64,000 nucleotides of DNA from the NCBI GenBank assembly GCA_002713215.1, contig PAVO01000007.1:62001-126000 (forward strand), given 5' to 3'. This document shows positions 1 to 64,000 of the stretch, one piece after another (the first letter of the stretch is position 1; each line of letters begins with the position of its first letter). The DNA comes from Crocinitomicaceae bacterium. GTDB taxonomy: Bacteria; Bacteroidota; Bacteroidia; Flavobacteriales_G; Salibacteraceae. A program made the translations under genes and the position numbers. The notes beneath the pieces were generated by a model. That model did not search any database and was not told the DNA's origin. It was given only the letters and a program-made list of their open reading frames with translations.

Positions 1-711
1 GAAGAGCGTAAGGTCAAGAAGCAAATGCGTCGTTCTTGGAAAGATGCAAAAGACTCTTACCAGGATTTTTTAACAGCGACACAGCGTTACAGTAACCTGA
101 CATTTTCAGAAAAATGGATTGACCGTGAAGCTATCAGTTTGCAACAGCAAGCAGAAGCGGCTCTGGATAAAGCAAAACGCTCGGTAACTCGTGTTAACAA
201 GCTATTCGGTATAACCGATTCAATGGAGCTTGCGACCATCGACAACAAGTTCATCATTGGTCAGGTTATGGACTTTGTAACCATGATGCAGATGGATAGC
301 CTTTTCCACTGGTACTACCCAACAAAAATGAAGTCATACCCTGACGAAAAAATGTTGGAAGACATGCAGAAGAAGTCGAAGAAAAGCAAGGGTGGTTCTT
401 CTTCAAAGTACAAGCAATACACTGCTGGCATTGAGGTTTACTCAGTTAAAATTGAGAGCCAAAAATCAGAAAGCGAAGGTGATGAGTCAAACTCCGTATC
501 CACTTACGGCATTAATGATATGATACAGCTTGGCTACTTAATCAATAAGCCCTACGTTCAAGTGGATCGAGTCGAGTACGACCGAGACAGTCAAGAGTGG
601 GCGTTTATGATACACTTTAACAGAATGACTCCTGAGTTCGAAAGAACCATTAACCGATATACGTTGGAGTCTCAGGGTTACCGCAGGGAGCGAAACAGTA
701 ATGAAAATTAA
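1..711 (+). CDS. Pilus accessory protein, 5' end missing
   Basis: The reading frame is open from the first base of the window, so the true start lies upstream; the first in-window ATG is at 25. About 236 residues are visible. The N-terminal part is charged and predicted helical or coiled coil (many Lys, Glu and Gln), followed by a Lys/Ser-rich linker and a mixed alpha/beta C-terminus. No membrane segment is visible in this part, though one may lie upstream. It overlaps the next gene by 11 bases and is followed by a secretion ATPase and a platform protein, the place taken by PilO-type accessory proteins in R64-like thin pilus operons. That role is inferred from position only; I do not recognise a family from the sequence. 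Confidence 0.6.
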   Translation, partial: EERKVKKQMRRSWKDAKDSYQDFLTATQRYSNLTFSEKWIDREAISLQQQAEAALDKAKRSVTRVNKLFGITDSMELATIDNKFIIGQVMDFVTMMQMDSLFHWYYPTKMKSYPDEKMLEDMQKKSKKSKGGSSSKYKQYTAGIEVYSVKIESQKSESEGDESNSVSTYGINDMIQLGYLINKPYVQVDRVEYDRDSQEWAFMIHFNRMTPEFERTINRYTLESQGYRRERNSNEN

Positions 712-1642
712 ACATGGATTGTTGATTTTTGCAATTGGTGCAGCCGTACACGGAGGCGCCATTGCAGCAGACAAAAAAGACACTAACCTTCAGAATCAAG
801 CTGAGTCCTTTAAAGCAGATCAAGACACGGTTTCTCGTGACAAACTGGTCTCTGAAGGCCGTGAAATTACTGACGCTCGCTCGGCTATCCGTAATGATGA
901 GTATTTTGATAGCTTAAAACAAAGCGCGGCCCAAACAAAGACTGGACGAATCAACACCCAACTTGATTTGGAACGCAATGAGTTCATCTTAAATAATGTC
1001 CCGGTGCATATTCGCGTTGCAGGAGAACAGGAAGTGCAAGCGTATGTTCGAAAGCACTTCATTGACAATGAAGATCCTACAAACAACAGCGCGGCTGTAG
1101 AAGCTAAAACCCTGTGGAAAAACACAGATAGCTCTCTAACCGCGCCGGCTTCAACAGACTATGGGTGGCAACCGGTAGTCAGAGAAGTAAGCAACACCGC
1201 CCAGGTGGTAAACAAAGACCCTGAGCCAATCAAGCAAGAGCCTGTCGAGCTTGATAATGATGACGACACCGAAAGCGATGAAAGCAAGGCCCCTCTTGAA
1301 TTGACGGCTGAAGACTTAGCTCGCCTATTTGATAATGGTTCTACGAACCAGCAACCAAACATGCTACCTGATGCTGACACTGAGAAGAATGTAGTGATAA
1401 ACACCATTACAGTTAATCGCGTCATTATCGCACCAAAGGCTCAGATCGCGGATATCGAAGTAAACTTCACCGTAGTTCATCCAGGCGGTAGCAAAAAGGT
1501 CGACAAGACATTCAAACAAGTATCTCCAGGCCACCTGTTTGAAGTTGATGGTGTGCGATTTGAAATAGCAGCACTCACTCGACACAGTATCGTTTTAACA
1601 AATGTTGAAACAGACAAGTCCTACTCGCAAATAATCGACTAA
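701..1642 (+). CDS. Exported PilP-like pilus accessory protein
   Basis: This 313-residue protein starts with a short basic stretch and a hydrophobic segment ending around Ala22-Ala23, a good signal peptide. A long, low-complexity acidic middle (Asp/Glu run near residues 185-195) leads to a compact, beta-rich C-terminal domain (about residues 225-313) with the pattern FEVDGVRFEI. This layout, signal peptide, flexible linker and small C-terminal beta domain, resembles PilP or GspC-type periplasmic linkers between the inner-membrane complex and the secretin. The start overlaps the preceding gene by 11 bases, so the two are probably co-translated. The PilP assignment rests on layout and position just upstream of the ATPase gene and is moderate. 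Confidence 0.6.
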   Translation: MKIKHGLLIFAIGAAVHGGAIAADKKDTNLQNQAESFKADQDTVSRDKLVSEGREITDARSAIRNDEYFDSLKQSAAQTKTGRINTQLDLERNEFILNNVPVHIRVAGEQEVQAYVRKHFIDNEDPTNNSAAVEAKTLWKNTDSSLTAPASTDYGWQPVVREVSNTAQVVNKDPEPIKQEPVELDNDDDTESDESKAPLELTAEDLARLFDNGSTNQQPNMLPDADTEKNVVINTITVNRVIIAPKAQIADIEVNFTVVHPGGSKKVDKTFKQVSPGHLFEVDGVRFEIAALTRHSIVLTNVETDKSYSQIID

Positions 1643-1675
1643 TATAACGGTCTTAGTTTGCGAATCAGATTTTAA

Positions 1676-1694
1676 GGGCGCATGGATTGCGCCC
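1676..1694 (+). promoter_or_regulatory. Hairpin just upstream of the ATPase gene ribosome-binding site
   Basis: A perfect 6-bp stem, GGGCGC and GCGCCC with a 7-base loop, sits immediately before the GGAG ribosome-binding site of the ATPase gene. An alternative in-frame ATG lies in the loop at 1682. No T-run follows, so this is not an ordinary terminator. It may tune translation or mark an RNA processing site; function unproven. Confidence 0.4.
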
Positions 1695-1705
1695 TCGGAG
1701 TTATC

Positions 1706-3556
1706 ATGGAAGATAGAAGAACAAAAAAGATCGATGTTAGTGAGATCGGACATCTGCCAACAAAATGGCAAATCCACTCTCCTTTCTATATGGATGCCAA
1801 ACATCCTCTCTTTATTAACGAAGATACCAAAAAGCACATTGCGGTAATCGAATCTTTGGATGTTCAAAACACTGGGGCTCGACGAGCAAAAACGCTGCTT
1901 TACATTGTGTACTTTGGTCAAGGTCACTATCCGCGCCAGGTCATGCGTTATTTCAAAGAGCAGAATAACCAAGATACTGATTTCGTATTTGCGAAATGTG
2001 AAACTGTTCAAATCATTCATGACATCTACGCAAACTCGAAAAAGACGACCTCTTTAGGTTCTCGCGCGAATGAGTTAACCGAAACTAACAGATCATTTGC
2101 GGAAGCATTACTTGTCGACGCCATGAAGCTTGGCGCATCAGACTTTCACTTAGAATCTGATGGACAGGGTGCGATCATGCGTTTCCGTGTCCACAAAGAG
2201 CTTATCGATTGGAAAAAACTGACACATAAGCAGGCTATCGATTTTGGTACAGTATGTTTCCAGACGTTTGTAAGTAGTGGTGATGAGGAAGGTACCGGTA
2301 AAGGTATTTATCAGCCAACCAACCTGCTCGAAGGTGAGTTTTCCGTTCGTATTGATGACGAGTATTCAGTAAAGGCACGTCTCGTTAACCTATCGCATAA
2401 TCGCGGCGAAAAATTCGACTTAATTGCGCGTCTAATTGACAGAAACAAAAGTAGCAAGGCAGCAACTTTTGAAGAGCTTGGCTTTTCCTCTCATTCCTGC
2501 AACTTGTTGCGCTCTCTTGATAGTGCGAGTTCTGGAGCGATATTTACACTTGGTGTAACAGGCTCTGGTAAGTCAACATCTCAAAGCAACATGATGCAAC
2601 ATGAGCGTGACCGTTCTGGCGGAAGTAGAAAAATCATATCGCTTGAGCATCCAGTTGAATACGAAATGGACCGCATTTCACAGATCACTGTTGGCGATAA
2701 GCCAACCGATGGAAAGTCGAGCCTAGACTTTAGCTTTGACAGCTTAAATAAATACTTACTTCGCTCCGACCCTGACTCACTAGGTTACGGTGAGATCCGT
2801 GACGCTGAATCTGCGCACGCAGCTGTTAAAGGCGTAGAGACTGGGCATCTTTGCTACGGTACTCTGCATACCGACTCTGCTATGTCTGTGTTTTCTCGAC
2901 TACGCTCATTAGGCCTCAAAGTCGAAGACATCTGTCGTAAAGGCTTTTTGCAACTAATTTTATATCAAAGCCTTCTTCCTAAGTTATGCCCGCATTGCTC
3001 TCGACCGTATAAGTTCGGTGAAGCCATTCCCGAGAAGTACGACGAGATGTTCGCCCTCAAGGCGTTTGCACAGACCTCAGGCGGCAAAATAACGTTTAGC
3101 AACATCTTGCCTATACAGAACTCGTTAAAGCCCGGAGAGTCGCTCCTGCGCTCTGCTCAGCGTGAAGGGATTATCACATCTCGCGACGTTGTTCAGCTAC
3201 GTGAAAAGTTACGCTACATGAACAAAGGTAGCGATAACGAAGCCTTCCGCGTTCGACTTATGTCCGTCATTGAGAAAAGCGACCTGACAGAAGATGAAAT
3301 TAACATTCGTTTTCGTGGTCAGGGCTGTGAGAAATGCTTCCATGGACAGCGTGGTGTCGCACCAGCATCAGAAGTTTTGATCCCAGATGCAACGCTACTT
3401 GACTATGTGCGCAACGGACAAATGAACAAAGCAGAGGTTTACTGGAAGACTGCTCTTGGAGGCCGTTCAGCAACCGTTGATAGCTATGAAAAGATTCTTG
3501 CTGGACTTGTTGACCCAAGAGCAGTTGAAGAACAACTTTCTAATTTAGGGGAATAG
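1706..3556 (+). CDS. Type IVb pilus / type II secretion assembly ATPase (GspE family), set A
   Basis: Cytoplasmic hexameric ATPase that would power pilus extension or secretion. About 616 residues from ATG 1706, chosen because GGAG lies 5 bases upstream; the in-frame ATG at 1682 lacks such a site. Visible motifs are Walker A GVTGSGKST (about residues 283-291), an Asp box SLEHPVEYE, a Walker B-region GEIRDAES, a His box GTLHTDSA, and a zinc site made of CPHC and a distant CEKC. An insertion of about 100 residues separates the two Cys pairs, longer than usual in the family. The protein is a paralogue of the ATPase at 34263-35963 but far diverged. It is followed two bases later by its expected partner, a GspF-like platform protein. 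The best functional parallel is PilQ of the R64 thin pilus. Confidence 0.88.
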   Translation: MEDRRTKKIDVSEIGHLPTKWQIHSPFYMDAKHPLFINEDTKKHIAVIESLDVQNTGARRAKTLLYIVYFGQGHYPRQVMRYFKEQNNQDTDFVFAKCETVQIIHDIYANSKKTTSLGSRANELTETNRSFAEALLVDAMKLGASDFHLESDGQGAIMRFRVHKELIDWKKLTHKQAIDFGTVCFQTFVSSGDEEGTGKGIYQPTNLLEGEFSVRIDDEYSVKARLVNLSHNRGEKFDLIARLIDRNKSSKAATFEELGFSSHSCNLLRSLDSASSGAIFTLGVTGSGKSTSQSNMMQHERDRSGGSRKIISLEHPVEYEMDRISQITVGDKPTDGKSSLDFSFDSLNKYLLRSDPDSLGYGEIRDAESAHAAVKGVETGHLCYGTLHTDSAMSVFSRLRSLGLKVEDICRKGFLQLILYQSLLPKLCPHCSRPYKFGEAIPEKYDEMFALKAFAQTSGGKITFSNILPIQNSLKPGESLLRSAQREGIITSRDVVQLREKLRYMNKGSDNEAFRVRLMSVIEKSDLTEDEINIRFRGQGCEKCFHGQRGVAPASEVLIPDATLLDYVRNGQMNKAEVYWKTALGGRSATVDSYEKILAGLVDPRAVEEQLSNLGE

Positions 3557-3558
3557 GC

Positions 3559-4740
3559 ATGTTTGGTTTAGAGAAAATCGACTGGGCTAATTTCAGCTTG
3601 GCAGATTTGAAAGAAAAATTTTCAGTTGCACGTGCGAAAGATGACTTTAAAAAGAAAGTAAAAAAGCGTGTCCGCTTCTATTCACTTTTACTTGATTATA
3701 TCAACTCACCAGGTAACAACACCCCGGACGCTTTCTTTACATATTATGAAACCGTCCTTGACCGTCGTATGACGAAGTTTCCGGACTGGGTTAAAGCATA
3801 CATGAAAGCCACTAAGAGCAAGAACGAATCAGCGACTCGTGATTTCTTGGCCATCTGTCGAAAGGAGCAGGAAAAGGGACGTGGGTTTAACGACATCATG
3901 AAAGAATGGCTCCCTGAAGACGAATACCGCCTATTGCAATCAACTCGATCTAGCGACATTTCAGAAGCACTAACTATCCTTCTCGAAATCTGTAACGACA
4001 AAATCGAAAATGCGAAGCTGATCATGTCAGCAATTGGGAAAAACCTTCCTCTGGCCGGCTTTGCTGCGGGTTTGCACTGGTTTATGTTCCAGTTCCTTTA
4101 CCCATCTTTCGTTAACACTCGTATTGCGGATTCGGGAAGAGACCCTTCCACCTATTCGTGGATCGAAGAAAACTATGTTCTGTACAACTGGATTGGTGAA
4201 AACTTCTGGCTTGTTGGACTAACAATTGCCGCGATCATTTTCTTTTTTGGCTGGTCACTTAGAAATTGGCACAAAAACGGACTTTACATTCGTGAGCAGC
4301 TGGTTGACTACCTTCCTCCGTATTCACTATTTAAAATCAATCAGCAGTATCAACTAATCATGATTGTGCACAGTTTCTTGAAGTCTGGAGCGACATTTGC
4401 CAAGGCGTTAGAGCAAGCAAAAATTGGTGCCAGCAAATATATGATTCTTCAAATTGACAAAATTGCACAGAACTCTTCTGTACAGTCACACGTTGCATTC
4501 AACATTCCTTTCCTTGGAGAACCAGGCAACTTGATTGAAGAACGTTCCTCTCATGTACCAATGGAAGAGGCGATGGAAGGTTTGTTACCTAGATTAAGAA
4601 AACTGAAAGAAGAAAAATTTCAGAACACGATCAACAGAACCATGGGATTCACGATAAAACCCATGATCTACTTAAGTTTCGTGTATTCGATCATACCTGT
4701 CGGACTTGAACTTGCGAAGTTCATCCCAGACAACGTATAA
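3559..4740 (+). CDS. Pilus inner-membrane platform protein (GspF/PilC family), set A
   Basis: A 393-residue polytopic protein with the layout of GspF/PilC/PilR platform proteins: a cytoplasmic helical domain (about residues 30-150), hydrophobic segments near 160-185 and 215-240, a second helical domain (about 255-360) and a final hydrophobic segment near 368-385. The two cytoplasmic halves correspond to the repeated T2SSF domains. It would sit at the base of the pilus machine and transmit work from the ATPase encoded immediately upstream. The start is preceded by AGGGGAA. A Rho-independent terminator follows directly, so this looks like the last gene of the set A operon. Confidence 0.82.
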   Translation: MFGLEKIDWANFSLADLKEKFSVARAKDDFKKKVKKRVRFYSLLLDYINSPGNNTPDAFFTYYETVLDRRMTKFPDWVKAYMKATKSKNESATRDFLAICRKEQEKGRGFNDIMKEWLPEDEYRLLQSTRSSDISEALTILLEICNDKIENAKLIMSAIGKNLPLAGFAAGLHWFMFQFLYPSFVNTRIADSGRDPSTYSWIEENYVLYNWIGENFWLVGLTIAAIIFFFGWSLRNWHKNGLYIREQLVDYLPPYSLFKINQQYQLIMIVHSFLKSGATFAKALEQAKIGASKYMILQIDKIAQNSSVQSHVAFNIPFLGEPGNLIEERSSHVPMEEAMEGLLPRLRKLKEEKFQNTINRTMGFTIKPMIYLSFVYSIIPVGLELAKFIPDNV

Positions 4741-4746
4741 AACTGT

Positions 4747-4768
4747 AGCCCGGCTTGCCGGGCTTTTT
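4747..4768 (+). terminator. Rho-independent terminator after pilus set A
   Basis: An 8-bp perfect stem (AGCCCGGC and GCCGGGCT) with a 2-base loop is followed by a run of T. It starts 6 bases after the platform gene stop codon and should separate it from the lipoprotein gene downstream. Confidence 0.85.
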
Positions 4769-4785
4769 GTTGTAGGATTCTATTA

Positions 4786-5280
4786 ATGAAAAAAACATTA
4801 CGACTACTAGCAGCGATACCCTTGATATCTCCCCTATCAGCCTGTGACGGGAAATTTAGTAACTTACCCAGTGATGCTGACATGATGGCTCATATCGCCT
4901 CTGAGACTCCTGAGGGGCTTGTATTGCGAGTTCCTGATGTTAATAATGCTTTTTTGGTAAAGAAGCACGGAGAAAAGCTTTCATTGGTTGTATTCGATAA
5001 AGAAGATCAGCCAACAACCACCCCGGCCCTAAAGGTCAAACGAAACATAAAATTTTCTCAGTGCAACGATGTTGTACGCAGAGATATCTTCTATACCATA
5101 GAACAATTGCATGGAGAATTTTCAGTATGTGTAATTGATGGAATGAATGGTGCCCTATATCAACTGAATAATGAAGACGTAAGATGGATTGTGTTCAACA
5201 CTACAAAAAAGAGCGAACACCATCACCTGTCAGTAGAAGATATCACCCTAGATCAGCTTGTTTACCGAACCTCGAAGTGA
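4786..5280 (+). CDS. Small exported lipoprotein, function unknown
   Basis: A 164-residue protein with a classical lipoprotein signal: basic start, hydrophobic stretch and lipobox LSAC with Cys20 as the lipidation site. The remainder is a small soluble domain with two further cysteines (in SQCND and FSVCVID) that could form a disulphide. An AGGA ribosome-binding site lies upstream. Because a terminator separates it from the pilus genes, its own promoter or read-through would be needed. It might be a surface-exclusion, pilotin or assembly lipoprotein, but I see no diagnostic motif and give no function. Confidence 0.7.
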   Translation: MKKTLRLLAAIPLISPLSACDGKFSNLPSDADMMAHIASETPEGLVLRVPDVNNAFLVKKHGEKLSLVVFDKEDQPTTTPALKVKRNIKFSQCNDVVRRDIFYTIEQLHGEFSVCVIDGMNGALYQLNNEDVRWIVFNTTKKSEHHHLSVEDITLDQLVYRTSK

Positions 5281-5289
5281 GAGCAGAGT

Positions 5290-5336
5290 TAAAGAAGAGT
5301 TTTCAGACTTCCTCTAGTAGATAGACCTCTTCTTTA
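5290..5336. repeat. 10-bp inverted repeat between convergent genes
   Basis: Arms TAAAGAAGAG (5290-5299) and CTCTTCTTTA (5327-5336) flank a 27-base loop at the convergent junction of the lipoprotein gene (+) and the acetyltransferase gene (-). The right arm lies inside the acetyltransferase gene end. It could act as a weak bidirectional terminator, but the loop is long and the stem is AT-rich. Confidence 0.35.
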
Positions 5337-5812
5337 CCATTTTCACTTTGTTTTATTCCGTGATATTTAAAACCAAATTGTTGGAACAAATCTATGACAT
5401 AGGCGTATTTGTCGAATATGGTAAAGTAAACACTCTCACAGCCGATGCTTTTGGCATATCCCAGTATGCTTTTGACGAATTTACACCCCAATCGTCTTCC
5501 ACTGGACTTTAGCTTTAACGAACCGATTTTAAGCTTTCTTGATGGGGGGAGAGCCGGAGAAACTTCACCATAATCATGAAGCTCTTCTTTTACGTATATG
5601 AAACCTTCAATTCCGCATTCACCGTTAGCAACAAAAGCAAAAGAACCGTCTCGCGACTTTCTGCTGAACCAATGTTCGAAGTCGCAATAATCTATCTTGA
5701 ATGAGTCAAAAAATGGATCGTTGATATCTATGTCAGAAAAGAGGATCCTTTCAACCCTCTTTGCGCTCAGACCTATATCACGATCCGCACTAGAACTATT
5801 TCGTTGGTGCAT
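5303..5812 (-). CDS. GNAT-family N-acetyltransferase
   Basis: About 169 residues. The C-terminal half shows a GNAT core: a beta strand with KIGSLKLK, then RRLGCKFVKSIL in the acetyl-CoA pyrophosphate-binding loop position, then an alpha/beta segment ending in QFGFKYHG. The family moves an acetyl group from acetyl-CoA to an amine; the substrate here is unknown. The gene overlaps the end of the upstream gene by about 17 bases and is last in the long minus-strand run. The start is uncertain: ATG 5812 and TTG 5827 both lack a strong ribosome-binding site. Similar GNAT domains occur in toxin modules on mobile elements, but no antitoxin-like gene is adjacent. Confidence 0.7.
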   Translation of the reverse strand: MHQRNSSSADRDIGLSAKRVERILFSDIDINDPFFDSFKIDYCDFEHWFSRKSRDGSFAFVANGECGIEGFIYVKEELHDYGEVSPALPPSRKLKIGSLKLKSSGRRLGCKFVKSILGYAKSIGCESVYFTIFDKYAYVIDLFQQFGFKYHGIKQSENGKEEVYLLEEV

Positions 5813-7034
5813 CAATAGTGTTATCAATTGCCAAATGTGCCGCCTTCAACTGTCTTGCATAGTCTTTCTGTCGAAGGAGAAGTAGTTTTAGTTGGTTTGA
5901 AATGGCCATTTGCCTTTGAAGCTCAAGCATCTTGCCAGCTTCAGATGAAGATTTAACTCGATTAATCTCTTCTGCACGAGAGCTGTTTGTGATCTGATAA
6001 TTGATTACATCCAACGAACTCATTACCAGGCCACTGCCATTAATTGGTTCTCTATTTTGGGCAACACTCAACAATGCTGTTGATGCCAAGTTTAACGCAC
6101 TCTGAGCCTGTTTATAGGCCCCTACATAAGCGAACATGTCACCATTGGACATTTCAGACTGCGTAGGTGGCACGATATAAAGTACACCGGATAAATTTTT
6201 CACATACTGGAACGCTGCCAGAGATTCTACCGAAGAATACGTGTACAGAGTCGCATAATCACTTCCAGATGCAGAGTTCTCATCTTTGTAGCCCGTGGGG
6301 TAAAGGAAGTTGAACGCACTAATGTCGGCGTTAGGGGCTGTCGATTCCATTTCGCACAAGCCGTTATCAACATCTTCTGCTGAACAAAAGATATCGTAAT
6401 GGAAATCAATGTTACCTTTCGCGACTGAGTTTACACTTCCAACAGCCGTCAAGCTGGCCTGTAATTTCTGCGCTCTACGGTTAATGTCAGAAGTAGCTCT
6501 CTTCTTAGCTTTTTCTCCTGTGGCCATCTGATTCATTTTGCCCGTGGTACACATTTTATGAACAAACTGATACGTTGGCGAATCTTCGGAAATACTGCTT
6601 AAATCCAGATCCACATCGAGGTCAAACACTTCGTCCGTTGGGAAGATCATCTTTTTAGACTGAGCCTGTTTTTTCTTAAGCTTATTCTTATAAGAAGCCT
6701 TCATTTCTTCATACTGACGCTCAATCTCTATCATTTGTTGAGCGTTGTTTTGATCTGTTTGCGTCATATTCTGCAACAGCGTCATGAAGCTGCTACTTAC
6801 TACCTGATTGGTGTATTCGCGAGAGGTGCGAACAGCAGTCATAATTGTGACGTTCATACCGAAATCGAAAGCATTTTCAGCATTGTAAATTGGCTGCATT
6901 GCAGCTGGCATAAAGCTGGTTACAGGTAACGGAGCCAAAGTTGGACAGTTCGCATATGTAACAACGGCGCTAGCTTGTGCTGAAGCAAGAAGCCCAACAG
7001 CTGCAATCAGTTTTTTGGCGTGTCGGAACATCAT
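5796..7034 (-). CDS. Exported helical protein, paralogue of the next gene upstream (transfer-associated)
   Basis: 412 residues with a signal peptide (basic start, hydrophobic core, cleavage near SAQASA). The N-terminal third is helical and Gln/Lys-rich with a coiled-coil-like stretch (about residues 100-135); conserved-looking Cys residues follow. The middle carries ADISAFNFLYP, and a C-terminal helical stretch carries SLDVINYQI. The upstream neighbour (7034-8683) has GDVSAANFAYP and PIDVLTYRV in the same order, so the two are diverged tandem paralogues. Start and stop overlap as TAATG, with GGAGG ahead of the start, indicating coupled translation. A periplasmic transfer or pilus role (as for VirB5 or TraW-like helical proteins) is inferred from context only. 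Confidence 0.72.
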   Translation of the reverse strand: MMFRHAKKLIAAVGLLASAQASAVVTYANCPTLAPLPVTSFMPAAMQPIYNAENAFDFGMNVTIMTAVRTSREYTNQVVSSSFMTLLQNMTQTDQNNAQQMIEIERQYEEMKASYKNKLKKKQAQSKKMIFPTDEVFDLDVDLDLSSISEDSPTYQFVHKMCTTGKMNQMATGEKAKKRATSDINRRAQKLQASLTAVGSVNSVAKGNIDFHYDIFCSAEDVDNGLCEMESTAPNADISAFNFLYPTGYKDENSASGSDYATLYTYSSVESLAAFQYVKNLSGVLYIVPPTQSEMSNGDMFAYVGAYKQAQSALNLASTALLSVAQNREPINGSGLVMSSLDVINYQITNSSRAEEINRVKSSSEAGKMLELQRQMAISNQLKLLLLRQKDYARQLKAAHLAIDNTIDAPTK

Positions 7035-8683
7035 TATCGACCTCCAGCGCGTCTTAACTTCTCAAGCTTATCTATCATCTGTTTACTGTTAACTTTTTGA
7101 GCCAACGAGATAGCATCCATAGAAAGCATTTGTTCACCCATCATGTACTCTTTAAGCATGAGTTCATTTTGTAGGATCATCGAATCAAAAATCTTATCCA
7201 TTGCATCTCCAGATGCAGGCTCAGCAATAAAGCTATTACCAGTATTGCTAGAGTCCCCATTCTGATCTGCAAGCTGCAAGTTAGAAGACTGCTTGTTCAC
7301 ACGATAGGTCAAAACATCAATAGGTGAAGCACCTAATACGCTTTCTTTATTTGCTGGTGAGTCTGGAGTGATTTCAAACTTATCGGAACCACGCATAGCC
7401 CCGCCCTTGATCATCTCACGCATCTTATCCCCAACACGCATGTTCATTGAGTCTGAAAGGACAAGCCGTACCATGTTTAAAGATGCCACACGGCCTAAGT
7501 AACGACTCTGATACTCAGCATTCTTAACTTGCTTTCTTTCGTTGGGCTTAAGTGCTGGAACAATGTCATCTGCCGCTAGATTATCAATAAATGACATTGC
7601 GGATTTTACTTGGTTAGCATTCTTGTATGTATAAACGAATGGTACGATTTTTTGATTTGGATTTTGGATCAGCTCTTCGCGATCAAGCGCTTGATCTTGA
7701 ATTTCTTGTTTTGTTGCATCATCCAAGTCTTCAATGTAACCCTCTGCACTTGAATATGAAGGGTATGCAAAGTTTGCGGCTGACACGTCTCCATTAGGGA
7801 CGATGTTACCTACAACAATATCCAACTGGTAATCTTCCGGAGACTTGTCCGTAGCACACAGTTTATTTCGATATTGAGCCGGCGTACAAGATAACACTAG
7901 CTGACTCTGAACACGCTGCATCATGGCCCCACCAGGGTTTGTATTTGATAGTGCTTCAGCAGCCTTGTTATTAGAGTCTGATACGGCAGCAACGCGAGCT
8001 TCATGCTCATTTTTGCCAGCAATAAGCATTCGCTTGGTATCCGAGCAATCTTTGAATAAAGAACGAAGCTTAGCGCCCGGGTTGATCTTGATAAGACGAG
8101 AGCACTTACCTTCTTCTTTAACGGCTTCTTCACCACAAGAGGCTTCGGCTCCCATCATTGGAATCGGAATCTTACCCTCAGGATCTTTGTCATAAGTTTC
8201 TTGCAAAATCATAACGATTTCAGGAACGGAAAGATCACTGTACTCTTCCAGTGTATCAGCAATTAACTGAAACTCTTCTTTTGTGTCGTTGTCGGAAAGG
8301 ACTGATACGTTTGATTTGAATTCCGCCTCTGCAAGCTCCGCTTCATGGGCCATCTCTCGATCTGCCATTGCACGAGTTATTTTCAATTGTTGGTTTAACT
8401 TTATCTGTGAGAGCTCAGCATTAGCCGAAACCATTGACTGAACCCCCTCTTGTATCGTAGCCGCTGTACTTTGCCCAGAATCGATAATAGCGGACGCGAC
8501 ATCATTACTGGTTGAGGTTATGTTCTGAGTGAACATAATTAACTCTTGGTCCGCATTGGAACCCGCTATGGTAGATGCTTCCGCTGTTGTTTTACACGGC
8601 ACAATAGGAGGGCACGTCGCAAAAGCATGTGACGATACGAAATAAAGCGGCAATAGTGATGAAGTCCATTTAATCAGTTTCAT
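7034..8683 (-). CDS. Exported helical protein, larger paralogue (transfer-associated)
   Basis: 549 residues with a signal peptide ending near AFA at residue 22. A long alpha-helical, Ala/Glu-rich N-terminal region (about 45-150) is followed by a Cys-containing middle (Cys near EASCGEE, KCSRL, DCSDT, LSCTP and KLCAT). A C-terminal region shares GDVSAANFAYP and DVLTYRV with its downstream paralogue and ends in a helical segment. GGAGG lies 4 bases before the start. The helical, exported, disulphide-capable character suits a periplasmic channel or pilus-tip component, but no family could be named with confidence. Confidence 0.72.
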   Translation of the reverse strand: MKLIKWTSSLLPLYFVSSHAFATCPPIVPCKTTAEASTIAGSNADQELIMFTQNITSTSNDVASAIIDSGQSTAATIQEGVQSMVSANAELSQIKLNQQLKITRAMADREMAHEAELAEAEFKSNVSVLSDNDTKEEFQLIADTLEEYSDLSVPEIVMILQETYDKDPEGKIPIPMMGAEASCGEEAVKEEGKCSRLIKINPGAKLRSLFKDCSDTKRMLIAGKNEHEARVAAVSDSNNKAAEALSNTNPGGAMMQRVQSQLVLSCTPAQYRNKLCATDKSPEDYQLDIVVGNIVPNGDVSAANFAYPSYSSAEGYIEDLDDATKQEIQDQALDREELIQNPNQKIVPFVYTYKNANQVKSAMSFIDNLAADDIVPALKPNERKQVKNAEYQSRYLGRVASLNMVRLVLSDSMNMRVGDKMREMIKGGAMRGSDKFEITPDSPANKESVLGASPIDVLTYRVNKQSSNLQLADQNGDSSNTGNSFIAEPASGDAMDKIFDSMILQNELMLKEYMMGEQMLSMDAISLAQKVNSKQMIDKLEKLRRAGGR

Positions 8684-8724
8684 GGTTCCTCCTTGAACGA
8701 CACAAATATACTAACACAAAACAG

Positions 8725-9585
8725 TTATGCGGACTCTCGCCACCCATCACCTAATATTAGATTTAGCGCCTTTTCCGTTTCATCATTAAGCACCTTGAAG
8801 TTTGCATATAAAGACGGAACCAAGCGTTCAATCCCCTGAGTTGGATTGTCAATATAACTCTTTAGTACGGACTCATTTTTAATAAGCTTTCTATGGTAAT
8901 CCCGAATAACATAGGCAAGCATGTCCGCACACATAACCAATGTATTGGCCCTAAATAGAACATCAGCTTTACCCTGTGCTTTCGAGATGCGTTCAACGAG
9001 CTTTTCCACAACATCTATACAGTAGGCAAAAACTTCTTTATTACATTCCGCAAGCTTAGCCTCATCAATAAACCCACTCGTGTACAAGTTCGTATGAAAT
9101 AGATATACGGGCATAAACATACGCGAGAATGCCGGCAGAACATAACCAAGAGCGTCTTGTTTGAACTTTGCTGCTTCTGTTTCGGTCGTGTGCTCGGGGT
9201 TAACAGAGCGCTCGGCAACGAACTTGTTTTGGTAGCGTTGAATAAATTCAATGTTATCTTTAAATACCGATAGCATTTCATCTTTCATTAGCGCCAATGA
9301 AGGGTTGTTATAAAGAACAATACTGTTCCTCAAGCTCATAGACAGAGCCACGAATAGCTTATCTGAAACCAACCCTGTTTCGACGATACCGTCATCATCA
9401 ATAAGCACTTGGTATAGTTCGCTACCCACTTCAATAACTTGTTTCAACAAGGAACTGGTGTTTAGACCTTGTATCGTCCCAGAGCGACGGTTAATCTCAA
9501 CCGCCTCAATTAGCGGCATGATGATTGATGTAACTTTATGCGTGTTGATCAGTTGTTGTAATGCTCTTTGGTCATCCGTAACCAT
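8725..9585 (-). CDS. Cytoplasmic helical protein, function unknown
   Basis: 286 residues from ATG 9585; AAGGA lies 9 bases upstream, which favours this over the in-frame TTG at 9594. No signal peptide or membrane segment is visible. The sequence is almost wholly predicted helical, with no nucleotide-binding or metal motifs. It sits directly downstream of the DotM-like gene (17-base gap) and is probably in the same transcript. A role as a soluble partner of the transfer apparatus is possible but not supported by any motif. Confidence 0.65.
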   Translation of the reverse strand: MVTDDQRALQQLINTHKVTSIIMPLIEAVEINRRSGTIQGLNTSSLLKQVIEVGSELYQVLIDDDGIVETGLVSDKLFVALSMSLRNSIVLYNNPSLALMKDEMLSVFKDNIEFIQRYQNKFVAERSVNPEHTTETEAAKFKQDALGYVLPAFSRMFMPVYLFHTNLYTSGFIDEAKLAECNKEVFAYCIDVVEKLVERISKAQGKADVLFRANTLVMCADMLAYVIRDYHRKLIKNESVLKSYIDNPTQGIERLVPSLYANFKVLNDETEKALNLILGDGWRESA

Positions 9586-9602
9586 AGTGAACAATCCTTG
9601 TA

Positions 9603-11069
9603 TTAAATTACGTCAGCAGTTGCATTTGCACTTGCGGCACTAGGGAGAGCGCTCTTCTTATTAATATCAGGCACCAACTTGTCCCATTTGCTCTTATCTT
9701 CCCATGTCTCGTGAGCAATGTAGTTAGTGTGTGTTTTAAACAAATCAAAGTCGTACGCTCGAATACCTTCGATTAACTGTGGTGAAATCACACGGAATCC
9801 GAACGTCGATTCAGCCAGATAGTGTGACCAGCTAGCACAAGGCTCAACGAAGCAACTTCTACGCCCCTGTTGAGACAGGACATAAAATAGGTCTCTATCT
9901 ACTTTCTTCACCCACAACATCTCACCTGATGAAAGTACACCATACTCCCAGGCACGTTCCATCAATGCATAAAACACAGTTTTGACGTAGCCATGAGTAA
10001 GTAGAATTTCCTTAACCATGCGAGTGCCCTTCTCGAACATCTCTTTTTCTGAATCCAGTGCTTCCAAGCTAGAAATTAGCGGATCGTAAGGTTCATCAAA
10101 TTCGGTTGCATCAAAGAATGGGCGTTCGAAGTCATTGCGGTACATTTCTATAATTCTATTTACTTCAGCCTCGATTTCTTTACGCATCTGCTTTTTAGCT
10201 TTACCCTCTTTATTGAACAATGCCTTCAAGCCTTTTTTTGCGATATTCGTTTCAGCGATATTGTAATCACCCATCAATCGGTTAAGTAAGCGCGAGTCTT
10301 TAACTCGACCATAAATATGCGGTGCTAATACAGCTAACACACACTTTTCATTGAAAGTAAGATCATCAACGCCTCGCCATGGTCTCCCCAGCTCATCCAT
10401 CAAGGTCAGGTATGTTTTCTTTCTATCAAGCGTAAATTCCAACCTCTCACGCTGCGTGATGAGAGCACGGCGCACTTTCTTGCTCGTTTTAAGTAACCCA
10501 TGCTTCTTAAGCCAACTCATTGGCATCGTTGCCATTGCGTACCAACCGCTCTCAAGGCTGGTCTCCTTGCTTATTTTCTCCATTATTGGCGCTACTGGCT
10601 TGATGTATGGCCAGATCTCCATTTGAGAGCGAGCAAAACTATACATTGCTTGCCCTTTACCCGGCTTATCGATCAGACCATCCTTTCTCAACGCTTCTTT
10701 GGTGATCATGTAAATTATCGCCGGCAATAGGAATGGACCGAAAACAAGCTGTGTTACCGTATTCATACTGTGGTATTTCTTTATACCAACATCATCGTAA
10801 ATGTAGTATTCAGCGTAATCTTCCGCATGAAAAACTAAATCGTGATACATAGGTTCAATGAATTGCCTAACGGTATCGCTGTAAAAGAAAATAACGTTAC
10901 GAACAGGCTCTGGTATAGAGTTAAGTGCAAAGAAAATCCATTTCTTAATCGGGTACCATGCTTCGACATAGAAAAACATTGCAGCCACAATCGAGCCCAG
11001 TGCGAAGATAAGGAAGATACCAAGCCATTCCAACTCGACATCGCGACTGTTTGATTCCTGATTACTCAT
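9603..11069 (-). CDS. dotM: Type IV coupling complex protein DotM/IcmP (TrbA-like)
   Basis: 488 residues. Two N-terminal transmembrane segments (about residues 15-35 and 105-123) precede a large cytoplasmic domain. The C-terminal half matches the DotM family signature: GRPWRG near 228-233, HGYVKTVFYALMERA (359-373), GVLSSGEMLWVKKVDR (377-392), then GRR..FVE and SHYLAE (402-420). In Legionella Dot/Icm and IncI plasmids this protein partners the coupling ATPase DotL (TrbC) to select substrates for secretion. Its presumed partner DotL is encoded about 39 kb away at 49886-52564, an unusual separation. Start supported by AAGGAT 8 bases upstream. Confidence 0.9.
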   Translation of the reverse strand: MSNQESNSRDVELEWLGIFLIFALGSIVAAMFFYVEAWYPIKKWIFFALNSIPEPVRNVIFFYSDTVRQFIEPMYHDLVFHAEDYAEYYIYDDVGIKKYHSMNTVTQLVFGPFLLPAIIYMITKEALRKDGLIDKPGKGQAMYSFARSQMEIWPYIKPVAPIMEKISKETSLESGWYAMATMPMSWLKKHGLLKTSKKVRRALITQRERLEFTLDRKKTYLTLMDELGRPWRGVDDLTFNEKCVLAVLAPHIYGRVKDSRLLNRLMGDYNIAETNIAKKGLKALFNKEGKAKKQMRKEIEAEVNRIIEMYRNDFERPFFDATEFDEPYDPLISSLEALDSEKEMFEKGTRMVKEILLTHGYVKTVFYALMERAWEYGVLSSGEMLWVKKVDRDLFYVLSQQGRRSCFVEPCASWSHYLAESTFGFRVISPQLIEGIRAYDFDLFKTHTNYIAHETWEDKSKWDKLVPDINKKSALPSAASANATADVI

Positions 11070-11129
11070 AAAGTCATCCTTGATTTATGAAGAGTTTTTA
11101 AAGTCGACGTGACTTTATTCGCGTTATAT

Positions 11130-11155
11130 GCAGCCCCCTCAATAGAGGGGGCTGC
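11130..11155 (-). terminator. Strong stem-loop after the giant cysteine-rich gene
   Basis: An 11-bp perfect GC-rich stem (GCAGCCCCCTC and GAGGGGGCTGC) with a 4-base loop lies 26 bases beyond the stop codon of the 1236-residue protein gene and before dotM. On the minus strand the stem is not followed by a clear T-run, so it may weaken read-through or protect the upstream RNA 3' end rather than terminate fully. Confidence 0.55.
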
Positions 11156-11181
11156 CAGTTATTAATACCCATGCATTGTAC

Positions 11182-14100
11182 TTAGTTACACGTTTGCTTC
11201 AGATGAGCGACTTCACAATAAGTACCTCTATAAGCAACCAATGACTTATACTCATGAGTTGCGCCAATCGTACTACAAGAACCTGACTTTGAATTTCCAG
11301 TAGCAGGGTATCCAGCGTTATCCGCTTGACTGAAGCATGAACCTGGTGCATTGGTATTGCTTGTTACACTTCTCACCTTCTGTGCACTACCCCAGGTTCC
11401 AGTAGTAACCGTCGGTGCATCTTTACAAATTTGCCACTTAGTCACATAGTGAGAACTACTAATAGAACCATTCGAGTTACTATATTCAATCGAACCAGTA
11501 GTGTAACCTGAGGTACTACCAGATTCTGTGTTTCTGTCCCCTATACGTCCTGAAGTTATATCTCTGGAGTATATTAATCTACCATTCCAATACCATGATT
11601 CACTATACCACTCAGATTCTGTCCCTTCTTGACCATAATCACTATCATCCCCCTCATCGACTTCAACGTAGTTACTACTGTCGTATCTACAGTTGTTTAC
11701 AGGCTTTGTACCCGTTGCTGTGCGCGATTGAGTCTGACTCTCTGAACTTGTGCGTTCTAAACGGTCATCAACCAATACTTTTCTACCGCTAGCATAAACA
11801 TGGTAGATCTTCACTCTATGATAAACCGTTCGACTACAAGAGCGAGTCTGCGTGAAGCTAGACCCTGCATCCACAGTTGATGTAGATGGAGAGTATGAAC
11901 CGCAGCTCCAGCTACCGTATGTGTAGTAGGTTTCTCTTGAATTACTGTTAACAATGTAATCCTTGGTGCCTACTTGAGTCGATGTACTAGTTGCGGTACG
12001 AGCGTCAGTTTGTGTTTCATCTGTACGGTTAGTGATCGTTCCATTGTTGTATCTCCACTTAACCGTTCGACTTCTGCTCCAGTTCTGCTCACACGTCTTG
12101 GTTTGAGTAAAGTTCTTACCATACTCAATGGTTGATGCAGATGGAGTAGATGTGCAGCTTTCATTATCCATGTTCCATGGAGACCATGCGCCATAAATAA
12201 TTTGCACTACATAGTTACAAGAACCTGATACTGACCATTTTCCGTCACTACATGATGCAGTGGCGCTACCTGAAATACTCCAGTCATAGGTGTAACTAGG
12301 GTTTCCTTGGTGAGATACGTTTACACTGCCAGAATGCGTTGTTTGAGAAACGTCAGCCTTACAAACACCACCCCAGGTTAAGGTGCTTGCTGAGCAATCT
12401 GTATAACAGGTAGATGGAGTGCCTTTAACCCAATCACCATCATTACACCTTAATCGCTGAACACCTGAGGCGCCGGCCGTCTCGTTGATAGGGCTAGTTA
12501 CATTGCCGTGCTCAGTTCTCTGTGGTGTAGCTCCGCAAAGATTATATTTGCTTCTACCTAAACCATCAGTACCTGTCCCCCAATTAACGTCCTCGACACA
12601 ATCAAGCTTACAGGTTGCACCTGATACTACCCAGTTCCCGTTATCGCAGGTAGCAGTAGCGTTACCAGTGTGCTCAAGGCTCGTAGACAACGTGACAACC
12701 TCACCTTGGATGTAATAGCCTTTTGAATTTGAAGGGATGGTTTGGCCACAGCTAGTGTTGCCATTCTTGTCTTCCCATCCAACAACAACCCCTGACTGGC
12801 AGCTCTTGTAGCATTCAGATGGGCCGCCTACTGACATCTTCCCATCGTTACAGAAAACGTTAACATTACCGTTGACCAGGTTGTTCTCGAAAACAATATC
12901 TTTTGATAATGCTGAAGCAATGTTGTCCACCATGATCCCACAGCTGCTTCCAGAGTTAGCGTCTGTGAAACTGAACGAACCGCTACAGTCTAAACATTCT
13001 TCAACATCAATTGGGTCTTCGGCACACGTATTTTCATAACACTCACCATTGCCAAGACAGAATTTGGGTACTTGTGAATTTGCATCAACGATATCGCCGT
13101 AACATGGCGCATCATCGACACAACTTTGGATGTCTGAACCATAGTATTCCGAGCATTGTGCCTGCACAGAGAAATAGCCTTTTGTGCCAATTTCTGTAGA
13201 ACCAAGCACACTATCCAATTTAGCGTAACTGTTTGCTTCACATAATTTCTGCTTAATATCAGCATCGCTTGGCTGAACTGAATACTCACCAGTAGCAGGA
13301 TCATAAGAGCCCTGAATAACAGCATCTACAGTTCCAACATTACAATCCACCTTGGTTACATCACTTGATGGTTCACCTGCGGTACAAATTGCATATTTAT
13401 ACTCACTGTACGTGAATATCTTAGTCATCCCGGCGTCATTGTATCTTTGATCGCCTTTTGTATAGCCAGTATTAGAGCCTGTAACAGAGAACGCACCTTC
13501 GTAGTCACCAGTTCCCTCGCGCTTCTCGTATACAGTTTCACCGTTAAACACCCATGTTTCAGTCTCTAACGAGCTGTCTCCGAGCTGCGATTCTGAACCA
13601 GTTTCAAGATCTTCTCTGATATACCATCTAACATAATTGTTAGCATCGTAAACACATTGGTTTGTCTCTGTTCCATCACTATCGCAGCTGTCAAGTAAAG
13701 GTTCTGTACCATTGTAACCTGAGCAAGTAGCTCTAACGGTGTAGTATTGATATGCCCCTGTCTCGTCCTCTAGGATAGGGGTAGAGAATGACTCTGTTGA
13801 AGTAAAACCTAGCGGTGAACACACCTCTTCTTGGACTTGAGCATTTGAAGGCAACGTTCCATAAGCTACTTCCAACAACCCACTGCGTACGTCGGCTTTA
13901 CTACATGTTTTTGCTTCTTGCAGAATAGGTGAACCAAGATCGGTTCTACCTGCATCACATTGTGATGTTTTACCTGAACACACAGCAGCAACGGTGAAGT
14001 CATCAACAACGTTTGGGTAGCTTCTCGCGACACCTAGCGTGCTAACCAAGCCAGTGTAACCAGACTGCTTACATACTTTAAGAACTTCTTCGTAACCAGG

Positions 14101-14892
14101 CGGGATCGTAAATTCGCCATTTCTTTCATTGTATCGACCGTTTGCATGGCGGTCGCTAACAACACCTTCGTCGCATCGCAACTCAGGCACTTCAACTCTA
14201 CAAGAAACTTCATACTGGTTATGCTTGTAATTCCCTGCACCACTTGCTGGGCCGTCAAAATGGGCAGTAACGTTACCTTGGCCAATTTGGTAGTCACTGA
14301 GTATTCTTGCGCATTCTCTGTCGGCTTTAGACAAAATTGCACTGTCAGTCATATCTTTCGCCATAAACATAACGAAAGAAAGTGATGCAGTTTCTGTTTT
14401 CAGGTTTTGGGCGCGAACAACCTGTGCGAAACCGGTTCTTTTGACCGGTACTTCTAACTGGCCACACTCTTTGTCAGTTACTTGAAGCTGTCCATTTGTG
14501 CACTGATATGAAATTTCACCAGGTGAACTAATAGAGCTTATTGTTTTGGATTGACCATTTTTGAGAATAGAGTCGACTTTCTCGTGAGAGCACTGTGCCT
14601 TTGAATTAATCCAGATCATATCTGAGATTGCACAGTCACTAGGATTTTTAGGCGCACAAGATGCATCTTCAAACATCACGGTGCCGAAACGACAAGATGC
14701 TGTAACACTTCCGCTAAACTCCGAGTTTCCGGTATCAGAAATGACAACTTTTTCGTTATGCTTTAAAGATGGTGAATTGAAAGTACACTGCTGCTGCGTG
14801 AAGCTATCAGCTTTACACAGCTCTTCAGCGTGTCCAACACTTGTGAATGATAGTGCCAATAAAAAGACACTGGATATAAAACGGCCGTCCAT
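11182..14892 (-). CDS. Giant cysteine-rich exported repeat protein (candidate adhesin)
   Basis: 1236 residues from ATG 14892, where a signal peptide (MDGRFISSVFLLALSF, cleaved near GHA) begins; the longer frame would place it internally. It is a mosaic of repeats. Six C-x-x-G-x-aromatic/hydrophobic ... C modules occur, for example CDNGNWVVSGATC and CSDGKWSVSGSC. Three modules end in VQAQC/VRATC/VAAVC patterns. Two long modules begin C-x-Y-D-x-x-N-Y-V, and two tandem thrombospondin-1-like modules begin YGAWSPW and YGSWSC. Many cysteines suggest a disulphide-stapled extracellular protein, matching the Dsb-like genes at 22.5-25 kb. It shares the CxxGxW module with the proteins at 29290-32981. 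Adhesion or mating-pair recognition is inference. Confidence 0.8.
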   Translation of the reverse strand: MDGRFISSVFLLALSFTSVGHAEELCKADSFTQQQCTFNSPSLKHNEKVVISDTGNSEFSGSVTASCRFGTVMFEDASCAPKNPSDCAISDMIWINSKAQCSHEKVDSILKNGQSKTISSISSPGEISYQCTNGQLQVTDKECGQLEVPVKRTGFAQVVRAQNLKTETASLSFVMFMAKDMTDSAILSKADRECARILSDYQIGQGNVTAHFDGPASGAGNYKHNQYEVSCRVEVPELRCDEGVVSDRHANGRYNERNGEFTIPPGYEEVLKVCKQSGYTGLVSTLGVARSYPNVVDDFTVAAVCSGKTSQCDAGRTDLGSPILQEAKTCSKADVRSGLLEVAYGTLPSNAQVQEEVCSPLGFTSTESFSTPILEDETGAYQYYTVRATCSGYNGTEPLLDSCDSDGTETNQCVYDANNYVRWYIREDLETGSESQLGDSSLETETWVFNGETVYEKREGTGDYEGAFSVTGSNTGYTKGDQRYNDAGMTKIFTYSEYKYAICTAGEPSSDVTKVDCNVGTVDAVIQGSYDPATGEYSVQPSDADIKQKLCEANSYAKLDSVLGSTEIGTKGYFSVQAQCSEYYGSDIQSCVDDAPCYGDIVDANSQVPKFCLGNGECYENTCAEDPIDVEECLDCSGSFSFTDANSGSSCGIMVDNIASALSKDIVFENNLVNGNVNVFCNDGKMSVGGPSECYKSCQSGVVVGWEDKNGNTSCGQTIPSNSKGYYIQGEVVTLSTSLEHTGNATATCDNGNWVVSGATCKLDCVEDVNWGTGTDGLGRSKYNLCGATPQRTEHGNVTSPINETAGASGVQRLRCNDGDWVKGTPSTCYTDCSASTLTWGGVCKADVSQTTHSGSVNVSHQGNPSYTYDWSISGSATASCSDGKWSVSGSCNYVVQIIYGAWSPWNMDNESCTSTPSASTIEYGKNFTQTKTCEQNWSRSRTVKWRYNNGTITNRTDETQTDARTATSTSTQVGTKDYIVNSNSRETYYTYGSWSCGSYSPSTSTVDAGSSFTQTRSCSRTVYHRVKIYHVYASGRKVLVDDRLERTSSESQTQSRTATGTKPVNNCRYDSSNYVEVDEGDDSDYGQEGTESEWYSESWYWNGRLIYSRDITSGRIGDRNTESGSTSGYTTGSIEYSNSNGSISSSHYVTKWQICKDAPTVTTGTWGSAQKVRSVTSNTNAPGSCFSQADNAGYPATGNSKSGSCSTIGATHEYKSLVAYRGTYCEVAHLKQTCN

Positions 14893-14979
14893 AGCGCACC
14901 CCTGCAAGAATCCGTTAATAGGGAAAATACTTGCTGATACTAACACATTATGGGTAAACGGACGTTTTACGGGGTGCAA

Positions 14980-15528
14980 TTAAACATCAATTTTGATGTA
15001 CTTGTAGTTACTAGGTATAAGTAAGTGAAGCAGTTTGTCAAAAAAAAGAACTTCCAGCCGCTTTTTGGTCACACACATATGTTTCGCTTTAATATTGTTG
15101 GCAACCTTATCAATCTGCGCGCCGGCATAAAGATTTTTCCATCCAATACCTAGTAACTTATCACTCGCATCTAACAGGAAATTTGGAACCGAAACAGTAT
15201 GCCCAGTCTCTTTACCAGTCAGTTGTGATGTTCCCCACGGGTTACTAGCCCGAAGAAGCCGATTAAGCGCATACCCTTCAACGACACGCTGCAATGCAAA
15301 AGCCATAATACAATTTAGAGACTGCTCCTTAGTCATCACACCGCCCATGTGCAACCTTGCAGACATTATGACTTCCGACCAGATATCATTACTTGTTTGT
15401 TTTTCAAGATGGCCGATAACTGCGGACATGATTGGCGGAACACCTACGCGAAAGGAGCGGCAGTAGACCGAGCACTTTCTACGAGATAAATGTGGTGAAT
15501 CCACGTATTCAGCAAGGCTAATCAACAC
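14980..15528 (-). CDS. Cytoplasmic protein of unknown function
   Basis: 182 residues from GTG 15528; the start overlaps the stop of the SecA-like gene by 7 bases, so translation is probably coupled. The sequence is mixed alpha/beta with several cysteines near the N-terminus (KCSVYC) and no signal peptide. No family recognised. Tight linkage to the SecA-like gene suggests joint function. A downstream ATG (MSAVIG) is an alternative start, since there is no clear ribosome-binding site for the GTG. Confidence 0.55.
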   Translation of the reverse strand: MLISLAEYVDSPHLSRRKCSVYCRSFRVGVPPIMSAVIGHLEKQTSNDIWSEVIMSARLHMGGVMTKEQSLNCIMAFALQRVVEGYALNRLLRASNPWGTSQLTGKETGHTVSVPNFLLDASDKLLGIGWKNLYAGAQIDKVANNIKAKHMCVTKKRLEVLFFDKLLHLLIPSNYKYIKIDV

Positions 15529-17498
15529 AACAACTCTCCGAACTCGGTAATCTGATTCCGAAGACGCTTCTCAGTTTGTGTCGGAGCGCTAAAGTCCGGG
15601 CCTGAAAGTACAGCATTCAAGTAACTGACCTCAGTTGACTTGTAGTGTAAAGCTAATTGCTTATAGTAAATCGTAAGTAATTCATTTTTTAATGAACTCG
15701 ATGCCAAATCTTGATTGCCTTCCTCAATAACCAAGCGACGAGCATCAATAGCTTTGATAATTAAATCTTCTTTGTCACCCAGCAGTCTGCGTATTGTAAA
15801 TTCATGCGCAACAAGATCACCCCATTTATTCATGGCGACCTCATTGATGACATTACGAACGTGCGCTCGAATCTCACCAGACACAGGTAGTGCTTTAAAG
15901 GCTCTTTCTTTTAGCTGAGCTTCGTATTTTTGCCAAAACCTAACTAGTGCCTTCACTGCTTTTTTCTTTGCTCTAGGGTTGCTAGCCAAAGAGTAATTGG
16001 AGGCGGCCAGATCGAGCGCTAAACCTTCATTTGAATCTGCTGAAAACCGCATGTCGAACGAACACAATGCGACATCAAAAGCGTGCACCCCTTGCCCTTT
16101 AGTGATCTTTGAATAAAGTGCATCCAAAGTACCCTTTGAGTTCGGGTGTTCAAATACCAATGCTCTACCAGAAAACGACTCGGGCGAGTCCAGCACTTCA
16201 TAATGTGTTTTAACCGAGACAAAGTCTGGTAAGCCTTTAAACACCGACTTCATGGCATCAGTTCTAACAATTACAGTTGCGTTACACCATTTATCTTTGC
16301 AGTCTGATAAAAATTCATTTAGAACAGACTGGTGAACCCTCTGACCTGACACATATCGGAGTTCAAACGCAGGCTTTCCTTCAGAGAATAATGGTTTTAT
16401 TACCGCACATTTCTTCAGTACGTCAGCACTTTTTACTAGCTTCTTATCGATGTATGGCAGCGAAATGCAGAAGTGTTTACAGCAGGATAAGACATCATAT
16501 GAATTCATAACATCGCTAACTTGCTTCCTGACGACTCCTTTCACCTTAAGTCCATGCTTTGTTTTAACTGCCCAGTTTAAATATTCTGGTTTTTCATCTT
16601 CTGCAACCCATTGCAAACGTTCTTGAGAGCGCCACACAACCTCTCCCGTCTCTCTAAAGGTGTAATCTTCGTGCACCTCATAAAGCCAGGCGGCTTCCAA
16701 AGCGGAAATAAAAAATTTGAAATATAGGCTGTATAGACCTGGTTCAACTTTTGACTTAGAAGTAAGCTCATCCCACAAATCCCGTATGGAAGACACCCCC
16801 TTGTCAGTCGGAGAAACTCTCTGGTTGGTTTGGTCCACGTCAAAATGACCGTTGCTTTGTTCAATATCACCCGACTTCAGCTTGCCAAAAATAAACCTGA
16901 AAACATTGCTAGCGAATAAAACCGTTTGTTCGGTTGCTGATTCCAACTGAAAAACCGGGATTGACACCACTGGAAGTTCGCCGGTAACAAATGGAACCCC
17001 ATTTGGAATAAACAACTCGACACCTCGAACATAGGCTCCTGCACTTGATGGGGAAAGGTCCATGACGATGGAATGGCTAACCAATGAGTTGTAAGACGTC
17101 ACATAGAATGGTTCTGAAGGTAAGTTTGCCTCCAACCTATCAGACGGCGATAGGGTACGGGCTTTCAATCCTAACTGTTCAGCTACAGATTCGTACATCG
17201 AAGACGTTTCAGTTACGCCAGCCTCACTTAGAGTAACCGTCACCACTGGAGAACCTGTATGTAGCCAGCGCAAAAGAGAGTAAGCTGCCCACAACCAAGG
17301 AGACGCCAACGCACCTTGGGTAAGCTTGCTTTTTTCATTGCAGACAGCTTTGAAGAATAGAGAGGCATCCCACTCTCCGGCATACTCAAACTCAACAAGA
17401 GTAAAAAACTCATCCATCAAAATTTTGAGCTCTGATTTAGAGATCGGAGAAAAACTACCGTCTAGCGCTTGAGATATTCTTTTTTGCAAAAACAGCAT
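15522..17498 (-). CDS. SecA-like protein lacking ATPase motifs (pseudo-translocase motor)
   Basis: 658 residues. Residues 280-350 read like the SecA region joining its peptide-cross-linking and second nucleotide domains: DYTFRETGEVVW, then LNWAVKTKHGLKVKG, at the spacing of SecA's DYIV..GEVVIVDE and HQAVEAKEGVKIQ. Residues 70-115 (VVTVTLSEAGV...EQLGL) match SecA's VVTVNDYLARRD...EFLGL. The GEGKT Walker A is replaced by an unrelated ASPWLW segment. The DEVD Walker B position reads around LFIPNG, and GMTGT is lost. Family kinship is my reading by eye; loss of catalysis follows if it holds. The gene sits between an exported-protein gene and an unknown gene, with abutting ends. It could be an adaptor or chaperone rather than a motor. 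Confidence 0.6.
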   Translation of the reverse strand: MLFLQKRISQALDGSFSPISKSELKILMDEFFTLVEFEYAGEWDASLFFKAVCNEKSKLTQGALASPWLWAAYSLLRWLHTGSPVVTVTLSEAGVTETSSMYESVAEQLGLKARTLSPSDRLEANLPSEPFYVTSYNSLVSHSIVMDLSPSSAGAYVRGVELFIPNGVPFVTGELPVVSIPVFQLESATEQTVLFASNVFRFIFGKLKSGDIEQSNGHFDVDQTNQRVSPTDKGVSSIRDLWDELTSKSKVEPGLYSLYFKFFISALEAAWLYEVHEDYTFRETGEVVWRSQERLQWVAEDEKPEYLNWAVKTKHGLKVKGVVRKQVSDVMNSYDVLSCCKHFCISLPYIDKKLVKSADVLKKCAVIKPLFSEGKPAFELRYVSGQRVHQSVLNEFLSDCKDKWCNATVIVRTDAMKSVFKGLPDFVSVKTHYEVLDSPESFSGRALVFEHPNSKGTLDALYSKITKGQGVHAFDVALCSFDMRFSADSNEGLALDLAASNYSLASNPRAKKKAVKALVRFWQKYEAQLKERAFKALPVSGEIRAHVRNVINEVAMNKWGDLVAHEFTIRRLLGDKEDLIIKAIDARRLVIEEGNQDLASSSLKNELLTIYYKQLALHYKSTEVSYLNAVLSGPDFSAPTQTEKRLRNQITEFGELLC

Positions 17499-18101
17499 TT
17501 ATTTCGCTTTCCTTACGCAATTATTTACTAGCCCGAAATTCCATTTCGACGGCACTTCATCTAAGGGTAAACATTTCAAAAAACGTTGAGCGGCGGGCGA
17601 ATTCTCTTCTTTACCATTTAATGATTGGTAAAGAGACCAAAATGCCGAAAAATCGGCTTCAAATGAAGACATGCAAGAGCGACTTTGCTGCCCATTACAT
17701 TTTGAAGACCAGTAATCCAGCATGTTTGGTTTTTCATTCATAATCGCAGATAGCCCCGGGAAAGGGTTTTCATTTGCGATCGTATTTCTTGTATTCACAC
17801 AAACAAGAAGTGAATAAAAGGGGTTGGGGGTTCTCTTGGCCCCCGTCATGCACGCTTGGATGACCGCTTTCCCTGATTTAGACAGCTTGATACTGTCGTA
17901 TAGTCGGTACATTCTGCCAGCATTCGTTGCACAAATTGATTGTAAAGCAGGAATGTTTTCTTTGGAGCATTCAGCTACAGCCGATTTCCTAAAAGACTCT
18001 ACAGAATCATCAAGTGAAAACTGGGCTGCATATGAAAAGTTGATGGCAAACAGGGCCAAGGCCCCGGTTGCCATCTTTAGTAGCCGTCCCAACGAAAACA
18101 T
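17499..18101 (-). CDS. Exported cysteine-containing protein, function unknown
   Basis: 200 residues from ATG 18101 (AAGG 7 bases upstream; an in-frame TTG lies at 18107). A signal peptide with cleavage near SYA (about residue 26) is clear. The mature part is helical with about ten cysteines in spaced pairs (for example CSKENIPALQSIC and CNGQQSRSC), suggesting several disulphides. It ends one base before the SecA-like gene begins. No family recognised; probably a periplasmic component of the same pilus or transfer system. Confidence 0.65.
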   Translation of the reverse strand: MFSLGRLLKMATGALALFAINFSYAAQFSLDDSVESFRKSAVAECSKENIPALQSICATNAGRMYRLYDSIKLSKSGKAVIQACMTGAKRTPNPFYSLLVCVNTRNTIANENPFPGLSAIMNEKPNMLDYWSSKCNGQQSRSCMSSFEADFSAFWSLYQSLNGKEENSPAAQRFLKCLPLDEVPSKWNFGLVNNCVRKAK

Positions 18102-18110
18102 CGTCAAGCC

Positions 18111-18491
18111 TTACTGACCTGGGCGATGACCAGGTTGGTGAGCATGCTGATGACCAGGTGCATGGCTAGGCGTGCTTGACTGAGGTTTGTCTTCTTGAGG
18201 TTTGCTATCTGACTCTGGCTTATCATCAGACTTTGATTTGTCATCAGATTTATCCTTGTCATCAGATTTACTTTTCTTCAAGCTAGGCAATGTAACCTTG
18301 CTTTCAACGTGCTCTACGGCAAGCTGACGGCGAAGTTCTTTGGTGCGGGTAGAAGTAGCTTCTTGCAAGAACTCAACATGCTCTGGAGCAAGTTTGTTTG
18401 TTGATGCGAACTTCGCTAAATCATCAGATGCAGCCATCCAGCGATCCAGCGCTTTTTGAAGTTGACCTTCGTTATACGAGATTTTGCTCAT
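18111..18491 (-). CDS. Small protein with charged repeats and a His/Gln-rich tail
   Basis: 126 residues. A helical N-terminal half is followed by repeated KSDDK units (about residues 78-95) and a Pro/His/Gln tail containing HAPGHQHAHQPGHRPG. There is no signal peptide. The tail is probably disordered and could bind divalent metals. The underlying DNA contains short direct repeats of TCATCAGA type that may vary in copy number. Start supported by AAGGAAG. Function unknown. Confidence 0.6.
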   Translation of the reverse strand: MSKISYNEGQLQKALDRWMAASDDLAKFASTNKLAPEHVEFLQEATSTRTKELRRQLAVEHVESKVTLPSLKKSKSDDKDKSDDKSKSDDKPESDSKPQEDKPQSSTPSHAPGHQHAHQPGHRPGQ

Positions 18492-18503
18492 GTTATGTCT
18501 TCC

Positions 18504-18869
18504 TTACATAGTTACGTTGAGACTTTCCTTAATTTCATGCCACTTTATTTCAACGGCATGAACGTTGGCAGCAAGCTCAATGAGTTGCTCGATAAGTGCT
18601 CCGTCCATATCAACCCCATCTTTGGTCGAAACCTCTAGCATTTCATCGATAAGCTCATCGATTTGATTACCCGCATCACTGTGGGCTAAATCACCAGCTT
18701 TGAAAGGGGGTTGCATGGCTTCTGCCAAAGAGAGGATGAGGCGATTACGAATAATCTCCATGTGACGTTCTGGTTGCTGTAGCGCAGCTTCCACCGAAGA
18801 AGAACCTGTGCTTTGGGCGGAGACTATCATAGCCTCCACGCGCTGTTTCCATTTTCCTTTCTGACTCAT
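18504..18869 (-). CDS. Small cytoplasmic helical protein
   Basis: 121 residues from the ATG at 18869 (an in-frame TTG lies 12 bases upstream). All-helical with no signal peptide, Met/Glu/Ala-rich, acidic C-terminal half. It lies between the outer-membrane barrel gene and the KSDDK-repeat gene, 12 bases from the latter. No recognised domain. Confidence 0.55.
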   Translation of the reverse strand: MSQKGKWKQRVEAMIVSAQSTGSSSVEAALQQPERHMEIIRNRLILSLAEAMQPPFKAGDLAHSDAGNQIDELIDEMLEVSTKDGVDMDGALIEQLIELAANVHAVEIKWHEIKESLNVTM

Positions 18870-18958
18870 GTCTCTATCCAAATCCCTTTGTTGAACCCCT
18901 ATCTTGACACATTTTTGAAAAAAACGACCTGAGAATAGAGGTTTTTATTCAACTATTG

Positions 18959-19648
18959 TTAGAAGCGGAAGCGCAACTCAAAAGAGTAAGACGAGATATC
19001 AATCTCATCTTTAAAAGACTTGGAATAACCAGCCACCAGTGAAGTAGTTTTACTAATACCCCAAATCAAACCAGCTGACCCCATAGGGGTTTCAATCGTG
19101 TCACCAGCAGCAGTCGAAGTGATATTTACACCACATAGCTTTTCGATACCTGTCACAGCGCAATCACTCGCATTTGCTTCAAAGGCTTCCTGCGGGTTCG
19201 CTGACGGCTTAGAGTCATCAAAAGAAGTGAAGATCTCACCTTCCCACTTGTACCATCCGTACCCAGCAGAAACATAAAACTCAACATTCTGCTTGATAGG
19301 AACATAGAACGTCGCATTAAAACCATATTGCTGGCTCATCTCGAACGTCGACTCATAAGTGTCAGTCTGAACGTCAGAGAATCCATCGTCAGTCTGATTT
19401 ACATAAGTGTCATTTTGGGTGCGCAACACTTCTTTATCGCCATTAAAACCAGTCCAGGCTGACAAAGAGAAGTACGGATTAAATTTAACACCAGCTTCCA
19501 GTGTGATTGAACGATTTTTCATAGTGTCGCCGGCAATATCGACACTTTGATCTGCGTAACCGATATCAACGAAACGCTCAGAAGCGCTGGCGCTGCCAGA
19601 CGCTAGAAGAACAGCTGCCGCAACAGCCAAAGTGATTTTTGTTTTCAT
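18959..19648 (-). CDS. Outer-membrane beta-barrel protein
   Basis: 229 residues from ATG 19648, the start giving a typical signal peptide (MKTKITLAVAAAVLLASGSASA). The mature protein alternates hydrophobic and polar residues in strand-like stretches and ends in ELRFRF, with the C-terminal Phe expected for Bam-assembled barrels. Size and pattern fit small 8-stranded barrels of the OmpA/opacity type. It is encoded just after the TPR-like gene and the sigma factor. It could serve as a surface receptor, exclusion factor or anchor; the specific role is unknown. Confidence 0.75.
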   Translation of the reverse strand: MKTKITLAVAAAVLLASGSASASERFVDIGYADQSVDIAGDTMKNRSITLEAGVKFNPYFSLSAWTGFNGDKEVLRTQNDTYVNQTDDGFSDVQTDTYESTFEMSQQYGFNATFYVPIKQNVEFYVSAGYGWYKWEGEIFTSFDDSKPSANPQEAFEANASDCAVTGIEKLCGVNITSTAAGDTIETPMGSAGLIWGISKTTSLVAGYSKSFKDEIDISSYSFELRFRF

Positions 19649-19659
19649 ACCAACCATCC

Positions 19660-20382
19660 TTAGTTGTAAACGCTGATCAAACCGGCAATCATCTTGTTTG
19701 CCGAATCGTAATCAGACTTATCTTTATGGCTCTTTCCTGAGCCTTGCTTTAGTGCAAAATCCTGAAGCTCTGCATGCGCTTGGAGCGCCAAGAACTTCAT
19801 ATAGATACGATGCACTTCTTTGTCAGGGCTAGAGCTAACCAACTCCGACAAAATCTTAAACACTTCAACCTTTTCAGCAGGAGACATGCGTCCCAACTTG
19901 ATCTCAACGTCACAGAAAGAAAGCATTGCCTTACTTTTGAACGGGGTCTTTTTCCCAATCAGATTCTTGAGAATTTTTTTCGCTTCATTGAGGTCGTAGA
20001 CAGACTCTTTAGCTTCATTCTTATGGAAGCCTTGCATATGAATCATGGCGCGATAATAGTCAGCCATAGGTTCACGTCCCTCAACAGAAACGAATAAATC
20101 CTCAGCTTTGTACGAGTCTTGAGTTCCAAGAATGCCGAACAGGAAGCAACGCCCTCGTTCCGCTACAGCCCAAGAGTCATCCATGCTTGCTAATTTACCC
20201 AAGCATTCTTCAGCTTTCGTTTCGGAGAAATAAGGGCTGTTCTTGTTACCAAACACAAGGTACTTAGAACGCTCTACATCTATCGTCTGCTTTGTCATAA
20301 CGGGCACGATCAAGTCGTGCGCTTGCTTATACTGCCCCTGCCGAATTAACGGCAGGACTTTTTCGTAAACTGTATCGGACAT
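19660..20382 (-). CDS. TPR/SLR-like helical repeat protein
   Basis: 240 residues from ATG 20382; only one base separates this start from the stop of the sigma-factor gene, so the two are likely translationally coupled. The longer frame would run into the sigma gene and lacks support. The protein is built of helical pairs with TPR-like spacing (GQYKQAHDLI, KAEECLGKLA, RAMIHMQGF), a fold usually used for protein binding. No signal peptide. Because it follows the sigma factor so tightly, it might be a sigma regulator, but that is inference. Confidence 0.65.
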   Translation of the reverse strand: MSDTVYEKVLPLIRQGQYKQAHDLIVPVMTKQTIDVERSKYLVFGNKNSPYFSETKAEECLGKLASMDDSWAVAERGRCFLFGILGTQDSYKAEDLFVSVEGREPMADYYRAMIHMQGFHKNEAKESVYDLNEAKKILKNLIGKKTPFKSKAMLSFCDVEIKLGRMSPAEKVEVFKILSELVSSSPDKEVHRIYMKFLALQAHAELQDFALKQGSGKSHKDKSDYDSANKMIAGLISVYN

Positions 20383-20383
20383 A

Positions 20384-21943
20384 TTACTTACTCGCTCGCT
20401 TTGGTGGGATAATACCCAGTTCAATCTTGATAAGGTCCAGTGCCTTTTTTGACTCAGAGCGAACTGTCTTGTCAGTGCAACCTTCCCCCAGCTCCTTGGC
20501 GATCTCTGCATGGGTTCTCTCGCCGATGAACTTCAGCTCCAGAACTCTATATTGGCGAGAAGTCATCGCCCCTTCATCTAAAAGACGATCAGCAATTTCA
20601 ATGACCTTTTGGAATTCCGTTTGAGTAACATGATCCTCAGATTCATTTCGCACTTCATTGAAGATATCAAAGCTGACTTCATCTTCACCGTTGTGAGTAT
20701 TGACGCAGCTAATATTCACAGGGATGTTGTTATATCGGTTCATTGCCAGCTTCCAAACAACATCAGGGATCGCTTCTTTAATGGCCTTCTCCACATCTTC
20801 GCGTGAAGGGAGGCGCTCGTCTGCGTTCTTTTCCACCCAGCCTCTGAGGTAATGTAAGATAGTGTTAACTAGGTCCGTTGCATGGATTGGTATACGGATG
20901 GAATTGTTGTTTTTAATATGGCGTGAAATCTTTAGTTTCACCCAGTAGTCAGCATAAGTCGTAAACTTGGCGTTCGATCCATGAACATACATGTCACAAG
21001 CATGCATCAAGCCCTCTGCGCCTTCAGAGATTAAATCCATATAGTTCAGGCCAGGTAACTTGTTACCACCACCTTTATGGAAAAACTTCATGGCGCTATT
21101 AATGCAGCTTCGCAGGTTGGTTGAAACAAGTCTGTTTCTTAACTCTTTAATGCGAGAAGATAGCAGTCGCACGCAACGCATTATGTGCTTAGCTTCAGGC
21201 GGGGTTACGCCCTGCTTGTCAGCGAAAATATCAATGGCAGTACGCTCACCGGGAAACAAATCAGCAGTTTTACCCTTTTCCAAGTCAGCAATGTTGATGC
21301 GATCTCTCGCCACCGGCTCATATTCTTTAATCAGGCGATCTGATTGTTGTTTAATGAAGTGGGCGTAACTCAAGTTGTAAGTGTCAACGATTAGGTCAAT
21401 AAGATCATCAAAACGTTGATTAGATTTACCATCACGGTATTCTACAATTAAGTCTCTAACCGCCCCAGGAAGCTCTTTTGGGTAACTGATTGATGTACCG
21501 TCTTCAGTTTGTTTTAGCACACCGAGTAAGTGAGAAGACCCAGATGTATTATCGCAAGCGACAATCAGAGCATCTAACACTGTACTAAACCGGAGCATAT
21601 ATTTTGCAAGCTCTTTCTGACAGAATGACTTGTTTTCCGTCCACTCCGCTTGCTGCTCAGGTGTTCGTATTAAATACTGGTCGTTGTTAAGCTCTGCGCT
21701 CAGCAAGGCAAATAAGTCCGCTCCACCCGTGCTTTCTGCTTCACCAATTACCTCGTCACGAACATAGCGCTCATTAACATCGACCGCCGCCGATTTTTCA
21801 GAGTCGCTAAGTAGCCCTGCCAAGTGCTGTGATTCAGACACTGAATCGCTGCGACAATCAACGAGATCACCCAAACCGTAGGATTCTTTCGTCTCATTCT
21901 CAGCGCCAGCAACGTCCTTGTTGTAATCGTCAACATTCTCCAT
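20384..21943 (-). CDS. RpoD-like sigma-70 family RNA polymerase sigma factor
   Basis: 519 residues from ATG 21943 (AAAGGAG 6 bases upstream). Region 2 (about 270-352) is plain: RLVSTNLRSCINSA, LISEGAEGLMHACDMY, KFTTYADYWVK and SIRIPIHATDLV. Region 3 follows, and region 4 (about 450-510) has SRQYRVLELKF...THAEIAKELG...DKTVRSESKKALDLI. The N-terminal part includes KELAKYMLRFSTVLDALI, like the non-conserved region of housekeeping sigma factors, so it looks RpoD-derived rather than ECF. The RNA polymerase core-binding and -10 recognition surfaces are present. It lies inside the pilus/transfer gene run, so a likely role is directing host RNA polymerase to element promoters. Confidence 0.88.
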   Translation of the reverse strand: MENVDDYNKDVAGAENETKESYGLGDLVDCRSDSVSESQHLAGLLSDSEKSAAVDVNERYVRDEVIGEAESTGGADLFALLSAELNNDQYLIRTPEQQAEWTENKSFCQKELAKYMLRFSTVLDALIVACDNTSGSSHLLGVLKQTEDGTSISYPKELPGAVRDLIVEYRDGKSNQRFDDLIDLIVDTYNLSYAHFIKQQSDRLIKEYEPVARDRINIADLEKGKTADLFPGERTAIDIFADKQGVTPPEAKHIMRCVRLLSSRIKELRNRLVSTNLRSCINSAMKFFHKGGGNKLPGLNYMDLISEGAEGLMHACDMYVHGSNAKFTTYADYWVKLKISRHIKNNNSIRIPIHATDLVNTILHYLRGWVEKNADERLPSREDVEKAIKEAIPDVVWKLAMNRYNNIPVNISCVNTHNGEDEVSFDIFNEVRNESEDHVTQTEFQKVIEIADRLLDEGAMTSRQYRVLELKFIGERTHAEIAKELGEGCTDKTVRSESKKALDLIKIELGIIPPKRASK

Positions 21944-21964
21944 CAATCACTCCTTTGATAACGA

Positions 21965-23167
21965 TTAAAGAACAGCTTTTATGCCGTCTTCTAAGCTCAC
22001 GTCCATGTGAGCAATATGTGAATTCAATTCTTTGTAGACGCTTCTTACGTCTTTATTTTTTTCGATTAACGCACTAGGGTTAACAAACTCTTTCAGGCGA
22101 TCTTTCTCGTAGTTTACGATTGCCTCACCGGTCAACTCACTCGATTTAATTTTTTCAGTGAGCACTACAGTCCCTTCATAACCACCAACGCAATTAGAGC
22201 ATCCATTGCCTACGCTGGCGTAGTCACCAGGCTTCAAGTTAAACCCTACTGCCAGTCGAGAAACGCCAGACTTATTGTGAGTAATTTCCTTACACTCACC
22301 ACAAAGCTTGTCTACTGAAACTCGTATCTCATAATGAGCAAGGTATAAAATTACCTCTTCCGAGCTAAATGCTGACTTGAGTTCTTCGTAAATATCAACA
22401 AAGTTCTTAGCTTCGCTCAAAATCACAACAACTGAATTGCGCCCGCGAAGTTTTCTTTGTGCATTTTCAATTGAGCTAGATGTAAGCTCTGAAGACTTAA
22501 GGACAACAGTTGGCCTTACACCGTGATTATTCGCTATAAAGTCTGGATGACTTTCAATTTCATGCGTGTCCGTACCAGCAAATACGACCAAACCACCTGA
22601 GCCGGCAGATTTGATTGTCTCGTTGATTTCCTCAATATTCCAGATTGGCTCGTTAGATGGGATGTCGATATTTGAGCCATCTAACAAAGGTGACTCCACC
22701 CCTCTTAGTTCGATGTGGCGAAAGGCGTTCTGGTTTGTTTTGACCATTAGGCCGCCATCACTTACAGAAACTGAGCAAACAGGTTTGCCTTCCATGCTTC
22801 TTGCGTAATGTGATAGAGCTATCGTGGCGAATACCGATACGTTTTTGTTGTCTGAAAAACTTGAACGTGATGCGATCAAGCCGAAATCGCCGTTCAGAAC
22901 CTGTTCGTTAATAGCCTCTGAAAACCACTTCTTTTGAGAGCTAGAATAGAACCCGTGCTTACCGAAAAACCCCGCTTCTTCCTTGTTGATAGTCAGGGTT
23001 TCGATGCCAAACTCACTAACAAGGATTTGGTCAATCTTATGTTGACCCCAAATAGAGGTCCGGTTTTGGTACCACTCAATAAATGAGTTGAATAGTTGCG
23101 GCTCTGCTTCCGTGCCGATGAATAACGAATCATCAACTGCACTGAGCCTACCTAGAAGAATGGGCAC
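21965..23167 (-). CDS. GspE-like protein lacking Walker A (pseudo-ATPase)
   Basis: 400 residues from GTG 23167 with AAGGA upstream. The C-terminal part has the zinc region of GspE/PilB ATPases: KLCGEC, then GNGCSNCVGGYEGTVVLTE, the counterpart of LCPHC...GC..C...GYKGRTGI. The segment that should carry Walker A reads GGLVVFAGTDTHEIES where active relatives have GLVLVTGPTGSGKTT, so no P-loop remains; GEIRD and the His box are also absent. It is therefore probably catalytically dead. It could bind or regulate the two active ATPases of this element. Location just upstream of the sigma factor is notable. The family call rests on the zinc region and the aligned strand before the lost P-loop. Confidence 0.62.
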   Translation of the reverse strand: MPILLGRLSAVDDSLFIGTEAEPQLFNSFIEWYQNRTSIWGQHKIDQILVSEFGIETLTINKEEAGFFGKHGFYSSSQKKWFSEAINEQVLNGDFGLIASRSSFSDNKNVSVFATIALSHYARSMEGKPVCSVSVSDGGLMVKTNQNAFRHIELRGVESPLLDGSNIDIPSNEPIWNIEEINETIKSAGSGGLVVFAGTDTHEIESHPDFIANNHGVRPTVVLKSSELTSSSIENAQRKLRGRNSVVVILSEAKNFVDIYEELKSAFSSEEVILYLAHYEIRVSVDKLCGECKEITHNKSGVSRLAVGFNLKPGDYASVGNGCSNCVGGYEGTVVLTEKIKSSELTGEAIVNYEKDRLKEFVNPSALIEKNKDVRSVYKELNSHIAHMDVSLEDGIKAVL

Positions 23168-23248
23168 GATACAATCCTTGTATATGTGTGAGTTAATCCT
23201 TTAACTTCGCGAATTATATTCTCATACTGAAAATAATTCAAGACCTCA

Positions 23249-23443
23249 TTAGTTTTGAAACATTGAATTAATACAATAATGCTTCTGACCACCACGAATC
23301 TGCATGTTCAACGCATTCTTTGTTTGAAGGGCGAGCAGTGTTGGACGGTCAACACCAAGTGCCGCCAACTGTTGTTCTGTCTTCCAATCCCCTTTAGGGA
23401 TGCGCTTAAAACCATCCTTTTGCTTTTTCGTCAAAACGCTCAT
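23249..23443 (-). CDS. Small basic protein, possible nucleic-acid binder
   Basis: 64 residues from ATG 23443; GGAG 5 bases upstream favours this start over an ATG 12 bases earlier. Basic, with TEQQLAALGVDRPTLLALQ in a helix-turn-helix-like arrangement (two short helices joined by GVDRP). Sits between the DsbC-like gene and the pseudo-ATPase gene. A DNA-binding role is suggested only by charge and the helix pattern. Confidence 0.5.
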   Translation of the reverse strand: MSVLTKKQKDGFKRIPKGDWKTEQQLAALGVDRPTLLALQTKNALNMQIRGGQKHYCINSMFQN

Positions 23444-23467
23444 AAACATCTCCATTGTTGCGTTGAT

Positions 23468-24322
23468 TTATTTCAATTTTTCACGTTCCAGAGCTGAGTA
23501 GCCATAGAATAAGCGACCTTGCTCTGTAAAAAACACCGGGCTTCCAGCCAGGTTGAATTGTTCACCGAGTGATAGAACACCTTGTACAATTGCATTGTTC
23601 AATGTTGAGCAATCCTTCTCAGGAGGAAGACTTGCAGCAACTGTTTTAATCTTGCGTTCTAAGTAAGCCTTATCGACAAAAGCCATACGTGCATCGTTAT
23701 CCTTCAAACAGTAAAGATACTCCGTAACCTGACGAGTTTTCTTGTCTGTTGGATCTCTCATGAAAGGCAGATAAACCAGCGTGTAACCATCTAACTGAAG
23801 TTTCATTTTCTTTGTTAGATGAAAAGCCTTGCAGTGCGGGCAACTGAGATCCATGAATGCGTAGATAACCTCATGTCTATCGCCTTTCAGTGGTTTGTAA
23901 ACCACTAAGGAGTCCGCTGCGTAAGACAGAAAAGACGTCAGCTCCATCAGCGCCTCCCTGATCTCATTGCTCACAGAAACGCGGCTAACACTATCACCAA
24001 AAAGGAAAGCCCCCTCTCCTTTGTCTGGCATCCAGTAAGACGCGGTTTCATCGACAAAATATTTTTGGTTATCAAGAGTTATGTGGTAAAGATTTGAGGC
24101 GTATACTCGATTAATCTTGATGTTCTCCGGCGCTTGGGCCATAGCCAACGCAGATTTCATATTGACCACAGCCTTTTCCAGAACATCATCTTCTGATGGA
24201 AGTGATGCATATCGTTCAAGAACATCCTGTGAAGATGGTTTAAAATCTTCAATCACTGGTGGTTCCGCAGCAAACGATAAGCCTGAGAAGGCTAACGCTA
24301 ACGAATAAAGTGTCTTTCGCAT
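23468..24322 (-). CDS. DsbC/TrbB-like periplasmic thiol-disulphide oxidoreductase
   Basis: 284 residues with a signal peptide (cleaved near SFA, residue 18), an N-terminal domain of about 130 residues and a thioredoxin-fold domain with active site DLSCPHC (about residue 177-183). The cis-Pro region is AGSPVFF. The layout, dimerisation-type N-terminal domain then thioredoxin fold, is that of DsbC/DsbG isomerases and of TrbB found on IncI plasmids. A second Cys pair (LYCLKD and DCSTL) is present as in many DsbC proteins. It would correct disulphides in the cysteine-rich exported proteins of this element. Start and stop overlap with the DsbA-like gene upstream. Confidence 0.85.
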   Translation of the reverse strand: MRKTLYSLALAFSGLSFAAEPPVIEDFKPSSQDVLERYASLPSEDDVLEKAVVNMKSALAMAQAPENIKINRVYASNLYHITLDNQKYFVDETASYWMPDKGEGAFLFGDSVSRVSVSNEIREALMELTSFLSYAADSLVVYKPLKGDRHEVIYAFMDLSCPHCKAFHLTKKMKLQLDGYTLVYLPFMRDPTDKKTRQVTEYLYCLKDNDARMAFVDKAYLERKIKTVAASLPPEKDCSTLNNAIVQGVLSLGEQFNLAGSPVFFTEQGRLFYGYSALEREKLK

Positions 24323-24930
24323 TACTTAACCGCTCCATTTAAACGCTGAACGAAATCAATACCCGGGTTATCAGACTCTCGGTTAACAGAAACCCATTGA
24401 ATTGAATTGCCGCGAGAAACACGAACCAATGGTGTCTTTATCTGAGTCTCCTGTCCTGCTTGCTCAAGGATGTACTTGGCGCCTTCCAGGTACACACCTA
24501 GTTCAGACCATGCTAATTTGAAATTCGAAGATGAAACATTGATCCCGGCTGCTAAAAAGGCATTGTGATAGTCTTCAGGTGTTTCCATTTCGTCGGAAAC
24601 CATACCAATAATCATGAAGCCCAATTTGCTCTTCTGTATCGCTGGCATATCCCGCGTTTCAGGCAGTGTATTTAGTAATACATGCAATTTTGCGCCCTGC
24701 TCCCACTTACTCCCGTCAGAGAACACTGGAACTCGTTTAATGGCGACTTCCGCATTCGTCTCATCATAGAGGGTGATGTATTGGTTTAGTGCAAAGCAAC
24801 CACTACAGTGGTACGAGAAGAAGTAAATAACTTCAGGTTTTGATGCGTCATCTGAAATAAGGTGAGCTGCGCGGGATGCTGACGGAAGCGTCAGCATCAA
24901 CATTGCGCACATGAATATTACGCTACGCAT
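24322..24930 (-). CDS. DsbA-like periplasmic thiol-disulphide oxidoreductase
   Basis: About 202 residues from ATG 24930 (an in-frame GTG lies at 24936). Signal peptide ends near SRAA; the thioredoxin-fold start YFFSYHCSGC gives a CSGC active site. A helical insertion and a cis-Pro-like KTPLVRV segment follow, as in DsbA. It would introduce disulphides. Pairing of a DsbA-like with a DsbC-like gene within a run encoding four cysteine-rich exported proteins strongly suggests dedicated folding helpers. Overlaps the DsbC-like gene by one base. Confidence 0.82.
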   Translation of the reverse strand: MRSVIFMCAMLMLTLPSASRAAHLISDDASKPEVIYFFSYHCSGCFALNQYITLYDETNAEVAIKRVPVFSDGSKWEQGAKLHVLLNTLPETRDMPAIQKSKLGFMIIGMVSDEMETPEDYHNAFLAAGINVSSSNFKLAWSELGVYLEGAKYILEQAGQETQIKTPLVRVSRGNSIQWVSVNRESDNPGIDFVQRLNGAVK

Positions 24931-24936
24931 AGGCAC

Positions 24937-25335
24937 TTATTTAGCTTTTGGCTGTTTATAGGCCAAAACCATTCTAAGGCCATTTTCGGGTAACATGCAC
25001 TCGTCGGCCGTTCCCATGCAGAAGCTGGTCAGCTCTAAATTGTCACACGCCAGAATAACCGATTCCACGGTAGCAAATGTAAACTTAGGATCATCAAAAT
25101 TAAATGATGATATTTCTACAATATGCTTCTCTGGCTTTTTAGCTTCAAAACCTTTGTGTTTAGCAAAGTTTGCGCACTGCCCAACATCTTTAGAACGCTG
25201 GAATTCAAAATCAGGTTCGAAACGAGGTTCGGTGTAGTACATGTAAGAGAAGAATAAAGCCGCAGCAGCGATACAGTAAAAAATTACACTAATAACAACA
25301 CGGTCATTCTTTAATGCTTGAAACTTATCAATCAT
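24937..25335 (-). CDS. Single-pass membrane protein of the pilus operon
   Basis: 132 residues: short cytoplasmic N-terminus, one membrane segment (about residues 14-32), and a periplasmic domain with four cysteines (QCANF, LACDN, SFCMG, ECMLP) likely paired. Start overlaps the stop of the upstream gene as TAATG. Bitopic proteins of this size occur between the secretin and pilin genes in type IVb pilus operons (for example PilO/TcpD-like), but I cannot assign a family. Confidence 0.62.
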   Translation of the reverse strand: MIDKFQALKNDRVVISVIFYCIAAAALFFSYMYYTEPRFEPDFEFQRSKDVGQCANFAKHKGFEAKKPEKHIVEISSFNFDDPKFTFATVESVILACDNLELTSFCMGTADECMLPENGLRMVLAYKQPKAK

Positions 25336-26258
25336 TACTGGTTGCCCCCATTAACAACGACTTCAGACGCAGGGCTTTCCTGTTCTAGTGCTTGCGTATT
25401 TTCATTTGCAATCGTTTTAACCTTCGTCAATTGCATTAATGACCCATCGGGTTTGATAGACTGGCTGAAAATTGTATTTTCAAATTCACCCTGTTTCTCT
25501 AACACCAGGTACCAGCCACCAATTTTCGCATACCGAATTGCCCTCAAACGCATTTCGTCGGTAGAGCCAGCACGACGCAATAAATCAATGGCCATATAAT
25601 TTTTTGGCGTATAGTGAGTCTGGCTAATTACTTCCTGCGTTTGGTTGTAAAACACGTATTTGAATAGCGCAGCTCCCCCAAACGTTAAAAACGACATGAG
25701 CATCACCATTACGCTAATGTGGTAAAGAGCGTACCCTTCGACGTAAAGTTGCTGCACTTTCTGTGAGCGCCCAGCAATATCAATTACTGTCTCTTTACCC
25801 TCACTAGGCAGCCCCTCTTCTGTCCACATTGTTTCAACATGGCCATTGTTATTTTGAATAAGCGCATTCTGACCTTTATCCATTGGGATCCAAAGTTCAG
25901 TGCACTCAGGGTCGCGAAATGCTTTAAGCACTTTTTCGATATAAGAAAACCCATCACCTTTGTATTGAAGCTCGCTAATGTAGCCACTCCCTAACGTTGG
26001 ATGTTTAACGACTTTCTTAATTCGATAGCTCACACCTGACTTACCAAGATCCATATCTTTAGCTTTCGAAAAGATTTCGGATTTAGCATTTTCCATTACC
26101 GTCTTTTCGACACCTGAGTGAAAATCAATAAAGACCTTCTCTGCTGGCTTGTCTACGTGTTTTCGAGCCCCGAAAAGCCCGCTTGTTCGACGTGGGGTCG
26201 CCGGCTTTTTATCTGCCGGCTTTTTGTCATCCACTGGTAAGTTTGCAGCATCCGTCAT
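25335..26258 (-). CDS. Bitopic inner-membrane protein (pilus assembly, PilO/TcpD-like position)
   Basis: 307 residues. A Lys/Pro-rich N-terminal tail leads to a cytoplasmic domain (about 40-175), then one membrane segment (about 185-207) and a periplasmic domain of about 90 residues. AAGGAG precedes the start, and the gene lies 6 bases after the secretin gene. Topology and place suit a linker between the cytoplasmic ATPase/platform and the periplasmic part of the pilus machine. No diagnostic motif. Confidence 0.65.
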   Translation of the reverse strand: MTDAANLPVDDKKPADKKPATPRRTSGLFGARKHVDKPAEKVFIDFHSGVEKTVMENAKSEIFSKAKDMDLGKSGVSYRIKKVVKHPTLGSGYISELQYKGDGFSYIEKVLKAFRDPECTELWIPMDKGQNALIQNNNGHVETMWTEEGLPSEGKETVIDIAGRSQKVQQLYVEGYALYHISVMVMLMSFLTFGGAALFKYVFYNQTQEVISQTHYTPKNYMAIDLLRRAGSTDEMRLRAIRYAKIGGWYLVLEKQGEFENTIFSQSIKPDGSLMQLTKVKTIANENTQALEQESPASEVVVNGGNQ

Positions 26259-26264
26259 TGCTTA

Positions 26265-27872
26265 TTACTCCTTACCAGTTTGTCTAAATAGCTGTACTGT
26301 TGGACGTAAAAGGACGAACATGGCCGACTTCGACATTTGCTTCTCAATGTGCTCAGAGCCTTCAAAACTAAACATGTTCGGGTTTGTACGACTTTCAATA
26401 ATTGTGTCGTAAATAACACCACCCAAGAGTTTCGTTTCACCCACTTTCATACGAACAGTCGTTGGGAATTTCTGTGTTTGAATGTCAGGTCTCTTAATCT
26501 CGTTACCTGTTGCCGAGGTTAACTCGGTATAGCCAACCAGGTTTTCCAAAACGATATCAAGGTCGATCATGACCTCTTGCGCTGAAGAGTCATAGAAAGG
26601 CGTAAAGCCTACCTTTATGCCCGTGGTCTTTTCTGATGTTTCTGTGTTCTGGGTGGCAACAGGTGATAGCTGTCCCTGTAAAGTCGTGCTCTCAGATTCA
26701 ATGTAAGGAATTGCCTTTTGAGAACTGATTTCCGTCTTCTTGCCAGTGATTGTTTCAAGGAAAGCTGATTGCTCCGCTCGCGTAGAACCATACTGGTTTA
26801 ACCAATCCATAATGACGTTTACGCTTACGTTTTTGTTAGAAAGCCCAAGATCCAGACCTTCTGGTTTTAGCCAACCATAACTCTTAATGTCATCAACTGA
26901 TGAGCCAGAGTAGCGTGAGTCGTACCCTAACTCTGGGAAGTTCCCATCTGAATCAGAGTCACTTGAACTACTGCTGTTACCAGTGTTTGAATTGCTGTTT
27001 GAGTTGCTGTTTGAGTTGCTGTTTGTACCATTTGTGCTCTGGTTTGTTAATTGCTGCAACCAATTGGCGATTGGGCCACCTGCATATGCTGATTCTACAG
27101 AACCAAGAACAACATCAAGTTCACCCCAGTTGAAACCGTCTTCTAATGTCTCATCAAGAGACACCGTCAAAACAGTTACTTGCATCTTGATGCCGGCATA
27201 GTTTTCGTAAAAACGATCTAGGTAATTTACGATGGTCTTCTGCTCATGGTTTGTTGCTTTATAAATCAAAGAACCAGTAAGCAAGTCCGTTTTTGGCTCT
27301 TCAGCGCCAATCGATTGAACACCAGCAGCAACAGATTCAAGAACTTCCTCATTACTCGGCATTGATGCCAAGTAAACAGACTTACGTTCTGCTTTAATTG
27401 TGCCATCGCCAATATAGTTAAAGCTGATATTGTGAAGTCCTTCAATCATGGATAGCAGTCCACCCACTGTCCCACTATAGTGCTTGATCGTAAAAGGTAG
27501 GTTCGCTATCTTTTGGTCTTCTTCATCGTTACCAAACATTAAGTTAATTTTGTAAGGGTAAAGGTGCGCTGCCATGTCTTGCAGGGTCGTACCTTTCGTC
27601 ACAGACATTCCGTAGATTTTTTTGTCCGCAATTTCCTTAGGTACCACTTGAGAGCGTTTTACGAAAACATCATTTTCTCGGTCAAAGTAAATGACGGCGG
27701 GATCATTAGTTGCCCAGGTTTCTTCCATTTCCTGAGCGCGTTCCTCTACCTGTTTGTCAACATTGTCCATTGTTAACTTTTCAGAGTTTCGTAATTCGGG
27801 ATTGTTGGCACATCCACCAACCAGTAACGTCATAGCAATAGACATTGCCAATAAACTGCGTTTACCCATCAT
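26265..27872 (-). CDS. Type IVb pilus lipoprotein secretin (PilN-like)
   Basis: 535 residues. Lipoprotein signal with lipobox VGGC (Cys21), then N-domains (about 80-190) and a C-terminal secretin-like beta domain (about 380-535) including TGIKVGFTPFYDSSAQEVMIDLDI and a KVGETKLLGGV turn before a final LLRPTVQLF. It would form the outer-membrane channel for the pilus, as R64 PilN and TcpC do. A Ser/Asn-rich linker, encoded by 12-base tandem repeats, interrupts the middle (about residues 280-310). Start overlaps the stop of the upstream gene. Confidence 0.82.
   Translation of the reverse strand: MMGKRSLLAMSIAMTLLVGGCANNPELRNSEKLTMDNVDKQVEERAQEMEETWATNDPAVIYFDRENDVFVKRSQVVPKEIADKKIYGMSVTKGTTLQDMAAHLYPYKINLMFGNDEEDQKIANLPFTIKHYSGTVGGLLSMIEGLHNISFNYIGDGTIKAERKSVYLASMPSNEEVLESVAAGVQSIGAEEPKTDLLTGSLIYKATNHEQKTIVNYLDRFYENYAGIKMQVTVLTVSLDETLEDGFNWGELDVVLGSVESAYAGGPIANWLQQLTNQSTNGTNSNSNSNSNSNSNTGNSSSSSDSDSDGNFPELGYDSRYSGSSVDDIKSYGWLKPEGLDLGLSNKNVSVNVIMDWLNQYGSTRAEQSAFLETITGKKTEISSQKAIPYIESESTTLQGQLSPVATQNTETSEKTTGIKVGFTPFYDSSAQEVMIDLDIVLENLVGYTELTSATGNEIKRPDIQTQKFPTTVRMKVGETKLLGGVIYDTIIESRTNPNMFSFEGSEHIEKQMSKSAMFVLLRPTVQLFRQTGKE
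26989..27024 (-). repeat. 12-bp tandem repeat inside the secretin gene
   Basis: Three adjacent units of GAGTTGCTGTTT type (the first differs at one base) encode the Asn-Ser repeats of the secretin linker. The unit length is a multiple of three, so copy-number change would alter linker length without breaking the frame. Confidence 0.75.
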
Positions 27873-28456
27873 TAATCATCCTTGTTTGATAATGGTAACG
27901 GACGGATCCCAGCGTCTCTGCTTAGGATATTTTCCTGTTCTTCGCTTTCACCGATTTCAGCGCCTTTACGAACAGCTTCAATGGCTTTTTCAAGATTGGA
28001 TTTAGACTCTGCCATAATGTCTTTATATTCAGCTTCAGACATTACTCGCTTGAACTTCTTGGTATCGTAATAGTCGTAGTCGTTCTTAAGCTTGGAGAAA
28101 ACAACGTACATACCCGATGTCACACCTAAATAGCGATCACCAGATTTCAGAAGGACGAACTTTTCTCCGTCAATTTCAACTTCATTTACATCTGGAATTT
28201 GCATTTTGGTTGCATCGACAGCCACCTTGATCATTTCAGCAACAGTCTCTCGTTGTTGTGCACTTAGCTTTTCATCACGCACAACGATTTGCTGAACTGG
28301 CTCAGGTTTTGGCGGAGCTTTAGGCTTAAATTCGAAAGGATTACTGCTATTTGCAGTGTCGGAAATGATCCCGTTATTATCTTGGGCTAGTGATTGTTGG
28401 CTGATAGCAAGCGTAGCCAGCAATAGCCAGGTGCGGGTGTGCAAATAAGAGCTCAT
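27872..28456 (-). CDS. Small exported protein next to the secretin gene
   Basis: 194 residues from ATG 28456 (AAAGGAA upstream; the longer frame starts 24 bases earlier without need). Signal peptide ends near SLAQ (about residue 25). A Pro-rich segment (PKAPPKPEP) is followed by a small domain (about 85-150) with VEIDGEKFVLLKSGDRYLGV and a helical C-terminus. Position just before the secretin suggests a secretin-interacting partner (PilM/PilP-type), but this is inference. Confidence 0.65.
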   Translation of the reverse strand: MSSYLHTRTWLLLATLAISQQSLAQDNNGIISDTANSSNPFEFKPKAPPKPEPVQQIVVRDEKLSAQQRETVAEMIKVAVDATKMQIPDVNEVEIDGEKFVLLKSGDRYLGVTSGMYVVFSKLKNDYDYYDTKKFKRVMSEAEYKDIMAESKSNLEKAIEAVRKGAEIGESEEQENILSRDAGIRPLPLSNKDD

Positions 28457-28539
28457 TTGTATTCCTTTACAAAACGTCAAACGTGAAATCCATTTCTAAA
28501 CGCATCTATAGTAACAGATTATTACTGTAGGGGCATTTA

Positions 28540-29277
28540 TTATTTTATCTTTGGCGCCGACAAATCTTTCTTTTGTTTTGGTGAAATATCCCGTTTAACA
28601 TCAGGAATACCGCTAAGAAAATTATCTAATTTTGCTTTAGCATTTGAAACACGAAACCCCGGCACAGCGACCTTTCCAACGAAGAAAGCAATTTTCTTGA
28701 TGTCGGTATTTTCAATATTGCCAATTTCATCTCGGCAAACACTAATAACCTGATCTTCTCGACCGTTAATTTCGTTAAATCCAAGTTGAGACAGCTTTGC
28801 CAATGGAAGTTTCTTTTGTTCTCCGGAATAACCAACGGCATTTAAAACACCACCAGACTTTCCTGTGATGGCAAACCACATTCGCTTCCCATTCGACTTT
28901 TCAAAACCGGTCAGCGACACTCTTTCTTTCAAGAAAGATTTAACCATGTAAGGAAAAAGGCTCGCATGTCTTTTACTAACGTCTTCTACTGTCGTCGCGT
29001 GGTCGGGTTTTGCTTGAGGCGCACTCCCTGTTCTTGCCACACTGCTCAGGATAGGTTCGACGAATGAACGGAATTTCGAGTGCCTTGCAGCTTGGACCAT
29101 TTGCTCTGGGGTCATGGCACGCTTAGCAATAAGTTCAACTCTAGCTGTGATATCACTAGCCAATGAAGGATCTACATACCAAACGTCATCAAATCCACAG
29201 TGGTGGCGGGAAACTTTGGCTCCGCGTTCTAGCAGAGCCAAACCATCAGAAACAACTTTATCAATCTTTTCTAGCAT
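28540..29277 (-). CDS. Cytoplasmic protein of unknown function
   Basis: 245 residues, no signal peptide. N-terminal helical part (about 1-90), a linker, then an alpha/beta C-terminal domain and a Lys-rich tail. AAAGGT lies before the start. Encoded between the cysteine-rich exported proteins and the secretin partner. No motif recognised. Confidence 0.6.
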   Translation of the reverse strand: MLEKIDKVVSDGLALLERGAKVSRHHCGFDDVWYVDPSLASDITARVELIAKRAMTPEQMVQAARHSKFRSFVEPILSSVARTGSAPQAKPDHATTVEDVSKRHASLFPYMVKSFLKERVSLTGFEKSNGKRMWFAITGKSGGVLNAVGYSGEQKKLPLAKLSQLGFNEINGREDQVISVCRDEIGNIENTDIKKIAFFVGKVAVPGFRVSNAKAKLDNFLSGIPDVKRDISPKQKKDLSAPKIK

Positions 29278-29289
29278 ACAAAATTACCT

Positions 29290-30840
29290 TTAAGGTATGT
29301 GGTAACAATGCTTTTCTAATCGGATTTTATTTATAGAACAGCACATGTTCCCACTCTGGTAATAGCCGACCTTGTTACAAGCGTCTACATCAAAGTCTAT
29401 AGGGTTATACTCACTTCCTGTTCCACCATTTTCTTGGGCTTCAGCACTTACGCAAATCCTCTCTTCATTAATAGCCTCACATACAGGTGTATAACTTGGG
29501 TTTGAATCCATGGCACCATCTTCACCGCGAACTAGGCCGCCGTATTGGCAAATGTATCCCGTTGTTCCGATTGCATCGAATACGGCCTGTGAATCAACGG
29601 TAATTTCTTCGCCGTGTTCCCAGCTTCCAGTAAAGGCCTCGTGCCCACATGCATTATTTTCGCCCCAGTTAGAGGCATACACGTTATCACATCCCTTTGG
29701 AACACAAACTTCAGACGTCTTTGTCCAGCTGCCGTTATCACAACGATAACCAGCATCACCTATCATACCGGCTTGTTCATTTTCAAGTATCAAAGCCGTG
29801 CCCGGGCGGATCCTTTCTGAAATTGTGTTTGTATCATGTGAACAAGCACGTGGATCATCACCTAACCAAGAATAAGCATTGATGTTTTCACCACAGCTTA
29901 ACTGGCAGCTCTGAGATTTGATTTCCCATTTCCCATCCCAGCAGTAAGCTTCAACCGTACCCACTGAGTTGAACGGCGTTGGGTTGTCAGCAATGTATAC
30001 GCTGTTATGTTCGCCAGCTGGAATTGAATATCCACAGCCATTGTAACTATGCTCCATGGCCGCACAGCTTTTTGGAATATAATCACACGTTGCCGTCCCC
30101 TGTTCTGGTTGAGCAATCCAATCTCCATCAAAGCAGCGCTGGTATGAACTTGAATCCTGAGAATAACGCTCTGGCTCGTACATCAGACTTGAACTGATCA
30201 CTGCTTGAGTTAAATAACCACTCTCGGCCTGATCCATGACTGCTTGGCAACGGCTTTTAGGTGTATGGCGAACTTGTCCGTATCGGTCAAGGTAAGGTGT
30301 TGTTAATGATTCGTCTGCCCATGCTGGAGATGTAACTGGCCAGTTTACTGTTAGGCCTGACTCGCACTCGACAGGGTTTCGCTTACACCCACCACCTGTC
30401 ATTTGCCAATTTCCGCCACTACATCGAAATTCACCGGTACCTTCATAAAGTTCAGCTTCAAGAGTGTTCGAAACAGCTCTAACTGTACCACTTGGTCCAC
30501 CGGTAATCGTTGCGGCACATTCACCCCATTGTACAGTTTGAGTGGAACATGAACCTGACGACCCAGACCCTGCGTTTCTGAAAGGCACAAAATCCTTCAT
30601 GCATGACTGGTATGAATTATAAAAATTTGAATCTGAACCACTTTGTTTCTGTGATCCATCACTACTCTGCCCCAAACAGTAAGCGTTAGCCTCTGTCATG
30701 GTTTTTGCACCCGCTTTACTACCCACGTAACCAGGATTGGCAAACAAACCAACCACGTCTGAAGTATCTGAAGCATGAGCGATATTTGCGGCACCAAACA
30801 GCGTGAGTGCAATCAAAATCCCCTTTCTAAACGAACTCAT
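29290..30840 (-). CDS. Cysteine-rich exported repeat protein
   Basis: 516 residues with a signal peptide (cleaved near AHA). The mature part contains five modules ending in a C-x-x-G-x-[WL] ... C pattern (CSGGNWQMTGGGC, CFDGDW, CWDGKWEIKSQSC, CDNGSWTKTSEVC, CQYGGL), spaced about 75-100 residues apart. Each is preceded by a Cys and a Trp-containing strand. The same module is found in the giant protein at 11182-14892 and in the next two genes upstream. Disulphide-rich, probably extracellular; likely pilus-associated or adhesive, by inference from the neighbouring pilus genes. GGAG precedes the start. Confidence 0.75.
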   Translation of the reverse strand: MSSFRKGILIALTLFGAANIAHASDTSDVVGLFANPGYVGSKAGAKTMTEANAYCLGQSSDGSQKQSGSDSNFYNSYQSCMKDFVPFRNAGSGSSGSCSTQTVQWGECAATITGGPSGTVRAVSNTLEAELYEGTGEFRCSGGNWQMTGGGCKRNPVECESGLTVNWPVTSPAWADESLTTPYLDRYGQVRHTPKSRCQAVMDQAESGYLTQAVISSSLMYEPERYSQDSSSYQRCFDGDWIAQPEQGTATCDYIPKSCAAMEHSYNGCGYSIPAGEHNSVYIADNPTPFNSVGTVEAYCWDGKWEIKSQSCQLSCGENINAYSWLGDDPRACSHDTNTISERIRPGTALILENEQAGMIGDAGYRCDNGSWTKTSEVCVPKGCDNVYASNWGENNACGHEAFTGSWEHGEEITVDSQAVFDAIGTTGYICQYGGLVRGEDGAMDSNPSYTPVCEAINEERICVSAEAQENGGTGSEYNPIDFDVDACNKVGYYQSGNMCCSINKIRLEKHCYHIP

Positions 30841-30850
30841 GATTATCTCC

Positions 30851-31870
30851 TTATAAGCACGCGTATTCTATCTTTCCGCTCGATGACTTTCTGCTGAAAC
30901 AATTTAATTCAGCTTGAGTTTTGTAGGAGCAGGTTGGTGTTGGGTAGCTGTTGCCGAGATGATCTCGACCCGATGTTGGAGGCTGTTTCCACTTCCCGTT
31001 ATCACAATAGAAACGAGCTTCACCCTTAGGTATTTTTGTATATAGGCGAGCACCTAGTTCTGTTCTGTAGAACTCGGTTTCAGGCTGAATAAGAGTCACG
31101 TAGCCGTTTGCATCAACTGTACCTTTGCACGTCGCAAAGGATTTATCATGATGCCCACTTTTGTATCCACCGCGCCATTCCACTTCTTGATTGGCTTGAC
31201 AAGTCTGCAATTCACACGAGGCCTCTACAGCTTGAAACACACCGTCAACACATTTGGCTTTCAATTCTCCAGAATAAAATCCTTCAATAGACATTGTGTT
31301 TTTCGCATCAAAAGAAGCGGTGGCAAACCCATTATGCTGAGTGATCGGCAAATTGAATGAACACGCGCCAATTTGCATGACTCGATCTGCGTCATCTTTA
31401 TCGCAATCTTCTGGATCCAAGTCCGTACCAGGCTGGTCTACACCCTGACGTGTCCATACGCCACTAGAGCAAGTAAAGGTTACCCCTTTAACACTAACTG
31501 TTTTTCCTTCTGCACCAGGCGGGATAAACAACTTGTTTCCATGTGAGCCAAGAGAATAAAGGCTTGAAGGACATGACTCTTTGGTTTCCGTTGCTGAACT
31601 GGCAGTACCTGAATTACTTTTACTCAGGCAGTCCATGTAAGCCCAATAGTTTGAACCTAGCGGTGCGCCACCGATAACTTCGGTACCGTTCATGAGAGCA
31701 GACTCGGCCACACCTTTCGTGGTGAGTGATTTACCATCCGACGTATAGCCATTCACACAGTCAATGAACGCCTTGGTAAATTCGTAAGTTTTCATTTCGG
31801 CAAACGAAGGCGAACTGGCCAACGTAGAGAAAGCCAGCAGAATGAATATGTTAAGTCCTTTTGACAACAT
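30851..31870 (-). CDS. Cysteine-rich exported repeat protein
   Basis: 339 residues with a signal peptide ending near SFA (residue 24). Three C-x-x-G-x-[WF] ... C modules (CSSGVW, CVDGVFQAVEASC, CDNGKW) and a C-terminal Cys (EYACL) indicate several disulphides. The early part carries AFIDCVNGYTSDG and YWAYMDCL, resembling the YCLGQ...YQSCMKDF stretch in the next gene downstream, so the two share an N-terminal domain as well. Same operon as its paralogue, 10 bases apart. Confidence 0.72.
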   Translation of the reverse strand: MLSKGLNIFILLAFSTLASSPSFAEMKTYEFTKAFIDCVNGYTSDGKSLTTKGVAESALMNGTEVIGGAPLGSNYWAYMDCLSKSNSGTASSATETKESCPSSLYSLGSHGNKLFIPPGAEGKTVSVKGVTFTCSSGVWTRQGVDQPGTDLDPEDCDKDDADRVMQIGACSFNLPITQHNGFATASFDAKNTMSIEGFYSGELKAKCVDGVFQAVEASCELQTCQANQEVEWRGGYKSGHHDKSFATCKGTVDANGYVTLIQPETEFYRTELGARLYTKIPKGEARFYCDNGKWKQPPTSGRDHLGNSYPTPTCSYKTQAELNCFSRKSSSGKIEYACL

Positions 31871-31955
31871 GATAGCGTCCCTGCCCCAGATAGATTTAGT
31901 ATTCGGATACTATCATAATCGAGGAAGTTGGACGCTTTTCGGCCTAATTATTTCT

Positions 31956-32981
31956 TTAGTTGGCAGGTGAGCAAACTGGGTTACTAACGCTCCAATAGGG
32001 GCCGCTAGGCCCTACTCGACAGCTAAATGTAGCCTCGCCCTCATAAACAACACCTTCGTCGGTGTTAAACGATAAAGCGTCAACACTCTTAACAACAATA
32101 CTATCGTTTTTAAATAACAACGTACCTACGCCACGGCAACTCCCCCAGGCAGGCATATCATTTGGGTTGCACACCAGATTTTCAGCCCAATCGCATGTTA
32201 GCGAACATTCTGCATAATTGCCGCTCGCACATTCCTCTGAATTTGAATGTAACCGAAGCAATGGATCACCCGTTATTTCAGAGGCATAGCAACCAAGATA
32301 ACCTTCACCAATGGTTATAGATGAGTCCCCTTGCAATTGCCTAACCAGTCGCTTACTCCCAACCTTAATTGGAATGTCGAGTTTCAATTTGCAGGTTTGA
32401 CCACTAACAGGGTCTACAAACGAGGCTTCTGAAAAATCCAAAGGATTGCAGTAAACAGCACTCTCTGCACCTGCTTGGCGGTAGGATATCCGACCATTTG
32501 CATTACTCTCGTCGTAACAAAACCGACCTTTAGTTTGTGGCGTGTCAGCGTTATTCAAAAGTGTGTTAGAGATTTCATTCTCAAACTGTGATGGAGAAAA
32601 CCCGACCGTTGTTGAATCATGGGAAACACCAAACTCACGTCCTGCCGTGTTATAACCTGCTGTGCGATTATTAGCTGCGGCATTAATGATTGTGTCAGTG
32701 AAAGAACGATCACCCGGTCCACAGAAAATCATTTCGGTTTCAGTATCCAACACTTCCTGATTACCGAACGAATCAATATTGTCAGAGTAATAAAATCGAC
32801 CGCCCTCTTCGTAATCATCACCAAATGAAAAGCGAGAGTGAAGAGTGGCCGTGTACACCTTGCTACGAGACACTTCTTTTGTACGCTCTTCTTTGAAGTA
32901 TGTATTTTGAGATGTGTTCGCATAGGTATTTACACCGATGAGTAGGCACAATACCGACAAGCTTAATTGTGTAATTTTCAT
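31956..32981 (-). CDS. Cysteine-containing exported protein
   Basis: 341 residues from ATG 32981, where GGAGG stands 7 bases upstream and a signal peptide begins (MKITQLSLSVLCLLIG, cleaved near TYA). The longer frame overlapping the platform gene is not needed. The mature protein has about twelve cysteines and ends with one C-x-x-G...W...C module (CRVG...SVSNPVC) shared with the neighbouring exported proteins. It is the first of three such genes after the platform gene. Function unknown; probably extracytoplasmic and disulphide-bonded. Confidence 0.7.
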   Translation of the reverse strand: MKITQLSLSVLCLLIGVNTYANTSQNTYFKEERTKEVSRSKVYTATLHSRFSFGDDYEEGGRFYYSDNIDSFGNQEVLDTETEMIFCGPGDRSFTDTIINAAANNRTAGYNTAGREFGVSHDSTTVGFSPSQFENEISNTLLNNADTPQTKGRFCYDESNANGRISYRQAGAESAVYCNPLDFSEASFVDPVSGQTCKLKLDIPIKVGSKRLVRQLQGDSSITIGEGYLGCYASEITGDPLLRLHSNSEECASGNYAECSLTCDWAENLVCNPNDMPAWGSCRGVGTLLFKNDSIVVKSVDALSFNTDEGVVYEGEATFSCRVGPSGPYWSVSNPVCSPAN

Positions 32982-33006
32982 AACAGCCTCCCTGCCCTCT
33001 GGCAAA

Positions 33007-34239
33007 TTATCTAACCTGATCGGCCAGTTCGAAACCACCAATCATTGGTAGCGCGAATAACAACGTTAATATAACAACAAATGGCAACAACAGACCGCCG
33101 GCGAAAATCCAATGCACCCAAAAAAGGCCGCTAATGCCATCTTTATGCTTCTGCAAGAACTGATCCGACTGTGCACCAAACACGTCAGCCATCTCTTCTA
33201 GGGATGTAGAACTTTTCAATAACGCTCTATCTAAATCGCTGAAACTATGAAAGCCATCCACCCAATCTTGACTACCTTCTTTAAGGAGTCCCTGTACACG
33301 TTCAAGGTCGGCTTTAAGAACGCCATCCTCTTGTTCCTGAGAAACGTATTTGAACGCCGCCATCTGCGGAACACCTTTGCTCATTAACTTTTGAATCTGA
33401 TAACAAGCAACGAAATTCAAACGACTCAAAACAACACCATTAACCAAAGGCATTTTAAGAATTACCTTTTGAGCACGCTCAGCGGAAACGAGATCAGGAG
33501 CAAACATTAGGAACAGTAATACAGAGAACCATGCGCTAAATATAGCGGCCGCAGACCACCCTAAAACAGCCAATTGGTATTTAAGATCATTAAGCATATC
33601 AACCGAACTACCCTTCTCTGGCATCATGGCAAAGTAATTAACTTCCTCCATTAAGTCCCAGCCATACCAGTGGGCACCCATAGACATGAGACATGCAATA
33701 ACAAACCAAAGCCCTGACGAGTAAACCTTCATCATTTGACCTTTTTGCAGGGTTGTCATTTCACGTTCAAAATTAAGACCTTCTCGAAATGCTTCATTCA
33801 ACTTCGAAACCTTTGAGTTTGAACGAATGATAGCCACGGTTACAGATGGAAAAAACTTAGGCCCCAGCTCACCCAATGCATCAACGGGATCTTTTTGCTT
33901 AATAATTGTCTCGTAACGCAGGCGGCGACTCACTTCTCGAATAGGACCTGAGAAGTTTTGAATCATTACAGATAGCGCTTCATTTAGATTGTAACCAACC
34001 AACATGTTCGAAATCGTCTGCAAGAACTCCATTCTACCTTGAGCATTTAGGCCTACTCGTTTGAGAATTTTTGCTTTGATCTTCGAAAATAAACCTTCTT
34101 TCATTTGAACAACGCGAATTGGACGACCATATCGCAACGCTTCGATACGTGCCGCCTCTTCATTCTGCGCATCAATTTTCTTGGTAACAAGCTGACCGTT
34201 ACTCTTCCGTGCGGTCACCTTATAAGTGATGTATTTCAT
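33007..34239 (-). CDS. Pilus inner-membrane platform protein (GspF/PilC family), set B
   Basis: 410 residues from ATG 34239. An N-terminal stretch (KYITYKVTARKSNGQLVTKKIDAQNEEAA) matches the short N-terminal domain of many PilC/GspF proteins. Then come two helical domains with LQTISNMLVGYNLNEAL and KLMSKGVPQMAAFKYV, and hydrophobic segments near residues 175-195, 230-250 and 380-402. It is the partner of the ATPase encoded just upstream and a distant paralogue of the set A platform protein at 3559-4740. Confidence 0.85.
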   Translation of the reverse strand: MKYITYKVTARKSNGQLVTKKIDAQNEEAARIEALRYGRPIRVVQMKEGLFSKIKAKILKRVGLNAQGRMEFLQTISNMLVGYNLNEALSVMIQNFSGPIREVSRRLRYETIIKQKDPVDALGELGPKFFPSVTVAIIRSNSKVSKLNEAFREGLNFEREMTTLQKGQMMKVYSSGLWFVIACLMSMGAHWYGWDLMEEVNYFAMMPEKGSSVDMLNDLKYQLAVLGWSAAAIFSAWFSVLLFLMFAPDLVSAERAQKVILKMPLVNGVVLSRLNFVACYQIQKLMSKGVPQMAAFKYVSQEQEDGVLKADLERVQGLLKEGSQDWVDGFHSFSDLDRALLKSSTSLEEMADVFGAQSDQFLQKHKDGISGLFWVHWIFAGGLLLPFVVILTLLFALPMIGGFELADQVR

Positions 34240-34262
34240 CAACCATCTTCCTTGATGTTTAA

Positions 34263-35963
34263 CTACAGAGCTCTATCTTCGATTAGGTGGCGGTGCGCCG
34301 GGAAATCTGATAGAAACTTATCTAAATCCATTCTTCCTGATGTAACAGATGAAACAGCTTTGTTAGCTTGCTCATCTTCGTAAGTTTCGAAGTCTGAACC
34401 AAACGCACTTACCATTTCTTTGCGGTCGGTCATACCTGAACGATACTTTTTGTATGCATCTTCAAGCGTACTATCCCACCACTTAGGGATGTTATAGTCG
34501 AGAAGCTTCATTACATCTTCACGCGTATGAAGATAAACAGCCTCTGAAACAACGGTACGACCTGTGTAACCTTTATCGTTACAGTTCACACAACCCTTGC
34601 CGCCGCAGTCATGGCAAACCACACGAATAAGCTTTTGAACTAAGATCCCACGTAATTGGTTTAGAATTTTGTCACGTTCAACCTTCAGGTTCTCAAGGCG
34701 TGTAATAACACCTCGAACATCTTTAACGTGAAGCGTACCCATCAACAAGTGACCAGTTTCTGCCGCTTGGAACATGATATTGGCTGTTTCCTCATCTCGA
34801 ACCTCACCAACTACCACAACATCCGGGTCTTGACGAAGAATGCTTCGAAGCACTTTCGCGAACGTAAGTTCTGAGCGCGGGTCAACCTGTGTTTGTTTAA
34901 CGTCAGAAAGTTCGTTTTCAACCGGATCTTCAATTGTATTGATTGATTGCTTGAAACGGTTGAGTACAAATCGAATGGCCGAGGCAATGGTCGTTGTTTT
35001 ACCAGAACCTGTAACACCACAAACCAGCACAATCCCGTTAGGGCTGCGAAGGGCTTTTTTGATATCTTCCGCACATGTAATACCAAGGTCATTAAAGTGA
35101 ACTTGTGAATTCTCTGGGTCAAGGATACGAATAACCAGTGATTCTTTGTTACCTATGGTCGGTAATGTTGAAACACGGTTATCAACTCGACGACCGTTAT
35201 AGTCAATTGAGAACTGACCATCCTGAGGGCGACGTCTATCCGATGGATCGAGACCAGATTCAATTTTAGCCTTCGTTACAAGCTGCAAATATTCTTCCAA
35301 ACCGCCAACACGCTCAACATACAGCTGGCCAAGGTAACGAAACTTAACGTTGTAACCTTCACGCGTCGGGTATACGTGAATATCACTCACTTTTTCTCGA
35401 ATAGCTTTACGGACTAAAATTTCAAGCAATGTCCCCTGCTGATTGCCGTAGCGCTCAACTTTTTTCAGGTACGCTAAAATGCGTGACACTTTCGCCGGTG
35501 TGAAGTAAAACTGGTGATGCGGAAAATAAGCCATCAGAGCGCGTTTGGACAACGTTTTATTCCCTAACGTTGAAAGATATACGTGCGTATCCGTAATCGC
35601 TGACAGCATAATCTTATGGCGTTTTAGAAGGGTAGCTGGGATCGACGGTTCAATAAGTTCCTTGCCAGCAAGTTCACCAGGATCAACTTTAAGACTAAGT
35701 TCAACCACTTTATCTTGCTTGATTGCACCGTGGTTCATCATTGATGTAACAAAGTCTTTGCCGTCGTAATCCATTTCTTGGAATACCTGACTTAAGAAAC
35801 CAAAGTCCATTTGGCCACGGCTATCTAAGAATTCGTAAACAACGCGCTCTAAGCCTTCGAATTTAGCAACACGTTTTTCAACGGCACCCTCATCGTAGCG
35901 ATTAACACCATAAATGGAGTCACTTCCTTGTAATTCCTGTAACTCTTCTGCTGCTTCACTCAT
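34263..35963 (-). CDS. Type IVb pilus assembly ATPase (GspE/PilB family), set B
   Basis: 566 residues with an N-terminal domain (about 1-160) and a full catalytic core: Walker A GVTGSGKTTT (316-325), Asp box IEDPVE, Walker B region DPDVVVVGEVRDEETA, His box GTLHVKD, and a compact zinc site CHDCGGKGCVNC followed by GYTGRTVVSEAV. All catalytic features of an extension ATPase are present. It follows the pilin-like genes and precedes its platform protein, the usual order in pilus operons. Closer to standard PilB/GspE than the set A ATPase, which has a large insertion at the zinc site. Confidence 0.92.
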   Translation of the reverse strand: MSEAAEELQELQGSDSIYGVNRYDEGAVEKRVAKFEGLERVVYEFLDSRGQMDFGFLSQVFQEMDYDGKDFVTSMMNHGAIKQDKVVELSLKVDPGELAGKELIEPSIPATLLKRHKIMLSAITDTHVYLSTLGNKTLSKRALMAYFPHHQFYFTPAKVSRILAYLKKVERYGNQQGTLLEILVRKAIREKVSDIHVYPTREGYNVKFRYLGQLYVERVGGLEEYLQLVTKAKIESGLDPSDRRRPQDGQFSIDYNGRRVDNRVSTLPTIGNKESLVIRILDPENSQVHFNDLGITCAEDIKKALRSPNGIVLVCGVTGSGKTTTIASAIRFVLNRFKQSINTIEDPVENELSDVKQTQVDPRSELTFAKVLRSILRQDPDVVVVGEVRDEETANIMFQAAETGHLLMGTLHVKDVRGVITRLENLKVERDKILNQLRGILVQKLIRVVCHDCGGKGCVNCNDKGYTGRTVVSEAVYLHTREDVMKLLDYNIPKWWDSTLEDAYKKYRSGMTDRKEMVSAFGSDFETYEDEQANKAVSSVTSGRMDLDKFLSDFPAHRHLIEDRAL

Positions 35964-35977
35964 TATCTGTTACATCC

Positions 35978-37645
35978 TTATAAACAGTTTATTGTTGCGC
36001 GCTGGAAATACTCGGCTATTTCAGGCGAATCAACGGTAGCATCTGTAGGCATTGTTTCGATGGCACCATGTGGCCACGCTAAATAAGCGAGTTCGTAAGT
36101 AACTTTCACCTCAGAGTCATCCTCATAAAGACCTTGAGCTGTACAAGTTCCCGCATAAACGCTCACATTGCCGCTGATAGTTGATGCACCAGCATCTGTC
36201 AATCCCACACCCGGCCTTGCGCTATTAGTTCCAATCACAGAGTTGTTCATTCGTAAAACCGACCCAGCATCAGTATGAATACCAACATCAGAGCGATTAC
36301 CTGTCCTAATGTTTGAATCAGTGATATAAGCGTGGCCAGCAACATAAATCGAATAATCGGTCGACCCTGACTGATCCCAAGTCATATTAGAAAAACGAAC
36401 ACTCGACTCTGGGCCACTAAACATTGCTAAGGTAGGGTTGCCGTTTGTTGACACGAACATCGTCCCTCTGCGGTGACTCCATTCCCCGGTATCGACCTGA
36501 ATACCGAAGTTCGCATTTCGCATGGTCAGGAAAATGTTCCCGCCATCAGTGTTCCAACTACCACCTTCCATACCAACGACGACAGAGCCGCCTCCTTGGA
36601 ACGCAACTTGACCAGCTAAATGGCTAACATTCGATTGATATAATTCAATGGCAGGGTTTGTCGAGCCATTAACGCCGAATGAAACATCTTCAAGAGATAG
36701 CTCTGATTCTTTCGATACCCAGCGCGCGCTCGATACATCATTTAGTGATACGTTTGCTCGCAATGACTCATTTGTGATTTGACTTGAGAAGCTAACGCCT
36801 TCAAGCGTGACGTTAATATCCTTCCACTGCATAACAGCAGCGCCAGTCGCCGTAATTGTTGCGGGGTTGGCAACATTATCGCTTTTAATGACTACATGAC
36901 GGTGTTTGAATTGATGAGCTGACTCTAGGATAAACGAGCTTGTCAGCGTAAAAGTCTCGCCTTGCTCAAGCGTAATTACAGCCGACTTCGTTGGGCTTTG
37001 AGCTACACGAGTCATGACTTCTTGAAGTTCTTCAGCGCCACCAACTTTTTCTACATACTCGTTGAGTTCATATTCGCCAGTGAACGCAAGATCTGCTTCC
37101 ATTAACCCAAAGACAGTGCCCATTGCACGACTGTCATTTTGAAGCGTAAACTGCCCAGCAGCGTTAATAGTAATATCCGAACACTTAGGTAGTGCCATTT
37201 TCTTTTTCGGGATAATAATGGCGCCAAGCATACCGGCAACAGGAGATGTCTCAGACTCGATAACGTATTCTTTTCCAAGCGGCGACAGTGTTGCGTTGGT
37301 AACCACTCCATACGACTCTGTATCCGAAGTTAACACTTCGTTGTTCGCCGTTGTCAGGGTGTTCGGAGCATATGGGCAATAAACCAGAGGAACACCCACC
37401 TGTGTTGTTCTAGCGCCAACGAAAGTGGCTGGTAGCTGGTGGTGATTTGTGTCGTTGATACCAAATGGTAGATAGTAACGCCCATTTTCATGGATGGCTG
37501 AGCTTTTCAGCTGATTTATCGCAGCCATACCAATCATGTTGTTTTGCATCGTCAGATTTGACTGATAAAGCGCCTGTGCATAATACATCACGCCTGAACC
37601 GCCCACAGAGACGACGATCATCATTAAGAGTAAATACTTAAACAT
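35978..37645 (-). CDS. PilV-like minor pilin with a beta-helix domain
   Basis: 555 residues. The first 50 resemble a mature type IVb pilin N-terminus: hydrophobic from residue 4, then YYAQALYQSNLTMQNNMIGMAAINQL, much like the AQRAIxSQNMTKAAQ stretch of TcpA-class pilins. There is no leader peptide, and no Glu at position 5. A middle domain (about 60-230) is followed by about 230 residues of short repeated strands with Asn, Gly, Ser and Thr turns (VVIKSDNV, INVTLEGVSF, LSLEDVSFGVNG and so on). This pattern is typical of right-handed parallel beta-helices. Cysteines near the C-terminus could pair. Probably a tip adhesin, analogous to PilV; R64 PilV has a switchable tip instead. Confidence 0.72.
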   Translation of the reverse strand: MFKYLLLMMIVVSVGGSGVMYYAQALYQSNLTMQNNMIGMAAINQLKSSAIHENGRYYLPFGINDTNHHQLPATFVGARTTQVGVPLVYCPYAPNTLTTANNEVLTSDTESYGVVTNATLSPLGKEYVIESETSPVAGMLGAIIIPKKKMALPKCSDITINAAGQFTLQNDSRAMGTVFGLMEADLAFTGEYELNEYVEKVGGAEELQEVMTRVAQSPTKSAVITLEQGETFTLTSSFILESAHQFKHRHVVIKSDNVANPATITATGAAVMQWKDINVTLEGVSFSSQITNESLRANVSLNDVSSARWVSKESELSLEDVSFGVNGSTNPAIELYQSNVSHLAGQVAFQGGGSVVVGMEGGSWNTDGGNIFLTMRNANFGIQVDTGEWSHRRGTMFVSTNGNPTLAMFSGPESSVRFSNMTWDQSGSTDYSIYVAGHAYITDSNIRTGNRSDVGIHTDAGSVLRMNNSVIGTNSARPGVGLTDAGASTISGNVSVYAGTCTAQGLYEDDSEVKVTYELAYLAWPHGAIETMPTDATVDSPEIAEYFQRATINCL

Positions 37646-37649
37646 TTGA

Positions 37650-38123
37650 TTAATCCCCTGTGTAAACGGTTAGAGTTAGTGCATTCAAATCTTCAAGGGG
37701 AGTATCCGGTTCTGCGTTTTCTATCGCACCGCAGCTTTCATTCAAAAAGACATCGTAGCCCATGCGATCATAGGCTTGCTTCATAACGAATCGAGAGGAA
37801 CTTGTATTGCCAGCATTAGATGTCACACAGAAATAATGACCTTGCCCAGCCGTCGCATCGTAAGAGAAAGTGAACCCACCGACTTTTGGTGTAGCCACAC
37901 CGCTTTGGCGAAGCTCCTGTTCCCAGTTAGCAATGGGAAGTGTCTGGCCACTGAATTGTTGGTAATTGCTACGAGAAAGCATTAAGCCGTCGATAGATGC
38001 AGTGATCGCACCAGACTGTGCGCGCCCTTTCATACCATCAAGGTTAATTGTGTCTGGGTTTGTATGGAACACTGACATCAGCATCAGCATTAATACAATG
38101 ACCCAAATGATTTGACTTGGCAT
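37650..38123 (-). CDS. Minor pilin-like protein
   Basis: 157 residues. One N-terminal hydrophobic helix starts almost at Met1, without a leader. It is followed by a short helix and a C-terminal globular domain with two cysteines (HYFCVTSN and NESCGAI) in the place of the pilin disulphide loop. GGGAG precedes the start. Encoded between the candidate major pilin and the beta-helix pilin. Pilin family membership is inferred from layout and context. Confidence 0.62.
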   Translation of the reverse strand: MPSQIIWVIVLMLMLMSVFHTNPDTINLDGMKGRAQSGAITASIDGLMLSRSNYQQFSGQTLPIANWEQELRQSGVATPKVGGFTFSYDATAGQGHYFCVTSNAGNTSSSRFVMKQAYDRMGYDVFLNESCGAIENAEPDTPLEDLNALTLTVYTGD

Positions 38124-38240
38124 AGCAACTCCCTCTGCTCAAAACGCCGAACGCCATCTCCCTGACAGCATAAGTTGCATTATCATAACAAAATTTACCG
38201 CACTGAGCCCTTCGCTTTTTAAATTAAGTTTCAAAACGAC

Positions 38241-38266
38241 AAAAGGCCGGCTAATGCCGACCTTTT
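38241..38266 (-). terminator. Intrinsic terminator after the pilin gene
   Basis: Minus-strand stem AAAAGGTCGGC pairing with GCCGGCCTTTT around a 4-base loop, running into T-rich sequence, lies about 20 bases after the stop of the candidate major pilin. It should reduce read-through and so give more pilin than downstream proteins, a common arrangement for major subunits. Confidence 0.75.
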
Positions 38267-38287
38267 GTTACCAGGTACAAAGAGTTA

Positions 38288-38938
38288 TTACTTCTCTTGT
38301 ACGTAGTACACGAACGCGTTGTTTTCGCCAACAGTGTCAAGCAAACAGCCGCCTTCAACTTTACCTGCAATCAGGTCAGATGCACCGCTAGCAGCAACCG
38401 CTGTGAATAAATCTGTACCGTCATAAGCAGCAGAGCCATCAGTAGCGGTAAGGGCACTTAGGTCCGCACCAAACTGAGCTTCGTGCTCAACAGCAGTGTA
38501 ATCTTCACCACGGATGTTTTCGTTGATCTTTTGACAGATTTCGTCAGAGATCTTGGTATCGTTAGGAGAGGTACCAACAAGAACCAGGTAAACACCTTCT
38601 TGACCTGCGTCAACGTGAGTAGCCAAAGAAAGGTCACCGATCTCAACTTCCGCATCACCTTTCAGAAGCTTAACTTCTTCGCTTGTTAGCTCGGCAACAG
38701 CGTTATCCATAGATACTGCGATGCCGTCGTCTTCCAGATTTTCAACTAGTGACACAGTGTCAACTTGTGAAATCTTGTAAGTTTGCATTACAGCTGCAAC
38801 GTCGTCGACCTTATTGGTAAAGGCTTCAGCTTTCGCTTGCTTCTGGAAGTCGAAGTAACCGTCACCCATATTGTCAGTGAAGATTGCGCCAACAGCGATT
38901 GCCAGGATTAAGCCAAGAATAATTTTAAGAATGAACAT
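38288..38938 (-). CDS. Candidate major pilin (type IVb-like, leaderless)
   Basis: 216 residues. N-terminal hydrophobic helix (residues 2-20) begins at once, followed by a helix (QKQAKAEAFTNKVDDVAAVMQTYK) typical of pilin alpha-1 continuation. The acidic globular domain has two cysteines (DEICQKI and EGGCLLD), as in the pilin D-region. No prepilin leader with a Gly cleavage site and Glu5 is visible. It is the first gene of the pilus run, has a GGAG ribosome-binding site, a long T/A-rich upstream region and its own terminator; all fit an abundant subunit. Alternative: a membrane-anchored periplasmic protein of other function. Confidence 0.66.
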   Translation of the reverse strand: MFILKIILGLILAIAVGAIFTDNMGDGYFDFQKQAKAEAFTNKVDDVAAVMQTYKISQVDTVSLVENLEDDGIAVSMDNAVAELTSEEVKLLKGDAEVEIGDLSLATHVDAGQEGVYLVLVGTSPNDTKISDEICQKINENIRGEDYTAVEHEAQFGADLSALTATDGSAAYDGTDLFTAVAASGASDLIAGKVEGGCLLDTVGENNAFVYYVQEK

Positions 38939-39268
38939 GTATGAAATACTCCATTTCGTGTTTTAATTGGAATGCGACGTTGTCGAATTCGTTTGCATCC
39001 CTGCTCGGACTTTATCTTTACCGATTTTTCCTCAGTGGAAACTTGGAGTTTTCAAGTTCTTGTCAAATAACCACTCCCAAAACATGTTTTTCCTTATTTT
39101 TATACTGTTTTTTACAAACATTTTTTTTAATTTTTTTGTGATTTACAAGTTTGCAGTTTGAGTTCAATGATGCCGAAGCGACCACGTGTCGCGATATTTT
39201 ACAGTTTTTCGCATATCTTCGATGTCACTCAAATATGATAAAATCAGAAGTTATAGCAGGGAGGTGTT
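38939..39268. promoter_or_regulatory. 330-bp divergent intergenic region upstream of the pilin gene
   Basis: No gene seen. Very A/T-rich, with long T runs around 39090-39140, an inverted repeat TGTTT...AAACA near 39107-39121 and, on the minus strand, a perfect TTGACA with no good -10 box at the usual distance. That mismatch would suit an alternative sigma factor or an activator. It must hold the promoter of the leftward pilin operon and that of the rightward gene at 39269. Confidence 0.55.
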
Positions 39269-40069
39269 ATGGAACGGTCATTTTCACAAAGTAACGATGG
39301 TTACTTATCGAACAAGTCACTCATCATGGATGGTAAATTTGGGTTGCAACATATCAACGCATTATGCGAGGCGTTTAGCCCGAAAAATGAATCCAATAAA
39401 TTTATAAGTACACTGCAACCAGAGTTTGATGTTGAATCTGGCGAAGACAGAATGGTGCCCGGTTTTAAATTGGAAATACCACTACCAACGAATCTTTGCG
39501 CTAAATTTATCGAAAATTCATTCGAAAACGAAGACGGAACATTCCCTCTCCCTATCAACACCGAAATAAAGCGTGACGAAGATGATAAACCATATTTGTC
39601 GATCACCTCTAAAGGGGATTACACGTCTTCGTTCCGGCGCCCAGGGCTTGCTATAGGCTTACATATGGAGCAGTACGTAAAGTACGGTGCGTTCAATATG
39701 CTTTCTCAACAACTAGCCAAGCACCGCGTTTACGATTTTTCTCCGGCAAAAGAAGATAAGCCGACCCTCACTGTTCAACGAATGAATTCAATTAAAGAGG
39801 CATTCTCAAAATTCAAGGGTAAACTTCAGGGCATGCCGCCCGAACAACAATTGTCTGAGTCAAGACGAGTGTACCTACCTAAACACGAGTCGATCGATTC
39901 CATGTTCAGTGAAAACTTAACAGAAGCGGACAACAACGAACTCGCCCAGAATTTTGCAGAGTCTGCCAAAGAATTACGCAACATTCCGTCATTAAAACTT
40001 GTTAACGATCGGAAAAACGAACAGAAACCCCAAGAAGATAATGTGCACTCCATGAGACGCCGAGCATAA
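39269..40069 (+). CDS. Cytoplasmic protein of unknown function
   Basis: 266 residues, no signal peptide or membrane segment. Mixed alpha/beta first two-thirds with FKLEIPLPTNLCAKF and PLPINTEIKRDED, then a helical charged C-terminus ending RRRA. An excellent GGGAGG site precedes ATG 39269. One of the few plus-strand genes, transcribed away from the pilin operon and closed by a terminator, so it is an independent unit. Its place beside the pilin promoter would suit a regulator, but no DNA-binding motif is evident. Confidence 0.65.
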   Translation: MERSFSQSNDGYLSNKSLIMDGKFGLQHINALCEAFSPKNESNKFISTLQPEFDVESGEDRMVPGFKLEIPLPTNLCAKFIENSFENEDGTFPLPINTEIKRDEDDKPYLSITSKGDYTSSFRRPGLAIGLHMEQYVKYGAFNMLSQQLAKHRVYDFSPAKEDKPTLTVQRMNSIKEAFSKFKGKLQGMPPEQQLSESRRVYLPKHESIDSMFSENLTEADNNELAQNFAESAKELRNIPSLKLVNDRKNEQKPQEDNVHSMRRRA

Positions 40070-40081
40070 TTCCAAAATGAA

Positions 40082-40105
40082 AAAGCCCTGCATTTGCAGG
40101 GCTTT
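40082..40105. terminator. Bidirectional intrinsic terminator
   Basis: A 10-bp perfect stem (AAAGCCCTGC and GCAGGGCTTT) with a 4-base loop lies between the convergent genes ending at 40069 and 40119; T/A runs on both sides allow function in both directions. Confidence 0.85.
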
Positions 40106-40118
40106 ATCTAACATCAAA

Positions 40119-41765
40119 TTATAGGCATGATGACGGGTAAACAATCGACGATGTATCCAGCTCGGTCAAGAAAGGACAATCCCCCTTACTTGCATCACCT
40201 TCGCATGTTGCAACTGCATATTCATACTCGTTGCTATCAACATCTAAAATGCTAATGCGGATCTCTTCATCATTGGTTTTAACCTGCTTCAGTGTTTCAG
40301 TTCCTGATACCCAGTCAACGGAACCTACCTCGCGACGAAGCAACTTAAAGTTGTAGTCAATATCATCGCTGTAATTCATAGTGACATTGGCAGTCAGCGC
40401 ACTGCACACGTTCATATGCTCAGCAAGGCCTTCCATTTCCCGTGTAACCTCACAACCTTCCGTTTCATCAAATGCATGCGCAAACGAAATAGACGGGTCT
40501 AACAGCTGCTCAGCGCTTCTAAGGGAGGCGTATAGGTCTATCATGCCTTCACCGCAGTCACCACCACAACTAGCATCTTCATAGTCAACAGCAGTTTTCT
40601 TGATAACCTCTTCAAGCTGTGCAGGCGTTGCATCAGGAAAGTTCTCTTTAACGACTGCTAGCATACCTGTAACAGCGGCAGCAGCTGATGAGGTGCCTTC
40701 GTATACGTAATAACCATTTTCACCTGTTGTAGTGAGGCGATGCCCTATTGCTGTAATGTCTACCTGATCCCCAGAGTTACTGAAGGTGGAAGGGATACCA
40801 TCGTGACCGTGTGAACCAACGACGATTACATTTTGGCAGTTCGCTGGAGCATACTTTGCCACTGAGTCGCCATAATTACCCGCAGACACAACCACTGTTG
40901 TTCCTTGCTCAACGAGAACATCGATTGCTTCTTGAATGAACCCCGGACAAACGCTTTCTGCTGCTAAGCTGACATTTACAAAATCAGGCTTCGGGATTTC
41001 GTTGTTCGAATAACTCCCAGTAGCCCAGGTCAAACCGAGATATAAGTCACTTAAACTTCCCACGTCTTGCATTGTCGTACAGTCAGTAGACATCACTCGG
41101 CCCATATACAGATCAACATCAGCGATACCAGCAATGCCTTTGCCATTATTTTGTGTTGCGCCGATAACTCCAGCCATTTGATTACCATGACCACTGTAGC
41201 ATTCCAGCGTTCCAACATCAGGATTAGCAGGGTCTTCCATAATGGTCAGATCGGTATAGTCATCTGATTCATTTTGCTCAAACAAGGTCGTCATGCTGTA
41301 ACCGCCCTGATAAACAATATCCTCGTGCGCACGTGCGCCGGTATCCAGAATGACCACTTTAACTTTCTTGCGCTTATCACGTTGAGACTCAATGCCCTCG
41401 ATAACGCGGTTGTATGGGCTGGCTAGTTCAGGCTGACTAATCAAATAAGGGTCGTCATATTCTGAGAATGACTCTGAGTTAACATAAACGTCAGGTGGCA
41501 TCTTAACTGACTCTGGACGTTCAAGAATGCTGTTCTCTACCACTTCGCCAAAACGAGAAAGTCCTGAAATAGCAGCGGACTCCCAGCCTTCACCGACAGT
41601 TACTTTTAAGTAACCGCCAGGAAGCTCTTGATGAGAAACATGCCATGGCTGTGACTCGACATCCGCAGCATTAGCGCCCTTAACAACGTATGACGACAGC
41701 TCGCCAGCATTCGCAACACCAGTAACAAAAGCACTGGCTGCAATAATCGATAAAATCCGTTTCAT
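40119..41765 (-). CDS. Secreted subtilisin-like serine protease (S8 family)
   Basis: 548 residues from ATG 41765 (AAGGAA upstream), where a signal peptide begins (cleaved near VANA, residue 20). A propeptide-like stretch leads to a full S8 catalytic set: VVILDTGA with Asp141, SGHGNQMAGV with His193, oxyanion Asn297 in SAGNYGD, and GTSSAAA with Ser359. The usual Pro after GTS-x-A-A is Ala here. Paired cysteines and a C-terminal beta domain (about 440-548) follow. Likely exported and self-processing. Together with the lipoprotein gene 13 bases upstream it forms a pair; substrates could be pilins, the cysteine-rich surface proteins or recipient-cell proteins, but that is speculation. Confidence 0.9.
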   Translation of the reverse strand: MKRILSIIAASAFVTGVANAGELSSYVVKGANAADVESQPWHVSHQELPGGYLKVTVGEGWESAAISGLSRFGEVVENSILERPESVKMPPDVYVNSESFSEYDDPYLISQPELASPYNRVIEGIESQRDKRKKVKVVILDTGARAHEDIVYQGGYSMTTLFEQNESDDYTDLTIMEDPANPDVGTLECYSGHGNQMAGVIGATQNNGKGIAGIADVDLYMGRVMSTDCTTMQDVGSLSDLYLGLTWATGSYSNNEIPKPDFVNVSLAAESVCPGFIQEAIDVLVEQGTTVVVSAGNYGDSVAKYAPANCQNVIVVGSHGHDGIPSTFSNSGDQVDITAIGHRLTTTGENGYYVYEGTSSAAAAVTGMLAVVKENFPDATPAQLEEVIKKTAVDYEDASCGGDCGEGMIDLYASLRSAEQLLDPSISFAHAFDETEGCEVTREMEGLAEHMNVCSALTANVTMNYSDDIDYNFKLLRREVGSVDWVSGTETLKQVKTNDEEIRISILDVDSNEYEYAVATCEGDASKGDCPFLTELDTSSIVYPSSCL

Positions 41766-41778
41766 CTTATAACTTTCC

Positions 41779-43392
41779 TTACATGCAATATTCATCAAGT
41801 ACATCAACCGACTTCAAGTAGGCATACTTTTCTGAAAACACCCAGCGATCACCTGCACTTTTATCGAAGTAACCATACGTTGAATTGCCTGCGTACTGAG
41901 TTAATTTATCATTAACGAATGTGGCAGTTGATGCAATTGATGGCACTTGGTGATCAGTTACATCTGTCTTTTCCTTAATTACGCTAAACTGCTCATACAG
42001 TTTCTCACGCACGGAGCTTCCCATCCCCTTAACAGAACCGACAAAATCATCTATCTCACCAGAAAGCTCTTCACCAGAATCACCAGAGTTTAACTTTGAG
42101 TTGATAGCTGTAATCTGCGTTTCCAACTCAGTGACTTCTTCCGCCAAAAGATTCTCTACATCACTAACTAACGCATTTTTTTCTACGAAGGTAATGTAAT
42201 CATTTAGCATCCAATATTGAGCCAGAACTTTTGCTACACGTACGTCTTCCTCGCGTTCTTTCAGGTCCTCATAATGAGCGACGTATTCCTGAAACTCAGC
42301 TTCCTTTGAGATAAACGCATCATCTCGATCGTCAGAAACAACAAGGTTACGAGTTAATTCAACGCGTTCAACAAACGTTTCCCCACCGTTACCAGGAATT
42401 GTGTTGGTCATTGAAACAGTGAGTTTAACGTTACGGTCACCTTGGAATCCGTCACTAGGCTCAAAAACAACATTATTGCCCTCTAAGCTATAACTTAGTG
42501 GAAAGTCCAAGGGTGAGCCATCTGCGTACGTCACGTCCACCGCGACTTCTGCGTCATAGTCACTCTCTTCAGAATGTGTAAAGCTAAACATGGCGCCATT
42601 TGTTTCAGAAATGAATGTATCTTCTGAAGCAGCCCATGCCATCGAAACCTTATTAATAATTACGATGTTTGCATCAAGTTGCACAGTAGTATCATTATCC
42701 TGAATCACCACCTGAAGTAGCGTATCTGCGTAAGGTTCGTCAATACGCGGAATGTCAGAAACCAGAGTGAAAGACTCCCCGCTTTCTCCCATTTCTGCCG
42801 TGAAGTTGTTTTTGAAAAATGGCTCAACGACATTGAAATCAACTTCCAACTCGTCGGCATCATCTTCTGACAGGTTGTATTTGAATCGTACTTGGGACTC
42901 ACCTTCATAAATCCACATGTTTAATGCAGTTGGCGTTTGAGTGTTCTCATAACCAAAGGCCTGTGAAGGTGCTACGATTTCTGCTTCTACCCCAGATTCA
43001 ATATCTTGAACCGTGATTGATACAGAGACTTCCTCACTTTTGTTGCCCGCCTGATCTCGTGCAGAAATGCTAAAACCATCAGACAAACTCTTTTCAGATG
43101 TCAACCATGGTGCTTGATAGACAATAACCTTGTTGGCTTTGTCTAACGTAACATCTCCAGTTGTACCCGAAGAATCAAGCGTGATTGAAAGGTTACTGTA
43201 TTCCGTACCTTGATCCAGTACGTTAAACGGGATTTCAATACGAGCCCCTTCATTCAACGATGGCGACGTATTACTTACCGTAATCGCCGGGGCAGTTGTA
43301 TCGGTTGTATCAACAGCTGTTTCTTCCTTGCTACAGCCTGCCAGCACTAATGCTGCACAAACCGCACTGACTTTGAACAATTTCGCATCCAT
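41779..43392 (-). CDS. Large surface lipoprotein with cadherin/Ig-like domains
   Basis: 537 residues with lipobox LAGC (Cys20). An acidic Thr/Asp-rich linker is followed by three or four beta-sandwich-like domains of about 100 residues. Typical phrases are APAITVSNTSPSLNEGARIEIPFNV and FEPSDGFQGDRNVKLTVSMTN, as in bacterial Ig-like and cadherin-like repeats. A helical region (about 360-480) ends the protein. It lies just upstream of the protease gene, with a good AAGGAG site. Could anchor or present the protease, or act in cell-cell contact; unproven. Confidence 0.72.
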   Translation of the reverse strand: MDAKLFKVSAVCAALVLAGCSKEETAVDTTDTTAPAITVSNTSPSLNEGARIEIPFNVLDQGTEYSNLSITLDSSGTTGDVTLDKANKVIVYQAPWLTSEKSLSDGFSISARDQAGNKSEEVSVSITVQDIESGVEAEIVAPSQAFGYENTQTPTALNMWIYEGESQVRFKYNLSEDDADELEVDFNVVEPFFKNNFTAEMGESGESFTLVSDIPRIDEPYADTLLQVVIQDNDTTVQLDANIVIINKVSMAWAASEDTFISETNGAMFSFTHSEESDYDAEVAVDVTYADGSPLDFPLSYSLEGNNVVFEPSDGFQGDRNVKLTVSMTNTIPGNGGETFVERVELTRNLVVSDDRDDAFISKEAEFQEYVAHYEDLKEREEDVRVAKVLAQYWMLNDYITFVEKNALVSDVENLLAEEVTELETQITAINSKLNSGDSGEELSGEIDDFVGSVKGMGSSVREKLYEQFSVIKEKTDVTDHQVPSIASTATFVNDKLTQYAGNSTYGYFDKSAGDRWVFSEKYAYLKSVDVLDEYCM

Positions 43393-43413
43393 ACGAAAGT
43401 CACTCCTTAGTGC

Positions 43414-44220
43414 TTAGATTTCAATGTAACGTGGTAACGAGAAGTCAAACAGGCCACTTAATGTGCTGTTGATGTCTCGTAAACGATATTTTTTATAATC
43501 AGCTCCCAACTCTTTTGGCAACTGGCAAGTTAATGCGATCTGAACTGAATTCTGTTCTGGATTAACCACACCTTTTGGCGTTTTAGGCTCGAATGAAACT
43601 TTAATATAAGTTCGCTCAGGGAAGTCTGGGCGAGCCATCGTTGAGAATGAAATTTTATCTACATCAAGGTGCGTTCGACTTTTTCCGTCAGCAATCAACC
43701 CTCGCATCATAATGTTGCTTTTATTGCTGATTAGAGTGCATGGTGTTGATGAAGCGTTTTGCATCAACAGGATTTTGTTCACATCCGCACCTGAATCGAT
43801 CGCAAACTTTGGTTCACCACCAAGGAATAAGAACCCAGCTTTGTTTGACGGCAAGAATAGATTTCTTTTAAACATAAACCGAGCACCAGGTGGGATTTCA
43901 GTGACTCTCGTGTCAAGAACTCGGTCTTCTGCGGTGGGTGTATCAACCGCACCCTTGTTTTCCGCCTGTTCAGCAACTGGTGCAGGCTCAACCTTCTTTG
44001 TTGCATTATCCTCAGGATAGTGTCGGTCATGAATGATCGCCGAGGGAGGGAGGTTGACAACGGCTGCACCTGATGTGTCCGTTGTGCCCAAACTGTTTAT
44101 GATGGCATCAACCCCACCAAACTTGTCTTGCTCCTGTTGCGTCGGCTCCTGAGCTTGAGTGACTGTCGCGCCGAGGCAAATTGATAGCATGGTTGCTTTC
44201 AAAAAAACCTTTTTAAACAT
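43414..44220 (-). CDS. Exported protein of unknown function
   Basis: 268 residues from ATG 44220 (AAGGAT upstream), which gives a clear signal peptide ending near TQA; the longer frame adds an implausible hydrophobic leader. A disordered Pro/Glu segment precedes a compact beta-rich domain (about 120-268) with FMFKRNLFLPSNKAGFLFLGG and SVQIALTCQLPKE. Two cysteines could pair. First gene of the protease/lipoprotein unit. No family recognised. Confidence 0.65.
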   Translation of the reverse strand: MFKKVFLKATMLSICLGATVTQAQEPTQQEQDKFGGVDAIINSLGTTDTSGAAVVNLPPSAIIHDRHYPEDNATKKVEPAPVAEQAENKGAVDTPTAEDRVLDTRVTEIPPGARFMFKRNLFLPSNKAGFLFLGGEPKFAIDSGADVNKILLMQNASSTPCTLISNKSNIMMRGLIADGKSRTHLDVDKISFSTMARPDFPERTYIKVSFEPKTPKGVVNPEQNSVQIALTCQLPKELGADYKKYRLRDINSTLSGLFDFSLPRYIEI

Positions 44221-44273
44221 CGTTCCTATCCTTGGATTTGTAGATTGCAAAATTTCGCTCTTGGTATAGTAGC

Positions 44274-44300
44274 GGTTTTCAGCAGAAAGGACCGAAAACC
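44274..44300. promoter_or_regulatory. Inverted repeat (possible operator) upstream of the exported-protein gene
   Basis: Perfect 7-bp arms GGTTTTC (44274-44280) and GAAAACC (44294-44300) are separated by 13 bases in the divergent region between the exported-protein gene (-) and the helicase gene (+). The position, 54-80 bases upstream of the leftward start codon, suits a regulator site. Confidence 0.4.
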
Positions 44301-44364
44301 CCAAAAAAATATCAAGATTTTCCAAAATAATCACAATACAAACAACATTTATGATGATTATTAA

Positions 44365-44394
44365 ATGACAAATCAATCGATTTAATGTTAAAAT
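44365..44394 (+). promoter_or_regulatory. Candidate promoter of the helicase gene
   Basis: ATGACA (44365-44370, five of six matches to the -35 consensus), an 18-bp spacer and TAAAAT (44389-44394, five of six to the -10 consensus) lie upstream of the TTG start at 44428. The expected transcript would have a leader of roughly 25 bases. Confidence 0.5.
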
Positions 44395-44427
44395 ATACTC
44401 ACATATTACCAAGCTAAAAACAATGTT

Positions 44428-45879
44428 TTGAAATATAGCGAATTTGCATCAATACCAAAGAAGCGCATCAACATAGCTGGCGTCCCGGGTGCGGGAAAGA
44501 CCACGTTTATTTGCGAACTATCAGGGAGACTCAGTAATGAGCCTTTGCTGTATCTTAGCTTTGGTCGCGAGAACACAAAAAATGCAATGAGTAAACTGCC
44601 AGGTAACGTTACCGCACTTAGTTTCCATGCATTTTCAAAACGACAGATGAAGATCGATAGTACGCGCATCGCGAAAAGATACACTATGAACATTTCAAGC
44701 GCGTCGTTGAAGAAGGCTAACATTTCTGCCCTCAGCCCCGCACAGATAGAAGCTATCACACTTCTAATGGAAGACTTCTGCATGTCCTCTCAGACGCTTA
44801 GGCAAATACCTAACATATTGAAGGCGTCGAAGTACCCCACCCTCTCCAATGAGGAATTCAAAAAGACGGTAATGTCTTTTACCGCTTTATGGGGTGCAAT
44901 TTGGGCTGAAGGAAGTCAACTTCCTGTGACGCACGACATGTACTTAAAACGTCTGTCGATGGTACCGGTTAAAGTGCCTTATAGCCGTATTTTCGTAGAC
45001 GAGACTCAAGATCTGAATGATGCAATGGTTTCCTTGGTCAATAACCTTGCAGCATCAAACCCTGATATTCAAATTGTGAGGCTTGGTGACCCATGTCAGC
45101 AAATCTTCGGTTTCCGTGGCGCATCAGCCGAGTTTGCAAACAGCCAGTTCGACTTTAGGTTGCAGCGAACGCATAGATTTGGATGGCGCCTTTCTCAATT
45201 GTGCAATGCGCTAATGACAGACCATCGAGTGGGATACTACACCGAGATAATTGCCGAATCTGACAAAACTGAGGTTTATAAAACACCGACCATCAAGCAC
45301 CTTACTTCGATGATTAAAAATGGGCGTAAGATAACTTACATAGCCAGATACAATGCATCCCTGTTCACATTGATCAAGCATCTTGCAGAACACGGTATCA
45401 CGTACTCAGCTCTTGGCGACTCGCACCATCAAGAAATGAAGTATTACCGTAGCCTTTACCAACTCATGCAAGGTAAGCGCTTTCGTTCTGGTACCTTTGC
45501 TAACCAAAGCTATCGCTCATTTGCCAATACTGCCATACAGCACGATGACCGCCAGGCACTGCTAGCTTGCCAGTTTGTTGAAAGTGTAGGTGAAAACGGC
45601 GAAGAGCTTTTTGACAAACTTGAAAAGCTCTATGTCGACAAAAAGCAGGCTCAGGTGCTATTAACAACGATACACCAAGCAAAAGGGATGGAGTTCCGTC
45701 ATCTCGTTGTTTCTGGTGACTTGCCCGAATGTTTTGACAATGATAGCCAGAAAATCCTACCAACTACCAGGGAAGATTTGCATCTGATATACACGGCCAT
45801 AACACGCGCAAAGGAATCTATCACGCTGCCGAAGTCATTGTTTAAATACTACGAAAAAGCCGTTCTTAAGCTCAGATAA
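44428..45879 (+). CDS. UvrD/Rep-like superfamily 1 DNA helicase
   Basis: 483 residues. Motif I is GVPGAGKTT (18-26), motif II VDETQD (190-195), motif III DPCQQIFGFRGA (221-232), motif IV region QRTHRF (246-251). Further on are TTIHQAKGMEF (motif V, near 420) and YTAITRAK (motif VI, near 460). It would unwind DNA 3'-5' using ATP. It is shorter than UvrD (about 720 residues) because the accessory subdomains are reduced, like other plasmid and phage mini-helicases. The likely start is TTG 44428; an in-frame stop at 44389 rules out earlier starts. It lies apart from the transfer genes with its own promoter; repair, replication or defence against restriction are possible roles. Confidence 0.88.
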   Translation: MKYSEFASIPKKRINIAGVPGAGKTTFICELSGRLSNEPLLYLSFGRENTKNAMSKLPGNVTALSFHAFSKRQMKIDSTRIAKRYTMNISSASLKKANISALSPAQIEAITLLMEDFCMSSQTLRQIPNILKASKYPTLSNEEFKKTVMSFTALWGAIWAEGSQLPVTHDMYLKRLSMVPVKVPYSRIFVDETQDLNDAMVSLVNNLAASNPDIQIVRLGDPCQQIFGFRGASAEFANSQFDFRLQRTHRFGWRLSQLCNALMTDHRVGYYTEIIAESDKTEVYKTPTIKHLTSMIKNGRKITYIARYNASLFTLIKHLAEHGITYSALGDSHHQEMKYYRSLYQLMQGKRFRSGTFANQSYRSFANTAIQHDDRQALLACQFVESVGENGEELFDKLEKLYVDKKQAQVLLTTIHQAKGMEFRHLVVSGDLPECFDNDSQKILPTTREDLHLIYTAITRAKESITLPKSLFKYYEKAVLKLR

Positions 45880-45880
45880 C

Positions 45881-45911
45881 AGAAAGCCCCGAATCATTTC
45901 TGATCCGGGGC
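45881..45911 (-). terminator. Intrinsic terminator (minus strand) ending the candidate RNA
   Basis: GCCCCG (45886-45891) pairs with CGGGGC (45906-45911), extended inward by four more pairs after one mismatch. On the minus strand it runs into TTTCTGTT. The T-run is on the minus-strand side only, so it serves leftward transcription, not the helicase gene. Confidence 0.65.
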
Positions 45912-46098
45912 CGGTCCATTTCACCAATCCAATTGGTGTAACGCTTTCCATGTCATTCCATGTGTTTATGCGAAACCCTAATCCAATGGGTTGGTAATCC
46001 ATGTCTAATAAAGCATCCTGCTAAACCTTGACATCATACCGGCGAACCGCTCACCCTGAGCGAAACCCGTCCACCAATCGCTAACTTTGACTATGATA
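45881..46098 (-). ncRNA. Candidate CsrB/RsmZ-like regulatory RNA
   Basis: The minus strand between the terminator at 46138-46157 and the one at 45881-45911 holds no gene but a promoter-like sequence and about 215 transcribable bases. The sequence contains nine GGA triplets between 45904 and 46072 (four as ATGGA), more than expected by chance. At least two lie in or beside short hairpin loops: CACCAAT/ATTGGTG at 45922-45938, and AACCC/GGGTT at 45974-45992 with a loop containing TTGGA. A third hairpin, CGCTCA/TGAGCG, is at 46048-46062. GGA in hairpin loops is the mark of RNAs that sequester the global regulator CsrA/RsmA. Expression and binding are unproven. Confidence 0.5.
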
Positions 46099-46104
46099 AC
46101 AGCA

Positions 46105-46132
46105 TTTATAAAAGTGGACGAAAAAGAGACAA
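46105..46132 (-). promoter_or_regulatory. Candidate promoter for the RNA
   Basis: On the minus strand TTGTCT (46127-46132, four of six to the -35 consensus), a 16-bp spacer and TATAAA (46105-46110, five of six to the -10 consensus) predict a start near 46098. It lies just after the terminator of the exonuclease gene. Confidence 0.45.
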
Positions 46133-46137
46133 AAAAA

Positions 46138-46157
46138 ATGGCGTAAATTTACGCCAT
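46138..46157 (-). terminator. Intrinsic terminator of the exonuclease gene
   Basis: A perfect 20-bp palindrome (core GGCGTAAATTTACGCC) is followed on the minus strand by a run of eight T. It lies about 56 bases beyond the stop of the DnaQ-like gene and should end the whole right-hand transfer transcript. Confidence 0.85.
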
Positions 46158-46212
46158 CATTCTCAACATATTGAATTGTGGTGAATTACCACTTGCACAT
46201 TTTTCTAAAAAG

Positions 46213-47037
46213 CTAGGCTGGCTGCGGTATTTTATCCAAACGTAATAAATTTAGCGCAGAGAACACCTCCGACAATATCAAACTATCGATAAGGGCCGTG
46301 TGTATTGGTCTGTCCATATCTTGTATTTTCTCTGGGTACTTCTCTTTTGACCATTTGAAGATCGAATCCAACGTATAACCATCTATTTCGTTTTTCTGGA
46401 TTAGCTTCTTAGACTGAACCAAGGTATCCAATGGAATGAAATACGATTCTATCGGTGCTTGGTTAATCATTTCCATTTCTTGGTTCAAGAAACCAACGTC
46501 GAAATCCGCATTATGAAAAACCATATAGACAGGTATTTCCGCTTTTAAGTATGCGGGAAAATTCATCATGCGTTGCAAGGCATAAAAAACCTCGGAGAAC
46601 GGTGCTGCGCAATGAGGCAATTGCTCACGCCCACCCTCCCCAGGCTCATTGCCAAAAAGGTATTCTTCGGTAATGCCATGAGTACCAATACCATCTTTAG
46701 GTATATGAGTGATACTCATCTTCTGCTTTTTGGTAATTTGTTCTTCAATAAAAGGGTTGATTGCCTGATCCAGTTCGATTGGGCGTCCTTTCTTGTCCAA
46801 TACTGGAACAAGAATATTATCTTCATTTAGGACCCGGAAGCTCATAGACCATTCTAAAACACGCGCAAACTTTCTGGTCGTTTGGTCGATCCTTTGCGTT
46901 CCGGTTGTTTCCGTGTCCGAGCAAATGTACAGGTGACCATATTCACAAGCAGCCTCTTCCAGACGCTTAGACCATTCTAACTGCATCTCTTCAGTACAGT
47001 TGATCAGCTTAAATTTACTGTCAGGTGACTTCGACAT
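46213..47037 (-). CDS. DnaQ-like DEDD 3'-5' exonuclease
   Basis: 274 residues. ExoI DTET (Asp41, Glu43), a central GTHGITEEY segment as in PolC/DnaQ proteins, ExoII HNADFDVGFLN, and ExoIII HTALIDSLIL show an intact DEDDh active site. The protein would remove nucleotides from DNA 3' ends, as a proofreading subunit or repair nuclease. Last gene of the right-hand minus-strand run and closed by a strong terminator. GGAT precedes the start. The target, single-stranded DNA during transfer or replication errors, cannot be decided. Confidence 0.85.
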   Translation of the reverse strand: MSKSPDSKFKLINCTEEMQLEWSKRLEEAACEYGHLYICSDTETTGTQRIDQTTRKFARVLEWSMSFRVLNEDNILVPVLDKKGRPIELDQAINPFIEEQITKKQKMSITHIPKDGIGTHGITEEYLFGNEPGEGGREQLPHCAAPFSEVFYALQRMMNFPAYLKAEIPVYMVFHNADFDVGFLNQEMEMINQAPIESYFIPLDTLVQSKKLIQKNEIDGYTLDSIFKWSKEKYPEKIQDMDRPIHTALIDSLILSEVFSALNLLRLDKIPQPA

Positions 47038-47094
47038 TTATTTGTATCCATTCTCTTAATGCTGGTTATATTCTATAAAATAACCAAGCTAAAA

Positions 47095-47658
47095 TCAATT
47101 TCTATAAAGTCGAATTCCATACACTCCCATACCACCCTCAGGCCCAAGATAAACAAGCTTGACGACCACTGACAGGTTCTCAAGTTGGTTCTCACCAACA
47201 GCGCGATTTAGCATTGGTAACACTGCGGACATCTGCCATACGCGAGCACCACTACCCATTCGTGGTGTACCAACCATTTTCGCATCGATAGCAACAGATT
47301 CCTTTATCGAAATGTTATTAACGCGGAACTCACCATTTGAGTATTGCAAAAACTGTGAACGAAAATCTTTAAAGAACTTTTCGGCAATAAATAGCCCTTT
47401 AATTTCTTCACTGTTAATGTGCTCTTCAGCTTGGCCGGGGCGATAGTTGAATATCGTCGACAAAGCTTTTTTAGCGAACTTATTCAACGATTGCTCATTG
47501 ATAAGCTCTTGTGACTCCAGCGGTAGAGCCGTTACTTTCTTTGATTTTGCGTGCACACTGTATGCTTCCATTTCAGCACTCATAGGGCGAAATGTTGCAA
47601 CGTCAATGAAACTAACGCCAAAAACGAACAGTAAAACAAATAACGCACTAATTCTCAC
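47095..47658 (-). CDS. VirB8/DotI-like bitopic transfer protein (third of three)
   Basis: 187 residues from GTG 47658, which overlaps the TAG stop of the upstream gene and has AAGGAG 6 bases upstream; the longer frame would put that site inside the gene. One N-terminal membrane segment (about 3-20) is followed by a periplasmic domain. That domain has the NTF2-like pattern of VirB8/DotI proteins: a helix FAKKALSTIFNYRP, then FFKDFRSQFLQ, strands, and ARVWQMSAVLPM. It would form part of the inner-membrane core complex. The family is inferred by pattern. Confidence 0.6.
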   Translation of the reverse strand: MRISALFVLLFVFGVSFIDVATFRPMSAEMEAYSVHAKSKKVTALPLESQELINEQSLNKFAKKALSTIFNYRPGQAEEHINSEEIKGLFIAEKFFKDFRSQFLQYSNGEFRVNNISIKESVAIDAKMVGTPRMGSGARVWQMSAVLPMLNRAVGENQLENLSVVVKLVYLGPEGGMGVYGIRLYRN

Positions 47659-48386
47659 TATCTTCTCCTTGATGTCTTCCAAGATAGCGACTTAACACGC
47701 CACTCATTGTTGTAATCCTTCACTAGAGGACCAAAAAAGTAATCTGGCATATCGTATTCTGGAACTACGGTTCTTCTCTCAAGATCTACGTCATAGTCGA
47801 TACGGAAGCGCAGAGTTTTACCTGCTGGAGAACGACTGGTAACGTAAAGGAAACCGTGATACCCAACATTAAGACGGCTGTCATCACCCATATAAAAATC
47901 CTGACCAGCATTTTTCCTTACTGGTGGAGAAGTGATCGCCACACGCACCAGGCGACGTTCCTTTATGGCCTGTTTCATCCATTCTTCGCCTTCAAGCAAC
48001 TTAACCACTGTCTTATGAGCACGCCTAGAGTAAAAGGGGCGGATTTTGTCTCTGTGATCTGGAATGTCAGAATCTGCCTTTCCACTAAGGTAATCCCGAT
48101 ATCTATCTGGTGATGCAAAGTTCAAATAATCGTATTCGAACGTTTCCAGTAAGATCTCCGTCAAGAACTGCTTAACTTCACCTTCAGATAATGTCGTCTG
48201 CGTTAGATCTTCTTCACGGTAAACAGCACCAAAGTGGTTTAGCAACACTTGCCTAACAGTTGGTGTAGAAGTGACTGAAGCACCAATGTATACAAGCCAA
48301 GATAATACCGGCAGGAAAAGTGTTGCCATGTACAACCATTTCCATTTTTTTAAGCTGCTTTTCGCTTGTTCGTGTGTAAAAATCAT
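47658..48386 (-). CDS. VirB8/DotI-like bitopic transfer protein (second of three)
   Basis: 242 residues. Membrane segment at about 17-37, then a periplasmic domain with VKQFLTEILLETFEYDYLNF, RIRPFYSRR-like and VRVAITSPPVRK stretches. This order resembles DotI/IcmL (helix with YDFVNYR, Gly-Trp helix, strand, PV). It abuts the neighbours on both sides, and the stop overlaps the next start. In Dot/Icm, DotI pairs with the shorter DotJ; here three related genes stand in a row. Confidence 0.62.
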   Translation of the reverse strand: MIFTHEQAKSSLKKWKWLYMATLFLPVLSWLVYIGASVTSTPTVRQVLLNHFGAVYREEDLTQTTLSEGEVKQFLTEILLETFEYDYLNFASPDRYRDYLSGKADSDIPDHRDKIRPFYSRRAHKTVVKLLEGEEWMKQAIKERRLVRVAITSPPVRKNAGQDFYMGDDSRLNVGYHGFLYVTSRSPAGKTLRFRIDYDVDLERRTVVPEYDMPDYFFGPLVKDYNNEWRVKSLSWKTSRRR

Positions 48387-48388
48387 AA

Positions 48389-49045
48389 CTACAGCAAATC
48401 CAATTGAATAAGTTGGTAAGCTCTTATCTTGTCTTGAATAAGTGCTCTCTGGACAATGGCCTCAAACTCGTAGAGTGTTGGGAAATCTTCTTTAGCGTGC
48501 ACTGTTACCAGTAGCTTGCCTGTAAACTTAAATGTCGCAGACTTAAGTGCCAAACCACCGGCGGTTTCATAGTCCCTAAGAGCCTGACCAACGTATTTGA
48601 CATCACCTATCATCCTAGCTCTAACAATACCGTCTTGTTTTTGGACAATACGCTGTTGAGACAGAGTCATGAAAACGTCTCTGTAGACATTGTCCGCTTT
48701 CTCTTCAGAGAAGAACTCTCTATGACGACGAAGCATTTCACCGCTCTGTAAGTCGTCATTGTTGTAAGAGAAAAAACTGAGTATCGCTTCTGTTGTAAAA
48801 TCCCCGGCAGAATCACCCTCTTTCTGGCTTCTGTAGCCAATATTATGATGAGCCTCCACAAGCAAGTCCTGAGCGCCAATTGGGCGGTTATAGACATCCA
48901 ATAACACTTGCTGAGGCATGGGCATGTAGTTAGTTGCCTCTTCGTTGTAACTCTTGGCGGAAAAGAACAGCATAACCGACACTAAAAATGCGAAAAGGGC
49001 TGCCATCTTTGTGTTAAACGATTCTGGCATTTTAATCTTTTGCAT
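48389..49045 (-). CDS. VirB8/DotI-like bitopic transfer protein (first of three)
   Basis: 218 residues from ATG 49045 (AGGA 5 bases upstream). Membrane segment about 13-32, then a periplasmic domain with TEAILSFFSYNNDD, a helix containing VYRDVFMTLSQQRIV, and beta strands near the C-terminus. Same layout as the next two genes. The start overlaps the preceding gene by 14 bases. Family inferred from topology and helix-strand order, not from a strict motif. Confidence 0.6.
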   Translation of the reverse strand: MQKIKMPESFNTKMAALFAFLVSVMLFFSAKSYNEEATNYMPMPQQVLLDVYNRPIGAQDLLVEAHHNIGYRSQKEGDSAGDFTTEAILSFFSYNNDDLQSGEMLRRHREFFSEEKADNVYRDVFMTLSQQRIVQKQDGIVRARMIGDVKYVGQALRDYETAGGLALKSATFKFTGKLLVTVHAKEDFPTLYEFEAIVQRALIQDKIRAYQLIQLDLL

Positions 49046-49361
49046 TGCTGTCCTCGCTCTTATCTGCTGTCTTCTGAAGTGCATTTCTTAACATCACGTC
49101 ACGACGAATGTCTTGGCCTTCTTTGACGATGACTCCATCAAGTCTGATTAGATTTAAGGGCGTATTTGCGTTTTCACTGATGATATGAAAATGTCCCATC
49201 GCGAAATACACAAAGGCGAATATATTTAATATCGCACCGGCGACAAGATAACCCCTTGTTGATTTCGCAAAATCTTTTGGGGATTCTAAGAACTGTTTAT
49301 TGATGTAAGACTTGATCCTATCGTCTTCACTTTTTAGCAACTGGACATCCTTGTCTGCCAT
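49032..49361 (-). CDS. Small single-pass membrane protein of the transfer module
   Basis: 109 residues with a charged N-terminal 35 residues, one membrane segment (about 40-60) and a periplasmic C-terminus. GAGG precedes the start. It overlaps the first DotI-like gene by 14 bases. Possibly a DotJ-like or lid protein of the inner-membrane complex, by position. Confidence 0.58.
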   Translation of the reverse strand: MADKDVQLLKSEDDRIKSYINKQFLESPKDFAKSTRGYLVAGAILNIFAFVYFAMGHFHIISENANTPLNLIRLDGVIVKEGQDIRRDVMLRNALQKTADKSEDSNAKD

Positions 49362-49376
49362 GCTGGAACCTCTTAT

Positions 49377-49889
49377 TTAACTTCTGAATCTTGGTGTTGG
49401 CACCTGCGATTTGATTAAAGGTTTTTGCAATTGTTCATAAACCAGATTATTCAAATCCATATCCGACGTTAACACCTCTTGCCCAGGTAAATATTTCTTA
49501 TCGATGAGCGCGTTGAAGCTCATGATCAAATCGCCATAGTCGTAACCGCGTATTCTCTTGGCAGGAGAAAGAATCTGATCTACTGCTTCCGAGAGTAAAA
49601 GGAGTTTAGAGGCTTCCCCTAACCCTAGAGCGGACGCTTCAACATCAACAGGACTCGTTACGACCCTGCATCCTGAAACCGCCTTAGGATCGCCTACAAG
49701 CTGTAATCCGGGGATACTGGTACCGTGCAACTTGTTGGAAATTGATTGAGCCATCCATACTGACAATGGTTCACCAAGAGCCGGCGACAGCATCACCGCC
49801 GGATCAATGTGCTTGCCATTTACATTCACCGCCCGTGGTGCACCCACAATGCGCAAAGCCAAATTGGTATACTCCATACCTAAGCTCAT
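49377..49889 (-). CDS. Soluble protein of the transfer module, function unknown
   Basis: 170 residues, no signal peptide; alpha/beta with an Ala/Leu-rich helix (EASALGLGEASKLLLLSEAV). AAGGAG precedes the start, which overlaps the DotL stop as ATGA. Such tight coupling to the coupling ATPase suggests an adaptor (as IcmS, IcmW or LvgA in Legionella), but the sequence does not show kinship with these. Confidence 0.58.
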   Translation of the reverse strand: MSLGMEYTNLALRIVGAPRAVNVNGKHIDPAVMLSPALGEPLSVWMAQSISNKLHGTSIPGLQLVGDPKAVSGCRVVTSPVDVEASALGLGEASKLLLLSEAVDQILSPAKRIRGYDYGDLIMSFNALIDKKYLPGQEVLTSDMDLNNLVYEQLQKPLIKSQVPTPRFRS

Positions 49890-52564
49890 ACCTTCTCCTT
49901 ATGAACGACGCGCTTGATCATGTCTTTGACCTGCTGTGAACTATAAGAAGGACTCTTCTCTTTCTTATCCTTTTCACTGACAATCGCGACGTTAGTCTTC
50001 ATACCCATGTCAACAGTGGTGTTCCGAGCAGTTAAGCTACTGACTTTTTCAACATCGACATTACGACCGCTCTTTTTCAAAAGAGCTGACTCAAGTGTCT
50101 GTAAGCGTTCTTGAATTTCAAAGGCACTTAAGTTGATGGCTTCAAGGCTATCGAAGCTGTCTTGGACACCTTTCTTCAAGCGCTGCTCTTTCTTCTGGAT
50201 GGCTGCATCAATTTTAGAGAACATGTCATCGTGATTAACAGCTGGCTTTGTTAAGGTAGGTGCCTTCTTAACTCCACTGGATGATGACAGATTTTCGTTT
50301 GCCGGGCCCAAAACAGATTGGTTTTTTTGCTCTGGAGCAGTTTCAGGTTCATCGGCGCCTTCAGGCGCTGGCCCTTGGTAACTAAACAGCTGATCACCAT
50401 CATTACCAAGTAGAATGTCATCGTCGAATATCTCATCGCTATCATCCACACCGACAGACTGCTTAATGGCTTTAGCAATATTGTGGTCAACCAATTCTAC
50501 CTTCTTGACGTGCGCTGAAAGCATGAATACAGCAAACTCAGTCTCATTTGGAACATCAACTTCAGGGTGGTCATCAATGTATCGCTCAACTTGCTCATAA
50601 GTCTTCATCTGTTCAGCAAAGGTGCTGGAAAACGTACCAATCAGACGTCGCATAGCAATTTGTTTGGCTTCCCAATCCCCATTGATTAATTCAATGTATT
50701 TTTGGTGCACGGCATTTACGCCGTTACGCATTGATTGAACAGTGCTGTATCCAGGACGACGAACTTCCAAGAAGTGGTTAACACGCGCCTTAGGTGTCAT
50801 GATTGGGTCTGCATAGAAACTCTTAAGACGATACGTCTCAGAACCATAGATTAGCGTTCCCCAACCAGCCTTTTGAGCTTTCAAGTCTCGCAAGTCGAGT
50901 ACAGGGCGCTTCTCTACGCGAGCTGTTTTAGCTTCAGTGTACTTACGACCAAAAGCAGTATCTTTTGCCTCAAAAGAATCAGCGCTAACGACATACATTT
51001 CACCAGCGGACTGGTTGAACTTCTCGTAAGTGCCCGGGTCTTCGAGCTTTAAACACCACTTCAACGTACAGTTGGCAAAGATGGTTTCAGCCTCAATTTC
51101 ATCTCCGCGCTTAAACGCAGCATAGTCTTGTCCCGCAAATAGGCATACCATATTAAGGCTTCGAACCTGAGCGGGCAAAGTTGAGGCGCCTTTTGTCGCG
51201 TATGTCCCGAATTCGTCGAATATAAGGCCGAAACTATTGATCGCCGCTGTCGGCTTACTTTCGATTACTTGTTCATAGTTACCTTCAACTCGCGAACCGA
51301 TCGCTTTCGATGATACGTTACGCGTCATTGCAATTACGATTCGACCTAAGTTACGAACACTTTGTGGTGACTTGGCAAGTGAAGGAAGAAGCACAAGAAG
51401 AATGCGTCGACGCAGTACCACATCCGTGATCGAAATGTCTGGAACCTGCGATACCGTGATATGCCTGTACTGCTCTGCGAGCATGTTGAATGTCTCGGTA
51501 TATTGCATCGTAATGTACTGAAATTGCTCTTCAGTAGCAGGGTTTTGCTTAGGATTTGGGTCGTCTGGAGTCGGTGGTTTATAGTTGATACTTTTCAGAA
51601 GTGACCATAAACCACCACGCTTTTCTTTCGGTATATCTTCGTTCATAGCTAGTTCGACAAACTCGTCTAAGCCGAAGTAGCCACGGTACGTATCCGGATC
51701 AATTTCGATGTAACCGTTATCTTTTAGGTAGTAAACGGCTTTGTTTAACGAGTTAATACCCGTTGCAGCACGACCTTCCCACATACCAGAGCCACCGCCA
51801 TCGTCTGAAGGTAGTAGGCCCCCGATAATCTCATCGGCTTCCGCCGCCGATGAATCAACTAAAAAGTTGAATGTGTTTGTAATTGTCTCAACTCGTTTTT
51901 CACCATCTTTTAAGCCAGGATCCATGAAGTTGAGAAGGTATAAATCATCCGTCCTGCCGAATGCTCTACAGATGGAAAAACACTTAGCAAACAATAGGGT
52001 ATCACCCTTGCCGTCCACGAGAATGAACCCTGACGCGTGCGTAAGGAAGTTCACGCAGATAGACACAATTGTCTCAGTTTTCCCGCTCCCTGTCGTACCA
52101 AAAATTACGAGGTGAGTCCTCATTTTGCTATCGTCAGCATGGACTTCTTGGTTTGTGTTTAACTCATGGCCGAGGAAATAGGTTGCTTCCCCTACCCCTT
52201 TGGCTGCCTTTTTAACAGGCTTAGTGAGCTCCTTAGGTGACATATCCACCCTAGAGGCAGCCCTGTTGTATTTGAGGTATTTGGGTGTACCAAACAGAGA
52301 TTTGTTTCTCTCTTGGAATCTACGGCGCTTTCTGCCCCACTGAAACGCAAAGTACGCACTCAGCATCAAGCTAACTTCAGAGAAATTCCAAAGAACAAGA
52401 GCAAACAATAAAAAGAAGATTGATAAGGCGAGTGGCGCCACTGTGTCAAAGAAGAACTTATACTTCACTTTGAACGGGCGCATATCTCGGCCTAAGCCTA
52501 GACCTGAAGACTCCCCATCATCGAACTTGATGGTATCAACACCGTTGATCCTTACTTCTGACAT
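49886..52564 (-). CDS. dotL: Type IV coupling ATPase DotL/TrbC (VirD4 class)
   Basis: 892 residues. Two membrane segments (about 40-75), Walker A FGTTGSGKTET (155-165), ILVDGKGDT after it, and a Walker B-region FGLIFDEFGTYATKG near 450 in the middle. A long disordered, acidic C-terminal tail (about 690-892) recalls the tail of DotL that binds adaptors in Dot/Icm. The GTTGSGKTE form of the P-loop is typical of the DotL/TrbC branch. It hexamerises at the inner membrane and hands relaxase-DNA and proteins to the channel. Encoded next to the DotO ATPase, 22 bases downstream. Confidence 0.9.
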   Translation of the reverse strand: MSEVRINGVDTIKFDDGESSGLGLGRDMRPFKVKYKFFFDTVAPLALSIFFLLFALVLWNFSEVSLMLSAYFAFQWGRKRRRFQERNKSLFGTPKYLKYNRAASRVDMSPKELTKPVKKAAKGVGEATYFLGHELNTNQEVHADDSKMRTHLVIFGTTGSGKTETIVSICVNFLTHASGFILVDGKGDTLLFAKCFSICRAFGRTDDLYLLNFMDPGLKDGEKRVETITNTFNFLVDSSAAEADEIIGGLLPSDDGGGSGMWEGRAATGINSLNKAVYYLKDNGYIEIDPDTYRGYFGLDEFVELAMNEDIPKEKRGGLWSLLKSINYKPPTPDDPNPKQNPATEEQFQYITMQYTETFNMLAEQYRHITVSQVPDISITDVVLRRRILLVLLPSLAKSPQSVRNLGRIVIAMTRNVSSKAIGSRVEGNYEQVIESKPTAAINSFGLIFDEFGTYATKGASTLPAQVRSLNMVCLFAGQDYAAFKRGDEIEAETIFANCTLKWCLKLEDPGTYEKFNQSAGEMYVVSADSFEAKDTAFGRKYTEAKTARVEKRPVLDLRDLKAQKAGWGTLIYGSETYRLKSFYADPIMTPKARVNHFLEVRRPGYSTVQSMRNGVNAVHQKYIELINGDWEAKQIAMRRLIGTFSSTFAEQMKTYEQVERYIDDHPEVDVPNETEFAVFMLSAHVKKVELVDHNIAKAIKQSVGVDDSDEIFDDDILLGNDGDQLFSYQGPAPEGADEPETAPEQKNQSVLGPANENLSSSSGVKKAPTLTKPAVNHDDMFSKIDAAIQKKEQRLKKGVQDSFDSLEAINLSAFEIQERLQTLESALLKKSGRNVDVEKVSSLTARNTTVDMGMKTNVAIVSEKDKKEKSPSYSSQQVKDMIKRVVHKEKV

Positions 52565-52586
52565 CCCTGTCTCCTACTACTTTTTC

Positions 52587-55500
52587 TTACAGCAAGCGCA
52601 TCAAGCGTTCATCTTCTTCAATCTTGCCGAGAGCCAAATCCATTAGCATGTTGTAGACACTGTCAAACCCACGAGCAGCGGCCATGTCTTTAAGTGATTC
52701 ATCATCAAAATAGTGCTTAACTTTACCTTTCGAGAATAAGCGACTGATACGGTTCAACCCATTATCAAACCCTAACTGAGTAAGCGCGTCTTTCTTAAAC
52801 ATTCGGTCAGTCTGGTCTGACTGAGAAGCCCAAATGAATGTAGATGGGAACAAGGAGTTAAGTTTGCTTCGTACGCCCGGGACTTTTGTATCACCTGAAC
52901 TCTTCGTTACAATATAAGCAAAGAACGTACTGATCTTATCTGAAAGGTCACCTTCAATCGTGGTCCGCTCTTTTCTACTCAATTGCATTTCTTGGAATCG
53001 AGCATGGTTACCGGAACGCGCCTCATCACTTGTAATAAATACAGTAGAGCAACTTGAGAAGAATTCAGGACTTGGATCCAGTAAGTGCTGACTGAATGCC
53101 CGAAGCCCCCAGTTGGCCTTACGGTTCTGACGCATATTCTCTACCAGCACTTCCTCAAACAGAGATTGAAGCACGTGAGATTCTTCCACATTCAACACCC
53201 CAGGTAAGTGGGTATTGATCTCATCCATGCGCTTGAGATAAGGGATGAACAATTCGTCTACGTCGCTCAGTAAGTCCGGCGACTCTTCAAGGTTTTCTTT
53301 CTTAACCATGAACATCGCCAGGGCCATGGCACCGAAGATTGCTTTGCGCTGCGAATCTTCACCACACACGTTCTTGATATCAATACTTACCATTCGTGCA
53401 ACATCAAGATTAATCTTGGTCACGCGGTTGAAGCATGGATATTCTTTGATAGCCTGACTCACACGACGCAAGAAATAATCGCGGTAAGTCGCACCATTAC
53501 CCAGCGTTTCTCGCCCATACTTTTCGCCCAGCTCTTGTCGAGAACTCATCACCTCTGAGTAGTCGGCTAATCGAGGCATTGCGTATCGGCGCAACAGCAT
53601 CGCGTGACGGATTGATTTACCCTTAGATAAGCGCATAACTTCTTCTGATAGCCAGTAATAGCTGTGATGGCGCTGAGGTTGAATGCCAAGCTTTTGCATT
53701 ACATCAAGGGTCGACTTGTGTTTGAATTCCGCTGACTCGAAGGTGCGCGGCTCATTCTCTACTTTTCGGTAGTCATAAACCGCGTCAACCAAGTCTTTGA
53801 TCATGTCTTGGATTTCACTGAACTTAAGTGAATAGTTACCTTTGGACTTAGTCATCTCGCAAATCAGTGTCGCCAGGAAGCGCACTATAACCGTCTTGTG
53901 ACGCATAGTTGGAGTAGTACGACCGAATGGTAGATCGTGAATGTTGTAGGCGCTCTCAATGCCGGTTGTCATCTCGTGCGTCAAGAACAAATAGCTCTTC
54001 TTCTGGTCGATAAGCAGCTTCAATGTTTCAACCATACCGAAACTGGTTTTACCGAAGTCAACGTTAAAGATAAATGGCATCTCGCCTCGAAGTTTCGGGT
54101 TCGCTTTAGCTTTGGCCAGTAGCGCAAGGTTAAGCATTGACAATAACGTCGATTTACCAGAACCAGAGATACCACAGCAATAGACATTGAAATTAATGTT
54201 TATACTGGATTGATCTTCAAACGGGTATGGACGACCATGTTCAGACAGAAAGTGCAGATACCCCGTTTCATACATGATCGCGTCACAGAAAATGGGACTC
54301 TGGTAAAAAATATCTGATAATGACTCTAATACCTGTGTAGTCTCACTCCGTTTGATTGCGCCAGGTAGCGTTTCAAACAGGCCTTGGGTAATATCCTGCT
54401 CAATTCCTCTGAACTGAGCATCATTCCATGATGCAATGGCCTTTTTGACCAGTTTGATGTTTGCTTTTAGCTCAGCTAAATCCTTTGCATGCAGCACAAT
54501 CGTCATCGACAAAAACCCACTCAGTTTCTCGCCTGCTTCATGCAGGTTCTTCACTTCGCGCCTTGCATCACGTATTTGTGCATTTTGAGTGAACGGAACG
54601 ATTGAACTGACAGTCGTATACATATTCTCTACACGGTATTCCGGTGTTGAAAATGGGTCGCTCTCAATGCGATAAGAGCACATGTAGCCAACTTTATTGG
54701 GGATAAGCTCACGAAGAGCTTGGTAGTCCTTCATCTTGTCGCTACGTGCCTGTGGGATCGCCAAACTGAAGGTCGTGAAGTAACGGTCGCCAAAAATAAA
54801 GATGCCCGTCGAGTCTGTATCTTCTCGACCACCTTGGTCCACCACTTGGGAAACCAGCGGCCCTTCTGTTACTGTGGCCTTATCCCCTGCATTAGACTGA
54901 GGTTTTTTCTCAACAAAGACCTGACCAAATGAAGGTTTCCAGTTTTCCGGGCAGTCATCCCCGTAAAGCGCTTCTTTCTGCGCCTTGATACCACGTTCCA
55001 CATTCATTTTCTTAATCAGCAAGCCATTCTTTGCAAACGCCGTATATGCTGTCGAAGAAAAGGCTTCATGTAGGGCTAAAACCTCCATGTCGTCGTTTGA
55101 TAAAAACACAGATTGGTTACCGACATCTGTCTGCATGCCGTTTTTAATAACACTCGACATCGACTTTTGTTCGTCGGTCTCTTTTGCTTTCTTATCTTTC
55201 TGATTTTGATTCGCCAAAGGGGATGTTTGGAGGACTAGGTACTGATCACTCCATACCGTTTTTGATGCGACAAAATCCAAGTAGTCTTCAATGAAAACGG
55301 GAGAATCAATACCTATGTTTTTTAGCTCATCGAAAGATGGCTGCATTGATTTCTTTAAACGACGGCGTGTTAATGAAGGGTCTGAAATGTCGACTAGCTG
55401 TAGCGTATACCCTCGTTCCTTGAAGAAGCCCTTGAGGCTCTCTTGTAACGTATCAGCAACACCATGCTGCTCTGCTTCCGAAAGCATTGCAGCAAAGCCT

Positions 55501-55664
55501 TTTAGCGAGAAAAATGACATCATAGAGCCGTCATTCATCTTCACAGTGAAGTCGTTAACAGCAGAGACTAAGTGATAGTAATCGTCTGCACTTTTTTTAT
55601 GTTTATTATTCCACTGCGTCTTAACAGCATCGATAGCCATTAACAGGCGAGTTAACCAATCCAT
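52587..55664 (-). CDS. dotO: Type IV secretion ATPase DotO/IcmB (TraU, VirB4 class)
   Basis: 1025 residues, a large soluble ATPase with an N-terminal domain of about 480 residues. The C-terminal motor has Walker A CGISGSGKSTLLSML (497-511), FNVDFGKTSFGM as the following strand, and a Walker B-like stretch DLLSDVDELFIPYLKR. Length and order fit DotO/IcmB and TraU of IncI plasmids, not the shorter VirB4 of P-type systems. It would drive assembly or opening of the secretion channel. GAGGG lies before the start. Confidence 0.88.
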   Translation of the reverse strand: MDWLTRLLMAIDAVKTQWNNKHKKSADDYYHLVSAVNDFTVKMNDGSMMSFFSLKGFAAMLSEAEQHGVADTLQESLKGFFKERGYTLQLVDISDPSLTRRRLKKSMQPSFDELKNIGIDSPVFIEDYLDFVASKTVWSDQYLVLQTSPLANQNQKDKKAKETDEQKSMSSVIKNGMQTDVGNQSVFLSNDDMEVLALHEAFSSTAYTAFAKNGLLIKKMNVERGIKAQKEALYGDDCPENWKPSFGQVFVEKKPQSNAGDKATVTEGPLVSQVVDQGGREDTDSTGIFIFGDRYFTTFSLAIPQARSDKMKDYQALRELIPNKVGYMCSYRIESDPFSTPEYRVENMYTTVSSIVPFTQNAQIRDARREVKNLHEAGEKLSGFLSMTIVLHAKDLAELKANIKLVKKAIASWNDAQFRGIEQDITQGLFETLPGAIKRSETTQVLESLSDIFYQSPIFCDAIMYETGYLHFLSEHGRPYPFEDQSSININFNVYCCGISGSGKSTLLSMLNLALLAKAKANPKLRGEMPFIFNVDFGKTSFGMVETLKLLIDQKKSYLFLTHEMTTGIESAYNIHDLPFGRTTPTMRHKTVIVRFLATLICEMTKSKGNYSLKFSEIQDMIKDLVDAVYDYRKVENEPRTFESAEFKHKSTLDVMQKLGIQPQRHHSYYWLSEEVMRLSKGKSIRHAMLLRRYAMPRLADYSEVMSSRQELGEKYGRETLGNGATYRDYFLRRVSQAIKEYPCFNRVTKINLDVARMVSIDIKNVCGEDSQRKAIFGAMALAMFMVKKENLEESPDLLSDVDELFIPYLKRMDEINTHLPGVLNVEESHVLQSLFEEVLVENMRQNRKANWGLRAFSQHLLDPSPEFFSSCSTVFITSDEARSGNHARFQEMQLSRKERTTIEGDLSDKISTFFAYIVTKSSGDTKVPGVRSKLNSLFPSTFIWASQSDQTDRMFKKDALTQLGFDNGLNRISRLFSKGKVKHYFDDESLKDMAAARGFDSVYNMLMDLALGKIEEDERLMRLL

Positions 55665-55699
55665 AGTCCCTCACATCATCCTTGATAACTCCCTACCTT

Positions 55700-55718
55700 G
55701 GGAGGCATTACACCTCCC
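55700..55718. repeat. Stem-loop in the spacer upstream of the DotO gene
   Basis: GGGAGG and CCTCCC, 7-base loop, in the spacer between the large acidic protein gene and dotO. No T-run; may modulate message stability or shelter a Shine-Dalgarno-like element. Confidence 0.4.
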
Positions 55719-55761
55719 ATATTAACATATTTTGGAAGTCTCGACGGGGCGAGAGGTAGGT

Positions 55762-58713
55762 TTAACGTTTGCGACGAACGTAATCGTCACCTTCACCCGG
55801 TTCAGGCTCAGGTTCAACTTCACTGTTGTCAGGGTTAGAACCACTCAGCTTTGATTTGACGTTTTTCATCAGCATCTCTTCCGGCATTCTTTCAAGGAAG
55901 GCACGTTCTTCCGGTGAGGCGCTTTCAACAAAATACTCATCCATTTTGAGTAGAGTATCGACTGTATTGGCGATAGTGAACGCTGGTTCCTTCTTCTGTT
56001 GTTCAGTAAATTCAGCAGGCTTCGGAATTTTCGACACCTGATCTGGTGTTAGGTTTTGCCATCCTAGTTCTTCTAAGCGCTTCATCCACGCTTCAGGAAC
56101 GCCAGGCGCAGGTTCCTCCTGCTTAAGTTTGGCAAAACCACTTTCAGGTTCATCACTTGGCGTATTCTGCTCTGGAGAAGCAGCCATATCATCAAGAGAC
56201 ATTCCGCTCGGCTCACTCTCTGGGCCAGCTGTCATGCTGTCTAAATTCGCGGGAGCTTGACCTTCGTCATTTGTTGGAGCATGTGCATCAATACTCGGCT
56301 CTTCCGAATGCTCCATTTCAGGTGGCGCGGCCATATCATCAAGTCCAGGCCCCTCCTGAACTTGAGCATCGAAATTTTGTTCAATACCTGTAGGTTGTTC
56401 TACATTTGGCTGAGCTGCCATGTCATCAAGGTTCGATTCAGGCTGCAACGGCGTTTCAGTATTTTGTTCTAAACCAGACGGGCCTTCATGAAGTGGCTGC
56501 TCTCCCATGTCGATTGGGCTTTCCTGTTGCGGTGCCGCAGCCATATCATCCAAACCAGACTCTGGCGGATAAGGTGCTTCAGTGCTCTGAGATGGCTCCA
56601 CAGCTTGCTCATACTGCGGCTGGCTATCCATTGCTGGATTCGCCGACATATCATCTATACCAGCAGGGCCACTTTGAAATTCTTCCGGGATATATACATC
56701 CGCATGTTCCTCACCATAGTCTCGATTGCTGTAATCATCATACATCATCGACTCTGGATCATCTCGACGATCAGCGGGGGACGGTCCATCAAACATATGT
56801 GATGGTGGCGTACTACCATTTAACTCTGGATCAAACCCATCCGGAGACTGATTTTCAAAGCCTTGCTGTTGAGCTGAATTTTGTTCAGGAGCTGTCTGAG
56901 GCTTTGTTGTCGGCTTGTGCTCTGCGTTATTTTGAGAGTTTGCAAGCTTTTCTGCTTTTTCAGCCTCTCGCTTCAAGACCTCATCAGCCTTCTCTTGAAG
57001 TACAGGTAAAACTCGGTTAGCCACATCTTTACCGTAAATAGGTTCAAGAAGATTGATAGACTTCGCGAGAAGCTTTATATCCTTCGCCTTAGGCCCATAT
57101 TTACTTTCAATATTACTCTCTGGGTCTAACTTAGCGACAATAGAATCAACGTGGTTCTTAAGGCGCTCAACAACACCTCTGGCTGTTGGGCTTAAACCGC
57201 CTTCATCGTTCACTTGTTGCCATGTTTGTTCAGGGTTGTTTAACTCAGCAAGAAGTGGCATGACCGGCAGAATATCATCGTTTTCAATATCGTCGAATCC
57301 AAGCCCTTTTTCGATATCCGCCAGTTGCTCAGCCACTCTGATTGTTGGCGAGTTTATCATCTCATTTTTAGCTTCTATGCCCTCTTCCGGCATCACTTCG
57401 CGTGGCGGCTCTGGTTCAGGATCCTGTTCATTTTCAGGGCGCTCTCCAATGCTGAAAGCTGGTCCATGTTTTTCTAGTTTGTAATTTTCGAAAGCCTGAC
57501 TCAAATGCCTATCAACGGAAATGTCATCAATGTGATAACCAGCATCGACTAGTGCGTCTACTGAGCGCATCATAAAGTCGATCGCTTTTTTGGGATCTCT
57601 GAAGTTAGAGCTTATATGCGGCTTTCTAATGCCATCACTCTTAACTTGTAAAGCGGCAAGTTTATATGCTTCTTCTGGTACACTGGGGCTTCGGAACTCA
57701 ACTCTTCGATCTAATCCAGGGCCCGAGCGATAGTGAAGTAGTGTTTGCTCTACACGACCGTTAACGTCCATAACAGCCAGAGAGTCACCAAACAAACTTT
57801 CTGAAGGGTAAACTAACGGATCTTGTCCAAGAAGCGAGTTCGCGCCATTGGATAGCTTATCTTTCAGCTTATGGATTGTCGTTCGACGAACCCATGACGG
57901 GTTTTCATCCATAATTTTGTTGATGGCCATCTTGGCTTCAGTTTGTGCATCTACATGAAGACGATGCTTTCTTGCTTCCAAGTCAGCCTGCTCTTCCATT
58001 GCACCGACCTGTTGAAGCAGTGCATCTGTACTTAGGTTGGCGTTTCCACGTTCTGGAGCTTCTTCAGGTGCGATTTCAGCACCTGTATCTTCGGGAGATG
58101 ATGGCTCACGTTTTAGATCATGTTCGACGTTTGGTTCTGGTTCTTCCCCAGGAGTAATTACAGGTTCAGGGGCAACACCAAGCTTATAGTATAAAGAATT
58201 TGTATCACCTTCAGACAATGGTGACTTGAATGCCCCTTCACGCATTTTTTGACCAAGAGATTTCGTAAATTGGTCTGTTAGAACGCTGTCGAATGCCGCT
58301 TTAGCGGGCTCTGGAAGGCGCATGTCTTCCGGATCATTGGCGTAACGAATCATTGCACGGCAAAGTTCAGCGTTCATCAATGGTGCGTTTTCACTGCCAT
58401 CCTTTGCCAACTCCAAAAACTCAGGCAAATTACGTTTAATGAAATCATCATCATCAATGATACTTTTACCCATATCATTCACACCCATAAGAGCAGCTGC
58501 CCTTGAGTGCATATCAGAGTCACTTAACGTAAATAGTGTTGCGCCACCAAACCCGATCTTCGCGCGCTCGACAAAAGCACGAGCAACAACCTGCTCATAT
58601 GCTTTGTCCTCAAGTCGTTTACCAGAAAGAATCTTATCCAGTGCAACCTGCATTTCTTCATCATTGAAAAGCTGGGCAATTACCTTTCTTTCTTCAGCTG
58701 CTGTTGTAGCCAT
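55762..58713 (-). CDS. Large acidic repeat protein of the transfer module
   Basis: 983 residues without signal or membrane segments. The folded N-terminal part (about 1-165) and a second globular segment (about 240-400) contain GIRKPHISSNFRDPKKAI and VDALVDAGYHIDDISVD. This resembles large polyvalent protein domains found beside relaxases and primases on mobile elements, a tentative likeness. A long disordered Glu/Pro/Gln tail (about 600-870) has six copies of an L-D-D-M-A-A-x-P motif spaced 16-40 residues apart. The C-terminal 110 residues are structured. No relaxase histidine triad or catalytic Tyr motif was found. It may be a scaffold or multivalent binding protein recruited with DNA or transfer proteins. 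Confidence 0.7.
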   Translation of the reverse strand: MATTAAEERKVIAQLFNDEEMQVALDKILSGKRLEDKAYEQVVARAFVERAKIGFGGATLFTLSDSDMHSRAAALMGVNDMGKSIIDDDDFIKRNLPEFLELAKDGSENAPLMNAELCRAMIRYANDPEDMRLPEPAKAAFDSVLTDQFTKSLGQKMREGAFKSPLSEGDTNSLYYKLGVAPEPVITPGEEPEPNVEHDLKREPSSPEDTGAEIAPEEAPERGNANLSTDALLQQVGAMEEQADLEARKHRLHVDAQTEAKMAINKIMDENPSWVRRTTIHKLKDKLSNGANSLLGQDPLVYPSESLFGDSLAVMDVNGRVEQTLLHYRSGPGLDRRVEFRSPSVPEEAYKLAALQVKSDGIRKPHISSNFRDPKKAIDFMMRSVDALVDAGYHIDDISVDRHLSQAFENYKLEKHGPAFSIGERPENEQDPEPEPPREVMPEEGIEAKNEMINSPTIRVAEQLADIEKGLGFDDIENDDILPVMPLLAELNNPEQTWQQVNDEGGLSPTARGVVERLKNHVDSIVAKLDPESNIESKYGPKAKDIKLLAKSINLLEPIYGKDVANRVLPVLQEKADEVLKREAEKAEKLANSQNNAEHKPTTKPQTAPEQNSAQQQGFENQSPDGFDPELNGSTPPSHMFDGPSPADRRDDPESMMYDDYSNRDYGEEHADVYIPEEFQSGPAGIDDMSANPAMDSQPQYEQAVEPSQSTEAPYPPESGLDDMAAAPQQESPIDMGEQPLHEGPSGLEQNTETPLQPESNLDDMAAQPNVEQPTGIEQNFDAQVQEGPGLDDMAAPPEMEHSEEPSIDAHAPTNDEGQAPANLDSMTAGPESEPSGMSLDDMAASPEQNTPSDEPESGFAKLKQEEPAPGVPEAWMKRLEELGWQNLTPDQVSKIPKPAEFTEQQKKEPAFTIANTVDTLLKMDEYFVESASPEERAFLERMPEEMLMKNVKSKLSGSNPDNSEVEPEPEPGEGDDYVRRKR
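56134..56671 (-). repeat. Six diverged repeats coding L-D-D-M-A-A-x-P
   Basis: Within the acidic protein gene, the octapeptide recurs as IDDMSANP, LDDMAAAP, LDDMAAQP, LDDMAAPP, LDSMTAGP and LDDMAASP. The spacers are rich in Glu, Pro and Gln and differ in length. This looks like an array of short linear binding motifs. Confidence 0.75.
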
Positions 58714-58726
58714 TCTCTACTCCCTA

Positions 58727-59059
58727 CTACTTATTCAATGTTCTAACCGAGCTAGAACTAGCAACAAAACGAAGTCGCTTACGATCTTTAACCTCAACCA
58801 CTTCATTCTTGCTTGGATTTCTTGCAGTCGGCTGAGTCATACGCAAAGAGAAAGTGCCGACATTTTTGATTTTCACACTCTCGCCATTGGCCACCTTTCG
58901 GAGAATTTCTTCAAAAAGGCTGTGGGCAAATAACTGTTGCGTTTCTATGGTTTCTGAATGTTCACGTGGGACTCGCCCCCCTTCAAATGGGCGATCCAGC
59001 ATACCTTTGACTAAGTCAGAAAGGTTTGTGGTTGGGGCTTTAGATGCATCCGTGCTCAT
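58727..59059 (-). CDS. HU/IHF-family DNA-bending protein
   Basis: 110 residues. The HU core is visible: FAHSLFEEILRKVANGESVKIKNVGTFSLRM, then the arm segment with ARNPSKNEVVEV and KRLRFVAS. The N-terminal 40 residues are extended compared with HU or IHF (about 90 residues). Such proteins bend DNA and could organise the transfer origin or regulate transfer promoters. ATG 59059. Upstream lies a dyad that could be its operator. Confidence 0.85.
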   Translation of the reverse strand: MSTDASKAPTTNLSDLVKGMLDRPFEGGRVPREHSETIETQQLFAHSLFEEILRKVANGESVKIKNVGTFSLRMTQPTARNPSKNEVVEVKDRKRLRFVASSSSVRTLNK

Positions 59060-59138
59060 GATGTACTCACAAAAATCCGTTTATAATAAGGAATATATCA
59101 CAGACTCGCCGAGCGGGCGTTTGAGGGAATAACTTTTT

Positions 59139-59158
59139 ACATTGATATAATTCAATGT
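59139..59158. promoter_or_regulatory. Dyad ACATTGA-TATAAT-TCAATGT (candidate operator/promoter)
   Basis: Perfect 7-bp arms flank a central TATAAT, in the 105-bp spacer about 80 bases upstream of the HU-like start. A regulator binding the arms would cover the -10-like box. On the plus strand TTGAGG at 59121-59126 lies 19 bp before it, and the minus strand reads ATTATA there, so the direction of any promoter is unclear. Confidence 0.45.
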
Positions 59159-59164
59159 TTGCAA

Positions 59165-59539
59165 CTAAGTATTTGAGTTCAAAGAGTCTCTATAATTAGC
59201 TGTTACTCGAATATTGAAGCCAACTGTTGATATTAATGACTGGAGATTACTGTGGCTCGTATGAGAATTGGGGATTTCTCTTAATTTCCACACCCCATCT
59301 TCAAATATAACTCTTGCGCTTTCACTAGGTGCAACGCCCCAGGTAATGATGTCATTTTCAAATACAGTGAGCTGATCAGAAATACAAAGCCCCATATCTA
59401 CTTCTACATCTTGGCGCAATACCGTTTCCCAGCATACGACGTCAACCTGACGTAACAGCACGCCATCGCTCGTTAAAGCGAAGCGGCTGTTATCATAACG
59501 CTGATTAAAAATATCCCACACTCTGAAGCGCACCGACAT
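59165..59539 (-). CDS. YopX-like protein
   Basis: About 124 residues from ATG 59539 (GTG at 59542 is in frame). VRFRVWD at the start, FENDIITWG and ARVIFEDGVWKL in the middle, and STVGFNIRV near the end match the layout of YopX proteins: FRVWD..., EGDIV, V.F.DG, VIGNI. The family is widespread in phages and mobile elements with unknown function. It lies directly after the topoisomerase gene, 3-bp spacing. Confidence 0.68.
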   Translation of the reverse strand: MSVRFRVWDIFNQRYDNSRFALTSDGVLLRQVDVVCWETVLRQDVEVDMGLCISDQLTVFENDIITWGVAPSESARVIFEDGVWKLREIPNSHTSHSNLQSLISTVGFNIRVTANYRDSLNSNT

Positions 59540-59542
59540 CAC

Positions 59543-61858
59543 CTACTTTTTCCTTTTGGCAAGTTCGTTGCCCGGGGCATCATCTTTATCAAAGAAGACT
59601 TTCTTACACCCTTCGCATTCCCAAAGATTGAAACTCTTATTTGGAAGCAGCTTGAAGTATGTCGTCCCTTTCTTACAAGAGGGGCATGGAGCACTCTTGC
59701 TCTTGTCGAGTGGCTTCTTCTCTGCACGAGGGGTGTCTGAACGCGTCCCCAGCTTCATTCCATGCTTGCCGTCTTTGTCGATGTAGGCTGCATCACAGCG
59801 CTTACAACGCCACAGATCGAAGTCTTTCTTTTTAAGTTTCTGTAGGAAAGTGAACCCACCACATGGATCAGGGCATATATTGTAATTATCAACAATTGGC
59901 TGATTAATACGGAAATGCCCTTCATTGAGCTGCTTAAAGAAACGAGCCAGGAACTGAGTTTGGCGCCTCATAAAATCTTCAAGACTCAAACGGCCTGCTT
60001 GAATATCGTTAAAAGCATCTTCCCAGTAAGCTGTCGTTTCTGGCAATTTGAAGTAATCTGGTGCTACATCAGACAACTGCATTAGCTTCTTCGTAGGAAT
60101 TAGGCGTTTAACGGCCTTCTTACCCTTACCCTCTTTCTTGTAGGTAATAAAGAATTTATCAGCCAGCTGAGAAACGTGGTTTTTACGTGTACCACCTGTA
60201 CCAATCTGAAGGTTTTTAATTTTCTTCAGTAGCTCACGGTTTTTAACGTATTTACCGGGCTTCTCAAGATCCGTAAGGAACTCGGCTTCTGTGTAATGCT
60301 TAGGTTGTTTGGTTGTGCTTGTCTTGGTCTCTGTTTTGGCAACCTTAACTTGCAAGCCGTTCTCAAGTACAGGGATAGTGTCACCGCGATCATCATCGTC
60401 ATCAACTTCTCTATTCAGCGCCTTCCAACCCATTCGCAATGGTGTTGAACCACTACTTTTACACTTAATACCGCCTACATCAGTGATAACTTGAGTGCTT
60501 GCATATTCGTAATCAGGAAGGAACTGGATTATTAACCTGTCACAAAGCTCACGATAAATAAGAAACTCATCTTTCGTTAACTTCGTGATATCTGCCGTCA
60601 TGTCTGTCGGGATTATCGCGTGGTGAGACTCATCATCGTCAATGCCTTTTTTCCAGATCTTAGACACTTTGCTCATGTCAGCGATTTTGAAGGCTTTCTG
60701 ATAAAGGTCTTTTTCTTTATCCGTTAAGAATGTCGCATTCGCCAAGTTCTTTGCCATCGCCGCAACATACTTAGGCATATCAGCGTGCATTTTGGTATCC
60801 AACTGAACAACTTCAACACGAGGATATGTGATGAGCGCTTTTTCTGAATACAGTGATTGCATCGCTTTATCGATATCGTCCAATGACATACCGAACTTTT
60901 TAATCATATGGATTTCAAAGCCAGTACGATGGAAACCTTTGGGTGCGCCGGTTTTCTTGTTCTCTTTCTTGTACTCAACAACAACACCTTGCCCTGTTTG
61001 CTGAATACGAGCACTGATCTCTTTTGCTTTGTTAATGTCAATTAACTGATTTAGCTCTGGATCAAGCAGTTCTTTCGGATAATCCACTCGCCCCACATAA
61101 GATTCACCTTGAGGCGTATTAAATATCACTTCCTCATTGAAATAATCTTGCGGCTTAAATGTCGCAATTGCATGCTCTCTCAATGCAAGAAGATAACTCA
61201 TTGCAAAGATAACGCGACCAGAGTTGAATGGGTGGTAAGGGGGCAGGTATTCACTGTTGATGACTGATAACGCCATCGTAATGTTCATACCAATCAACCA
61301 GTCCATGTGTGAGCGAGCTAGGCCTGCTTGGTATCGATTGTACCACTTAGAACCAGGCTCTTTCTCATTATATGCCTTTTGGATAGCATCGGGTGTCAAT
61401 GCAGAGTACAACATACGAGAAATGTTTGGATGGTTTATACTGCGTAAGTAATCAAGCACTTCCCAACCGAGAAGTTCCCCTTCCTTATCGTTATCCACTG
61501 CCAGAGTGATTTCAGATGGTTTTCCAGAATCGACAAGCGCCCACTTGATACCAGCAAGAAGTGCTTTAGCTCGCTTGTCGCTTTTCGGGAAAAGCTTCCA
61601 CTTGCCAAGCTGCGGGATAACAGGAAGATCCTCGACGTTCCAGCCTTTGTTTTCTTTTTTAAGATTTGGTTGGTAGAACTCTGGACGTGCTTGTTCTAAA
61701 AGGTGGCCTGATTGATGGGTGACACAAATACCATTCTCATGATCATAGAATGCGACATTGTATTCACCTACGCGGTGTGTTTTTCGCAAGTTAAACAACT
61801 TGACGAATATGTCCTTCTGCGTTTTCTTTTCGCAGATAATTACTTCCCTGAACGCCAA
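59543..61858 (-). CDS. traE: Type IA DNA topoisomerase (TraE/TopB-like)
   Basis: 771 residues from TTG 61858 (AAGGA 10 bases upstream; no better in-frame ATG). The TOPRIM domain has AVDNDKEGE with Asp122, Asp124 and Glu126. ARSHMDWLIGMNITMAL and NSGRVIFAMSYLL follow, and the active-site region ALITYPRVE has Tyr345 as the nucleophile. C-terminal zinc fingers (CPDPCGGF/CKRCDA and CPSCKKG/CEGCKK) complete it. TraE on IncI plasmids has the same role: relaxing and decatenating DNA during transfer or replication. The normal Thr after PR is Val here. Confidence 0.9.
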   Translation of the reverse strand: MAFREVIICEKKTQKDIFVKLFNLRKTHRVGEYNVAFYDHENGICVTHQSGHLLEQARPEFYQPNLKKENKGWNVEDLPVIPQLGKWKLFPKSDKRAKALLAGIKWALVDSGKPSEITLAVDNDKEGELLGWEVLDYLRSINHPNISRMLYSALTPDAIQKAYNEKEPGSKWYNRYQAGLARSHMDWLIGMNITMALSVINSEYLPPYHPFNSGRVIFAMSYLLALREHAIATFKPQDYFNEEVIFNTPQGESYVGRVDYPKELLDPELNQLIDINKAKEISARIQQTGQGVVVEYKKENKKTGAPKGFHRTGFEIHMIKKFGMSLDDIDKAMQSLYSEKALITYPRVEVVQLDTKMHADMPKYVAAMAKNLANATFLTDKEKDLYQKAFKIADMSKVSKIWKKGIDDDESHHAIIPTDMTADITKLTKDEFLIYRELCDRLIIQFLPDYEYASTQVITDVGGIKCKSSGSTPLRMGWKALNREVDDDDDRGDTIPVLENGLQVKVAKTETKTSTTKQPKHYTEAEFLTDLEKPGKYVKNRELLKKIKNLQIGTGGTRKNHVSQLADKFFITYKKEGKGKKAVKRLIPTKKLMQLSDVAPDYFKLPETTAYWEDAFNDIQAGRLSLEDFMRRQTQFLARFFKQLNEGHFRINQPIVDNYNICPDPCGGFTFLQKLKKKDFDLWRCKRCDAAYIDKDGKHGMKLGTRSDTPRAEKKPLDKSKSAPCPSCKKGTTYFKLLPNKSFNLWECEGCKKVFFDKDDAPGNELAKRKK

Positions 61859-61889
61859 AACTTCAAAATCCTTTTTGAGACGCTTAAAT

Positions 61890-61912
61890 CCCTGCTAAGT
61901 CATTTAGCAGGG
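61890..61912. repeat. 9-bp inverted repeat in the spacer upstream of topoisomerase
   Basis: CCCTGCTAA (61890-61898) and TTAGCAGGG (61904-61912) form a stem with a 5-base loop in the 76-bp spacer. No strong T-run follows on the minus strand. Could attenuate or be a protein-binding dyad. Confidence 0.45.
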
Positions 61913-61934
61913 CAAACTGTTACTAGTTATCTTA

Positions 61935-62675
61935 TCACATCTGACTGCCGGATGCAGTTCGCATAGCGGTATTTATCGCAGTAAGGTTTGGTAGGCTCGG
62001 TACAATCTTCTCTCCTGTCGCCAGCAGACGTTTCCATTGTTCAGCGGATGCACCTGATTTTAAAGCGTAAGCATAGAGAATAATGATTACACTTTCATCT
62101 TCCTTTAACCATGAGTGGTCGAGTGAAAGATTGTTAAGAGCATCATCCTTAAACTCTACAGCATTCAGCAATGCGCCGTACATTGATACATATTTGTACC
62201 AAGACAGCTCGCGCGTTTTGCCTTTACCATAAGCACTAACCTTAGGGAAAGAGACTGGCGTTTGATCCATGATGCCATCGGATGCTTTGTTAAGTAAAAG
62301 CTTGATAGCAGGATCTCCACAGAACTTAGCTTTAAGTGATAACAGGCTTGAGTATAGCTCTCGCAACGGTAAGTGGTGTTGCTTGGTCGGCGGATACGAC
62401 ACATGCTTGATAATGTGTGAATCCAACAACATAATCGCTTGCTGCAAATCAGCCAAACTTAGTTTTTTATCAGTCTGCCGCTTGGGGATCCGTGGGCCGG
62501 ACAACCAGGCTCCATCATGAAGTATATTTGCCAACAGCAATCGAGCTTCAACAGCTTCGATAGTCATCATCCATAAACCAGTTCTCAAACGGTCTTTTCG
62601 AATATCTTCAATATCAGGGTCGTTACCAAACAGTAAGTTACTGATTGTGACAAGCTCTGCCTTTCCTTCTGCCAT
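61935..62675 (-). CDS. Cytoplasmic protein of unknown function, transfer module
   Basis: 246 residues from ATG 62675 (AGGTG 5-6 bases upstream; the GTG at 62684 overlaps that site). All-helical, moderately basic, with paired hydrophobic stretches but no membrane segment. Sits between the DotN-like and topoisomerase genes. No motif recognised. Confidence 0.6.
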   Translation of the reverse strand: MAEGKAELVTISNLLFGNDPDIEDIRKDRLRTGLWMMTIEAVEARLLLANILHDGAWLSGPRIPKRQTDKKLSLADLQQAIMLLDSHIIKHVSYPPTKQHHLPLRELYSSLLSLKAKFCGDPAIKLLLNKASDGIMDQTPVSFPKVSAYGKGKTRELSWYKYVSMYGALLNAVEFKDDALNNLSLDHSWLKEDESVIIILYAYALKSGASAEQWKRLLATGEKIVPSLPNLTAINTAMRTASGSQM

Positions 62676-62699
62676 CAAATTCACCTTTCTAACTCAATG

Positions 62700-63407
62700 T
62701 TATTCTTTGATTGTAAAATCTGGAGCATATTTTGACATAAACTTGGTTATATTGGAAGTAATCTTTTGCGGATGAAGACCGTTATAGTCTTTTGATGCCC
62801 AAAAAGGTAGTTCATCTTCAAAGATTTGTCTCTGCGGTAACCAACGGAAATCAGCAAACAAAGCACCACGTTTTTCATACTCTTCATTGGTCAGAAGGAA
62901 GAGTGTACTCGATACAACATCAACGTCTGAAAACTTGAAATACTCTTCCGTCACACGTGGTCTGAGATCAAGTAGCGAGGTTATTTCTTCAAGTGTATTC
63001 AGCATCTCTTTGTATTCATGATCATCTGAATTAACACCGCTTAGCGACTTAGCTGCCCAGAGCCCACGAAGCACGGCGTTAAGACGTGCTTGTGACATAT
63101 AAGGGAACCAAACCACATGTCCACGTTCAAAATGCGGGATACGATCCAAATTTGATGCGCAGTAGCACATTCCACACACATTAAACCATCGTTCTTGCTC
63201 AAAGTGATGGTGTACCATTTCCTTTGTCAACGTTGCACCGCATGCAGAGCAACGTTTACCTTCAGATTTGAACGAAGCTTTAAGAAGCTTTAACTCTTCT
63301 TCACTGGGGATCCTTTGGTGAATTGAAATCCCAAGCTCCATTTTGGGTCGAACAGGATACGTTCTGACCTCTTTTTCATTAACCGGTTGAGTCGGAGATA
63401 ATGTCAT
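62700..63407 (-). CDS. dotN: DotN/IcmJ-like zinc protein of the coupling complex
   Basis: 235 residues from ATG 63407 (CAGGAT upstream; the earlier in-frame start is inside the neighbouring gene). Cys53-x-x-Cys56 and Cys78-x-x-Cys81 (CSACG and CGMCYC) with intervening His residues form an HNH-like zinc centre. GHVVWFPYMSQARLNAVLRGLW follows. This order matches DotN/IcmJ: two CxxC pairs then GTLIYLPEITQNELN...LF. DotN binds the coupling ATPase DotL. The gene overlaps the upstream membrane-protein gene by 29 bases. Confidence 0.78.
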   Translation of the reverse strand: MTLSPTQPVNEKEVRTYPVRPKMELGISIHQRIPSEEELKLLKASFKSEGKRCSACGATLTKEMVHHHFEQERWFNVCGMCYCASNLDRIPHFERGHVVWFPYMSQARLNAVLRGLWAAKSLSGVNSDDHEYKEMLNTLEEITSLLDLRPRVTEEYFKFSDVDVVSSTLFLLTNEEYEKRGALFADFRWLPQRQIFEDELPFWASKDYNGLHPQKITSNITKFMSKYAPDFTIKE

Positions 63408-64000
63408 TGTCTGATCCTGATATGTCGTTCCAGTAGTCCACAAGCATTGGAGCGGAGAATAGTACACCACAAGCAAACATGGCCATGACTACCTGCCCTT
63501 TGGTGTACTTAAGATTGCGATATCCCAGCATGTGTTTACCAAGAACAGTCCCTGAAACAACAAAGAAAAATACGGCCACTGCCTGAATAACTTTAAACAG
63601 CAAAGGGAGGTTCGCCGCTTCAAAGTGGTCTTCGTTCAGGTGGTTAGCCAAGTCCTGAATTTTCTGCTCCATTCGTTCGATACACTGATCAGCAGATGCC
63701 GTCCATTCATAATGGCTAATCGTAATGTTATTGGCCACACATATACTCATGCTGGCTTTATCACTTGGGTTAAGGCCGGTGATATCATTTATCATGATAA
63801 AGCTACTAATCGGCGAGAACAGAATTGAAGCCAAACAGATAATGCCAAGAAAGCTCAAAATCGACATTGGCTTAAGATCACGCTTAGCTAAAGCATCCTT
63901 ATCAAGAACCTGAGCGGCATAAAAAACACCGCCAAAGATCAGCAGGATGATTGAGACCAAAACACCAAGCAAAAGGCCAATATTGAAAATTTTCTCAACG
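63379..64000 (-). CDS. Polytopic membrane protein (DotE/IcmC-like), 5' end missing
   Basis: At least 207 residues; the frame stays open to the right edge, so the true start lies outside the window (the first in-window start would be TTG 63972). Four hydrophobic segments: near the visible N-terminus, about 35-60, 125-145 and 155-175 in the TTG-based count. The segment between the second and third is periplasmic with two cysteines (SICVANN and QCIERM). Size and topology resemble the small DotE/DotP/DotV membrane proteins of Dot/Icm systems; sequence likeness could not be checked. Confidence 0.62.
   Translation of the reverse strand, partial: VEKIFNIGLLLGVLVSIILLIFGGVFYAAQVLDKDALAKRDLKPMSILSFLGIICLASILFSPISSFIMINDITGLNPSDKASMSICVANNITISHYEWTASADQCIERMEQKIQDLANHLNEDHFEAANLPLLFKVIQAVAVFFFVVSGTVLGKHMLGYRNLKYTKGQVVMAMFACGVLFSAPMLVDYWNDISGSDNDIISDSTG

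Follow-up and report, generated by a model that had tools for sequence, protein, structure and literature searches.

A sigma-70-family factor in the transfer region of a giant I-type plasmid and its possible link to extended -10 promoters

Among plasmid-encoded sigma factors, SigN (ZpdN) of the Bacillus subtilis plasmid pBS32 belongs to the sigma-70 family and drives plasmid genes (PMC6751061). The closest relative of the factor described here is encoded by Alteromonas mediterranea on its 603-kb plasmid pAMCP48-600, termed a chromid by its describers, whose paper never mentions a sigma factor (PMC5217437). The literature searched contained nothing on sigma factors of these giant plasmids and no study of the relative itself, WP_071960533, which is annotated.

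We analysed a window of 64,000 nucleotides from the 372-kb contig C7 (bases 62001-126000), in which an RpoD-like sigma factor had been predicted within a conjugation and pilus locus. The predicted coordinates, 20384-21943, were exact: the open reading frame spans 21946..20384 on the minus strand, and the ATG at 21943, with an AAAGGAG before it, is the natural start (Table 1). Residue numbers given for this protein count from the TTG, ATG numbering being lower by one. The product is a genuine and intact sigma-70-family factor, with matches beyond chance to the NCBIfam sigma70-ECF superfamily TIGR02937 (65.4 bits, cut-off 42.9), a PHROG sigma family (3.2e-27), the RpoD_Cterm and RpoS models (2.6e-21 and 3.2e-20, respectively) and RpoD/RpoS structures of the PDB (down to 4.6e-16, for RpoD). 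Region 2 was present with its core-binding and -10 helices. Pfam matched regions 2 and 4, both under the curated cut-offs, and gave no match for region 3, the segment of which aligned to RpoD/RpoS. The Alteromonas orthologue cleared the Pfam region 2 cut-off (36.9 bits); the r4/r4_2 matches, weak in the window protein, were absent from it. An ECF-type factor, with regions 2 and 4 only and about 200 amino acids, was ruled out by the length of 520 amino acids and by the aligned region 3 segment. The claim of a non-ECF factor embedded among consecutive transfer and pilus genes was borne out. The prediction that regions 2, 3 and 4 are intact held for the layout, and failed for region 4.2, where the residues that read the -35 box are replaced. 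The first ~240 residues matched the Alteromonas relative alone and aligned to no RpoD in the structure search; regions 1.1 and 1.2 were not detected in this N-terminus (no Pfam r1 match). AlphaFold, run without an alignment, gave no usable model of the protein (pLDDT 36).

WP_071960533 was the sole full-length relative found (32% identity over 89%), and the same accession is also carried by the sister plasmid pAMCP49-600 of strain CP49. Region 2 was 53% identical between the two proteins, the N-terminus 27%, region 3 25% and region 4 21%, with further divergence in region 4.2. Both genes occupy the same syntenic position: of the plausible genes in the window, some 53 by our count, about 38 had a syntenic homologue on pAMCP48-600, mostly 23-55% identical. 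Pattern scans of genomic and viral contig collections found no further orthologue. Searches within the order and class to which the bin belongs were likewise negative and, because the contig sits in a Bacteroidota-like bin, they sampled Bacteroidota and are silent on gammaproteobacteria.

The sigma gene lies inside a ~100-kb region of I-type (Dot/Icm-like) transfer and pilus genes. Its predicted embedding among such genes was confirmed by domain matches and synteny, including the same placement on pAMCP48-600. The I-type components TraG-D_C, DotM_C, T2SSE and DotH_IcmK were recognized by domain and DotG by similarity; no relaxase domain was noticed among the window proteins scanned. Two stretches of the window hold pilus genes, one with an MshL-like secretin (24937-28480) and one with a platform protein and pilin-like genes (33007-38938). 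The assembly genes of these stretches had no syntenic match on pAMCP48-600, the ATPase matching a paralogue only. Since the sigma gene is syntenic and these secretin, ATPase and platform genes are not, the factor belongs with the transfer cluster and not, as had been supposed, with the pilus in the window. A separate PilS-type pilus set, just beyond the window, is common to C7 and pAMCP48-600. Also kept on the Alteromonas plasmid are a UvrD/GajB-like helicase (44428-45879, plus strand) and a DEDDh-type exonuclease (46213-47037, minus strand).

Further products of C7 are DotH, DotG, a PilS-type pilin, DnaE and a type II topoisomerase that is split. The DotG/VirB10-like protein, to the right of the window (C7 128875-136035), is repeat-rich and 2386 amino acids long, its Photobacterium homologue having 1638. 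Sixteen tRNA genes, mainly for Ser, Leu and Arg, are packed into 2.1 kb near the contig end (352.5-354.7 kb; L030 6533-8654), and pAMCP48-600 likewise bears 13 tRNAs (PMC5217437). The GC content of C7 was 0.437 and a strong Shine-Dalgarno sequence preceded 38% of its ORFs, as compared with 30% on the Alteromonas plasmid and 0 of 48 ORFs sampled from the bin (some counted twice). The bin itself appears to be Bacteroidota, with two short RpoD proteins of the MRQLKI type, many more sigma genes, the ECF ones likewise Bacteroidota-like, and a local GC content of 0.35-0.41. Judging from these sequence features, C7 is probably a giant I-type conjugative plasmid of gammaproteobacterial type, co-binned with a Bacteroidota genome. 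A second sigma factor, RpoD/RpoS-like and 403 amino acids long with a very acidic N-terminus, is encoded at ~5.0-6.2 kb (L005 1039-2250) of contig C9 (GC 0.435), which possibly belongs to the same plasmid. Three more sigma factors besides WP_071960533 are carried by pAMCP48-600.

Table 1. Positions of the sigma gene, its domains, neighbouring genes and candidate promoter elements in the window
Feature	Position	Strand	Basis or remark
Sigma-70-family factor	20384..21943	-	519 aa from ATG 21943 (520 from TTG 21946), stop 20384
Region 2, core binding and -10 (residues ~270-348, TTG numbering)	20903..21139	-	53% identical to Alteromonas protein
Motif H355-A-T-D358, contacting the extended -10 (E. 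coli sigma-70 H455..E458)	20873..20884	-	residue map
Region 4 helix-turn-helix, with D/K/S in place of the -35 contacts R584/E585/Q589	20426..20566	-	Pfam, residue map
Helical protein abutting sigma (TPR/Sel1-like by eye)	19660..20382	-	ATG one base past sigma stop; kept after sigma in Alteromonas
Gene preceding sigma; C-terminal Cys motif like GspE-type zinc domains (by eye)	21965..23167	-	kept in Alteromonas
TTGAAT-N17-TATAAT, candidate host sigma-70 promoter of sigma operon	23213..23241	-	not conserved in Alteromonas
TraD/DotL-type coupling protein of transfer system	49886..52564	-	domain match
DotM-type coupling-complex protein	9603..11069	-	domain match
Extended -10 TGTTACTAT	28508..28516	-	
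Extended -10 TGATAGTAT	31907..31915	-	
Extended -10 TGTTATGAT	38182..38190	-	
Extended -10 TGATAAAAT	39236..39244	+	
Extended -10 TGTTAATAT	55719..55727	-	
Extended -10 TGATATATT	59092..59100	-	
Extended -10 TGTTAGTAT	14937..14945	-	

Residues of the window and Alteromonas proteins were placed on E. coli sigma-70, the roles of whose positions are established. Loss of the residues that bind RNA polymerase would have spoken against a functional factor; the core contacts D403 and E407 were retained, and Q406 and N409 were altered. Among the -10 residues, Y430 and W434 were retained and the A-11 pocket was altered (E420V, R423S), while W433Y and Q437L were seen in the window protein and not in the Alteromonas one. 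Both orthologues kept H455 of the extended -10 contacts and had E458 changed to D; Alt301k, a second sigma factor of pAMCP48-600, retained H455 and E458. At positions R584, E585 and Q589 of the -35 helix, the window protein carries D, K and S and the Alteromonas protein Y, N and K, whereas all three residues were retained in PhotoPil, the C9 sigma factor, RpoS and both RpoD proteins tabulated. As read from this alignment, the -35 recognition helix of both orthologues is devoid of its reading residues.

Promoters were sought in upstream regions of C7, pAMCP48-600 and control replicons (gaps of at least 60 bp, the last 18 bp masked), with gene starts taken from a simple custom caller. On the right arm of C7, which lies beyond the transfer core, motif discovery yielded TGnTAtnAT without a -35 signal. 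The extended -10 matrix was trained outside the transfer cores and then applied to them. In the C7 core (24 regions) it marked 29% of the regions, versus 2-4% of dinucleotide shuffles and 4% of antisense sequences (binomial 3e-5), and in the Alteromonas core (18 regions) 56%, versus 4-7% and 6%, respectively (binomial 3e-9). Unsupervised discovery on the core sets alone was borderline, the motif being recovered at width 14 and not at 9 or 10. Control replicons displayed little or no enrichment (real/shuffled: pAMDE1, from the same species as pAMCP48-600 and with no sigma gene, 4/4; Photobacterium GJ3 replicon, 3/2; 882-kb plasmid of V. parahaemolyticus, 10/8; FeN3W, 2/3; pMPPla107, 3/3; p1_508, 9-12 versus 4-6; E. 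coli, 7/3 in 28 regions). Conversely, TTGACA/TATAAT pairs (at least 10/12) were not enriched in the C7 or Alteromonas core but were enriched on the V. parahaemolyticus plasmid (real/shuffled 28/7), FeN3W (20/1) and pMPPla107 (13/1). Neither promoter class was clear in pAMDE1 and GJ3, which are hence weak controls. The extended -10 class spans cargo and transfer genes plasmid-wide. An unusual promoter preference, as originally suggested, was supported by the residues and by this motif search, although the TTGACA first invoked for it contributed nothing: it exists near a pilin-like gene (39066..39061, minus strand) with no -10 box at the right distance, as claimed, but the window has only 34 copies of TTGACA where chance would give 56, so that it carries no information.

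Other repeated elements were encountered during this search. To the left of the window (C7 1-44000; L015-L017), some 29 palindromes of the form ACAACA-N4-TGTTGT, mostly ACAACAAAAGTGTTGT, each precede a short plus-strand gene, with TGGTATnATG about 12 nt further on; by chance, 0-2 would be expected in the whole of C7. They look like the operator array of one regulator over a cargo or early-gene region beside the transfer cluster, and, since the transfer core has none of them, were rejected as sigma targets there. Analogous arrays at cargo promoters, with other sequences, occur on two further plasmids. On pAMCP48-600 (NZ_CP018025.1), from ~80 kb, AATCA-N3-TGATT was located in the apparent -35/-10 spacer, with ATCA-N3-TGAT in 78 of 297 upstream regions. 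On p1_508 (NZ_CP090497.1; 50-340 kb), GTTGCGnTnTGT was found ahead of TATAAT in 72 of 287 upstream regions. It seems that an operator of its own is spread across each giant plasmid.

Our tentative preference, held at slightly less than even confidence, is for a functional plasmid-encoded sigma factor of giant I-type plasmids that would direct host core polymerase to plasmid promoters of the extended -10 kind. Its region 2 would bind the host core enzyme, and the factor would steer it to TGnTAtnAT promoters without a -35 box, those of transfer and pilus operons included. The factor would have retained -10 and extended -10 recognition and lost -35 recognition, the plasmid promoters having dropped the -35 box. 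Against this reading count the altered A-11 pocket and, in the window protein, W433Y and Q437L, the spread of the promoter class over cargo genes, the further sigma factors that both plasmids carry or may carry, and the ability of host sigma-70 to read extended -10 promoters. What was observed is an intact gene, a conserved place and region 2, extended -10 residues retained and -35 residues lost, and one promoter class on both plasmids, all from two orthologues only; we infer polymerase binding, the choice of promoters, the order of the two steps and any part played by the helical neighbour. As to that order, host sigma-70 may fire the sigma operon first and so start a cascade. The candidate promoter of the operon was the sole 10/12 match among the 24 core upstream regions, and is given little weight because Alteromonas does not show such a promoter. 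The prediction of a TPR-like protein at once after the sigma gene was correct for the abutting, co-conserved gene, but neither its TPR family nor its suggested role as a regulator found support; TPR models gave no match in this protein. AlphaFold without an alignment gave a poor model of it (pLDDT 46). A sigma/TPR pair shared with Photobacterium was not supported, the neighbour showing no similarity to the Sel1-like neighbour there. It is a candidate sigma partner by position only.

It is possible, if on the doubtful side, that host sigma-70, or another sigma factor of the plasmid (the 403-aa factor of C9; Alt301k), reads the extended -10 promoters, the window factor then being a transfer switch for a narrow promoter set unseen in the sequence. 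Ordinary host sigma-70 can use extended -10 promoters, second sigma genes do exist, Alt301k having both extended -10 residues, and a plasmid-wide promoter class fits such a reader; however, pAMDE1, from the same host species, lacked the enrichment, and the C9 factor and Alt301k retain some or all -35 residues, so that alone they would not account for the absent -35 box. An improbable explanation is a decayed factor without initiation, or a competitor or anti-host factor occupying core polymerase: the poor conservation of region 4 and the several changed -10 residues would suit it, but the frame is open over ~515-520 codons in both plasmids, region 2 and the extended -10 residues are conserved, and the place is retained between plasmids whose proteins are ~32% identical.

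In a tree of 29 sequences covering sigma regions 2-4, with RpoD, RpoS, RpoH and FliA included, the window and Alteromonas factors formed their own clade (100/99), beside another pAMCP48-600 sigma factor (92/83). The best tree placed this clade outside RpoD, RpoS, RpoH and FliA, while joining it to RpoD was not rejected (p-AU 0.24). Since region 1 was not detected and the RpoD residues of the -35 helix were replaced, the window factor should not be called RpoD, and the "RpoD-like" assignment to group 1 was not supported. A captured RpoD copy (group 1/2) backing up host sigma-70 is very improbable: its best matches are RpoD/RpoS models and a Photobacterium pilus locus does hold an RpoD-derived factor, but the protein stands apart from RpoD in the best tree and shows neither region 1.2 nor the -35 contacts.

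The supposed rarity of element-borne sigma factors was not supported: region 2 sigma genes above the curated cut-off were present on 7 of 11 large plasmids examined (CP49 twin excluded), several within ~20 kb of transfer genes, and were not found on the plasmids of Methylibium, Piscirickettsia, V. parahaemolyticus and Xanthomonas or on pAMDE1. The Photobacterium damselae plasmid p1_508 carries a 621-aa RpoD-derived factor in a pilus locus (98/93 with RpoD), and four Pseudomonas giant plasmids share another, of 225-249 amino acids, ~20 kb away from the gene for the coupling protein. Giant I-type plasmids thus repeatedly carry sigma factors close to their transfer genes, and the window factor is a distinct variant. 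From these branches, which are long, giant I-type plasmids may have recruited sigma factors from several clades. This recurrence, seemingly from different clades, was undescribed in the literature searched. If our preferred reading is true, a specific loss in a sigma factor, that of -35 reading, would be tied to a matching promoter change on its carrier element, a rarely visible instance of co-evolution between a sigma factor and its promoters, and would help to explain the control of transfer by very large plasmids across hosts. With a sigma factor of its own, the plasmid could control its genes in part independently; that a whole giant-plasmid lineage has its own promoter code, in which a -35-blind sigma factor and extended -10 promoters partly decouple transfer, pilus and cargo transcription from host sigma, is rather unlikely.

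Among known systems, WP_071960533 of pAMCP48-600 and pAMCP49-600 resembles the window factor in gene order, in DNA-reading residues retained and lost, and in the promoter class of its plasmid, but is just 32% identical. The factors of Photobacterium p1_508 (621 aa) and of Pseudomonas FeN3W, pMPPla107, pBASL58 and pPL1 are also sigma-70 proteins of giant I-type plasmids, several of them encoded within or close to the transfer or pilus cluster, and belong to other clades; unlike the window factor, that of p1_508 is RpoD-derived with its -35 contacts retained, and, unlike those of C7, the promoters of FeN3W and pMPPla107 are of the TTGACA/TATAAT kind. The mode of action of the window factor would resemble that of other alternative sigma factors found on mobile elements, SigN among them. 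SigN differs in being LexA-controlled, in causing cell death after DNA damage and in its host phylum, and no transfer locus is described in the text consulted (PMC6751061). With E. coli RpoD and RpoS, the window factor shares the layout of regions 2, 3 and 4, D403 and E407 as contacts to the core and the extended -10 contact H455, and it differs from them in its undetectable regions 1.1 and 1.2 and its lost -35 helix residues. In its proposed use of a -10 element without -35 contacts, it recalls gp55 of phage T4.
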